Source: Liolophura sinensis (Eukaryota > Mollusca > Polyplacophora > Chitonida > Chitonidae). From it: a stretch of 64,000 nt of DNA. Position numbers and translations under genes: made by a program. Each line of letters opens with the position of its first letter. The stretch's first letter is position 1. The DNA lies in the NCBI RefSeq assembly GCF_032854445.1, contig NC_088300.1, forward strand, positions 40,576,458-40,640,457. Reading direction: 5' to 3'. The notes below the pieces were generated by a model that worked only from the letters and a program-made list of their open reading frames with translations, was not told where the DNA came from and did no database searches. Below, piece after piece: positions 1 through 64,000 of the stretch.

Positions 1-2573
<2,573 letters not shown>

Positions 2574-3355
2574 GTTTGCTGAAATGTATTACAGTATTTT
2601 GGCCTGTAATATAAAAATAAAAAGAACAGGAAAGAAAATTTAGCAAGAAATAAATCAAGGATAAAAGTAAGTTATTCATATTCAAGAGCTTGCCAGCTGT
2701 CAATTATATCAGCTTCACATATTTATCATTAGGACTAATATGTAGCACATAAGTGTATATATACATTTTTCAATTCTCTCCAGTGTTTTGGCTTTATTAT
2801 GTACCAAGCAACTGTCAGTGATTTACTCCAGACAGTGCATGCTGTTTCTCTTTAGCCACAGGTGGCTATTTCAACTCCTCTCTTCAGACTTAATCGGCAA
2901 AGTTTTATAACCACAGCCAATGAATGAATAAATGAATCAAACAATAAATCCAGTGTACTTTTGCAGTTACACTGTGCAATAACACGGTTGTCCATCACAG
3001 TTTATGCCATATTTTTCAAGTCCATGGTCATACAATTTATGTCGTGATAAACACTGCACTGCAGTTGATCATGTAAAACGGCCCTACCACAAGCTTCACT
3101 TGGGTTGGGGTTTGTTGATAGCCTCGGGTGGCTATTTCAAATCCACTCTCTATACTTAACTGGTGGAGTATGATACTCTAGTATAAAGAGGGGAGTTTAA
3201 ATAGAAACCTGGACCTATATTTTTGTCGACAAACTGAGCGCGAACAACAACATTCAAACGTAGTTAACCAACAGTGAAGACTAACCCGATTTCAGTTTTC
3301 AGCTTAGTTATAGTATGCTCAGAAATATGTATACCTGAGAAACAAAAAGACTTAC

Positions 3356-3494
3356 GAGGGCACCATGAGCAATCGAAAGCCCTAATATTGAGGCCTCGTG
3401 CTCAATAATCACTGATTAATGCAATGTTTTCTTCCCTCGGCCAAAAGTTCACCTCCATCTTGCTTTACGTATCCATGGTGATACGGGCTACACG
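3356..3494. promoter_or_regulatory. putative shared divergent promoter of LRP2BP (minus) and ARMH3 (plus), with 5' UTR exon donors on both sides
   Basis: A strong minus-strand donor (CTC|GTAAGT, exon ending 3356) and a strong plus-strand donor (CACG|GTAAGTG, exon ending 3494) face away from each other 139 bp apart. Both coding start exons (2578 on minus, 4324 on plus) begin just after an acceptor, so each gene needs an upstream noncoding exon, and these two donors fit. The interval holds the near-palindrome GTATCCATGGTGATAC (about 3466-3481), which loosely resembles an RFX X-box. Transcription starts are inferred, not seen. Confidence 0.5.
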
Positions 3495-4324
3495 GTAAGT
3501 GTTCATTTTATTAGATACAAAATTTAAACTTTATTAACCACCTATTCGAAACATACAAGATAGAAACTACAGAAATCTTGTGGGTTTTCCAGTTTTGTTT
3601 TTTCGCTAATAACAATGCATGTTGTATTAAGGCCGAGATACCGGAAGTAAAATGTGACATTTGGCATGTGCTTCATTCGGGGCGCAGTTCGACGTTGGTT
3701 TCTGATATGAATTGATAATTTTCATGCTAATGTTCACCCGATTACGTTTTGAAGGTTTGTTGTGACATTGACAGACATTGATTGGTCACTGAATTGTATA
3801 GCTAAATTGTTGGCAACTGATGAAAGTAATGTTTGTGCAACACGTATGCTCCATCCTGTGTACACATAATCAGAATAACGCGTAATGGAATTAATCTAAG
3901 CGGACTGTAACTGTGCAGATCACAGACTACTTCCAAATAGTTAATTCACATCGAAGCCAGTCCCAAACTCACAACACAGCCTCGACCCATCGTGGAAGTC
4001 TGGTCTATTTTGCATTGGTGAAATGTGAAATAAACACCTGGTACTAGCCTTTGTCCTGAACCAAAGCATATAAAGTATTAGCAAGCACAAGTCATCTATA
4101 TGCTGATATTTTATAATCTGTAGTTCAGAGTCAGGATGAGAATATTTCTCAAAAGCCACTATCTTGGTTGCCTAGCTGGGATGCTAAGTTGGCTTATGAG
4201 AAGCTTATGGTACATTTTGAAAAATCAGCGAGGTTAGAGAGGGGTGGGGAGGGGAAATCTTCCAAATGGTGCACCTATGGCTGTTTGCCTTACACGATTT
4301 GTTACATGTATCTATATTTTCAGG

Positions 4325-7300
4325 ATGAGCCAGCCAACAACTCCTACTTCCAAAGAGCGGAACCAGTCTGTTCTCTTAAGGAAGGGCTCAGCCAACAAAA
4401 TTCCGCTGAAGGAAAAAATTGTACAGATATATGAAGCATTTTTTCAGGTACTTTGACATGGATCTCAGTGACTTATTACACGTAATAATTTGCATTGACA
4501 TTTGCACTCCAGCACGGTGCAATTATCCGGAGCCTCTCAACAATGCGGTTGCTGTGAGTTTAAATCGAGCTCATGCTGGTTTCCTCTCCAGGCCAGAGTG
4601 GGAAGGTCTCAATCATTTCTCTTAGGCTTTATGCCAAGAGGTTTCTCAGGACAAGGTATCTGGAGAATGCCTGATTTTCTCCCGGCCATGTTTTATTTCC
4701 CAACTCATCAATTTAGAAGAAAATCTCATGTGCAGCTGTCATATTTTATTAGTGCTAAAGTTAAATGTGACACTAGGCAGTTAGTCTTGGTTTACCTGTC
4801 AGAAAGATAGTTTTGACCTAGTTGCGGTCTCAGTAGTTTATCTTAAAATTCCTTTACTTTGTACATGCAGTGTTTGTTAATGGATTTCAAACCATTCCAT
4901 ACAATGGCTTTCTACTGAACAGGGTGAAGATCCTTCCACTGGAAATCCTAACTTCTGGGATGAGCTTTTTCTCCTCAAGGTAGAACTATCACGCTGAAAT
5001 AATGTTGCATGAAGAATGGACTGTGTAGATATTCTTACATGCTTAATCTCTACGTAAAATATTTTTTTCATGTAATTGTGATATTAAAATGATTTTTCAT
5101 GTACATGTAATTGTGATATTAAAATGACTTTTCAGAGTAAGTAATATTACTTTTCTGTACAAGACATACAGTTACATAATTATGCTGAGAACTGCTGACA
5201 TGGGAAACTCTGGTTTAATTGTAAATTCTTCATCTTACCTTAATTTTGAAAGTAACTTGTAACAATTATATCATAATATTTCTTGTCTTTCAGGTCAACA
5301 ATGCTTATCTTGATAAAGAATTTGACAAACTGAGTGGAGAGGGGTTGTTATCATTGAAGGTAAGCAGACACCTGAAGGTAAATGCATGTCTCTTCCTTGC
5401 AGAATAAAGTCTTTCAGTGTTTGTTGTTAATGCTATGAATTGTTCCTGCTTGAGCAGTGTATGCACAGAGATGAAAGAGTGTGTGTATAGATTGCACATT
5501 AATGGTATTTTTTGTTTCTTTCAGGAAAATTTTAACCTCTTGTTTTACAAAAGTGTGGAATATTTAAAACAGGACAGTCCCATTCGTGTATTTAATGCTT
5601 TACAGGTAGGTTTCTGAATAATTTTCTACAGTACAGTATCAGGACTTCTTTGTGATATAACTGAGTTCTTCTTTGGCATTAACAAGGAGTGCAGACAAAT
5701 TATTTAGACTGCATTACGTGAAAATACACTGAAGTTGTGCATAGGTTAACTATTAGATGTTGAGACCCTGTATTTCTATGCATTGCTACTGATTTATGTT
5801 ACACCTATAAAGGAACATACAGCTTAAGCAGGGGGCATCCATGGCTCATGTGGTTAGCACGCTAGCGCAGCGTAATGACCAATGACAGCAACCTGCGGAT
5901 GATTGTGGGTTTCCTCCGGGCTCTGCCTAATTTATTCCCATCATAATGCTGGCCGCCGTCATATAAGTGAAATATTCTTGAGTACGGCGTAAAACACCAA
6001 TCAACTGAATCAACTGGACTACAGCCTAAGCATTGTCCAACTTACAAGAATGTAGAGGGTAATGATGTAGAGGGGGATCCAAGTTGCAGTGGATGGATAA
6101 CCATTGTTATACTCACATTTTCCACATGCTGTGAGCATTTATTTTCCAGCAAACTGTTATTGGGACACATAATGACTCATGTACACTCACAAGTGATTTG
6201 TAAACTTGATCACTGGACATTTTAAGATCATAACCATGTCCGCAGACAGCTGTGTTTTCCTTGCTGTGGTAGCTGTAATACAGAAACACATTTGAAGAGC
6301 AACATTTCGGACAACATTTTTTTTTGAAGGTCTCAGAATGAAACCAAGAAATTGTCAACCAGGATAAATGTGTCTCTGTATGATAATAATGTATGTGTTT
6401 TTAACTGAGTACATGAGTTTTGAACCTGCTGGCAAATTATTTTAACTGCTTTGCAATGAAATACCCAAAAGCTGAGCATTGGTTATGGAAAAGTGTGATG
6501 GTAATGTGTCCATGATTGCATATAAAAGACTTGCAAGAAGACAGTCAGTATCTTTGTGACATTTAGTAAATTGATGAATTGGTACTTTATTTTCCCAGAC
6601 AATATGTGCACTTATCAAGGGTGTGTTTAAGAAAAGTCGTGGCGAGTATGGGTTTGATGTCATCAATATTCTGATTGGATTTGACAGTGCAGAAGTGGTG
6701 ATGCAGGTAAATACTAGTGGTCATAAAACTAATGCCAAGCTTTGATTGCAAACTTTTAAATGCATTTTCTTTTAATAAATAATCACTGAGGATATTTTTC
6801 CTATGATGAAGTTTGGATTATCTTCTGATCTATTCTACGTTTTTTCTTTTTTTCTTTAATTTTTCAGCTTTTGTATGCTAAGACAAATCCGTCTGTAATC
6901 AAGAGGGGTTAAGCGTCATCGATGTGGACTCCAGTATTATTACACTGATTTTTCATTTCTGCTGTCACCAGTTAGTAAAAATGACTAATTGTAACATGTA
7001 TTTGTGAGGACATACTTGTTTATCTTTTCTCCCCTCCACTTAAGCTAGCACATGGATATATAGTATTTCCCTTGAATATGAAATTTGCGTAACCTTTCTG
7101 GATGGAAACACAGCTCTATTATCAGAAGCAGGTCGTGAAGATGTCGAAGTTGTGTTTTCAGAGCCTGGTGGAGACCTTAAATAACTTCCTGACAGGAGAG
7201 TACCCATATGAATATTAAGCAGCTGACCTTGAAATTTTTTCTTGCCCTTGTCACAGTAAGTCAGACAATTGTGATTGAGATAAGTGAAGTATTCTCTAAT

Positions 7301-10300
7301 TAAAGTTAGAATAAACTTATAATGTTGATGACAAAGCTTATGTTATCTTAAATGTGAGAACATACTTGTGTCCAGACAATTAATACTATGACAAAACTCT
7401 AAAACTGGATAAAACATTATTCTCACTGGAAAAGGCAAATCAGAGAATGTCTCTTTGGAACATTGCAGATATTTCCACCATTAATAACACTAGGAAGTTG
7501 CCCACAAAACTGAACTGCGACTAAATCTTTATTGTCTTTGTTCACAGGCCACAGATAACATCAGTCAGAACACTCTCCTGGAGTACTTGATGATTAACAG
7601 TGTGTTTGAGGCTCTTATCCAGGTCAGTATACCATTTAGTAAGGAAACTCGGCCTAACAAGTAAAAATGATGCCCAAATAATCTTTGGAGGTGGTGATGG
7701 TGTTGGTGTCTGATTAAACTTTCTCTTTTTTAGGCCCTATATAATGGGCCTTCATACATGGATTGGAGGTTCATTTGTTTTTCAGCTCCCTAGTCTAAGG
7801 AATGGTTATACTGGGATGGAAGGTTAAGGTTTTTTTTTTAACTGCTGTATAACAGGCACTCATACGGGAATTAAAGGTTAAGCATTTTTCTTATAGCAAT
7901 AGAAGTTAATGTGAAATATTTGTCCCATCCTCCCACAACAAGGTGGGGTGGTCGGTACACTGGAATCACCCTGTTTTTCCTTCTTTTGTAGACACAATAT
8001 TGTCAGTGCATCTCCTCCCAAACTACTGCACTGATTTTGATGAAACTTACCATACATCTTGCCTATCATCTGAACTTGTGCATGCTTAAGTTTAATGGCA
8101 GTCAAACAATTACCTTCATAATTATTGGAATGATACCTGAAATGTGTATAACAATGCCATTCTACTTTATTTGGTTTAGAGGTCAGTATTTGAACATATA
8201 AACTGACTTCAAGATTATGCAGTTTTATGAACTAGTGCTCAATAATGTGAGCTACCAATGTTCTTTGAATGCCTCATGAGAAATGTCTTTTTGCGTAACA
8301 AAATCCACATTGGAAACTGACTGCAGAGTCTAGGTGGAATTACATGTAAGTCATGTCTGTTATAAAAATGATAAAAATCACTTAGTTTATCTGTGCTCAA
8401 AATTGAAAAAAATGTCAGACTACTTCTGCAAATTATTCAAATTGGGTAGTTTGTACACTACAGGTACAGAATTATAGAAGAGAAGAGATATGGGAACTGG
8501 ATGTTGTATTTTTTAACACATACGTGAAAATGGACGTACCGTTCAGAAAAAAAAAATGTTTTGAACTTTTTCTGATTTTGACTGATTGTTATATTACAGA
8601 TTATGGGAAACTTGGTGGCCCGTCAGACTTTGGGCTCCGATACAGTCCTCCTGCTAACATTACTTGTTCAGTATAGAAAGTATGAGGTAAGAGTTTTGTT
8701 TATTATAGACACTACTGGGCAATGTTTATGTGCTAAATAAAGTGACGATTTTGTCTAGTCGTGACCTCCATGGCTCAGACAATTAGCCAGTGCAGTGTAA
8801 TGACCCAGGAGCCTCTCACCAATGCGGTCGCTGTGAGTACAAGTCCAGCTCGTGCTGGCTTCCTCTCGGCCGTAAGTGGGAAGGTCTGACAGCAGCCTGA
8901 TGGTTGTGGGTTTCCCCCAGGCTCTGCCTGGTTTCCTCCCACCATAATGCTGGCCGCCGTCTTATAAGTGAAATATTCTTGAGTACGGCGTAAAACACCA
9001 ATCAAATAAATAAATAAATATTGCCTAGCCCACCTAACTGTACAAAGGGTCATTTTGAAATTTAGTATTATGAGGTAAAGGTTATTCTGGTGTGAATGGT
9101 ATTAAATGTACTACGTGTTCCAGGTAAAATTATATATGGTATTTGACATAACAAAAGATTATCACATGTAAAGCACACAAGACACTGACTACATATACCA
9201 GTACATGGTTCTCTGAATACTGAGCTGAATGATCTTTCATTTCATTTCAGTCTGCCAACCCATATATAGTCAAGCTCTCCATTTTAGATGATGAATTGGC
9301 AATGACAGTGAGTATTTACTTAAAACCAGATGCAAAAGAAAGTACATTCAGAGTATAAGCTTCTTTTGTACATGTTTTGTAGAATTTCATGTTATTGTTG
9401 TGTAATAGGGTGTGTATTGGTGTGTGATAGGGTTTGTATTGGTGTGTGATAGGGTTTGTATTGGTGTGTAATAGGGTGTGTATTGGTGTATAATAGGGTT
9501 TGTATTGGTGTGTGATAGGGTGTGTATTGGTGTGTAATAGGGTTTGTATTGATGTGTGATAGGGTGTTGTATTGATGTGTAATAGGGTTTGTATTGGTGT
9601 GTAATAGGGTTTGTATTGGTGTGTAATAGGGTTTGTATTGGTGTGTAATAGGCAATATGTTAAATATATTTTGCTTAAGGTTTAATGTTTTACATATTTA
9701 TCAGTGCTTGTACCCTTTTGAAAAACAGAAATGTTTAATTCCAAACAAAAGCTTTGGACATGGCCAAACACAGTGGTAATTTCATCTTTTTTTATCTTCA
9801 CAGGGATATGCTCAAGTCGTGTCTTCAGTATTATCAGATTTCAACAGGTAAGTATTTTGTATTGACACAGAGAGAAACATACAAGAGGTCATCATTCTCT
9901 CAGCTGATTGTGGCACTGGTCTTGCTAACTACTAACAGTTCTTTAAATACCTTACCTTCTCAATAATTATAGGTGGATTTTCTGAAACTGTATACCATAG
10001 TGCCTTGCGAGGACTGTTGTCTTAATCAGTAAACTCTGTGTGTGGAGTAGGGGATTACCCGTAGTCGATCAGTGACAGCTGCCCACACCTTTCAATTTTT
10101 CCATTGAAATGTTGTAAGAGGCAGGGATGGACTCAGTATTGTGATGAATATCAAGATGTAAATAAAAAAATCAGCAAACAGAATGATTATTTTGGCACAC
10201 ATTGTCGTAGGCTTATAGATCCTGCATTTGACACAATCAACATTCAGACTCTATGATGAGTATGTGAAATGGCTAGCGAATGACCACCTTTTAAGTCTTC

Positions 10301-13300
10301 CGTTACATTTCTTTCCCTTTGAACACCATTTTATCACAACATGTGGTGTGTCCGTTGCACAATCCTTACATCTATGCATCGAAACAGACATTTATATACC
10401 AGCCCTCAACCAGTAAGGAAGTTCCATGTCAATCATCGCAAGGCCAGTTCCCAAAACGACCTGTAATACACCTGAAATTTGGGGGTGACAGCCAAAAAGT
10501 ACCTACATGTAGTCTCATAAACAGCACTAGAATTGTATGTGGTGTATGTTTTTTTGATTTACTGCAAAGAAAATACTAACATACTTTGCAAATGTCAAAT
10601 ACAGTGAAAAGAATAAATTTTGGACAGAAATCTGATGATAACGAAGTGTCTGAGCATTTGTAAGCCATAGTGATTTTAATTGGTGGACTCAACTGAAACT
10701 GTAGGCCAGGCACTTGGAGACTGTTCCATAGGGGTGATTGACCAATCAAAGTTAGATAAACAGTGCTTTGAAATTCTTTCACTGAGTAGTCTCATACCTT
10801 TAATAGACTGGCTGAAACTTGAACTTACCATCCAGATGAAGCACATGCTGGTGTTGGAGACGCCAGCTGATCAAGCTCTGCTTCCCGTGAATTAAAAGCT
10901 TTTATTGCGACATTTAAAAATAAAACCTGGTTCAAAAGTTCTGTCACAGTCTGCAGTCGTTCATCCACGAGTACATGTGCCTGTAGGTCTGTTTTAATAA
11001 AACTGCTGTTTAATAATTTGTCAGTGGGATACATACAGGCTGTGAATTTCCATAATGTTTTAATGATGCTTTTATTTGTGAGTTTGTTACCTGGTAATCA
11101 TTCCTGAAGCCAGTACCTGTAACAATTGTTCTGCATGCAGTCTTGCAGTTTTTTTAATCAGTGTGCTCTTTGCATATTTTGTCTCACTCACATTCAACTG
11201 AAAAGTTCTTCAAGATACTTCAGTTTAAATAAAGTCGGAATGAATTGGGTGAGATTTCCAAGCAAAGGATGTTGAGGTACGTGGTAATGTCTTTGCTGAG
11301 ACCGTGTCATACTCTGCATCATTCGTATCTTTTGAGCATACCTTAAGAGTGACTGGTAGATAAATACACGTGAGAATTTGGCAATTCTCTTTACTTCAGA
11401 CATTTATTAGGACACAGAACATATATGTATGGTCTTGCATGTGGAAATGACTTTCCAGAGCCTCTCATGTCCCAAACCTGCAGGTGGCAGATGAAATCTA
11501 CATGGCTTGGATCCTCGTCTCGGAACTGGGAAATCGGACCTTTCATCTTTTCAGTTGGGTTTAACCACTAATAAATAATAACTAATAACTAAAACTAATA
11601 AGTGTATAAAGCAGGGTTTAGCTAATTTAATGACCTATATACGTGAATGTACATGCATTACTAGCGTTTTCTTGAAATACCCATGGTACTGTGTTACAAA
11701 CTAGCTTCTTTGAATTAATCTAAAAAGGGTGTAGCCTCTCCCTAAGTTGCACAGGCATGCTACAAGTATTTTATCCACACTCATAAGGCAGTATTGTTAA
11801 TTCCAATGATCAGACGACAAACATCCACATTCCTTTCTTGTGTGAGACAAGTGGTGTGTAGATTTAACACAATCCTGTGGATATAATACCCACTGTGGTA
11901 AGAGGGGGGTGGGGGTGTGTGTGTGAATATACCCCTGTAAATAATGCCACACAATCATCGACTTCAGGTATCGGATAGCATAGTTTGTTAAATACAGCCA
12001 GGAAAACAGTATGGGGAGAGTTTTGGGTAGAAAAATGGCAAAGACATACTTTTACTATGTTGATGTTCCTCTATCAATATTTTGTCTTTATTTTTTTTTT
12101 AAACAAGCATATACACTGGAAAATGACATCATGAGTTGCTGTTTACAAGCTTTCAGGAAAGCCTGGCTTACAGACATATACTCCAGCTGGGCTAGCTGAC
12201 ATGTCAATATCACCCACTGTGAGCGCTTCGTGGGAGAATTGTATGATCTACCCGCTTGCGTCCAGTGTGTCTCAATTAGCAAGTGTCTGTAATTATTGAG
12301 AAGGTACTGTAGATTTGCCATTTGTCATCATCTATGAACCTTTATTTTTAGGTCCGAAAATAGTCTTCTAAATAATCATTATTGATAAATTTTGAATTGT
12401 TAGACAATTGCTGTTTTGTTTCCTTTTTGACAGGGAATTCCAGCTGAAGCACACAGAACCACAGGGAGGCTGGTTCTCATCTTTTACAAACATGGTAATT
12501 TTCTGCTCTGTAAATTTGTTTCAAATGCCACAGATACCATGAAACATACTTTTCTTGGCAATTGTACTTGGCATTTGTACTTGGCATTCTTATTGAAAAA
12601 GCCTCAGGTGTTGTTTTCTTTGTTATAGTACCATGTTACATGAGTGAACATTTTCACTGTAGACTAATGAGGAGAATAAAAGTGTCTTGGAAACTGCACT
12701 AAGGCAACACCAGTTTAAATAGTTGTTTTATGAGCAGAATAAATCTTTGATTTTCAGAGGAGGAAAAGTAAACATTGGAACATTAGATCAAGTAATTTGT
12801 GGAGAATGTAGATTATATTGGCAATTTTCCAATTTGATGTGGTGAGGAAGCTTAGAAAATCAGGAAAATCATAAGAACAAAATCAGACAAAATATCAAGA
12901 TTTATTTTAAGTTTTATTCCATTTTGGATTCCTTAGAGTCCGCATGACAGGGAAATCATAAAGCAATATTGATGTCACCTTATTTCCATATGGCATTCGT
13001 GATTGTTCAATGGTGTCTAATATGGGTGATGAGCCCCATAGGTGTTGATGACTGCAGCATTTGTTGTTCTTTCTAGTCTTGTCAGGTCATAGGATCAGTT
13101 AGGTAGCCTGCATTGCGTAACAATGGAGCCGCAGGTCTCATGTAGACACAAGCTGTCACCGCTCATCATGTCATATGACCTAGAAGAATCATTGGGTGTT
13201 TTGTTGTCACTGAAATGCTTATCTTACATTCACATCCTGGTCTAGACAGGGGGATCTAATTTTGGTGACTAAATTTAAACGCACAAGTATTGAGTTAAAG

Positions 13301-16300
13301 TCCTATTTTGTCAGTAGTGGAGTGAAAAGTCTTTATGCACTGTTTTTAAAGGCATTTTTGAGTATGTTGAGTGTTGTGTGTTTTGAAACTTTACAGGATA
13401 CAATGCCTTTTGTAACTCAGTAGTTTTGCATCATGGACTCTTTCAGGTTGGAAACATGTTTGTTGCAGAAGAAAAAGAAGTTGAAATGGTCAAGTAAGTG
13501 ATTCATTGGTGTGGTTTATGAAGCTACAGTCTGATAAACTGTAACGAGTACATATGTGTTACATTCAAATGAATTAACTTTGAACTTCAAGCATTTTTTT
13601 TTATGGTACATATATCTGAAACTGGAATGAACTGTCAAGGGGAGTAACTCAACACTGTGTCAGGTGACATGTTTCTCTCCCCTTGGAATCTATTTGTCAG
13701 GGGCTACAGTTTCTGTGCCCCAATTTATGCACTTTGTCTTGCATTAAGCTTGAGTGTTGTACTTTTGCTGTTTTAACTACATGTTTTTAACTTTTATTTT
13801 CAGGGCAAATGATTCAATATTGTTAGCCCTATATGAAGCTATTCATCTAAACAGGAATTTCATCACAGCCCTGACACATGTAAGATAGTCACAACAATAG
13901 TTGTTTATTACTTACAGTGTTTACCTTTCCCTTTTAAATCAGTTAATTATTATATACTGTCGTCTTCAGATTAACTTTTGATGTACTGCCATCATCGTGT
14001 TTAGTGAAACAGCTTTTGGTAACATCACAGAGCACCATATCATCTCAAAGTGTAATTACTGCACTTGGCTCATCCCAGTTTCCTCCCCTTGGTTGTTGTT
14101 TTAATCATGTCAATGAAGTATTGCTATATACAGCATCAAATATCAATCAGATAAATGAAGAAATAAATGCTGTGAGAAGTATCAACAACTGTATTTAGCA
14201 AACTAACATTTAGTCTTATATAGTTGTCATATTCACTTGTCTGTCAATAGGTTTGTGAAAAACCAAGATAATCTTATCTGTGTCATACCTCAGCATATTT
14301 ACTGGTGGGAAGTTAAACTAGGGTCAGTACTGACATGCGTTGTCATTTTGTAGTGTCATGTTGTTGCTGTATATGATTATATGTATATGAACCTCGTTCA
14401 GACGTTGATTGTATTAGGGCATATAGTTTACAAATGCCTTCTTTTCTTGTCTTAGTCTCATACACACTCCACCCCAACCACTCCACCAGCCTCTCCAGTC
14501 ACTGCCAACCCTCCATCATTTGAGACAGCAAGTAAGTTCAAATTATGTTTAAGGCCAGCAAATTATCCTCTTTGTTTACGGATTTACTAATTTTCACCCA
14601 ACAATGTACTCATTCCTCATCTGACCCTTGTTGATTTGTCTTTGACTACAGTGATAAAAATGCCTTATTCCCAGCAAAAGCTTTCTGGAGCCTAAGCCAG
14701 TGATTGTTTGCTCATAGAAATGAATGAATAATGAATAAAATAATCAGTTAAACTGAACACTACAACAGCTGTTTAGTCTTTTGGGTCACCCTTCGAATGA
14801 AATTTTGTATAAAGATTTGGCTGCTGAGCTTGTTCGATGCTGAAAACAAGTAAAACCCAGGCAGGCACAGTTTTTCATAGATAAACCATTAGCCATTGTA
14901 TCTTTCATGTGATAATTCTTCTTTTGCCTATTCATTGTTGAGATACCCCAACAGAGATTCCCGCCACACCCCTGGAGCCCATCAGTCAACCCACAAATCT
15001 TCTGGTCACCTTCCTGGAGTACAGCTCTATTGTCATGCAGGATACTAAAGGTCTGTCAACAAGTTTTTTTTCTGAAACACTGTTTTGTTAGGCCTTGCAG
15101 GGCCAACAGTCATGTAAATCCATCCATTACCAAAAAATACTTAAAACAGATTGTGTTCAGTGTGAATGAACAATTTTTTTTGATGTCAAGGTTGATATTT
15201 GGTTGCTTAGCCAAAGGCTTTTGTTAGTGCAAATTCTTGTTAGAATCTGAGATGATTTTGAAAATAAATTGTATGTGCTCTTTGTCATGCAGGTTGAATA
15301 TAGCTAAAAATTTTGAGATATATTTGTTTGGGATGATAAAACATTAATCTTATTTTTAAAATATTATATATAGGCATTGTTGCAGCTCTCCTTTTCATCT
15401 TCTTTGTTGTGAATCAAGTAATTTCTCTGCTTCCTTGTCACACACTTACCACCTACATATAGGATAACCTTAAGTGATGTTTATGAAATGAAGTTTGAGT
15501 ATGATTAAGGTACTAATGTGAATATTTTCGTCATTTCAGATGAAACGAGATATAATAATGCAAAACTCTGCCTTGTGATTTTAAATTGCATTGCTGAGGT
15601 AAGTATCTCGTTGAAGATGTAGTAAAACCATGTAGTCAAGCTGTATGAAATTCTATCATGCATATGAACAAACATTCTGTTTTTGATATATGTTTGCTGT
15701 GAGTGACATTGAAACAGATTTACGTTTTCTTCATTGTAAACTTGTGTGTAAAAAATTACTTTTAGTTAACTACCTTGACTCTTTTGTATTTCTTAGGATC
15801 AATATGCAAATTCTTTGATACACGATGTTAACATGAACTTCAGGGTACCCCTACATAGGATGGTAAGTATACAAGGAATATATTGCCTCTAGGATGTACA
15901 TCTGATGTCTCGAGTATTAACCATACCTTCATAGAAATGTCATGTATGTCTTGGTGGTCTTTTATTTGTAAGTAAAAGTTGGAAAATAAGAAATATCTAA
16001 CCCTAATTACTGTTGACTGCATAACTAGGAGGTCTTGAATTCACATAACTTTAAGACATGTATATTTTTTAATTCGATGTGTGTATGTATAAAAGAACCT
16101 TCTACGTGTGTTTTGTACCTGATATTCAGATCTTAATGTCTGTCTCATTGTTTTTGTCAGCCAATGAGGCATCGGAAGTTAAAGGTAGACAAAAATCCAC
16201 CCTCTAGACCTCTGGCCTGTGCACTTATAGGTAAGTTTGATCTCGGACTTACCAAATCTTCTCTTGTTTTAAGTGAGTCTTATATTGCACCGCAGTTCCA

Positions 16301-19300
16301 ATGCCTTGGATGCTGTGACCATTATTGGGCTGTTTAAAAGTTCACCTCTAAGCCAACGAGACATGAACTAATATAAACAAAAACCTCCCCACCAATAACA
16401 TGGATCTGAAAATTCTAGTGTGGCCATGTGTTCCTGTCAGTCCATTAAGATTGCCATCTTTTCCATCATATACAATTATCCCACTAAGAGTTTAGCATAC
16501 ATACATTCATTTGTTAATTTATATCACACATTCATACTTTTGCCTTAATCTGTGGATTTACTCTGTCGACTTCTTCCATAAAAAATTATTTGATTTGATG
16601 ATCTGTATGTGTTTGGAATTAATAAGTTTTTGTAGTCTTTTTGCGTTAATATATTTTTCTTCAGATTTAATTGTGGAGTTTACAATGAGTCACATGATGA
16701 AAAACTTCCCCATGGACCTGTACTTGTAAGTTTTTCAACACATAGGCTTCTTTTGTATTCTGATTTTTTTATATTCAAGATTTTTCTTTATATCTTTTAA
16801 TAAATCAGTCATGCCTTTCACCAAAATAATTAAGTTGCATGTAGCAATTATTTGAGTTATTGTGCTGGATATTTATTTAGAACTTAAAAGAATTTTTTTA
16901 ATGAAATAAATATGGCATATTGAATTGGATTATCAGGAAAGCCACGGCAAGCAATAATGATTAATATTCATCAGTCATCCGGTGAAATTTATAGTGCACA
17001 TCAGTTGTACATTCTCAGACATTACATTGATACTGTTTCAGACGGTGCTTAGGTATAACACATAGGGTTTTGTGTTATCAGAAAAGATGTCGTGTTCGTC
17101 TGAATTATGCCTGGAAAGAGCTCTGGACAGGTAGTTTTAATTTGTCTGTTTGCATTGACTACCAGATTTTGTTTATATCTGAAACTCACAATCCAGTAGG
17201 TAAACAAAACTTGTGTAAAGAACTGAGAGTAGCACCTGCTTATGGATCATTTAGTTCATCAATTAGGAATGTTTGTAGATTTGAGTGCTGATTGAATTAA
17301 GACTGCATTTATTGACTTTTGACCCATACCTTGTTTTACATCTTTTAGGCACAAAGGAATATTGCGCAGGTCAAGGTCATTACCTGTACAACTGTTTGTA
17401 TTTCCTTTTCTAAAAGTTGACTTCTGATTCATACCAATATATATGTTATAAATACCCTGTATTGTTTTTTTATTTTCAGCATTAATAAACTTACTGAAGT
17501 TTATTCTCTCACATGAGACTCAGTTGGTGAAGAAGCACAACATTTTCTTGCTGGCCTCTAGGGTAAGAAATTCTCATACCAGTGTATATAGTACTTGTTC
17601 ATTTGTATAACTTCAGCCAATATTTAAACTTTGTCAGACAATGTTAGTGATGACATGACAAGCATTAGGATGTAACATACTCAGCAAATCAGTCATAAGC
17701 ACATAACCAGTATTAGGTGATGGGAAGATGAGGTATGAGTAAAGACTATGGTATCAGTGAAACATTTTTCAGCCTCACTGACTGACGCCAGGGTGTATGG
17801 TCCACCCTTATTTAGCCCTCACCAGACCCACCCTCAGTCAGCTCTCAACCAGCCCACCCTCATACAACTCCCACTGGGTCCAACCTCATACAGTTCCCAC
17901 CGGACCCATCCTTATATAGCTCTCACATGGCCTGCCCTCATTCAGCTCTCACATGGCCTGCCCTCATTAATCTCTCACATTAACTTTCTACCAGCCCACG
18001 CTCATACAGCTGTCACTGGGTCCAACCTCATGTAGCCCCACAAGGACCCACCCTCTTATAGCTGTCACATGGCCTGTCGTCATTCATCTCTCACATGGCG
18101 CACCTTCAAACAGTTGGCACACAGCCTACTGTCATTAGCTGTCTACCAGCCCACGCTCATACAGCTGTCACCTGGTCCAACCTCATGTAGCTCCCACCAG
18201 ACTCACCCTCATATAGCTGTCACATGGCCTGTCGTCATTCATCTCTCACATGGCGCACCTTCAAACAGTTGGCACACAGCCTACTGTCATTAGCTGTCTA
18301 CCAGCCCACGCTCATACAGCTGTCACCTGGTCCAACCTCATGTAGCTCCCACCAGACTCACCCTCATATAGCTGTCACATGGCCTGTCGTCATTCATCTC
18401 TCACATGGCACACCTTCAAACAGTTGGCACACAGCCTACTGTCATTAGCTGTCTACCAGCCCACGCTCATACAGCTGTCACCTGGTCCAACCTCATGTAG
18501 CTCCCACCGGACCCACCCTCATAGAGCTGTCACATGGCCTGCCGTCATTCATCTCTCACATGGCACACCTTCAAACAGCTGGCACACAGCCTACTGTCAT
18601 TAACTCTCTACCAGCCCACGCTCTTACAGCTGTCACCTGGTCCAGCCTCATGTAGCTCCCACCAGACTCACCCTCATAGAGCTGTCACATGGCCTGCCGT
18701 CATTCATCTCTCACATGGCGCACCTTCAAACAGTTGGCACACAGCCTACTGTCATTAGCTGTCTACCAGCCCACGCTCATACAGCTGTCACCTGGTCCAA
18801 CCTCATGTAGCTCCCACCGGACCCACCCTCATAGAGCTGTCACATGGCCTGCCCTCATTCACCTCTCACATGGCCTGCCCTCATTAATCTCTCACATTAA
18901 CTCTCTACCAGCCCACGCTCATACAGCTGTCACCTGGTCCAACCTCATGTAGCTCCCACCAGACTCACCCTCATAGAGCTGTCACATGGCCTGCCGTCAT
19001 TCATCTCTCACATGGCGCACCTTCAAACAGTTGGCACACAGCCTACTGTCATTAACTCTCTACCAGCCCACGCTCTTACAGCTGTCACCTGGTCCAGCCT
19101 CATGTAGCTCCCACCGGACCCATCCTTATATAGCTCTAACATGACCTGCCCTCATTCAGCTCCCACATGGCCTGCCCTTATTCATCTCTCACATGGCCCA
19201 CTTTCAAACAGCTAGCACACAGTCTACCCTCATTAGCTGTCTACCAGCCCACGCTCATACAGCTGTAACACAGCACAACCTCCCACCATAATGCTGGCTG

Positions 19301-22300
19301 CCGCTGTCGTGTAAGTGAAATGTTCTTGAGTGTGGCGTAAAATATCAGTAAATCTAAAATGGCCCACCAACTCTTATACGGCCACCCTCATTAGCTCTCA
19401 CACAACCTACCCTTGTACAGCTCTCACACAGCCCATCCTTGTATACCTCTCAGAAGACCCATAAATTCCATACATTTTCAGATTTATTGCATTTAGTATG
19501 TGTACAAAAAGCTAGAATTTGACTTTTAGTTAAATGAACTGTTTATTATGTATGTTGTTCGGTTCATCTAATACTTGTATTTTGCTATCAGTGTTTCTCA
19601 CCCTACAGTGAGACCTGTAAATTTATGTTATTCCAGGTGGTAAATGTGTTTAATCTATTCATCACCTATGGGGACACTTTCCTGCCAAACCCTAACAGCT
19701 ATGATGAGCTGTATTATGAATTGATCAGGATGCATCAGGTGTTTGACAATGTTTACTCTATGGGTAAGTTAGCATCCACTCGTTAGCTCATCTACACCTA
19801 AACATACTCTCTTCTGGTTACAGTAATTTCTGTTGTTTAAAATTAAACAAACAGCCATGTAAAATTACAAACCTGAATGTCTTGAGTGTGTGGAACAGGA
19901 AACACTACCACCAGTGAAATAGTTGATATGAAAGGTGAGGTGTTCTTTTTATCTGTGGATGATCTGTTTGTATAATCTAATTATTCATTTAGGTATTTAA
20001 AGTAATTTGCAAAATTTCACACTATGGTACACATATAGAACAAAAATATGCCTTTGATTGTAATGTGTCTGTATCATTCCACAGCTTTAAGGCACACTAT
20101 GGTATACATATAGGACAAAAATATGCCTTTGACTGTAATGTGTCTATATCATTCCACAGCTTTATGGCACACTATGGTACACATATAGAACAAAAATATG
20201 CCTTTGACTGTAATGTGTCTATATCATTCCACAGCTTTAAGGCACACTATGGTACACATATAGAACAAAAATGTGCCTTTGACTGTAATGTGTCTATATC
20301 ATTCCACAGCTTTAAGGCACACTATGGTACACATATAGAACAAAAATGTGCCTTTGACTGTAATGTGTCTTCTATCATTCCACAGCTTTAAGGCACACTG
20401 TGGTACACATATAGAACAAAAATGTGCCTTTGACTGTAATGTGTCTATATCATTCCACAGCTTTAAGGCACACTATGGTACACATATAGAACAAAAATGT
20501 GCCTTTGACTGTAATGTGTCTATATCATTCCACAGCTTTAAGGCACACTATGGTACACATATAGAACAAAAATGTGCCTTTGACTGTAATGTGTCTATAT
20601 CATTCCACAGCTTTAAGGCACACTATGGTACACATATAGAACAAAAATGTGCCTTTGACTGTAATGTGTCTATATCATTCCACAGCTTTAAGGCATACTA
20701 TGGTACACATACATGTATAGAATAAAAAATATGCCTTTGACTGTAATGTGTCTATATCATTCCACAGCTTTAAGGTACACAACTAATGATGGTCAGTGGA
20801 AGGAAGCTGCTGCCAAGATGATCAACTGTCTGGTCAACATACGGTAAGTGTATGAGTTCTAATGATTGGCAAACAATTTATTCAATAACTACATATGCAT
20901 TGTGGCAGAACCAAATTTACCCCGACTATAACAGAAAACTATCATTTTGACTAAAGCAGGTAGGTCAACTTTCATCCATTCAAGTGAAACTGAACAGAAC
21001 AGACTGAGTACCGAGTCTTTCTGAACTAGACTTAAGTTCAACACATGTTGAATGTTACAACCTTTTTTCGTGTTTTGACTTGTTTTAGAGCTATCATCAA
21101 CCACTTCATCTCTGGACCATACTCCATGTCCAGTTATACGTGCAGGTGTATATTGGTACAACCTCATTTTCTTGTTTTGACTTGTTTTAGAGCTATCATC
21201 AACCACTTGATCTCTGAACCAGACTCCATTTCCAGTTACACATGCAGGTGTTTATTGGTACAACCTCATTTTTTTGGTTTGACTTGTTTTAGAGCTATCA
21301 TCAACCACATGATCTCTGAACCATACTCCATTTCCAGTTATACATGCAGGTGTTTATTGATACAACCTCATTTTTTTGTTTTGATGTGTTTTAGAGCTAT
21401 CATCAACCACTTCATCTCTGAACCATACTCCATTTCCAGTTACACATGCAGGTGTTTATTGGTACAACCTCATTTTTTTGGTTTGACTTGTTTTAGAGCT
21501 ATCATCAACCACTTCACCCCTAAAGTGGACACCTGGGCAGCGGTGAATCACTTGTCTTCTCTGACAGAGGAACAGGTATGGTGATGTCAATTGTCTTCTT
21601 GATTTCTGTAAAGGCAGACCTAAACAGTTATTGTTCTGTTTATTTCTGTTTAATGGGTATATTTTGAAGAGCTATGGAGAGCTTAAGTTATCCAGTTGTC
21701 ACTTTCATTAAATCAACGTCCAAAGATATGTATATCATGGCATATATGTGTCCATGTACACGTACAGTGATTAAACACTGAAACATACAAAGGAGCGAAG
21801 AGGCTGTGGCTCTTGAGGATGTGCACATCATAGAGTATCCACATCATAGAGTATCCACATCATAGAGTATCCCATGTCTTGTTATTTTTAGGACAGATAA
21901 TAATAGTGCTGAAAGCCATTATATTTCTCTCCCTTTTTTTTTCTTTGAAAATTAAAGATATGAATATCTTGCTCATTAGATGGACTAACCATGTGAAAAA
22001 AAATAGAAACTACATATTCTTGCTACAATTACATGTATATAAGCTAAGAAGAGCAGACCGAGTGTCCTAAAAATTAGAAGAATGAGGATAGATGCCAGAT
22101 CATAAACTGTATTAGATTGTGCTCAGAAAGACTACTTTCTGAGGTCTGTGTTCATATTCAGCTAGTGAACACTGTAATGTACATTAAACCTGATGAGCCT
22201 TAACATTTCTAGATATGTGTATGTTTCTTTCCTACTAGTCACAAACGATAAATGGTAGCTATATTTAATAAATGCTAGTTATGTATAATAAATGCTAGCC

Positions 22301-23192
22301 ATGTACATGTGTAATAAATCCCGGCCATATATAATAAAATGCTAGCCATTTCTGATAAATTACCAAAGTAATACCCAATACTAAGTTTCCAGTTTTGTGT
22401 GATTCTGCAAGATCTGTTGATCTTGGTCAGAAAATTGTTTTGAGGTTTGTTTTGACTCCAATTCTGATTAGAGCGTGGTAATGTTGTATGTGAAAATTGA
22501 TGATGACATTTCTGTGTTGTAATTCTGATTATGGTGTGGTAGTGTCATATGTCAGAGTTGATGTTGATGTGCTTCCCCTGAAGGTGCTGGAGGTTGTGAG
22601 GAGTAACTATGACACTCTGACCCTCAAGCTACAGGACAGCCTGGATCAATTTGAGAGATACTCAGAGACTCCAAGGGAGACCAGCTTCTTCACACAGCTA
22701 GTGAGATACACACGTTGCTATCTACCTTTCTTGAAATGAAAACAAGAAAAGTTTTCATACCCAAAAACTTACAGAGTAAAATGCACATGTACATATGCAT
22801 TACAAAGTCTTTCACCTTCTAATAAGTTTTTAATTAATTCATTAAATGTAATAAAAATGTTTTTCGGGATTTGATCGCTTTACTACATGTAGTTAAAAGA
22901 AGTAAAGTGTAATACATCTGCAGGTTATGTTGAAATGAAATGGAAGGTAGGATGAACAGTAGTGAGTATGGACTAATATGTTGTGGTTTGGAAGCAGCCG
23001 TTTTGGCTGTTAGCAACTTAGAGCTAAGGCATATGGATAAATAGCACCTGTTTGATTTGGAATTGCGTTTTTTTTATTGTTTGTTTTTTTTTGTTACAGG
23101 TGCGTTCCATTATCTCAGATGTGAAGAAGTCTGTAGGAAATTATAGTGTACAGCCTCAAGATATGCTGCTGGAGCTGACAACCATGTCCTAG
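4325..23192 (+). CDS. ARMH3: Armadillo-like helical domain-containing protein 3 (ARMH3/C10orf76), complete, 26 coding exons
   Basis: Coding exons: 4325-4447, 4923-4979, 5294-5359, 5525-5605, 6599-6706, 7162-7255, 7548-7622, 8600-8686, 9251-9307, 9804-9847, 12434-12494, 13447-13493, 13804-13879, 14456-14531, 14943-15050, 15540-15598, 15797-15862, 16161-16230, 16665-16725, 17042-17130, 17480-17562, 19637-19763, 20768-20843, 21497-21575, 22584-22700, 23100-23192. The predicted protein is about 692 residues (human about 689) and is alignable end to end, with [47 protein letters not shown] and [13 protein letters not shown]. The family is a Golgi-associated helical-repeat protein that works with GBF1 and PI4KB in Golgi PI4P supply. 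Exon 6 is 94 nt where 93 is expected, giving an in-frame TAA at about 7217. Exons 23 and 24 have tandemly multiplied acceptors. Intron 10 (9848-12433) shows nothing recognisable. Confidence 0.95.
4529..4613 (+). repeat. SINE family I fragment (head region)
   Basis: GGAGCCTCTCAACAATGCGG followed by GCTGTGAGTT and a TCCTCTCC block matches the head of the full copies at 8757 and 55077. The rest of the element is missing. It lies in ARMH3 intron 1. Confidence 0.6.
5831..6015 (+). mobile_element. SINE family I copy, internally deleted
   Basis: It has the tRNA-like head CATGGCTCATGTGGTTAGCA (A-box-like) and the complete 3' tail TGAAATATTCTTGAGTACGG, ending in ACACCAATCAACTGAATCAA. The middle part with the B-box-like CTGTGAGTTCAAGTC is deleted compared with the 55077 copy. 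It lies in ARMH3 intron 4. Confidence 0.7.
7900..8100 (-). repeat. possible interspersed repeat in ARMH3 intron 7
   Basis: A stretch with GTAGACACAATATTGTCAG and ACTGCACTGATTTTGATGAA resembles a motif I associate with invertebrate interspersed repeats. There is no second copy in this window to confirm it. The minus-strand 75-codon open frame here is not credible as a gene. Confidence 0.25.
8757..9021 (+). mobile_element. SINE family I, near full length
   Basis: The head (CATGGCTCAGACAATTAGCC) resembles a tRNA A box, and CTGTGAGTACAAGTCCAGCT a degenerate B box. The body has GGTTTCCTCCCACCATAATG and the tail TGAAATATTCTTGAGTACGG, followed by (AAAT)n. The flanks TTGTCTAGTC (left) and TTGCCTAGCC (right) look like a decayed target-site duplication. 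It lies in ARMH3 intron 8. Confidence 0.75.
9394..9651 (+). repeat. 22-bp minisatellite in ARMH3 intron 9
   Basis: About a dozen tandem copies of TGTGTAATAGGGTTTGTATT plus GG, with A/G and T/G variants (GTGTGATAGGG, GGGTGTGTATT). The array starts some 85 bp after the exon 9 donor. The long minus-strand open frame over it is a product of the repeat. Confidence 0.9.
9848..12433 (+). other. large ARMH3 intron 10, no recognisable content
   Basis: The 2.6-kb intron splits the codon for one arginine between 9804-9847 and 12434-12494. I checked both strands for exons, tRNA boxes and the repeat families seen elsewhere in the window and found none. Only short low-complexity stretches are visible, such as the G-rich run near 11905. 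Confidence 0.5.
17820..19275 (+). repeat. 155-bp minisatellite in ARMH3 intron 21
   Basis: Units begin with CACATGGCCTG and repeat exactly every 155 bp (starts near 18067, 18222, 18377, 18532, 18687), with more diverged units on both sides. Each unit carries CTCATACAGCTGTCACCTGG and CAAACAGTTGGCACACAGCC, and seems itself built from a shorter 20-30 bp theme of CCCTCATACAGCTCTCAC type. Unlike the next two arrays, it contains no exon or splice-site sequence. The open frames of 74 codons in each unit simply reflect the repeat. Confidence 0.9.
19277..19350 (+). repeat. SINE family I 3'-end fragment
   Basis: CCTCCCACCATAATGCTGGC followed by GTGAAATGTTCTTGAGTGTG and GCGTAAAATATCAGTAAAT is the tail of SINE family I. 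It lies directly at the right border of the 155-bp array in ARMH3 intron 21. Confidence 0.65.
20019..20780 (+). repeat. 75-bp tandem array spanning the acceptor of ARMH3 exon 23
   Basis: Ten copies of TCATTCCACAG|CTTTAAGG occur, with AG ending at 20084, 20159, 20234, 20309, 20385, 20460, 20535, 20610, 20685 and 20767. Only the last is followed by the conserved exon ([14 protein letters not shown]). Each unit includes the polypyrimidine/AG region plus about 13 exon-like bases, then about 60 intronic bases. Splicing to any upstream copy would read ALRHTMVHI and then stop at TAG within the same unit. The array arose by duplication across the intron-exon border. Confidence 0.92.
21061..21510 (+). 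repeat. 102-bp tandem array spanning the acceptor of ARMH3 exon 24, in frame
   Basis: Five copies of TTTTAG|AGCTATCATCAACC occur at an exact 102-bp period, with AG ending at 21088, 21190, 21292, 21394 and 21496. The last leads into the conserved exon ([19 protein letters not shown]). The unit is 34 codons, and the whole array is free of stops in the ARMH3 frame. Each unit would encode a peptide of the type [19 protein letters not shown] followed by [15 protein letters not shown]. Human ARMH3 has no such insert, so 21496 is taken as the ancestral acceptor, but the upstream ones are equally good by eye. Confidence 0.92.
21823..21872 (+). repeat. 16-bp direct repeat, three copies
   Basis: ACATCATAGAGTATCC is present three times in a row in ARMH3 intron 24. 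No function is suggested by the sequence. Confidence 0.7.
22240..22360 (+). repeat. degenerate short tandem repeat in ARMH3 intron 24
   Basis: Variants of AATAAATGCTAGCCATGTAT recur about five times with substitutions and small indels. The copies are too diverged to be a recent expansion. Confidence 0.55.
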
Positions 23193-23194
23193 AC

Positions 23195-23550
23195 GTACCT
23201 CTGTGGCACTGGGCATAGCGGTGACTCCAAGTGCAGCTGAGACACAGAGCACAGCTGAGGCATAGGGTGTAGCTGTGGCACTGGGTGTAGCTGAGGCACT
23301 GAGTGCATCTGTGGCACTGGGAGTAGCTGTGGCATTTGGTGCACTGGGTGTGGCTGTGGCACTGAATGCACTGGGCATAGCTGTGGCACTGGCTGGAGCT
23401 GTGGCATTTGGTGCTCTTGTGGCACTGGGTGTACCTGAAGTACTCAGTGCATCTGTGACACTGGGAGTAGCTGTGACATTTGGTGCACTTGTGGCACTGA
23501 GTGCATCTGTGACATTGGGTGCGGAGTTGGCAGCCAGTGCCTCTGTAACT
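23195..23550 (+). repeat. 18-bp minisatellite in the ARMH3 3' UTR
   Basis: It begins within a few bases of the ARMH3 stop codon (23190-23192) and is made of variants of GTAGCTGTGGCACTGGGT, with CATTTGGTGCACTG interruptions. The array is open on the minus strand for 197 codons (Cys/Gln/His-rich), which follows from its composition. It should be transcribed as the start of the 3' UTR. Confidence 0.85.
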
Positions 23551-26500
23551 TAACCCTGTAGCATCAAAACTGTGTAACTGACACAGTGGACCTGTCTGAC
23601 AGCCCAGCTGTGTGATACTTTCCTGTGGATGAGTGTCTAAAACCATGTAGCTCAGAGAGCAATATAAACTCTGATACCTCTCGCCGATTGACTCAGTGTA
23701 CATCGTGACATGAGAAAATTCAAGCTTGATAGAATGTGCCCCAGAGATAGCCCTGAATGACTACACAAGTCTCTTTCATATTTTTACTGACACCTGCATA
23801 GTCATGAATCATTTCCCTTAACCCCAGTAGGATGAATTATAAAATTTTGGAAAACAGTTGATTACTAACCTACCATTCCCGGCCAGTGACTTCTTTAAAA
23901 TGCTTAGGGTCCTTGGGCACTTCACTGTTAAAATCTGGAGATGTCGATCATCCCAAAGGTAAATATCCATCCATAATTATTATAGTCCAACCTCGCTGCT
24001 TGCTTGTCATTTACAAAATGGCCGCCATCTACATGGCGCGTATTGTGGTGAAGGGGACTGAGCCGTGAATATGCAAACGTCAGTACAAATATAAAAGAGC
24101 GTAGCGTAGTCATTCAGGGCTACTCCAGAGGGCAATGTCTGTCTGCATATCCATTGTTAGTCTACACACCGGTTTGAGTGATGATGATTCGTACCAGCTA
24201 GTCTTGTATTATTAGCTGGTTATAATTTCTGGGGTTGTAAAGAAGATGTTACAGTTTTTGATTGTTATTCTCATGACTCATAGCTTCATGTACTGACACC
24301 AACATAATGACTAATGATTATACATGTACCTGTGGATTTATTCGTGGAAATCACAAGAAATACATTTGTATTTAAAAAGTTCACAACACACCTGGTTGTT
24401 TAAAATTACATCAAATTAGTGTGCTCTTTAGCTCTAACTGTTTCAGTGATGGCATGTGGCGTGTATTTTCCTGAAAGGCTTGATTTTGAAGTTCAGTAGT
24501 TCATGGGGAAACTACTGTTCAAGTGTCTCAGATAGAAGCAATCAGTAGTTCAGAATTAGCATTTCTGTTTTCATTATTACAATTTTTGATACTCAACTAG
24601 CAAAGAGCATCTGTTCATCTCACAAATGAATAGGCTAACCTGCAGGTGTTGTGGTGAGATACTAGTACTGTACTACAGTAAAAATCATATTGATTAACCA
24701 TTATGGTCAGATTTTGCATACATGTAGTTTGGTAGTATAGTCATGCATAATGTATGAAGATGTCACATAGGATAATGTTACAACATTGGCCTTGGTGAAA
24801 GAGCTTCATGCTTTGAGAAAAAAATGATCAGTGCAATATTCATTAAGTTCAGTACAGTTATTTTGTGCACTGAACCATACACTGTCTGGCTTGTGTTGGT
24901 ACTGTAGTGCCGTGTGTTTTAAGTGTAAGTTTATGAGTATTTAGCTGAAAAGAGAAGAATTATTGGCATTTGGGACTTCCCCCTATTGACCTGATCGATA
25001 ACTGCTTGAATGCATGAGCACTCAAAAATGTTCAACATCCAATGCCTACAATGGCACGAATTCCCATTTTCACAAACATTTCCCGTGTTTTATCACGTTT
25101 CTATTTCGCTCTTAACCATCACTATCATCGACATAGCATTGTGCATGGCTGTGAACTTTTTGTTCTCAAATGACATTACATTAAGAGTGACGTTACATTA
25201 AGAAGGACGTTACATAATTTTCCATCAGCCATCAAAATAAGTATCATCAGGTAATTTTTGTTATGTGCTTGTATCATAGATGTACATATTTAAGAAATAT
25301 TGTTCCTACTATGGGTGTCTATTGGCAGTTTTATAGTCAATAAGGTCGATGAGGTTAAAAATATGTAGGTGTCAGGCTACGCCTTTGACCTAAAATAATA
25401 ACCTCGTTCACCTTATTGACTGTGAAAACTGCTGAACATTATTTCTATTCTATAACCCTCCCCAAAACATTTAACATGGTCCATCAAAGTAAAGCTGGAA
25501 GATCCCGGCATGGTTATATTCTAAATAGTGCGTGGCCTGCAACACCAAGCAAAACCATTGCTTCCAAATAAAAGGGGTACCAACCTCTGAACAGGTATCA
25601 AACTGATCACAAATGCCACTGTTGAAATAATCTGTGAGCTTTTTTGAAGGGTGAAAGAGTAGTAGGCATTCTGTGGAGGGGGGGGGGGGATACTTTTAAA
25701 ATGTGGAGAGCTGGTGATCATAGTGTATGAACTATGATATGTACATCTGTGGCCTGTATAAATGTTATCTAGGTGTATTTCAGTACATGCTTTATACTAA
25801 TATCGTTTATACTAATGTCTAAAATGTCGTTATCTGTACTCGATAAATATTTATTCATATCATTGGTGTTTTAAGGCTGTGTCCAAGAATTAACAGTTAA
25901 GTTTTGAGTGGAATGGAGAAGAACAGAGTGCCTGGAAAGAACTGGAGGTTGCAATCTCCTATGTACCGTACCTGTGAAACTTTCAATTTAAAACCTTGGT
26001 AAAGGGCCCGACAGTAGCAACAAACTAGCACAAACTGTCTAAGCCAGCGTTTTGACTGTCTAAGTAAATGGTTAGGACTACATTTAGCTAGAAACAAATT
26101 TTATTCCCACAGTTACACGGATTTTTTTGTTATAGATTAACTTTTTTTTTTTTTTTGTTTTTTTTTTTTGTTTTTTTGTCACTTTAAAAGAATGTGACCA
26201 AATGGGTTTTGTTTTACTTGAAACTGGTGCTAAAATCAAACATAAAATAGTCTTTCCCAGTCATGCCAGTACCACACATTTATAGCAAGGAGAAGATGAT
26301 ATAGTTACATTGTAAATGAGATGTGTATTCCTAAATGTGAACAAAATTTACTGGTATGGTATATTGTCAAGTCGCTGAAGGACCAGAGTGTTTTTCTGTT
26401 CAGTCCATCTACTTGGACTTCAGTTGTACAGTGGGGATATACAGTAAGTGTATGGATAGTTAAGTGTACAGTTGTTTTATAAAGGTAATGTTAATACATG

Positions 26501-27379
26501 CAGGTGTGTGTCTGTACATAATACATGTACATTAATAAATGAAAGGACACTACCACTGCAGGGATTGTAGATATGTGAATTCACCTCAGTCAGCCATCGG
26601 TGACTTTCACACATGGGAGTGTATTTCCTAGATGCTAATAAATAATTAAAACATAGAATTGGTGTCTTTGTTCTGCACTGTACCAGTATGTAAGATTAAA
26701 TTGATACATATTATGTGATGTGGAACATGTACAGGCCTGTTTAGTGCCATTTCTGCTGTTGACATATATTGTTGTGCACACAAAATCTTTATGTTGTGGT
26801 CTTGAGATATTTGTTATGTTGTCTCATAAAGATGTCATTTGCACAAGGTCTTCATTAAGTCGCTTTAGAATGTCATGCAGACAAAAAGTTCTTTGTCGAG
26901 ACCTCGAGATTTTCACTTATTGAGTTGTGTTTTAAGAGGTTCACCCTCTGTTGCCTGCATAGTGTAATCATCCGATAGTAATGCAGAATTCTTGCGTTCA
27001 CAAATTCCCCCTTCAGTCGTGCTCCCGAGAGGCTTGTAGGCCAGGATATTAGGCCTATGGGAAGAATATAGGATGTTGTGTACACAACATAATTCTGCAT
27101 TTCCACTGGTTAACTATTCTGTGGCTACGACTAAATTTTAAAAAGAAAAATGTACATGAAATATTTTGGTTGGCATCGTACCGGGTCTTATTTTGTATCA
27201 GTTCAAGTTACAAGATTTTTTTTTTTAGCCACACGATCTGCTTTCACAGAATTAGAAAAATATTACTTCATGGGTTAAAATATTAATTTTTGTGTGCTGA
27301 GAATACATGGGCAAGCATGAAAGTGTACCGAGTAGGTAGGTTGGTTGATGTAAAACAGGACTATCGCAAGTACCTTTCC
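23551..27379. other. ARMH3 3' UTR and intergenic region
   Basis: I see no coding exon of a recognisable protein here. Contents: a TATA-like stretch (AAATATAAAAGAGCG near 24090) without a gene behind it, a long imperfect palindrome at 25293-25448, a G run near 25680, a T-rich run at 26126-26176, and several ATTAAT/AATAAA strings that could be poly(A) signals but cannot be ranked by eye. Confidence 0.5.
25293..25448. repeat. long imperfect palindrome (hairpin or foldback element)
   Basis: The arm GTCAATAAGGTCGATGAGGT on the left pairs with ACCTCGTTCACCTTATTGAC on the right. GCAGTTTT pairs with AAAACTGC outside it, TAGGTGTCAGGC with GCCTTTGACCTA near the centre, and AGAAATATTGTTC with GAACATTATTTCT at the outside, where the left arm has a 19-bp insertion. 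The centre is near 25379. It could be an extruding hairpin, a foldback MITE, or the source of a structured RNA; nothing in the sequence decides between these. Confidence 0.75.
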
Positions 27380-27471
27380 GCCGAAGTCAAACAGCTGAAG
27401 CCATGGGGCTTATCTACTAGGCTAGTCTACTGTGGCCAAACAGATCATGTGACCAATTTTTTTTAGAGAAA
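27380..27471 (+). promoter_or_regulatory. putative ILVBL promoter and 5' UTR
   Basis: The stretch just before the ILVBL ATG has CATGTGACCAAT, which overlaps an E-box-like CATGTG and a CCAAT box, followed by a T run. No acceptor precedes the ATG closely enough to demand a separate UTR exon, so the first exon may start here. The start site is inferred only. Confidence 0.35.
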
Positions 27472-30400
27472 ATGGCGGCCGGTCACACCATGGAAGACGT
27501 GCAGGCGATGCTGAAGAAATATGTTCTTCCAGTCGGTTTGTCAGCAGCTGCCTTTGGAGTTTTAATAGTGCTAAAGCGTCTTGGAATAATATATCAGCTA
27601 TTCCATAAGGTGATTCTCCTCACAACGATGTGATCCGCCTATCAGCGTTAAATAGAAAAGTGGGGACATCCTGTGATAATCCTAACTTAGCTCCGTTGTA
27701 TTTTAACGTCATGATATCGCTCGCCTTATATGACTACAATCATGCCTATTCTGTGGCATATAGATGTAGTTGTCACACAATCACTGTAACTGTGCCACGG
27801 CTGTCAGTGACCGTATCCACGATCAGCTTTGTCATCCTGAATTTCGAATTTCAACATGGCATGATGGAATTGTTCCAGTTGAAGTTCTTGAAAAATGACT
27901 CGGAAAGCAGGGTGGAATACAAGGCATTTGTTATACAAATTACAGCAAACTCTAAACAAAGCCCATATTATGAGAACATTGCCTAGTAAACTTAAATATT
28001 TGAGAAAAAAATACTATCTGCATTATGCACTAACAAGTGTGATGAGTATGTTAGACACTCTAATTTGGTATATAAGACATTTAAGTGCAGGTTTCTAAAT
28101 AATTGAAAATGTTTTAGCCCAAAATAAAAAAAACTGCAGCTCTGGAAAGATTTCAAAGGAATGAGCCAATGAATTCGGTAAAATCAAAGATGGACATCTG
28201 ATCAGTTAAGCCACATACCTGTAAGTATGTAAATAGAGGTGATAGGGAATGAGACTGACACAAGTCGAGTTGGCACTTTGGGTTCACTAGTTCATGCAGG
28301 TTTGGATGAGACACTATGGGGGCTCTCATGAACTATCATGGCTAAAAGATATCTTTTTGCAACAGCTGCTAGTGGCGCCGTTGGGCCAACAGATGCAGCT
28401 ATGCGAGATGTGTATTCAGTCAAGCAAGTACCATAAAATCTCGTATTTTAGCTGGGTTAGTTTGCAAGAGCCCCTCTCTGTCTCGTCCATATGTGCGTGA
28501 ACTCACGGAACCCTTGAGATGCCGACACAGCTTAATATAAAATGTGCACCACATTCTGTGACACAAAAATAAACAGTAGATCCAGGGTTCACTCCAGAAC
28601 TGAGTTACATCGAAAAATTTCAGTAATCGATAATTGGTGAACTACCTGGTTTGGCCTCAAGTGTAAGAGAAATGGATCAAGATCTGGTCTTCAGCATGGC
28701 ATTGCAGTGAGGGAGAACTGTTAATATATCGGTATTGGATCTGGCCTGTTACAAGCAGATACTAATGTGATACAACCAAAATAATGTTGAAAACGAGATT
28801 ATGCCCCAATAAAAACAACAAACAAGCCTTTTGGACTTATTAGCTTTTTTACTCAGACAATACATACATCAGCAGATATACTGAACATCAAAATATGATT
28901 ACATAAATTTGGCACAATTTCATATTAAAATTAAGGTGAAATCAGCATAAATATTAGGTGTGCTCATTTCAGATGATGATTTATGTTAGCAGTATATAGG
29001 TAAAGTAAGTCCGCAAATAAGTTAAGCAGTAGCTGCACAAGTTGTCTGAGTTTGGTAGTTTATTGCATTTACTCCTGGTTTGTGGACAAATTTCATGCAC
29101 TCAGTGAAGAGGACCGGCCCCGATAGTACAGTTGGTAGAGCATCCGCTTCGGGGGCAGTAGATCAGGGTCAATCCTGGGCCGATTCACACCTAAGACTTT
29201 AAAAGAGGAAGTTGTAACTTGCTCGCTTGGCGTTCAGCGTGGAGGGGAAAGTGCAAGGACTGGTTGACCCGTATCAGAATAATGGCTCGGGCAGGGCGGC
29301 TTACTTGCCTTCGGGAGGCGTCTCAGTGAAGCAGCACTAGATAAAAGAGCAGTGGAAATCCGTCCTGCAGCATGGAGATACATGACATGCACTCTAAGGA
29401 TTCCTTCGTCGTCATATGACTGAAATATTGTTAAGAACGACATTAAACCCCAAGCGCTCACTCACTCACTCAGTGAAGCGGTATATGGTATGGTTTGGTG
29501 GTAAGATTCATAACTCCCAACTATAATAGGTTTCTTTCTAATGAGGTAGGCCAACAACCAAACAATGTGTGGATTTTATTAAGTTTACAGGTAAGAAGAG
29601 TCAGAGTTTAACTTTAATGAAGAGCTTCTCACTTCAGCGGGATCTTCGCTTTCGCTGGATTAAAAAATAGCATTGGTATGGCTAGATTTAATGTTAGCCC
29701 TAGAATATCCTAGTCCCTGTTTTTCTTCACCCATCATACTGACCACCATCTTAAAAGGTTAAAATTCTTAGGTATGGCATTAAGGAACAATCAGTTAAAT
29801 AAATAAATACTCAGTGAAGAACTGTTTGTATCCATGTATATTCTATTCCATTAATGGTTATTTTTTTTTCCAGGTAGATACAAATTCAAAAAAACATGGA
29901 GGAGAAATTGTTGCTGATGTTTTAAAAGTAAGAAAGTGAAGTATTCTGAGTTGAATCATCAATTACAAGTTTACAGTTGCAAGTTACAAGTTTTATTCTA
30001 TGAACACAGTTACAGAATCCGTTTAGCAAAAGATCTTTTTTTTTTAAACAAAATACTTCTGTAATGTAAAGAAAGTTCTGCAATAAACGCAGTTATTTTA
30101 TACCCAATTCCTCAACATTTACACATGCGAAAAAGCAACTTTCAGTGCAATTTATGTACATATTTAAGTAGATGTTTGAGACAGAACTACATTGGGTTGA
30201 TCAACCAGTTTCAGGGCTTCACAAAAAGCATAATTTTATCAGCCTATACTGAATAATGCCTTCAAAATATACTTAAATAAAACACCTTGCAAACGTGCAA
30301 AAAGGCTTGAAGTGTGTGAAATCTGGGATTTAGTATAGTAAACCAAGTTAAATATGTGTGTGTACTTGTTTTAAGTCATATTCTCTTGTTGCAGGCGCAT

Positions 30401-33400
30401 GGTGTGAAGAATATTTTCACTCTTGTTGGAGGTCACATATCACCTATTTTGGTAGCCTGTGAAAAACTTGGAATTAGAGTTGTTGACACGAGACATGAGG
30501 TTAGTAATAAAAATGGGAGTCTTACGTACCATAAATCATAATATTTCATAACTAGTTGATCTGTTCTACAGATCATTATATTACAGGTACATCATTACAT
30601 TAAATTTTTTTAGTACCTTTAATTAAGATAAAATTATTATTGTTCAAGCGCTGAAAATTCACAAATACTACTCCAGTTTTTAACCAACAACCTCCACGTC
30701 AGGAACATAATCACAGGCAAAGCATGTCAGAGCATTTCATCAACTGGACTCTCACAAAAATAGGAGGAGAATGTGGTGTCAAAGAGGCCATACCAGAGAT
30801 ATTTGGCAAAATAATCAAGCAGTGCTTTTCTAATCAAATTTTTGCTATTATTTTAGGATAGCCCAAATAATTACCTTTGACAGAATATCAGCATCTTTTG
30901 TGCACACATGTATGCTACCATTTACAATCGGAAATGAAGTTTCTAAAACTCATAGGGTGGGTCGCGATTATTTTAACACTAAAAGTAGTGATATTTAGTG
31001 AAAGTCAATCATTTAAGCCATTCTTGGTAAATACAGAAAATTTATTTTCTGTCGTAATTTTTTGTTTATCACTGGTGTCTTTTTTATCTGCTCAATTTAC
31101 CACATAAACAACCAAATGCTTCCACACATATTTTTTTTTAGGCGACAGCGGTATTTGCTGCAGATGCCGTGGCGCGCTTGTCTGGGACCGTGGGAATTGC
31201 TGCCGTCACAGCAGGGCCAGGTATTAAATCTACCATTCACATCTCTTAAGTTCCTAGCAGGGTGGAACATCTTTATCACATTGTGAACAAGTGTTTAGCC
31301 ATTGGACATTACAACAGTTTGCAAACAATAGCCAATATATGGAAACTGTTGTAGATCCCCATTTGAGAGTGATCAGCTGTAGGTAATGGTATTCATTTCT
31401 GTTACTGTTAATGAGCACTACCTAAGGCTGACCTGTATTACATTGTGCGGCCGAGGTTCCTTTGTTTATTAAAGTTATTACTTTGTTTGATCTGGTCTTC
31501 AGGTCTGACGAACACGGTGACAGCTGTGAAGAATGCCCAGATGGCCGAGTCACCTGTCCTGGTTATGGGGGGAGCTGCTGCAACCCTTCTCAAGGTTTAA
31601 CATTACATTCATATTCATATTGGAGTGTAATATATACATACATTTTGGATTGAGCGTATGAAGGCTATATTGTCATGCCTAAGAATAACCAGTTGACAGA
31701 GAATTTACTACTCTCGGGTATCCAAATGGATACAGGTGAAAACACTTCACAGGTATTTTAATCTTCAGGTATCGGATACGTATACCTGTTGAAGCGCTAT
31801 ACTGCCACCTTTGTTCAACAGCGGAAGAGGAAATGGTTAGACAAAAAATCAGCTATCCATAGTAAAATATGTATTTGGGAACAGAACCTTTTGCTGACTT
31901 TCTCAAGGGAACGAAAATAGGTCTATAAGAAAACACTTGCGTGTCATCGGCAACAGTCAAGTGAATTACATTCGCTGACGGCTTTGTGGTCTTCTCATGG
32001 CACGCCATAGGAGTGGTAATTCCATAATATCTCACATGTGGTTGACGTTCAGGCGGTACAAAAAGAAAAAACTCGCAATCACAGCGTCAATTTTTGTCAT
32101 TTTAAAAGTACCTGGCACTTCATACTTCTACTTCACTCAACAGTTAGCTTTCAAAACAACGTTTTTGTCCATCTTTGTGTGCTGAGCTCTTCTGTAGATT
32201 GGAATGCTTATATAACGTTGTGATATATATTTACAATAGACGTCAGCGGGATTGATGTACCAAGTTAGGTCAATCAGGTAGATGGTGAGTAGCTCGAAGC
32301 AGACTTTATTTTCCAATTCGACTGAGATATTCTGAGAAAATATCGAATAAAGGTCAGTGTCAATGGTTGCAAAAGGCGTATAATTGCCTTAGGCAGGCTA
32401 TGTATTAAGTGGATTTGGATATGAAGTATTGCGTTTACAGCGAGATTTGCCGATGGGGTAGCTGTTTAGAGGTACAATGTCACAGTCAGGGGTAAATGTT
32501 GTCTGGGCTAAGGATGGCAGCGATATCCACGTATCACTAACTACAAGCCATCCTTAGACCAGATTTTCAGAAATTGTATTTCGAGAGAGAGCGTCCGTCA
32601 CCTATATAAACAGAGTGACATTTCAAACGATGGGGGAAGAAAAAAAATATTAAATGAAATAAAATAAAATAATTTGGCATCGGTAAAAACACGAAAAAAG
32701 AATTACGGTCGGGGCCTTGTTGAAGGGTGTAACATCAGTCAAAAAATATCATATAATATAATAATATAATAGTTTAATTTTGGCCTTGTCAGGCAATATT
32801 TTGATCCTTGACATTGCCAGTAACAATTTTAATGTTATTTTAAATTTTGACTTAAGACTAAGATCACAGACTACAGGATCCTGGGGCCGGATCCTGTACC
32901 TGAAGGGGACATGTTTGTGTTTGTCAGGGCAGAGGAGCACTTCAGGACATTGACCAGATGTCCCTGTTTAAACCTCTGTGTAAGTTCTGTGCGACTGTGA
33001 ATAGTGTGAGAGAGATCGGCCCCACAGTGAGGAAGGCCCTACAGGCGGCCCAGTCAGGGACACCTGGTAAGTCACACATCATTATCAGAAAAATTTACCT
33101 CACTAGGAGTTGGCAAATACGACTTTTCTCCTTTTCAAATTCAAGTAATTGGTACAATTAATTGATCTTGATGTGAAATATTCCAGCCCTTGATGAGTTC
33201 TTGGTGTAGAGTTTAAAAAGTAATCTCTGATTTTTGAAAGTAGTATGTCGTCTATATATGATTGGTCTGCGTATACTGATTAAATTAAATTTTTGTGAAT
33301 AAACATTATGTATTCATATATATTGTTCTGTGAGTAGTAAACTTTTTTGTTTACCTGATCATATGCAGGCCCGGTCTTTGTGGAGTTCCCCATAGATGTT

Positions 33401-36400
33401 CTGTACCCATACAGTATTGTGAAGAAGGAGATCGGGATGAAGGATGGAGGCCCTACAAGTCTGGGTCAAAAGGTCATTAACTGGTAAGGTCAGAGGTCAG
33501 GCCAAAATCCCAAGCAAACTAAAATCTGTTACATATACAGTTTCTATAATCAGTAGTTATAAATGCTGTTAATAAGAACTTGTGCATTTTTGCTTCTTCT
33601 AAATGCTGTAAGAGGCCACCACTTATTGTTCTCATTGTGCAAATTGTTGAGTTTGGTTATATTAAACATTTACTCTGAGTTGATATCTTGAAGGTCCTTG
33701 TCAGTCTAGCATTCTAGAGTGATATACTTTAGGACAGTCTCATTTCACTACTTGTCTTGGCTATGAGTTTACATTGTGCAGTTTATTTTATGCCTCATCT
33801 GCTAGGTGCAATGATTTTCTACCATATATATATATACCCTAAATGATCTTAAAATTTTACCCACAAAAGTGCATTTTTAGAGGCAAATAAGTGCTCAAAA
33901 TATTCATTTTGGTGCTGAAACTTTAAACTTTACAGTGGAGTATTATCCCATCTTCAAAGCCAACCTCAAAAGACCTTTCTAAAATCAATAGAACTCTCAG
34001 AATCAGGAAAAATGGGCAAGTCTGTCATGGGTGAAATTTATGTCTGCATTCTTCACCATTACACTTATACTATGCAAAAATTTAAAAAACGAAATTAATA
34101 CCTTCAGGTACCTACAAAACCACCTGAACAATTTGTTTGCTGGTGCATTTGAAGCGCGGGACACTCAACCCCTGCCTGTGGAACTCCCCTTAGCCAGCCG
34201 CTCCCAAGGTAAGATGAGAAAGACGGGTTGAGATTAATTCAATGTTCCAGAGGCACAAATGACACCCCTTTCCTTTCAGAACTTCTCAAGTTCACAAACA
34301 TTCAAGTCCTTAGTTTTCTCCATTTACATTGTAAATACTTTTTGTGAATCTTTTTTCAGATCAGTTCACAGATCACATGATACATAAGGACTTTTGAAAA
34401 AGAGTTTGAACTTGAAACTCTCGTATTACTTGTGACAGGGGACTATCCTTGACCAGTAGTGCTTCTCGTTTACAGTTCAGAAGTGTGTAGAGTTGATCTC
34501 TAAAGCCAAGAGGCCTGTGATATTGTTAGGAAGCCAGGCTACACTACCCCCCACCCCGGCCGATGACCTCAAGGCAGCTTTAGAGGTAATGCACAGTTTA
34601 TGCCAAGTGCCTAAGCATATAAGATACCTATTCTGACATGAAATACCCAGTTCAGATAGAAAACTGTACATGTAGTTAAACATCTTGTTATGAATAGAAG
34701 TCATTAACATGGTGGCAGGTAATTCTGTTTGAAACAGTCAGAATAATGTTAAAGCAAGTGTATTTAGATGCAGTTGCTAATGGTGATGAACTCTAAATAC
34801 AAGTGTTAGTTGTCTTTTCTGTTAGATTGTACCAGTGTCAGCAGCTCCCATTCTCATCTGTCTCATCTAGAAAAAGTCATTGATTTAGAAATTTTAGGTT
34901 TTTGTTAGTTCCCCAACTAAGTTACATAAACCTCTGTAAGATTACCCTCTGTCAAAATGAAATCCACTTCAGCAATGCTAATACAATGGTTAAGCAATGT
35001 ACAGCTTTATTCAGTAGACAAAACATCTTGATTGGTCTCCCTTGATTGCTGTCTTCAGTGTCTTAACTTGCATTCTCATCTCCACAATTGAATACATATA
35101 AGGTTTTGAGAGAGTTGTATTGTAGTATAGTAGCGATAGGATTATTTTGTGGCCTCTCCCATCAACAGAGTCTGGGAATTCCATGTTTTCTGGGAGGGAT
35201 GTCCAGGGGCCTTCTGGGTAGGAAGAGCCCTATACAAGCTCGGCAGCAGCGCCGTGATGCCCTGAAGGAAGCGGATGTGGTCGTGATGGCAGGTATATAT
35301 ATTTCACTCTTGTGATTATTGTCATCATGGGTGTGGGCAGTGGTTTAGTGGTTAAAGGCGCAGTCTTTTCAGTCTGTTGCCTAAGTCACATGAGGTTTGG
35401 GTTTGTTCTCACATTTTGGGGTTGTTAAAGCAGCTAAGGATATGGTGAAGACCACTTGGCTCCTACCAATATGTTGTGCATGTCTGTGAGAAGTTTCCTG
35501 TTTCCTCCACACATAGGACTTGACCACCATCATATGATTAATACATTACTAAGTCAATAAAGACAGCATATTCTCCTCAGACTTTGTCCATTCATTTAAA
35601 CCTTACCAGCATTGTATAAGTGTAATATTCTAAGTACATAAATCACATCAGTCAGTTAAATTTAAATACATTCCTACTCAACAGTCATTTCTGGATTAGT
35701 GATGTACAAAAGAAATTCCTTAGATTATGTACAGTAAGTTGATTAAAAATTGAATCCTAAAATTTTGGAGTGTATATTTTACATGCTTCAGTCGGCTAAG
35801 GTTACAGTTAGAGTGTGCTTGAACAAAATTTTTGTTATAATAATGGGCATGCTTCAGTCATGTTTTGCCAAAAGTAACTTGGTTCAGCCATATGTTTGGA
35901 GGAATATGTACATACATGTAATTTGCCTCAGCAGACATAACAAAATATGGTACTTAACTTTACTTATTTATTTAATTGATTGGTGTTTTACACCATACTC
36001 AAGAATATTTCACTTACACAACGGCGACCAGCATTATGGTACAGTACTTAACTTGCTTCTGTCATATTCGAACTACAGTGAATGATCCTCAAAGTTTATT
36101 TACTTTTGGTATTTTTAGGTGCTGTTGCTGACTTCAGATTAGGATATGGACGTGTACTGAGTAGAAAATCCAAAATCATCGCTGTCAACAGAAATAAGGA
36201 GCAGCTTTATAAAGTGAGTCAGTCATATTCAGAAATAAATTTTAAGTAAATCTGTCCGAAAGTCAGCGGCTATGTAAAATAGATATGTGCTATGTTTAAC
36301 TGCATGTATGCAGCTCTATAAGTTGGGCTGGTTGGATGGTTGACTTTTTGATGTGCTATCTATTAGCATAGGTCATTGACTTGTCCAGGATTTATTATCA

Positions 36401-39400
36401 GATATTGCAAATTTGCAATGCGTTTTATTGTAGACAGCTTCATGGCAAATTTTGGCCTGTACTTCTGTGGTTAGCCAGTGGACTAGAGCCATTACCTTAA
36501 ATATTCCTTAGGTGTTTTTTTAGGAATGTTCTATAAATAATAAAACAGTTGTATTATTTTTCATGTTTTCAGAACTCTGACATGTTTTGGAAGCCACATG
36601 TGGCTGTCTTGGCTGATGTGGGCAGTTTTGTTGTAAGTCTGAGCAAAGGTCTGAAGGGGTACAGATGTGATCCTGACTGGCTGGCCAAATTACAGCAACG
36701 GGATGAAGACAAAGAGAGAGCTAACAGGTAAAATCATATGTTTGAAATTCAACATTTTACCCGTGTGTGAAACTAAATATTATGGAAATAAAATTTGAAA
36801 ATTGATCCTTTTTTTGCTTTACTAACAACAATGAATTTGTGTTCTTTTTTAGGGACAAGGCTAACGAAAAAACAGCTATTCATTTGAACCCTCTGAAGGT
36901 GTTGCATGTTGTGGAGGAAATGTTAGATGATGACAGTATTATAGTGGCTGATGGAGGAGACTTTGTGGGCAGTGCTGCATACATCCTCAGGTGAGTTAGT
37001 GGAGAGATCTGACATCAGGTGATACTGGATGAGGATAGTATTATAGTGGCTGATGGAGGAGACTTTGTGGGCAGTGCTGCTTACATCCTCAGGTGAGTTA
37101 GTGGAGAGATCTGACATCAGGTGATACTGGATGAGGATAGTATTATAGTGGCTGATGGAGGAGACTTTGTGGGCAGTGCTGCTTACATCCTCAGGTGAGT
37201 TAGTGGAGAGATCTGACATCAGGTGAAACTGGATGAGGATAGTATTATAGTGGCTGATGGAGGAGACTTTGTGGGCAGTGCTGCTTACATCCTCAGGTGA
37301 GTTAGTGGAGAGATCTGACATCAGGTGATACTGGATGAGGATAGTATTATAGTGGCTGATGGAGGAGACTTTGTGGGCAGTGCTGCTTACATCCTCAGGT
37401 GAGTTAGTGGAGAGATCTGACATCAGGTGATACTGGATGATGACAGTATTATAGTGGCTGATGGGGAAGACTTTGTTGGCAGTGCTGCTTACATCCTCAG
37501 GTGAGTTAGTGGAGAGATCTGACATCAAGTGATACTGGATGAGGATAGTATTATAGTGGCTGATGGAGGAGACTTTGTGGGCAGTGCTGCTTACATCCTC
37601 AGGTGAGTTAGTGGAGAGATCTGACATCAGGTGATACTGGATGATGACAGTATTATAGTGGCTGATGGGGAAGACTTTGTTGGCAGTGCTGCTTACATCC
37701 TCAGGTGAGTTAGTGGAGAGATCTGACATCAAGTGATACTGGATGAGGATAGTATTATAGTGGCTGATGGAGGAGACTTTGTTGGCAGTGCTGCTTACAT
37801 CCTCAGGTGAGTTAGTGGAGAGATCTGACATCAGGTGATACTGGATGAGGATAGAAGTATAGTGGCTGACGGGGGACTTTGTGGGCAGTGCTGCTTACAT
37901 CCTCAGGTGAGTTAGTGGAGAGATCTGACATCAAGTGATACTGGATGAGGATAGTATTATAGTGGCTGATGGAGGAGACTTTGTGGGCAGTGCTGCTTAC
38001 ATCCTCAGGTGAGTTAGTGGAGAGATCTGACATCAGGTGATACTGGATGAGGATAGAAGTATAGTGGCTGACGGGGGACTTTGTGGGCAGTGCTGCTTAC
38101 ATCCTCAGGTGAGTTAGTGGAGAGATCTGACATCAGGTGAAACTGGATGAGGATAGTATTATAGTGGCTGATGGGGAAGACTTTGTGGGCAGTGCTGCTT
38201 ACATCCTCAGGTGAGTTAGTGGAGAGATCTGACATCAGGTGAAACTGGATGAGGATAGAAGTATAGTGGCTGACGGGGGACTTTGTTGGCAGTGCTGCTT
38301 ACATCCTCAGGTGAGTTAGTGGAGAGATCTGACATCAGGTGATACTGGATGAGGATAGAAGTATAGTGGCTGATGGGGGACTTTGTGGGCAGTGCTGCTT
38401 ACATCCTCAGGTGAGTTAGTGGAGAGATCTGACATCAGGTGATACTGGATGAGGATAGAAGTATAGTGGCTGACGGGGGACTTTGTGGGCAGTGCTGCTT
38501 ACATCCTCAGGTGAGTTAGTGGAGAGATCTGACATCAGGTGATACTGGATGAGGATAGAAGTATAGTGGCTGACGGGGGACTTTGTGGGCAGTGCTGCTT
38601 ACATCCTCAGGTGAGTTAGTGGAGAGATCTGACATCAAGTAATACTGGATGAGGATAGTATTATAGTGGCTGATGGAGGAGACTTTGTGGGCAGTGCTGC
38701 TTACATCCTCAGGTGAGTTAGTGGAGAGATCTGACATCAGGTGATACTGGATGAGGATAGTATTATAGTGGCTGATGGAGGAGACTTTGTGGGCAGTGCT
38801 GCTTACATCCTCAGGTGAGTTAGTGGAGAGATCTGACATCAGGTGATACTGGATGAGGATAGTATTATAGTGGCTGATGGAGGAGACTTTGTTGGCAGTG
38901 CTGCTTACATCCTCAGGTGAGTTAGTGGAGAGATCTGACATCAGGTGATACTGGATGAGGATAGAAGTATAGTGGCTGATGGGGGACTTTGTGGGCAGTG
39001 CTGCTTACATCCTCAGGTGAGTTAGTGGAGAGATCTGACATCAGGTGATACTTGATGAGGACATTGTTATATTGGCTGATGGAGGAGACTTTGTGGGCAG
39101 TGCTGCTTACATCCATAGGTAAGTTAGTGGGTAAATACAGGAGAGATCTGACATCAGGTGATACTGAAAGAACATTGCAAATTGGTGAAATATTTGTCTA
39201 AAATATTATACCAGCTGAAGAGTGGCTGTTCACACTGAGCTTTTGTAATTTACATTTTCATATTGTGGCCACTCAATGAGAACTCATGACTATCTCACAC
39301 AATGTTATCAGTCCTGGAAGAGATCTTAAAACATCCTAACTAAATGTGCAGAATTTGCAGTGGAGAAAAGGGCTAAATAAAGATGGAGCAAACCAGGAAG

Positions 39401-41239
39401 CATTTTCTCTTTTATAATGTATTTTATCCACTTTCACTTATCCCATACCTCCATTCTGTTGACAGACCACGTGGACCTTTGAGGTGGCTGGACCCTGGAG
39501 CGTTTGGTACCCTCGGGGTTGGGGGTGGGTTTGCCCTGGGGGCCAAACTGTGTCGCCCAGAAAGTGAGGTCTGGGTCATCTATGGGGACGGCTCTCTGGG
39601 CTACAGTGTAGCAGAATTTGATACCTTCACCAGACACAAGGTATGCTAGTCCATTGCAAAATATAGTGAGATAAGAAAAAAAAAGATATGCATTTTCAAG
39701 AGGATGTATCATACTTGTCTAACAATACCTTTGGCATTTAAATTCGGGCGACATAACCACTTTAAAGATTGTGTTTTTTACAAAACCATTTGTTGATATT
39801 GTTTTTTTGGGGGGGGCAATGTTTGGTATTAAAATGTGATTTGAATTCAGTGGTACATAATTTATGTATTCCTTTATGATTTTGTCAAGGTGTGTTTGCA
39901 TTACATATCAGGACTAATAATAACATATTATGTGTTTGCTACAGACGCCAGTGATTGCTGTGGTGGGAAATGATGCTGGCTGGACCCAGATTGCCAGAGA
40001 ACAAGTACCGATGTTTGGGAGTGAGGTGGCCTGTAATCTAGCTGTAAGTTCATCATTGGCAATGAAGGCATACTTACACAAGGGTACCATCCAAAGAGAG
40101 AATATAAAGCTTATATATCTTGTTGCTTTACTGGTTGCAGTAGTGTGGGGGATTGAGCATATGCCTTTAAGGTACATGTAGTTATTATGGATATGCTTTT
40201 CAATTCAAAACTTTCAAGGGATAAAATCGGTGATCATGGCTCTGCCATGCTTTGCACTTAAGAGGAATAATTCAAGTGCTGAATGGTGTTCAGGTCCACC
40301 GTGGCCAAGGGCCTTTGTGTACCAGTGCAGCACATTGACCTAGAGCATCTTACCAATGTGTCTGGATCGTACTGGCTTTTTTTCCGGCCGCAGGTGGAAA
40401 GGTCAGCCAGCAACCTGCAGATAACTGTGGGCTTCCTGCAGGCTCTGACAAGTACCCTCCCACCATAATGCTTGGTGCCATCATAGAAGTGAAATATTCT
40501 TGAGTACAGCGTAAAACACCAATCAAATAAATAAATCCAATGGTGTCCTCATGTCTGAGCAGGGTATTTTGTATCATGTGCACATGTGGTGTCTTCAGCA
40601 TGGCTTTCTAGTGAGGCAGCACTATTATGTGTTGTGATATGGTCAGTATAATGTTGAAAAGGTTGGAATTCCTGTACAGTTGTTTTTTTTTTTCCACATT
40701 TATGGCACAAAACATTCCGAAGGTGTCCCTGGTTTCACTAAAATGGGAGACTTTGAGGACGAGGTACACAAAAAGATCCAAATCGCTGTAGAACACATCA
40801 TTTTCTCTAAGGACATCGCAATGCTTCTGCATTACATAGGTGTTTTTTGAGCACTCATACACTTATACTTGTTACATAATAAAGGTAAGAACGATCGAGT
40901 TCATAGCTTTGAAACGCGCTGTTACAGTTGGGAAGAAGTTTTACGAGTTCCCTATTGTTGATGCATAAAGACAGCTTAAACACTTGTAAGGGCACTTTAA
41001 GCTGTCAAATGCAGTATTAAAACTAGTTTATATTTCCCCTGCTTCGTTTTCAGTTCTGCGATTATCACACAGTTGCCGAGGGTTACGGAGGTAAAGGATT
41101 AATCCTGGACTGTTATAATGAGGACAAAATGGTGGATGTCATTCAGGAGGCCAAGGACAAATGTCGTCAGGGAGACAGCGTGTTGCTCAACGTTTTGATT
41201 GGCAAGACCAACTTCAGAGAAGGCAGTATATCTGTGTGA
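27472..41239 (+). CDS. ILVBL: ILVBL/HACL2-type ThDP-dependent 2-hydroxyacyl-CoA lyase, complete, 16 exons
   Basis: Exons: 27472-27609, 29874-29927, 30395-30499, 31142-31220, 31503-31594, 32928-33066, 33369-33483, 34108-34208, 34476-34585, 35169-35292, 36119-36213, 36573-36727, 36853-36990, 39466-39640, 39945-40043, 41054-41239. They join in phase to 634 residues (human about 632). An N-terminal hydrophobic segment (about residues 18-36) is the expected ER membrane anchor. The catalytic-type glutamate lies in [16 protein letters not shown]. The ThDP/Mg motif is GDGS in exon 14 with GNDAGW in exon 15. The end, NFREGSISV, matches the family. Family role: cleavage of 2-hydroxyacyl-CoAs in ER fatty-acid alpha-oxidation; acetolactate synthase activity is not expected. 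A second in-frame ATG is at codon 7. The exon 13 donor is followed by 21 tandem copies of itself. Confidence 0.95.
29110..29466 (+). mobile_element. SINE family II, full length with target-site duplication
   Basis: The head GATAGTACAGTTGGTAGAGC is a good tRNA A box and GGGTCAATCCTGG a B box. The body contains GACTTTAAAAGAGGAAGTTG and CTGGTTGACCCGTATCAGAA. The tail is TGAAATATTGTTAAGAACGA, ending in (CACT)n. The 12-bp sequence CACTCAGTGAAG at 29098-29109 is repeated at 29467-29478 as the target-site duplication. It lies in ILVBL intron 1. Confidence 0.9.
30187..30260 (+). repeat. short interspersed repeat shared with 54193-54266
   Basis: GGGCTTCACAAAAAGCATAA and its flanks are about 80% identical over roughly 75 bp to sequence in the tectonic gene. 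No terminal structure is visible, so the class is unknown. It lies in ILVBL intron 2. Confidence 0.55.
31595..32927 (+). other. ILVBL intron 5, no recognisable content
   Basis: This 1.3-kb intron separates exon 5 from exon 6. I found no repeat family or alternative exon. The AT-rich run near 32640-32680 is simple sequence. Confidence 0.45.
35330..35565 (+). repeat. possible degraded tRNA-derived SINE
   Basis: GGGCAGTGGTTTAGTGGTTA has an A-box-like core, GGTTTGGGTTTGTTC is a weak B box, and the end CATCATATGATTAATACATT vaguely recalls the SINE tails seen elsewhere. There is no second copy in the window. It lies in ILVBL intron 10. Confidence 0.35.
35962..36039 (-). repeat. SINE family I 3'-end fragment, minus strand
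   Basis: TTTAATTGATTGGTGTTTTA then CAAGAATATTTCACTTACAC is the reverse complement of the family I tail. The body is missing (5' truncation). It lies in ILVBL intron 10. Confidence 0.7.
36941..39125 (+). repeat. 102/100-bp tandem array multiplying the donor of ILVBL exon 13
   Basis: Twenty-two tandem copies of TACATCCTCAG|GTGAGTTAG occur, with AG ending at 36990, 37092, 37194, 37296, 37398, 37500, 37602, 37704, 37806, 37906, 38008, 38108, 38210, 38310, 38410, 38510, 38610, 38712, 38814, 38916, 39016 and 39118. The first is the conserved exon end; the last has degenerated to ATAG|GTAAGTT. Fourteen steps are 102 bp and seven are 100 bp (the variant with GAAGTATAGTGGCTGACGGG). About half of each unit is exon-derived ([17 protein letters not shown]) and half intronic. 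In frame, every copy has TGA right after the exon end. The minus-strand frame of 302 codons is a repeat artefact. Confidence 0.93.
40293..40536 (+). mobile_element. SINE family I, diverged copy
   Basis: CACCGTGGCCAAGGGCCTTT is a diverged head. The body GGTGGAAAGGTCAGCCAGCA and CCTCCCACCATAATGCTTGG and the tail TGAAATATTCTTGAGTACAG with (AAAT)n are clear. It lies in ILVBL intron 15. Confidence 0.75.
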
Positions 41240-41828
41240 ATGGGTCCACCTATTTACTCTATAAAATCGGAGACAAGTTTGATCTGTATTGAATGAATAT
41301 GATATCTCAAGTGGATAGTGGACCTCATTATTAAACAGTAGCATTTACTTGATTCTTTGAAATGACGAAGCTTAATTTCCTGCTCAGGTAAAAATGCTGA
41401 CTTGAAGTACATGGATTTGGGTACAGGTGTGTGAACTTCTGGAAATAATGATGCATTTAGTATTATTGGGTAAAGGACCATAAAATATGAATGCATTTGA
41501 CATATCCATCGATTATAAATCTTGCCATCTGCATCCTTTACCTATATTGTATTTACGTTCGTTAGGGCATTTTGTTACATTTTGATTGGGTGATAACAAT
41601 ACCAAGTTGATTATCAGGATATACATTATCCATGTATACTATAGTATCGTACAGTTTTGATTATATGGATGTACATGCATACACAAGAGTTAAGTGGGTC
41701 TCCGTATTTCTGTGTCCGTAAGCAGAATTTTTTCAGCATTTCAGATTGTATGATTTTATTTATGTGTTCTGATTTATAGTATGATGTAGTGGTAAATGCC
41801 GTAAGTACTTTGTGGATTTGATACAGTC

Positions 41829-41834
41829 ATTAAA
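41829..41834 (+). terminator. candidate ILVBL polyadenylation signal (ATTAAA)
   Basis: ATTAAA occurs about 590 bp after the ILVBL stop codon. The A run that follows could be genomic simple sequence, so this is a guess by position. Confidence 0.3.
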
Positions 41835-43605
41835 AAAAAAAATTATCAAGCTGATGAGTTGGTGTTGGGTTTGTGCTCAGAGTACTAGCAGTCATAAAAG
41901 ACCAGAGTGTAATACTTACTTCATGACCACTGAAGCGGTCTAGATCTCAGTTGAACGTAAGCTGGTAAAAAAAAAACAAAGAAGAAACGACAACATCTGC
42001 CAGTGACACCATATGATATATCTGACAAACCTGAGTCTGGCAAGTGTGCAGGAGCTGGATTTGAACAGGTGACCTCATTTGGCAAGCTCTAGTGATCTGA
42101 ACCAAGACATTCACAGTGGACACCAGTCAGTTTTCTAAGGTGCTAATGAACAGGTAAAGCAGGATCATAATTCCATATTCTTAGGTAGTAAAAGCCTATT
42201 AATAATCCCTCAACAAGACAAACATAACGAAAAACAAAACAAAAAATAAAACAAAGACCATGACAGGGTGATGTTTCAGTTTTACTGACCTCACATTAAG
42301 CACAAAGTCAACGTGAGATGATGGAGTTAGTTTCTGTGATGTGACATGGCAGCTTACAGGATCAACAGGAATATGAATGTCCCCCTTGACATGTTGGATA
42401 ATCATCATAGATCATACTACTGGCAAAATTTATTACTTCTTGTCCTTTATAACAACCCATCATTTATAAGTATTTCATACTGTCCACATTGATTTGCCCC
42501 AACATGCCACAAATTGACAACATGGTTTAATGTTACAATTGATAAACTGTACATTACTAAATGTTAAGCACTTAACAGGCAATAATATATTTACAGCTAG
42601 CTCAATACAAAAGCTACTTTCAAGCAATAAGAAATTAATTCTGTACTTGTCACAGAAATAAATGGATATCAATTTGTACCAAAAGCTTGCCTGATCAGAA
42701 TTTTGCATGGTCAAACGGATCAAGGCAACAAGGCAACATGATTTTACCTGAATGTACATGTAAATGATAATTATATATTTATAATAATAAATAGAAATCA
42801 AGTACATGCAGTTCATATATAAATATGGTTACAACGAAATCTATGTACCATCAATTCACTGCCATCTTTGCACCGTGAGATGGTCACTGGACGGATTATA
42901 ACTTGCACATGTACATACACATATATATAAAATTCAAATCCGATCATTTAAAATGAGTCCCTCCAAAAACAAATACCACCCTAACAATAGCTGCCCTGTA
43001 CACAAATGACCTGTGAGAAGTCATTTTTCAGAATGGGCACTCATTGGCTGTTATGGTTGAAGCCTTATTCTCATTACCTGATAACTATGATAGGTTGCAG
43101 GCTCCAGTACAACAGACTGTCTGGCAGGAGTTGGTTGGTTCGTCATGTATCTGGCAGTTTACCACCCATAAACCACCCTTCTAACTAGCTCTGGTGACTG
43201 AAGAAAATGCTTTCTAGGTCCATACAACAAATACTTCCTTGACCAATGCTGGATCCGAAAATGCCATTTCATGTTAGAGAAGGTAGATGAAGTAAGGCAG
43301 CACAACATCTATTGATACTATTTACAGGGCTATGCTAAGAAAAATTAAACTATATGTATCTATATGTACACATATTCCGCACAAAATTTAAGCAGAAAAT
43401 TTCTGATGAATAAACATGAAATAGAAAAGAATAGGGTACACACACTTTTTGAAACAGTGCATCTTTACGAAACTGATGGAAAGCTTTACCAACTTTGTAT
43501 TTCCTATATGCAGTATTTATGGTGGGTAAACACTGTAGTGATATATTAAACAGGAATGTAGTTTAGCCTAACAAACACCTAGGCAACACACTTAAAGCCC
43601 TTTTT

Positions 43606-43941
43606 GTCCGCTTCGGGACCGGTAGATCCAGGATCAATCCTTGGTCGAGTCACACCTAAGACTTTAAAAGAGGAAGTTGTAACTTCCTCGCTTGGCGTTC
43701 AGCATGAAGGGGATAGTGCAACGACTGGTTGACCCGTATCAGTATAATGGCTCGGGCGGGGCGGCTTACTTGCCTTCGGTAAGTCGTCTCAGTGATGCAG
43801 CACTAAATAAAAGAGCGGTGGAAATCCGTCCTGCAACAAGGAGGCACATTACACGTGCATGCACCCTAATGATTCCTTCGTCGTCATATGACTGAAAAAT
43901 TGTTGAGTACGACATTAAACCCCAAGCACTCACTCACTCAC
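43606..43941 (+). mobile_element. SINE family II, 5'-truncated, with intact target-site duplication
   Basis: The copy begins inside the tRNA-like head (GTCCGCTTCGGGACCGGTAG) and continues through the same body as the 29110 copy to TGAAAAATTGTTGAGTACGA and (CACT)n. The 13-bp sequence TAAAGCCCTTTTT flanks it at 43593-43605 and 43942-43954 without a mismatch, which points to a fairly recent insertion. Confidence 0.9.
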
Positions 43942-44322
43942 TAAAGCCCTTTTTAAGAATCTAAGAATGTCCTTCAATGTATCTTGTTCACCTTTCTTTT
44001 AAAGATGGACGGAGTATTATCACCACGATGAAATTCGCCATTTTAAGCGACCAATAAAAGGCAAGTTTGGATGGAAAATTACCCATCCATTTTTTCACTT
44101 TAGACAAGAAAGTACAAGTATATTAACTGGACAGGCTACCCTAAAAAAAAGTTAGAGGTTAACCCCTCCATGACCTGGGAAAATAGCATCATGATAAATC
44201 AATATCCGTCAATGTAAAACCTACAGTATATACAGACAGTACCACATGCAATACATAAAAACATTACTACTATACAAGACATACACATAACAATGTGGTA
44301 AGGAAAATCAACCATAGGATTA

Positions 44323-47300
44323 CTATAAATAAGTAAATTTTGTTGACACCAATATTGACAATAAAGCTGATAATATCAGTAAAGTCTGTGGCTGGATTAA
44401 AGTGCCACTCCCAAGAGAGAATGGGTAGAAAAAGTCATATGGTACTTTGGCAAGAAACAATGGAGCCTCGGCATAGACTTCTGCTGCAGGCTGGGAGACA
44501 TCCACAAACGAGACAGACTGGACAACCTCAAACCTCTGCTGGGCACTCTCAGTACCAGGCAGGCAGTAAGCACCGACACACTGGGTAGACAAGGGCAAAG
44601 GTAGACTGGTTAGAACTTAATCTATAATGCAAACTCCAGGGCTTAAAATTCAAGTTTGGGCATATTAAATTTTGTTTTTGGGCTCTGTTCAGTATCATGG
44701 CATCAAACACTCAAAGCCACACATTACAACACAGATACTGTTATTCTTCAACCTATTTCCGTGGTTATTCAAGCATATTCTGAGGGTATTATTTTATGTA
44801 GACTGAAAAAATTATAATGTATAAAGCCCTGAAATCTTTTTATTCACAACTTACAAAATGCAGTTTTGGTTGCAAAACTTAAAAGACACAAACTGCACTG
44901 ATAGTTGCTCTTTTAAGAGGTTGAGGAATTAGGGTATGATAAGATGCACACAGTGCAAATGTACAACTACATGCACTGAAGGTGTCCTGACACAGCACAC
45001 CTACTCACCTGGAAGGCAATGGTCTGTGGGTTCTCGTAGATGAAGGACACCCCCACTATCTTAGCTTGGGGGTTAGCCAGGGAGCCCACGTTAGCGTACA
45101 GTATCTGTATGTGCATCCCTAACACCATGTCTATACACTCTGCACCATTTCCAGCAACCTGAAATCGCACAACATTCATGTCAGTCCCAAAATCACTCAC
45201 CTTAACACACTTCTCCCAAGAATCAGGCATGGGTTAATAGATTCACAGTGGTCAGTGTCCATCAATTACTATCTAGCAATCCCCGTGGTCAGACTTCAAT
45301 TTCACTGAGGGACATGTACATGCCATACACTTCTATATCTGATATTGAGCCCCAGACAGTAGCTCTGTACATTTATGTTTAAATTAATTAATTCATTTCA
45401 TTCATGTTAAACACTACATTTAAGAATATGTCACTCTACAGACAAAGGCAGTCAGTTAAACAGCTTGACAGAAGACTGCTGCAGGTAAGCCAGCAATAGC
45501 TGGATTCAAACACAACAGCCAAGAAACAGCCAGACTCTTTAAAATATAGCTGTTTTCATCGCCTTTTCTCCTTAGAGAGGCTTTCACCACAGAACAGCTT
45601 GGGTATAAGAGTTTAGGTGAACACAATATACGCCCCAACAAATGCATTTATTTGAAATGTATAAATGACTACCAGCAGCATTGTGGTGAGTACAACCCCT
45701 GAGGGGAATCTTCAAGGCTGTTGATGATAGACATGTGGTTACCATGACAACAGTGCAAGTGGAAAAATGTGTCCACCACAAATGAAAACTCTGCATGGAA
45801 AACAGAGTTGTAGCCCAGGCTCAAAATCATATCTATTTATATAGTATGTAGAAGGAAAATAGCTATATGGTTACGATGACAACCGCACAAATGGACAAAT
45901 ATGAGTCGCGACACAACGCCATCTGTGTATGTATCCACCAAAAATAAAAACTGTACGTAAAAAGTTAAAGCCCGGACACGAAATCATATCTATCTATACA
46001 GTATATACACAGAAAATGGCAATCTGGTAACCATGACAAGTGCACAAATGGACAAATGCGAGTTGCGACACATCCTCATCTGTTTATGTGTGTACCTGCC
46101 AAAATTAGAACTCTACGCAGAAAACAGTTGGAGCTATAGCCCGGACACGAAATCATACCTATATATAAGGAAAATGGCTATCTGGTTACCATGACAACAG
46201 CGAAAATGGATAAATGTGAGTGGCGACACATCATCATGTAGGTATCTATGTATCTGCAAAAATTAAAACTCTGTGGAAAACAGTTAGAGTTAGAGCCTTG
46301 ACACGAAATCATATATATTTATATAGTGTACATAGGGAAATGGCAATCGTGAAACCATGAATATCATAGAAATGGACAACGGTGAGTTGCAACACATCGT
46401 AATTTGTGTATGTGTGTATCCACCATGAAAGAAAACTCTCCATGGGAAACATTGGCCTATTGGCAGGGGCGCATAAAAATTACAAAAAACAACTAATGAT
46501 TAACAATACGATTTTGTGACAGGATTCTACATGTAATGGGTGCTGTCAAGACTCACAGGTGTTCTAGGTGTGTTCTGCACCAGAATGGAGACCCAGTCTC
46601 CCACAACGAGAGGGTCGGAGTTACCAAACGTAGCCACAGACCAGTTCGTCGGGGGGTTGGGACCATAGGGCCACAGGGACAGTAAGGCAATCTCCTGCAT
46701 AAGTTGACAACCATCCGCCATATCAGACATATTGAAACTGTAACATCAAGAAAATAAGACTTCAGGTGAACACAACATACACCTCCAACAAATGCATTTG
46801 TTTGAAATGTATTAAGGAATACCAGCAGCATTGTGCTGAGCATAACCACTGAGGGGAATCTTCATGGGCATTGATATTAGGTATGTGGTTACCATAACCA
46901 CCGCAGAAATGGACAAATGTGTCCACCACAAATGAAAACTTCATACGGAACACAATTGGAGTTGTAACCCCGACACAAAATCATTTCTATCTATATAGTC
47001 TATACAAGGAAAACATCTACCTGGTTACCATGACAACCAAGAAAATGGACAAATGTAAGTTGTGACACACTGTCCTCTGTGTATCTATGTATTCACTAAA
47101 AATTAAAACTCTGCGTGGAAAACAGTTAGAGTTGTAGCCTGGGCACAAAATAATTTCTACAGTATATATTACAAAAATGGCTGGTTACCATTACACTGTA
47201 CAACCACGAAAATGGACAAATGTGAGTCGTGAGATATCATCATCTGTGTATCTACATGTATGTATCCACCAAAAATGAAAACTCTAAAACAGTTGAACTA

Positions 47301-50300
47301 TTAGCCCAGACACGAAATATATCTATCTATCTAATATCTATCTATCTATACAGTATATACAGGGAAACTGGCAATGTGGTAACTATGACAACCACAGAAA
47401 CGAACAAATGTGAGTCGCCACACATCGGCATTTGTGTATCTCCGTATCCACCAAAAATTAAAACTCTACACAGAAAACAGCTGGAGTTACAGCCCGGACA
47501 TAAAATCATATCTATTTACGTAGTATATATAAGGAAAATGGCCAAGTATATTTCATGTTTAAGTTAATGTTTAAGTATATTTCAAAATAAAAGATATATG
47601 TGAGCATACACGACATTGCATACTGTAAGTATATTTCAAATTTATGTATATGATACATTTCATACAGAATGTTTTTGAGAGCAAGGATCACTTTTTGTGG
47701 TTAGATACATTTTCTGTGTGAAATGACAGCAAAGAAATGATCACAGTGTGATTTACTATGAGTTTTGCTATACTGGTATCATGTATCAACAGGCAGCTGA
47801 CCTTGAAAACCTCATAACATTCTTCAAAAATCAACACTTTAATGCTCAAATGTTTGATGAATCTTTCCTTGTCTGTGCACTGTCAAATACTGTTAACTGT
47901 ATATTGTTTTATGGGTTTTGATACATGTACAACAACTGCTAACATTGGTCAGGCTCTAATGGCTCTACATCACAGTAACACTACCTGTCCATCTCAGCAG
48001 AGGTAAGAACAGATGACCTTTGTTACTCTGGTGAAGAAGAGATATCACACCTGATAAAGCACCCTGATCTCATTTCCTCTCCGAACAGCACATTAGTCCT
48101 GCCTCCAGTTCCTGTGCTGCAATCTCCTGACACTGATGGTTTGAGAATGGTCAGGGAGTTGTCTTCGGGTTTGGTGCCGTTCTGTTGTACTGCCAAGCTA
48201 GTCAGAGGTTAAAGAGTCACACAGTGCAAGGATAACACATATATTAAACATTATGGAACTTTACAGCAGATGAAGAGTCCAACAACAAGAGACAACAAAA
48301 AACTTTTCCCCAGAGATAAATTTCAGAACAAGCTCAAAGAATAATTTTGATATTTCTTTTTTACAACAAGCATCAAGAAGTCAAAAGCAATATTTTATGA
48401 GCTCTGCTCTTCAGAATACATGTTACTGTACCAACTTCTTTACAACAATGCATCTTGAAGGCAATATTGTTGTTAGCTTTGCTATTTAGAAAGCATCATT
48501 ACAGTCACAAAGAATAATTTTGATGTTCCAACAGAGAATATTGACGCTTGTGAAACACGTATGGCCAAACTCCATGAAATGGCATCACAGAGATGGTAAG
48601 GATACAGGACGACAGCATCTACTGGGTCCAGCTGTCTGACCAGCTGACCAGCCCTGACTGGCTGACCAACCACATAGCCCGGGTTACCACTCCACTCTAC
48701 AGGCTCCGTCTCATTCACCTGTCAACATAAACACAGGGATTCATGATGACCACAACTCAGAGTAGCTCTGTTATTTAAACATCTCAATTTGTTCATAACA
48801 ATGTGATCAGTGAGATATGGCTGCTGTTACTGTTGTAAATCATAAAACCATCTGTGACATTTGTCTATTCCTGTTAATCTATCAACTTTCCCCTACTATA
48901 TCAGTAATACATGTCATCACAAAATAATCTTACCCCTTTAAACTGCGTGATGAAAGTCTGACTAATGGGGAGATCACTCTGTTGTAATGTACTGAACACA
49001 AATGCAACATCAACCTTGCTGATGCCATTCGATCCATTTGTAGTTATGGTGTACTCAACCTGAAAACAAAAGATATACTCCAATTAAAAATCCAGTATCT
49101 TCTATTGAGCACTGTACCCTGAATGTGTAAACACATTAATATTAGCTGCAACCTTTATATACATTATATGTCTCCATTTTATTTATTTCAATTGACTGAC
49201 GTTGGTATTTAGATTTATAGGAAGAGGAAATCGGAGTGAAACCATCACCTATTGTCAGGTACCAGACAAATCTCCTGATTAAAAAAAGACGCATGCAACC
49301 TTCCAATATTCAACACAGCAAAATATTATTTGGATGCACAGAATGGTCTAACTTACAAGATAAGTTGACTATAACCATCCTTTGTGGTACATCATGGAAA
49401 CTTGAAAAATGCAGAATTTAATATATACTTGCCACATGCAAAACCAGCAGGATCTGGTATCGACCAGTATCCAGAAGCAGTCATACATGTTCAGATTTTC
49501 TTTGACTGAAAGCTTCCACTTAATTCCATTCACAATGATGTGTGATGTATCACCACTCATCTGCCACAGATGACTACAAATGCTGTCTAAATTGTGTTTG
49601 AACCCATATTAACATTTATTAAATAGTCATGGGGCCATCATATCACATATACAGCCACACATTAACTTCCCAATGACTGCCCATGGACATATTGCCCTTA
49701 TCATGTGATCAGTTCTGGGTCCATTACTGATTTGGTTTTGACTGGTTGCAGTTGTCCTAAGCACTAAGAACCTGTAATTATTTAAATGTTCCCAACATCC
49801 CCCAAAAAGTTGACATCCATGTTACATGTAGGTTACCAGTAATAAGCTAAAAGGTCACAGTGGTGACTTCTGACTGTACCTGAGTGACAGCATCACTACA
49901 CTCTCCTGTGGTGTTGTTATACCGGGGTTCTGGCAGAACTGTAAAGTTACAAAGCTGAGGAATTCCTCCTGGTGAAGACACGCATGTGTGAGTAAGCTGC
50001 GGGATCACGTTCAAAACACAACTGTTGTTGTACAGGTCATCAATGCTCACAAGGTCGCAAAATCCTGAAACACCAATTATGCTTATTTTAGAACTTTTAT
50101 GCTTAAATATATTTGTCAAGAATAGGAAGATATAGGATGTCCACAATTCCTTTAACTTTACTAAACTTTCTACATATTGGCAAAATTTGCCACTTTAAAA
50201 ATTTCCAGCTTTTTATCTTTGGCTGCATTTTAGGGACCGGCTAATGAGAGTTAACCAACACAAAATTGTTATGAGGTGTAACAAAGGAATATGTTATTAT

Positions 50301-53300
50301 CACTTAACATCACGCACGTACACATAAAAATCTCATGGTTATAAGAACCAAAGGGAATAGCTCAAAGATCACAAGATATATATGTATGTGATGACTTAAA
50401 TACAAAGAATAATTTTACATTCTTCACTACATAACTTTGCTACATCTTAGTAGTCTCCATTTTAGAAGTGTTAGCAGGATGATAGATTCTACAGAAAACC
50501 ACTCAGCCTCAATAAATGGTTCCACTAAGACAACATGGACGTTGGCAAAATGACAAGATTCCAGAAGCATGCAGTTAACAAATAATGCTACAGGCATGCA
50601 ACATATGTGAAATAAGCCACACAGAATAAAAAGATACAATCACAAAGCTCACTGATATATGAATCCTGAATATTACCTGTACATTACATGAAGAAACTAC
50701 AAATATGAAGCAGGTACATGAGAGATGTTTTCTTCTTAAAGGCAACAACATTTTAAGATAAACATTTTATGTTTAGATATTAGATTTAGATAGCTTTGTC
50801 AACAAAAGAGTTTGCAAATGCATTTATTTCGTACTTGTATATTTATACAAATTGTACATTTACTGCCTTTGCCCCAAACCATTAATTCCAATCTTGGATT
50901 TCTTTATTTTTTCCCCAAGGTAAAAGCCCATTTTGACATATCAAAGATGAGCCTAGATCAATGTTGTGTACTGGATGAAACTGGGATCAACTGATCTACA
51001 TGGGTTTACAATGGCCAACTCAGCTCCAGGTCACATAACAGTCACATTTCTGTGTCACAGAAGGCACCAGTCATAGTTAAACTATGTGCACCGAAACTGA
51101 ATCTGTCAGACACTCAAGGTTTTGTCATAAGTGTGATGTGTCAGCCCACTGCGTCGACTTGGACCCAGAAGCTTCCAATCACAAGTCTTACATCTTAAAG
51201 CTTACATCTGGCTTTTACATGTTAACCTGCACTGTTCTTAATTTTTATCCTAAGTCAATGGCTGTAAAGAAATTTTGCCTTGTGTCTCAGCTTTTCTTTT
51301 ATTTACACTATTTCTTAGAATGTTTTTACTTTTACCCAAGAAATTGAAGCAAAAGTAATTCATTATGAAGTCTTCAACAAACCCTGAGTGTTCCACACAT
51401 CATGAGCAAATATAAAATTATCTATTAACAGACCATGTCAACTTAACAAAGTTCTGATCATGTTAACAACAACCTGGCCAGTCATGCCATTTATCTTTCA
51501 GGGCTGCAGACATCCAGGCATTTGACATTTTACTCATGCCAACATGTTTTATTTGCAGACACAGAGTTGAAAACATGGTCTAAATAACGTGGAAGTTCAT
51601 ACAAAACTCACAGTCTCAGGCTTCCAAACCCAGGCTCTGTTTACATTTACCATTCACATATACTGTGCAGGTTGTTCTGTCCTGATTTCTGATTATTATC
51701 AGCTGTAAACCTCAGAATATCACCTAATGATGTTTTTTTTCCCATGTTATCTTTCACCTCACTGCCTGCTCATGTCTCCAGTAAACCTTTTTGTAAATGT
51801 TTTGTTTTTTTCTTGACAGGCAATTTGCATAATTTTCTGCATATACCACGTGAGAGTTTAGAGCATCACACAAATTCCCCCAAAAATAACCGAGAGCCAG
51901 CAAATCCCCTGGGCCTATTAGTTTATACTCCACAGACTTACTGCATGGATGATGACGTCATCACCTGCATGCACAATGCATTATGGACTTACAAAGGGGT
52001 CAGACTTGTTTACAAGATGGCAAGTGTGGTATTGTACTGCCCACCCACTCAACATACAAATGAAAATCCATGCATACCTGTAGGAGATGCATTGACAATG
52101 GCTAAAAACCCAAATTCTATGTTTAAAGAGCAATAACTCTAAAATAACTGCTGTGGCCCAACCCACATATCTCATGCAATTCCCCACATGGCCTCTGTCA
52201 TGCCAGTTTCTTAACGCTCTATCCCCCCACACCATATGGCAAGAGAATAAAAAAAGGTTCAATAAAACTTTCGAACATATAAACAATGAACACAATAAAA
52301 CCTTTCAATAAAACACTGTGCATCTTTTCTTTCCCGAAAAAATTAAAAATGTTACAAATGACCAATGAAAAGCGTGCAAAGACAGGAGTCAGACCTGGTT
52401 GAGGAGAAGAAAGCAGCAGAGGGAGGAAGTTAAACAAGGCATCGGCTGGGGGGGTGATAGGAGGTGGAGGCGTCATGCTCATTGGCAGAGTGGGTGTTAT
52501 TATTGTGACGGTCACGGTTATCATTTCAGAGGGATCCGTGGTATCAGAATAACTCCTATTACCATTACTTATGCTTGAGGTGTCGTTTATAAAATAGGTG
52601 CTTAAGAGGAAGGGATTCTGTAAAAAGAGAAAACAAAAAACAAATTAACAGGAAGAGGCAATCAGATTATTAATACTCCATTTCTCGCCTATATGCGAGA
52701 ACTTGAACTCATACAATGTCAGTCGCTTTATAGGTGGAGGAAACTGGAGTTCCCAGAGTAAACCCAGAGATGATGTGAAGATATGCAAACCATACTGGCA
52801 GAACACATGTTGCCTTCAACAAATGTTAAACTGCGCAATCTGCCCCACAAGTGTCATCAAGCACTTATTGTCTCTAAAGCCCTTGCAGTGAGTGTGGGGA
52901 AGTGTTAGTGTAAAGTATGAAACTTCTGTCTCTTAGTAACTGAAGGCCAAACATCTTAATCTACATGAATGGGGTTTGATCTCATGCACAAGTTTGTGAA
53001 GGATAACGTGTACATTCCGAAAGCAACAGAATAATAAAACAAAAACATACTAGTACATCCACAATCATGTGAAACATCATTTTTATTTTATGATTTGAAT
53101 TTAATATAAAACAGCTATGATACAGTTGATTTGACAGCATCTTACAATTTACCCGTTGTACAGCCAAATTAGCGAATACTTACCATGACCACCTTAAACC
53201 CTGCATAATAGGTAGACGCTCTGATTGCTAATGATGTTTCACAGGTAGCTCCCAGATCTACCAAATCTCGGGAACAGGTAGATGTCTGGCCATACAGGTA

Positions 53301-56300
53301 TGCTGTTATCAAGTAAGAAATAGTTTTGTTACTTTTATTTATTTTCTTATTTGTCATTTCATTAGTAAACTAAGCAAAGACTGTATTCGTAAAGGTTTTT
53401 CAAGAAAATTCTTTAACTGTCTTTGATTGTACTAATTTATTTCTTGATATTCCTGCTGCAAATTTCTGAAGAGGCAAGAAATTATTAAACATCCTCAACT
53501 GATTAATCACTTTGTGAACTGTGGATTTTCAGCTCACAACTATGTAAGCTGAAAGTGAACTACATCTAAAGGCATCAGAAATCTTTCATGAATGCTGGGG
53601 CACATCCAGGAATGTTACTGGTAACACAACCTCAATCACTGTTGAGGAGATTTAGTACACCATATGGCCAAAAGCCACCAACATATCTATCAGTGATGTG
53701 GAAGACTGGCAAGTTCAGGCTATGCCTAGTGTAAGCTGAATTTAATATAGGTGCAGAAGATATATTCAAGTGTGACCAAAGCTGCTGCGTATAACCCAGG
53801 AAACCTTATTTCCACTGTCAGCTGATCAGCTTTGATTCTGTATAAATCCTGACCTCCTGTCTCAAGATACCTTTGTGTTTTCTTTCAATTTAATTTTTAT
53901 ACATGACATTCTCATGTAGCACAGTGTTTATTGAAATGTTCTGTGATGATGGAAGCTCTCTTTACCTGCTGGATTGTTATCATCGCACACAGAGGAATGA
54001 ATGCCTGTGGGTAAGCCCAGAACACCTAATGCATTGTTCTTAAACACAGTGTATATTGGGGCACCACTCTGAAAACAGTCATACGCAATCACTTATTATA
54101 GTTCACACAAACAGCTACTTTTCACGTCAGATTAACATTATTCTTTTTCAGCCTCACGACATATGATATGTTTATTTACTGAAAAAACAAATCTACACTG
54201 GTTGGATTAGCCAATTTCAGAGCTTCACAAAAAGTGTAATTTTATTAGTCTGCACAGAATAATGCCATAAGGTTGAAGAATTACAGTATGTGATTTCTGC
54301 ACTGAAGCAATTGGTTGAATGAATTGTCCACTACAACAAAGGCCAAAACAGTAATTTGCTATATCATATATACTGTATTCTCTACTTGATGTCTTGAGGC
54401 AAATCTAGAAATTTAACAATGGTAAAATAGATTATAGCATACAACAGGCCTTTTACTGATTTGAACATGATTGATCTTAAATGTAGCATTAAATGGATTA
54501 GTGTTACACTCCTCTCCCACCCAGCCCCAGCACTACCACCAAACGAGAGAGAATGCCTACCTGGCCTGAATACTTCAGCATATATTTCGTACTTAAAGAG
54601 ATTTAAGAATCAACGAACCCAACAATGAGACAATCCAAAACCAAGCAAACCAGAATTCGTTATGACAGAAGAAGTACCTGATATAGTTGGGGGAACTGTC
54701 TGGGGTCCATTCGTGACCCTGTTTGGAATGATGGGCCAGCGTATCGATTGATATACATGTCTAGCCTGTCAGTGTCATCAGCAGTTATAACATCGGGGAT
54801 ATTGTAGTAATTCCTTTTAGCATCTTCAAATCATAGAGCAATTATAAAAGAAAGTATGAAACAAGAGATTAACATATTTTTTTTCATTCTATATATATGA
54901 AAAAGATGTTTGATAAATCAGTGTTACTGTGAATCTTCAAACTTTTCAACGTCCAGGTTGTTCCATTGGAATTTATGCATACAATTTAACATATTATGAA
55001 AATAATGCTAAAATCATTTGTTTGAGTCACTAAAGAAGCAAGCCTCATGAAACTGTTCAAACTATTTCTCTCCACGGGGGCCTCAGTGGCTCAGTTGGTT
55101 AGCGCGATAGCGCAGCATAATGACCCAGAAGCCTCTCACCAATGCGGTCGCTGTGAATTCAAGTCGGGCTCATGCTGGCTTCCTCTCCAGCCATAAGTGG
55201 GAAGGTCTGCCAGCAACCTGCAGATGGTCGTGGGATTCGCCTGGGCTCTGCCCGGTTTCCTCCCACCATAATGCTGGCCGCAGTCGTATAAGTGAAATAT
55301 TCTAGAGTACGGCGTAAAACACCAATCAAATAAATAAATAAATTTCTCTCCACTCGGTAGTTCTCACAGAATGATTCAAATTATTGGTTGCCGACACAGA
55401 TAAAGTTCTATTTACATTCATATATAAATATAATTAATTAATTACTGTAATTAAAATATACTTACAATTGTCATAATAAACACAAAATAATCCTTCTAGG
55501 GTTGTGTTCTTCTCAAATGGAGTATTATGTATAATTATTACATCCCTCTGGAAACATACTTTGTCATCTGTTTTAGATCTGGATACACACAAACAGCAAA
55601 CATTTATTATATATATGTAAAATATACATTTCTGGCAAAAAACAAGCATATCAATACATGTATCCAGTTAATGAGACAAATAACAGACCCATAATGTTAT
55701 CAGAAAATATTTCACAATGGAAAAAGTTCCCTGCCAATTGCTGATTACAGTACACAATAAGTCTTTGAAAAAATTTAACATACAAAGTTACTCTTGGTAC
55801 TGAAAGTCCACACAACCTGAAAATGAAATATTTATTTATTTGATAAGTGCTTAAATCCAGCCTAAAGAATTTTACACTTATTCAACTGCAGTTAGATTTA
55901 TGGGAGGAGAAAAACAGTGCCCAGAGTAAATCACATAAATTTGCTTGGTACCTGACAAAACTTCAGACTTAAAGCCACAGCAGGTGTAGCCAGAGCTGGA
56001 ATCAAACACATGATCTCAAAGGCATCACAACTACCCTGTAATTGTGAGAACTGGCAAGGCCCCTGCATATGCAATACCCTACTACATAAAACATTAGTGT
56101 ATGAGCTACATGCACATGTATTTAAATACTATTTCATGGAGATGACAAGTAAGAGTTTTAACTTACAAATAAGAATTAGGCAGGCAATACGAGAATGCCA
56201 GCCTATCACTGTCAGAGCAGTCTGTATCACAGCAGCAGTTGACATCACAACCATTACTGGTCAGGTCACAAGGACATGGGCCGAGATCTGTAATATTAGT

Positions 56301-58506
56301 CAGGGACAGACACTTGGTTGAAATATAAGAAGCTACCCCTCGCACATCATCATCATCATGTCATGGTTGGTGGCAGAATATGATATTTTCTGTCAAAGGT
56401 TGATTTCAAACCTATACCTGGTGTGTCCTAGCAATTAAAACGCTAGACCACAGAAAGTTCCCGACCCTCTTCACTCTCCACAATCAGGTTCAATAGTTCC
56501 AAAATCATGTTGGAAAAAATTCTTCTATACCTAGTATTTACAAACTCTCCATATTACCAGAATTGTACAAGCAACATTTGTGACCTAATGATTTAGTCAG
56601 TCTTACTCAGAGGTTCACATTAAAATGTTTACACCTCTGTAAATAATACCCAGTTGGATTAACACTGGTAAAGACATTAGGGAATGTCAACTATGCTGTA
56701 GAATTAGTCCTTCTACATGGGCTCAACACGGAACCAATTTCAATGTGGTTCGCGGTCACAGTACCCAAACTTGCCTACCTTTTCGAGTTGAATTAAAGGA
56801 CAATAAAATTTAAATATCAATCAAATACCACTGAAAAGAGTATGCATTTCCTCGTAGGTGCATGCCATAAAAAAATTCCAGTATGTACCTCACATTGATA
56901 AATTATAAATAGAGTCAGTGCCAAAGTCCGCTGTGGGCATGTCCATTTTGCCTAAGAACTATTCCTGAAGTCTTCTGTGTTAGGAGAATTGCCGTTGGAA
57001 ACCGCCGAAGTGCAGTTCATACATTTCCGGTAGACCTCTTCTTCCCAGAAGATTGCGAACTGTACAGTTCATTTTCCACTTGACGATCGAGAAGCCGGAA
57101 TGTTGGACATACGTTCCGTGTTTACACAAACAAGCCGGCAGTTTTAATGACTCTCACTAGCTGAGAGGCAACACGCCCCCAGCATGAATTACACAATGTT
57201 AAAGCGATTTATGCCAGCTTTGCCGTTTTAAGGCTTCATGTGTATGGCGAGGAAAAGTCGCAAAATTATCCAGAAGGCACCACCAGATAGAAAAAATGTG
57301 CTCTTTTCAGCCTATAGTGTCATGTTTTTAAGTTTTCTTCTCCTTTAAAAAGACTGAAGTGCTTACGGACGGCAATGGAAATACAATAGTTTTTCTGTTG
57401 GATTTCAATGCAAAAACTTGATACATTTCCACACCACAAGTACATAACACTTCAAAATGGTTGTTGACAACGAGGCACTCCACACCACCCCGTTCTAGCA
57501 GTCAATGTGACCACAAGGCAGAGAGTTAATTTATTAGTTTCACTGGTGAGGAGAGTCAATTATGAGTACATTATTCAAGATTCCACTGGAAAATTCCATG
57601 AGTGGATTAACTGAATTTTCTGACAAGAACTGCACCATGTTGTCAGGCCTACGATAATAGCTACTGCAAGCTCTAGTCAGAAAATTCGGACTATGAGTGG
57701 GAAGGAGATGGGAGAATGAAATTTGCGCCATGTTTTTTGAGAGGTGAGGATGGACTCCTTACAACAAATGACAGAATTTTGTAATAGTACACTAAATTCA
57801 TGTAGAATAGATGGACTACTGGGCCCAGTTTGAAAGTGTATCAGCTAATACTAGTATGAAGTCATATTTAAAATTTTTTGCCAAATACTCCAACCAAAGC
57901 ATCTGTCCAAAGACAAATTATAACAGCAGCAGTTTTAGTTCATATTTAATATAATGTTACACAATTTTTATTAGGCTAAGCGCAAAACTGAAGACTTGGT
58001 TTATAGTTAAATCTGGTATTAGGTGTTAAACCAATTCTGCACTACCGTAGTGCATCCAAACGGACTCAGTGTCTTATTTTAATATTCTGACATTCATCAT
58101 AACGCTGAGTCCTTCGCGGCACATCTGCGCACTTCAACTCAATGGGACCGATTTCAATGGAGTACCCCATGCTCGCCTCCTCTCAGGATAAGATTAATTA
58201 GCTTGGACATACCCCCACCCTCACCCCCTACCAAACCACTTGGCTGACCCACACACCTGCATTTTGTGGGAAAGATGTCTGGGGGCTTGAAGTAGGAGCT
58301 GGCGTTGTCTGGGCTTGTGTTGTAGCGGCAGTCGATGGAGCCGGGGTTGGAGTAACTGTAGCGGCAGCACTTGTAGGATTGTTAGTGCTGTCCGTACTTG
58401 AAGACTGCGCGCGGACATGATGTACAAGAACAGTAAGCCAGAGAACGTATACAACAATGCATGATGTCGTTCTTCCTTTTCGAAAAACCCTCTGAGTTGC
58501 CGCCAT
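44323..58506 (-). CDS. TCTN3: tectonic family protein, closest to TCTN3, complete, 14 exons
   Basis: Exons from 5' to 3' on the minus strand: 58506-58257, 56287-56167, 55578-55466, 54823-54678, 54068-53966, 53302-53184, 52617-52395, 50064-49880, 49059-48934, 48718-48589, 48189-48051, 46737-46557, 45158-45009, 44580-44323. They join in phase to 747 residues. In order: a hydrophobic signal-type segment (about residues 16-30), a Ser/Thr/Pro-rich stretch, the tectonic Cys block [20 protein letters not shown], then [31 protein letters not shown] and a hydrophobic C-terminus ([14 protein letters not shown]). [18 protein letters not shown] and the hydrophobic end favour TCTN3 over TCTN1. Tectonics are parts of the MKS/B9 complex at the ciliary transition zone. 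Exon 7 is Thr/Pro-rich and poorly conserved. The exon 10 donor (T|GTGATG) was chosen on phase. Confidence 0.9.
45617..46470. repeat. intronic tandem repeat block A, tectonic intron 12
   Basis: Diverged units of roughly 160-170 bp contain GGTTACCATGACAACAG, ATGGACAAATGTGAGT, AAAACTCTGC and GACACGAAATCATATC. Its left part (45617-45800) is strongly similar to 46764-46950, about 1147 bp away on the other side of exon 12. Confidence 0.8.
46764..47560. repeat. intronic tandem repeat block B, tectonic intron 11
   Basis: It has the same unit family as block A, including CCAGCAGCATTGTGCTGAG, GAGGGGAATCTTCA and GGTTACCATGACAACC. The two blocks flank exon 12 (46737-46557), and the exon itself is single copy. 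Confidence 0.8.
49190..49280. repeat. fragment of an interspersed repeat in tectonic intron 8
   Basis: TTTAGATTTATAGGAAGAGG, then a run of the type AAATCGGAGTGAAACC and GTCAGGTACCAGACAAATC, resembles 55895-55980 and, less well, 52730-52790. It looks like an old interspersed family, too decayed to classify. Confidence 0.4.
50065..52394 (-). other. tectonic intron 7, no recognisable gene content
   Basis: The intron is 2.3 kb. Open frames here (for example 51744-52136 plus, 130 codons) have no recognisable domain and no good splice context. I see nothing I can name. Confidence 0.45.
54193..54266 (+). repeat. short interspersed repeat shared with 30187-30260
   Basis: AGAGCTTCACAAAAAGTGTA and its flanks match the copy in ILVBL intron 2 over about 75 bp. 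It lies in tectonic intron 4. Confidence 0.55.
55076..55341 (+). mobile_element. SINE family I, best-preserved full-length copy
   Basis: The head CAGTGGCTCAGTTGGTTAGC is a clear tRNA A-box region and CTGTGAATTCAAGTCGGGCT a B-box region. The body carries GGTTTCCTCCCACCATAATG, and the tail TGAAATATTCTAGAGTACGG leads to (AAAT)n. Target-site duplication ATTTCTCTCCAC is at 55064-55075 and 55342-55353. It lies in tectonic intron 3, opposite to transcription. Confidence 0.9.
55890..56040. repeat. fragment of an interspersed repeat in tectonic intron 2
   Basis: TTAGATTTATGGGAGGAGAA, CCCAGAGTAAATCACA and GAGCTGGAATCAAACACATG recur as related strings near 42040, 49200 and 52740. The last string resembles a tRNA B-box-bearing end. 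Confidence 0.4.
56793..57348 (-). mobile_element. piggyBac-type MITE, copy 1 (TTAA-flanked)
   Basis: The element is bounded by TTAA at 56793-56796 and 57345-57348. The right terminus TTTTCTTCTCCT is intact; the left one is mutated (AGGACAATAAAA). The interior is homologous, in inverse orientation, to 61843-62422, for example TGACTCTCACTAGCTGAGAG against CTCTCAGCCAATGAGAGTCA. It has no coding capacity. It lies in tectonic intron 1. Confidence 0.8.
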
Positions 58507-59071
58507 GATGCTTGGGGAATGCTAGGAAACGGGGCTGATGGGTAAAGTTTTCGCCTAAATAAAGTAACAGAATTTTATCGAAAGAATTTAAAATTCTACA
58601 TTCTAAACATCAGTAAAAGAACTGAGCTGTATATCTTTATTTATATCTGAAATGTTAAAAGTATAAACAAATATTTGTCACGCGTACCTTTCGTGAATTT
58701 ACACCAAACAAATGAACTACGTTATATGTACGAGCACTCGGGTAATCACGTGACCTGTGGGATTCTGGCGGCGCCAAACAAAGGCCGGTGTGTGTTTTGA
58801 TCCGATGATTCGGCGTGGGTGCGATTTTCTTTAAAACTGATACACGCGAGTGTGGGATATTTCATTGACACTAACCGTTCCATGTAAGATCCTTGCTTTT
58901 CAGTAATCATTTACAACAATAGCTTGTTCTTAGTGGAGACGTCACTGTGCATTTTGTGTTTTCACCTCTCCTTCGACCTTTTCTTCATCTTCATGACAGT
59001 ATAGGCTAATGCCTTCCATCAGCCACATTTGAAACGTTGCTCGTTAGCTTTGCTTCTGATTGTTACTAGAC
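58507..59071. promoter_or_regulatory. putative divergent promoter of TCTN3 (minus) and the unknown plus-strand gene
   Basis: The TCTN3 start codon is at 58506 and a noncoding plus-strand exon probably ends at 59071 (GACTG|GTAAGTTT), needed because the coding start exon opens after an acceptor. Between them TAATCACGTGACCTG holds a palindromic E-box of the USF/TFE type, and CTGGCGGCGCCAAA is GC-rich and E2F-like. Another minus-side motif, TGCTAGGAAAC near 58522, is at best half an X-box. The start sites are inferred. Confidence 0.5.
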
Positions 59072-59374
59072 TGGTAAGTTTACATTTGAGTATGTACCCA
59101 TTCATCATATAACACTAGATTGTTACTTTGTAAGTGAAACAGACAGGTTAAAGCTATGTAGGTTACATGTACAGGTCTAGCAATTCTAAATATAGCTCAC
59201 AGTATACAGTTCTAGGAAGACGGAAGTATTTGTACACCCCCCACCACCTTACAAGCCAATTAATAAGTCTAGGTGTATAAAGCATAACGCAGCTTAGTAC
59301 AGTTGTTGCTGGAATGAAAAAAAAGTTTTGTCAAAAAAACCAAAAACAAGGTTTCATTTTATTTTTTACAGACA

Positions 59375-62300
59375 ATGCCTGCTTCAGATCTAGTATGGGA
59401 CCCATCCAGTGGTCCTGTGTTTCAAGTGTATGGCACAAAGCGAAAGTCCTCATTTCAGGAGACAGAACCTCAAATGTCAGATGTCAGTATGGAGGTAAAC
59501 CATTTGAATTATTGTGTTCTTTTAATGTTCATGCGAAAAGAGCTTATTCAAGGATAAGAAGGACACTTATAAATACGTAGTAGTTCACATATTCAGGTTC
59601 CTCAACAACACAGACTACAAATACTTTCTCACGTGGGAACGCGTTTGTGGATAACTTTTGAATGAGATAGCAAACATGGTAACTTTTAGATGAAGCAACT
59701 AGATTAGAACTGTCAGCAGTAGAAGTTTGATCATTTACAAACCACTGTGTCCCTCGGTGAGTGCTTTGTGCAATGTTAGGCTCCCAGTGTTACAGGAGAT
59801 TGTCAGGTATGTGGAGTACAAACAAAGCTTTCGTTTCCCTGAGATCCTAACCCTAGCAGTGAAAACACATGGATTTACTGTTTACACTCACCACAGCCAT
59901 CATGACAGATAGGTTTCGTTTTAACATGGGGTGATGATTATAGAGGCCTGCAATCTCCCAAGGAATGATGGTGAGGCCACTACGTACAACGCCAAAATTG
60001 TAGCACGCATATTTGTATTGGCATGTAGTTTCGCAAGAGACATGAGAAAAGTGCCTGAGGTGTGAGTTGGCAAAACTCTGGCACTACTCTCAAGAAAATC
60101 AAATAGAACATTGTGTAGCTCTACCCTGTGGTGTTAGTGAAGGTGTAGAGGTATGTGGAACTGCAAAACAAAGGGTTGGAAATGCTCAGATATGTTTGAC
60201 CACCTCATAGATGTATAAATGTACAAGGTCAGTGCTTGTTATGATGTTTTTCCTGAGCTTTCTGGCAGGAAGGAAGTTTCTTCGCTTCCATCACCATCGG
60301 TTTCATCCGAGGAGTGGGTGAAGCCAACCTGCTTGGTATGTTATTGTATTTCTAAATCAGGTTACATTTGTTAAATCAGGCGTCAGCTTTACTAGTGGGG
60401 TTAACCAAAGCATAGTTGTCACAACCAGCATTGGCAAACCATCTTTTAACAGTAATCCAGCAATTTAAACTTTTGAATCAAGTCGAACCAACATCTGCCA
60501 TGTTTTGAGAACTTGAATTTGCGCCAAGGCACAGCAAGGTCCCTGCTGGCTGTGTGTAATGTCAACTGTTGACAATGAAATTGACACCCTTATATTTGAA
60601 AGCAATAAAAAAAGCAAAACACAAATAAATTCACAATGAAAAGGTACAGTGGAATAAATTTGTGAACAGCTATCAGGTACTTTGCTGGGAATTTGAATTC
60701 AAAACATGGATGGAAACCGATGGATTATTGTTAAAAGACGGTTTACTGATGCTGGCTGAGATATAGCTACACTGTGGTTGACTCGGGAAATCTGTGCATA
60801 GCAAATGTAAAGTAGGGTTCAAGATGTTATCTGTAGTGAAATCATCCGCGTGGAAGTCTATGTGACCAGTGCTGGGCGCTACGTTATTATATGTAGTGTC
60901 CCAGCTAGCGGAGCTCATAAATGTCCAGTTTTACATAATGAGGACCATTTCGCACATGCCTTACATGCTTGCATGAACTTTGTAATAAGCTCTCATATCA
61001 GGATTGATGGTGTGGCTTTGCTATATGGTGTGATCAGTATTCGTTAAGGAATTCTGTTCACAAATACACTTCAGAGATTTTTAGTATAAATAGGTATGGC
61101 AGTTTATGAAAGATTTTGTTAACCATGTATGTTATTGCAACTCTTACAAAAGCCTTATTTCTCTTCCAGCTCAACAGCATGTGTAAACGACGATGCATGC
61201 AGAGAACAGAACCTGAAGGGCTAGAAGTCAACCACAATGATCCAGATCTCCATTCCTTACAACACTGCCAGTCCATGAGCACTCCCCATAACCAGGTCAG
61301 ACTCAGCCAGATGGGTATCTTTCCACACTCATTAAGATATAGAATGGTCAAATTTTTTGTTAAAAAAAGCCTTAAAAGACTTGGTTGCAGTTGGCCCTAA
61401 AGGCCATAAGACAGTAGCTTATGTCTCCTAGGAGTTTGGTGGTTTTGTATATCTTTAAACTACATATGTGAGTGTGTGAGTTTCTATTAAAAACAGTTGA
61501 AAAGGGCCATTTAACTGCATTTTCACATCTGGTATTCTGAAGTATTCAGACTCGATATTTTTCAGCACCCGTATTTTTTAACGGTCTCAGTATTGGTATC
61601 ATGTTTCACAAGAAATGTCATTCCCTGCTTGCAATGTTCTTGGCACCTTGGTGGAAAAGTAGATGGGCAGTGCTCCCTGGCAAGGTCTTGCATAAAGTTC
61701 AGTGAAGGTGGCTTGCCTTATATTAGTACAGTGTGCATATCTGTAGTTTGCATAGGCTGGTGGTTTGCCAATGGCACTTCAGGTTTCTCTGAGCATGAAA
61801 AGCTGGTGACCATTGTATAAGTGCAGATTCTTTAGGAAAGAGTTAAAGGAGAAGAAAACTTTAAAACATGACACTATAGGCTGAAAAGAGCACATTTTTT
61901 TCTATCTGGTGGTGCCTGCTGCATCATTTCGCAATGTTTTCTTGCCATACACGTAAAGCCTGAAAACGGCAAAGCTAGCATAAATGGCTGAGTCCATCAC
62001 GTCCTCCATCTTTAATACCGTGTAACTTATGCTGGGGTGTGTGTTGCCTCTCAGCCAATGAGAGTCATTAAAACTGCCGGCTTGTTCGTGTAAACTCGGA
62101 ACGTACGTCCAACATTCCTGTTTCCGATCGTCAAACGGAAAACCAACTGTACTGTTCGCTACCTTCTGGGAAGAAGAGTTCTACCAGAAATGTACAAACT
62201 ACACTTCGGCGGTTTCCGACGGCAATTCTTCTCATAACACAGAGGACTTCATGACTAATTCTTAGGCAAAATGGAATCCCACTGCGGATTTTGGTGCTGA

Positions 62301-62745
62301 CTTCATTTATAATTTATCAACTTGAAGTACATATTAGAATTTTTTTATGGCATGCACCTGCCTGGAAATGCATACTCTTTTCAATGGTATTTGATTGATA
62401 TTTAAATTTTCTTCTCCTTTAAAAATAAGTACAAGATTCGAGAACGTTTTATCTGAACTTAGTCATTTGTTACTTTTACTTCTACAATTAATGACTTGTT
62501 TTTATTTTGTGATAGGCAATGGACCAGGACATGGAAACCCAATCCCATAGTCACCATCACTTGATATCTGTACAGTCATACTATGGAGGCCCTCAAATAC
62601 AACACATGCAATCCCAGCCAAGTCAAGCCACAAATGACCAATATCCAGCTCATATGACAGCAGAGGTAATCTCCCTTGACTGTAACCACTAAGTATGACA
62701 GTTACCTTTATTCATGCAGTGTTGTTAACTCGTGGATTATTCTTT

Positions 62746-62776
<31 letters not shown>

Positions 62777-63411
62777 TTTGACACAAACAACCTTATTTCT
62801 TTTGTAAACTTGTTTGTATTTCTGTTAGTTATTAGATCAGTTGAAGTCCAGCTCATGCTGACTACCTCTCTTGTCATACGTGGGAAGGTCATCATCATGT
62901 AGATGGTGGAGGGTTTCCTAGCACCATAACGTTGGCTGCAGTTGTAAAGTGGAATGTTCTTGAGTACAGCGTAAAATATCAATCAAATAAATAAATAAAT
63001 AAGAAGGTCATAAAATGGGAAAAAATGCAATGGAAATAGTCAGTAGTTATGTTTGTAATTAATGTACATTAATATAAGAATAATTAACTGTCACATGTTA
63101 TAAGTCGTATACTCTCTGGATAACAGTAGTTAACTTGTCATCCTCATCTCTCAGTGCTGACACATTCTTTACCTAATGTGCAAAGATTTGTGTTAGGCAG
63201 GAAAGGGGTCATGTATCATGTCATTATGCTTTGACATGTTTCAGAACAATATGGTTATGGATCTATGTGATGAAACATACATGATGTTACCAGAGAAAAC
63301 CAGGAGTGAGAGGGAACAAGAAGCAGCACAAAGCCTCATGGACTCAGACTGTACTCCAAACCAACAGCAGTACCACCATAACTCTCTAACTTTCTGTGAT
63401 CCTAACTGCGT
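59375..63411 (+). CDS. uncharacterised Gln/Ser/His/Met-rich protein, first five coding exons (continues beyond right edge)
   Basis: Exons: 59375-59494 (40 codons, starts MPASDLVWDPSSGPVFQVYG), 60273-60335 (21), 61170-61295 (42), 62516-62665 (50), 63245-63411 (ends phase 2). All junctions are GT-AG and keep one frame, which supports a real gene. I do not recognise the family. Visible: KRKSSF, a Ser/Pro patch SSLPSPSVSSEEW, a basic CKRRCMQR that could be a nuclear localisation signal, a His/Gln/Ser-rich region (SHSHHHLISVQSYYGG) and an acidic-basic TRSEREQEAA. Low complexity and the basic patch suggest a nuclear regulatory protein, which is only inference. Exon 2 has three AGs in a row before it (ending 60268, 60272, 60276); only 60272 keeps the frame into exon 3. 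The 5' UTR exon probably ends at 59071, so transcription would diverge from TCTN3. Confidence 0.65.
61843..62422 (+). mobile_element. piggyBac-type MITE, copy 2 (TTAA-flanked)
   Basis: TTAA|AGGAGAAGAAAA at the left and TTTTCTTCTCCT|TTAA at the right form perfect 12-bp terminal inverted repeats next to a TTAA target duplication, the hallmark of piggyBac-type insertion. The length is about 580 bp with no coding capacity. It lies in intron 3 of the uncharacterised gene, inverted relative to the copy at 56793. Confidence 0.88.
62752..62779. repeat. poly(T) tract
   Basis: An almost pure T run of about 25 bases preceded by CCCCCC. It lies in intron 4 of the uncharacterised gene. Confidence 0.8.
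62840..63002 (+). mobile_element. SINE family I, 5'-truncated and diverged
   Basis: GTTGAAGTCCAGCTCATGCT (B-box region), TACGTGGGAAGGTCATCATC, and the tail GGAATGTTCTTGAGTACAGC with (AAAT)n identify it. The head is missing. Confidence 0.7.
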
Positions 63412-64000
63412 GTAAGTATTCTTTGTGGAGATAAAATGCTACATGTCTGACTGATAACTCTTCAAACTGCAATTTCGGAATTCACCATTTATCTGAATGC
63501 TTCCAGCTTTGAGGCTTAGAAATGCTTAAAGGTAATACTGAATTAAGGTTATCAGCTTAGGCAGTCTCCCCTTGCTGTCATCAGGCAATGTCTATGTCCA
63601 AGGCAGATGAAAGTGAGCCAGAATAAATCAAAATTACAGAGAGACAGTCCTGTAGCAAATATCACTGTTAACATAGTATTGTATTGATGTACATTTCCTT
63701 ACTAAAATTATAAAACACGACCAGTTTATTTATGATAGAAGACACCTCTTTTAGTTGTGGAGCACTTCCTAACACCCAATCTGTACCTTGCTCAATGCCT
63801 TTCCTCAGATGCAGAAGGCATTTGGCGAGACCAGATTTCATCTTGCAATAAAGATGTGAGTTTCATGATAGGGATTAATTTTCAATATATCATCCGTGTT
63901 ATGTATAAACGTTGGGGTTTTACTGATCCATTTACTTCCCTGCATGTGCTTATAATCTATTTGGAATCCTGTATTCGTATCAGTGACCTGTTAAAGTGCA
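63412..64000 (+). other. start of intron 5 of the uncharacterised gene
   Basis: The sequence follows the donor at 63412. I see no further exon or known repeat before the window ends. Confidence 0.4.

Follow-up and report, generated by a model that had tools for sequence, protein, structure and literature searches.

Are exon–intron borders favoured sites of tandem duplication, or are arrays that straddle them tolerated because intron removal hides them? The question is raised by a 64-kb stretch of the genome of the chiton Liolophura sinensis (GCF_032854445.1, NC_088300.1:40,576,458-40,640,457, forward strand), called the window below, in which three tandem arrays carry a border inside the repeat unit. 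All positions are window positions, all features lie on the + strand, and a slash in a motif marks the splice border. Three such cases in 20 kb are a selected observation, and we evaluated chance on an independent sample instead.

Three border-spanning arrays in two genes

Arrays in the window were called with Tandem Repeats Finder and then aligned copy by copy to the splice signals, and exon borders were judged by spliced reading frames and Pfam matches. Together these bear out the original prediction of three arrays with an exon–intron border inside the unit. The three consensus units look unrelated to one another by reading, as had been claimed, and the other minisatellites noted in the window are real (a 26/155-bp array at 17802-19198 and a 22-bp array at 9393-9652; Tandem Repeats Finder).

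Two of the arrays, A and B, lie at acceptors of one ARMH3 gene. The exon 5' of array A (19637-19763) ends in TCTATGG/GTAAGT, and the frame with this exon matches Pfam ARMH3_C at 2.1e-19. Array A (20018-20780; period 75, 10.1 copies, 96% matches) contains ten acceptors, TTCCACAG/CTTTAAGG, with a single variant copy, CTTTATGG; each unit carries TTCCACAG/CTTTA with 8 nt of exon, and the acceptors fall at 20085, 20160, 20235, 20310, 20386, 20461, 20536, 20611, 20686 and 20768. Array B (21056-21516; period 102, 4.5 copies, 92% matches) contains five acceptors, TTTTAG/AGCTATCATC, with about 20 nt of exon, at 21089, 21191, 21293, 21395 and 21497. In both cases the real exon adjoins the last copy, as judged by the spliced frame: 20768-20843 for array A and 21497-21575 for array B. 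The following exon (22584-22700; its start, just after AAG, was placed by reading) and the final coding exon, terminated by TAG (23100-23192; spliced frame), complete a continuous spliced protein with an ARMH3_C match of 3.2e-51. From the first acceptor of array A the frame hits a stop after nine codons; in array B it is open across the whole array. The last copy of array A has private changes by reading.

The third array, C, lies at a donor of an ILVBL-type TPP-enzyme gene. An exon at 36573-36727 is followed by one at 36853-36990, whose 3' end is copy 1 of the array (copy alignment, spliced frame, Pfam), and the exon after the array-bearing intron lies at 39466-39640; the spliced exons give a continuous protein with a TPP_enzyme_C match of 4.8e-20. 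Array C (36926-39130; period 102, 21.8 copies, 95% matches) contains 22 donors spaced by 102 or 100 bp, 21 of them CTCAG/GTGAGT and the final one CATAG/GTAAGT. Here the real exon adjoins the first copy, ending at 36990, and an in-frame TGA is met when donor 1 is read past. Both the first and last copies have private changes (again by reading).

Tandem arrays are classic assembly traps, and one conceivable explanation is an artefact of assembly or annotation. We regard this as barely credible: the copies differ from one another at scattered positions, the layout recurs in several unrelated genes, and the mean HiFi read reported for the assembly, 8,347 bp (PMC11068029), exceeds the length of each of the three window arrays.

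Donor arrays in a sample chosen blind to repeats

The independent sample consisted of 76 Helicase_C matches picked regardless of repeats, from which seven with an open frame of at least 300 codons were removed, leaving 69. We found an array across the donor in 8 of the 69 loci (L037, L038, L044, L067, L068, L072, L081 and L097), positives that were assigned by eye within a single domain family in which not every match is proven to be one clean exon. An array across the acceptor was found in none of the 69 (donor versus acceptor, P = 0.006). In the 23 longer loci, the array units at other places predict 0.58 donor arrays (P = 2e-7), and a generous null that uses the largest periods and includes the border arrays predicts 1.36 (P = 9e-5). 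Of the 69 loci, a mechanical count free of judgement by eye picked out 13 on the donor side and one on the acceptor side. In the mechanical profile, terminal-copy words make up 7.8% on the donor side and 0.36% on the acceptor side, against a background of 1.5-1.7%. Intron 50-200 nt from acceptors also stands above background in this profile, at 3.3% and 2.2%, up to twice its level, so the donor effect may partly be one of nearness to exons.

A rule based on GT words picked ten loci, seven of them among the eight by-eye positives, and missed L068; its other picks were L060, L074 and L085, of which the latter two are intron words rather than donors. L060 and L062 were rejected as donor arrays, as their arrays begin 14 nt and 5 nt into the intron.

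One alternative is that there is no preference: in a minisatellite-rich genome arrays would be placed at random, those in exons purged, and those at borders tolerated through splicing. Across the 23 helicase loci of three kb, arrays do occupy 9.6% of the sequence, the extra copies in A and C would not show in the protein provided that splicing takes the exon-proximal site, and the absence of acceptor arrays from the sample also fits. However, a border falls inside an array only if the founding unit covered it, for which 0.6-1.4 cases are expected among the donors and eight were found. Tolerance alone cannot account for an excess over introns, and we consider random placement unlikely.

A stronger reading of the same figures makes the 5' splice site itself a hot spot of tandem duplication in this animal: on this view some one in ten donors would head a minisatellite, the density would be down to background by roughly 200 bp into the intron, and acceptors would be largely spared. 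The cause would be a process at 5' splice sites in transcribed chromatin, such as U1 or spliceosome loading, RNA–DNA hybrids, or a break or template switch. We put this forward tentatively, as a possibility somewhat short of even; if it is true, such duplications would provide a stock of surplus splice sites from which new exons and introns could arise. The sample does not favour acceptors; nevertheless, acceptors are where two of the window's three arrays lie.

Donor words across the genome and at the start of C1

The original prediction had called for a genome-wide count of repeats over annotated splice sites. We made this check in proxy form, comparing, genome-wide and independently of annotation, tandem triples of donor words with triples of the identical words written backwards. 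CAGGTRAGT forms 1504 triples versus 182 backwards (single sites 19904 versus 7585), and AAGGTRAGT forms 452 versus 165 (single sites 13590 versus 16666). The raw excess is unequal, 8.3-fold for the CAG word and 2.7-fold for the AAG word; once corrected for single sites it is about threefold, and the AAG form matches the CAG form per single site. A control word with GT swapped to TG gave 229 versus 203 triples. For the acceptor word, triples number 343 versus 89 and single sites 41825 versus 25555, an excess smaller than that of the donors. The excess of donor-word triples over both backwards and swapped controls argues further against random placement. The claim that borders are favoured for tandem duplication is supported in part: it is supported for donors (8 of 69 against 0.58-1.36 expected), and for acceptors the word excess is smaller and the sample shows none (0 of 69).

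Distinct arrays on one stretch, C1:0-18.84 Mb, are less clear and give the donor excess weaker support than the triples do. We counted at least 16 for CAGGTRAGT, a lower bound, with no forward-strand entry beyond 12.15 Mb among the matches listed, and 4 for AAGGTRAGT; two control words gave 3 and 4. Against these controls the CAGGTRAGT count has P = 0.0004 uncorrected, rising to P = 0.15 when the entire single-site ratio (2.62) is applied; under this strictest correction it is not significant, which speaks for random placement. Against the C1-wide control average of 1.6 the value is P = 7e-6, a comparison that overstates the case because arrays of all kinds are dense on this stretch: the first fifth of C1 holds 7 of its 16 control arrays.

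Six of the 16 donor-word arrays listed on this stretch sit at an exon border in a gene recognised by Pfam (L002, L005, L009, L011, L015 and L016), and L010, L013 and L014 probably also lie on an exon border. Two of the remainder are inside a known gene by eye, and L001, L003, L006, L007 and L008 fall outside the border counts. L015 is at an acceptor and L016 at a donor; in both, the donor word is in the exon part, on the strand opposite to the gene, and is therefore not the splice site there. In L013, the interior copies are closer to the donor consensus than the real donor is (GTAAGT versus GTAAAT).

These arrays bear on the idea that donor-type sequences such as CAGGTRAGT tend of themselves to be tandemly duplicated, wherever they lie, and that splicing plays no part. 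The raw excess of CAGGTRAGT, which is the highest, its fourfold number of distinct arrays relative to AAGGTRAGT on the C1 stretch, the opposite-strand words of L015 and L016, and the L013 interior copies all speak for it. Against it, none of the eight array-bearing helicase donors is CAGGTRAGT, L015 and L016 are nonetheless border arrays, and the AAG form has an equal triple excess per single site. We judge this explanation doubtful, indeed quite improbable.

Proposed origin, known counterparts and unit lengths

We think it probable that these are minisatellites spanning a border, of the kind known in lancelets as mirages, with duplication favoured at donors, expansion on the intron side and splicing at the exon-proximal site. 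A short tandem duplication of about 20-120 bp would arise across an exon–intron border, more often at a donor than elsewhere in the gene, and slippage or unequal exchange would later multiply and homogenise the copies on the intron side. The spliceosome would take the exon-proximal site, that is, the last acceptor or the first donor; the other copies would therefore leave with the intron and the protein would be unchanged. We infer the site actually used, its correct splicing, the expansion process and the cause of the donor bias, which is perhaps linked to 5' splice sites during transcription.

Reading frames bear on this scheme. A stop lies behind the presumably used site in 8 of the 11 arrays checked (A, C, L037, L038, L044, L068, L081 and L097); the frame is open in B, L067 and L072, for the latter two over the stretch fetched. 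The proposal that intron removal hides the arrays appears consistent with A and C, whose other sites run into stop codons. The open frames would suit retention for a function, either as a platform of 5' splice sites recruiting U1 (for transcript protection or exon strengthening) or as a supply of variants; in array B every copy is open, which could bring in as many as four 34-residue repeats. The stops met in the other eight arrays count against this, and we hold a retained function to be very unlikely.

Mirages are thus the closest counterpart of our favoured reading. The original lancelet paper is reportedly that of Canestro and colleagues in 2002. Mirages are minisatellite-like tandem duplications with a unit across the 5' or 3' intron–exon boundary; their numerous copies bear AG/GT signals, and one end of the array is the authentic border. 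They occur in Adh3, the globins BflGb6 and BflGb9, troponin C and PGBD5 (PMC3087553, PMC3902484). The chiton arrays resemble them as so described. They are tandem and minisatellite-like (75 x 10.1, 102 x 4.5 and 102 x 21.8), the unit straddles the boundary and carries an AG or GT signal, both 5' (C, L016) and 3' (A, B, L015) boundaries are affected, and terminal copies appear to escape homogenisation (the last of A, the first and last of C). They differ in their host, a mollusc rather than a cephalochordate, in the 22 copies of array C, and in their frequency in a blind sample, where roughly one in every nine donors has an array and there is a bias to donors over acceptors; the lancelet cases are of single genes. 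Some lancelet cases come with RNA and instability data, whereas the chiton arrays are known from the sequence of one assembly. Our literature search found mirage-type arrays described in lancelets only and none from a mollusc. The phenomenon is not new as a kind. The idea that the genome itself is that of a lancelet was rejected: the mitochondrial order nad3-nad2-cox1-cox2-atp6, all on one strand and with TGA decoded as Trp, looks molluscan with the genes named by eye. The GFP family PF01353 had 0 matches, a result of little weight, as the controls had none either. The chiton carries the name Liolophura sinensis after a renaming (PMC12441733).

A related process is that of the Rogers model (named in PMC3087553), in which introns are gained when sequence bearing AGGT undergoes tandem genomic duplication; potato RdRp is a reported case (PMC4974935). 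As far as these sources describe it, a splice-signal-bearing stretch is likewise tandemly duplicated, but there a new intron takes both its ends from a duplication within an exon, whereas in the chiton an existing intron has one border multiplied. The window arrays do not represent intron birth by AGGT duplication, since each lies at one intron end and the other end is unrelated by reading. Intron gain could be a next step from them, and border-straddling arrays are a possible route to new introns. Among molluscs, intron 3 of an abalone TSSK1-like gene holds a 27-bp array that varies between individuals (PMC6905558); it too is a tandem array in a mollusc gene, but the part of the report available to us mentions no exon–intron border within its unit.

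Mirages have so far been, in the sources cited, a lancelet curiosity from a handful of genes; they now extend to a mollusc and to about one-tenth of the sampled donors. The origin of splice-site tandem duplications and their possible seeding of new introns and exons become directly testable with existing genomes and RNA reads. As a caution, exon models close to such arrays may often be wrong.

Unit periods are those given by Tandem Repeats Finder or read by eye. The exact 102-bp unit shared by two window arrays, which had been remarked on as close to a multiple of three, proves to be coincidence and carries no weight, because the periods of 14 donor arrays outside the window (the eight helicase arrays, L002, L005, L009, L011, L013 and L016) range between 22 and 119 bp. 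Five of these 14 periods are divisible by three, among them that of L081, which can also be read as 46. Inner repeats are visible within the units of array C, L009, L010 and L081.

Arrays in the window and their host genes

Three tandem arrays span splice junctions in the window, which lies on contig C6 of the chiton assembly. Array A (20018–20780; 75 bp unit, ten copies) and array B (21056–21516; 102 bp unit, five acceptors) sit at acceptors of ARMH3, and array C (36926–39130; 102 or 100 bp unit, 22 donors) sits at a donor of a thiamine-pyrophosphate enzyme gene, which matches the Pfam families TPP_enzyme_N and TPP_enzyme_C and which we take to be of the ILVBL type. The coding copy is the exon-side copy in all three, namely the last of A, the last of B and the first of C, and splicing the exons at these exon-proximal copies gives unbroken proteins with Pfam matches to ARMH3_C (3.2e-51) and TPP_enzyme_C (4.8e-20). 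The copy layout and the spliced Pfam matches confirm the original prediction that two acceptor arrays and one donor array lie on exon–intron borders. In the reading frames, a stop follows nine codons after the first acceptor of array A and immediately when donor 1 of array C is read through; the frame of array B is open from the first acceptor onward.

Other repeats were seen in ARMH3. An 18/36-bp array (23200–23546) starts about 10–60 bp past the stop codon (23190–23192) and is probably in the 3′ untranslated part of the gene, and in an intron (17802–19198) a 26-bp unit is nested in a higher-order repeat of 155 bp whose G+C content exceeds that of its flanks.

Donor and acceptor borders at helicase loci

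Because the window had been chosen for looking odd, further, independent evidence was required. We used a repeat-blind sample of all 76 Helicase_C matches listed for the genome (112 candidates scored). The best 30 were fetched with 1.5 kb per side; 7 were dropped, since a long open frame (at least 300 codons) reveals no nearby splice site, and 23 were kept. For the remaining 46 the flanks were 300 bp per side and all were kept; several of them contain stop codons and perhaps do not represent a single clean exon.

Arrays cross the donor at 8 of 69 loci (95% interval 5–22%; 8/76 with the dropped loci included): L037, L038 and L044 among the 23 long loci, and L067, L068, L072, L081 and L097 among the 46 short-flank loci. 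Acceptor-crossing arrays numbered zero both in the long loci, judged from array positions together with the sequence on the 5′ side, and in the short-flank loci, by coordinates and, for L083, L090 and L095, by the letters. L060 and L062 were left out as donor arrays, since the array starts just inside the intron. The sample covers one protein domain in one assembly, with the eight positive cases called by eye, and we claim a donor-array frequency in all introns no further than the sample's interval.

An array can include a border only where its first unit already spanned that border, so the density of array units gives the chance value. Arrays away from borders in the 23 long loci predict 0.58 donor arrays among 69 loci (P = 2e-7), or 1.36 when border arrays are counted too and the largest periods are used (P = 9e-5). 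Donors also differ from acceptors (P = 0.006 for the by-eye calls and 0.001 for the profile). The proposal that borders are favoured sites of tandem duplication is therefore supported for donors (8/69 versus 0.58–1.36 expected) but not, in this sample, for acceptors (0/69).

A profile free of by-eye calls was obtained from terminal-copy 16-mers along the 69 loci, with a background of 1.5–1.7%. The donor side reaches 7.8% (13/69 loci), the exon adjoining the donor 4.4% (6/69 loci), and the donor-side intron 4.6% at 50–110, 2.7% at 110–200 and 1.6% at 200–290. The acceptor border has 0.36% (1/69 loci), the exon on the acceptor side 0.09% (3/69 loci), and the acceptor-side intron 3.3%, 2.2% and 1.5% over the same three intervals. 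By these values, the exon-near intron is somewhat enriched on both sides; as for borders, the enrichment is at the donor only.

Donor words across the genome

Triples, that is, three copies of a word spaced 85–115 bp, count copies, not arrays. Genome-wide, the donor word CAGGTRAGT forms 1504 triples versus 182 when read backwards, and AAGGTRAGT 452 versus 165; a control with GT swapped to TG gives 229 versus 203 for its backwards form. Single sites, forward versus backwards, number 19904 versus 7585 for CAGGTRAGT and 13590 versus 16666 for AAGGTRAGT, so that the triple ratio divided by the single-site ratio is 3.1-fold and 3.4-fold, respectively. For the acceptor word TTTTNCAGG it is 2.4-fold (triples 343 versus 89, singles 41825 versus 25555).

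Among the matches listed, the first 18.84 Mb of contig C1 (C1:0–18.84 Mb) hold 16 distinct arrays of CAGGTRAGT, 4 of AAGGTRAGT, and 3 and 4 of two control words. The excess over controls among these listed matches has P = 0.0004 uncorrected for single sites and P = 0.15 under the full single-site ratio of 2.62, which is itself raised by array copies; because P reaches 0.15, the distinct-array count taken alone is only suggestive. The two control words have 8 arrays each across all 96.4 Mb of C1, denser in its first 19 Mb than in the remainder. The difference between the donor words, 16 versus 4 among the matches listed, counts in favour of the word CAGGTRAGT itself as the cause of arrays, but the word alone is an unlikely cause, because helicase donors vary and both words share the per-site triple excess. 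The eight helicase units look unrelated, the eight donors differ from one another, and CAGGTRAGT is absent from all eight.

The 16 CAGGTRAGT arrays on C1 (L001–L016) were each fetched with about 2 kb per side and searched for open frames (185 on the donor-word strand, of at least 45 codons and with less than 60% inside arrays, and 201 on the opposite strand). The donor-word strand matched SUFU, polycystin, SNF2, fibronectin III, fucosidase, CLC channel and weaker families; on the opposite strand, Tsr1/BMS1 and photolyase were strong and three matches weak. Borders were assigned in 6 of 16 and are probable in 3 of 16; L004 and L012, with genes assigned by eye only, and L001, L003, L006, L007 and L008 were left out of the count. 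The terminal copy is a real exon border in L002 (SUFU, where an acceptor carries a second array), L005 (SNF2-type), L009 (fucosidase, although the exon itself scores 2.7e-4, under the Pfam cut-off) and L011 (CLC; gene named from neighbouring exons). The word lies on the opposite strand in L015 (photolyase, acceptor border) and L016 (Tsr1/BMS1-type, donor border). Probable border arrays are L010 and L014, coding by eye without a Pfam match, and L013, whose adjacent exon matches RNA polymerase Rpb1 domain 5 at 0.0024, under the cut-off. The donor of the inner copies in L013, GTAAGT, is better than the GTAAAT at the real end of the exon.

In three further loci, L017, L018 and L019, the unit of a tandem array (102, 103 and 90 bp) resembles a complete small exon together with its acceptor and donor; a second array in L018 looks like coding sequence and carries GTAAGC within its unit.

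Proposed formation of the arrays and their lancelet counterparts

The 14 donor arrays outside the window have periods of 22 to 119 bp, and the exon share of their unit, by reading, runs from about 5 to roughly 70–100 nt. Because both vary widely, the break points scatter around the donor, not on it. A stop is met beyond the used site in 8 of 11 reading frames (the three window and eight helicase arrays). The simplest account of these sequences is that a short tandem duplication would form across an exon–intron border, the array would grow on the intron side, and splicing would pick the exon-proximal site. The donor excess therefore implies that duplications arise faster at donors or persist better at these sites; purging from exons cannot enrich borders above introns. 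Of the two, we favour a higher duplication rate at donors.

The assembly was published as Liolophura japonica (PMC11068029), a name since corrected to L. sinensis (PMC12441733). Boundary-spanning arrays ("mirages") are reported in lancelets (PMC3087553, PMC3902484), and the authors of the globin paper had proposed that such arrays can create new introns. No mollusc report of boundary-spanning arrays was found by title or abstract start among the matches listed, most subscription journals lying outside the search. The chiton arrays are lancelet-type arrays in a phylum for which no report was found, and their frequency and donor bias are new as far as the literature searched shows.

Repeats of other kinds were also seen. 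COX1 occurs seven times in contig C99 (108,685 bp) at steps of about 15.5 kb and once in C632 (15,209 bp); the assembly seems to string copies of the mitochondrial genome together head to tail. A dispersed repeat with TTTATTTATTTGATTGGTGTTTTACGC, presumably a mollusc SINE, has two copies in the window (55120–55400 and, on the minus strand, 40330–40620), and frames resembling it turn up in several fetched loci. A repeated open frame (LPRLAFSMKGIVQRLVDPYQYNGSG..) at window 43683–43895 and L015:3523–3732 (minus), with part of it at L016:6884–7078, is probably a piece of a mobile element.
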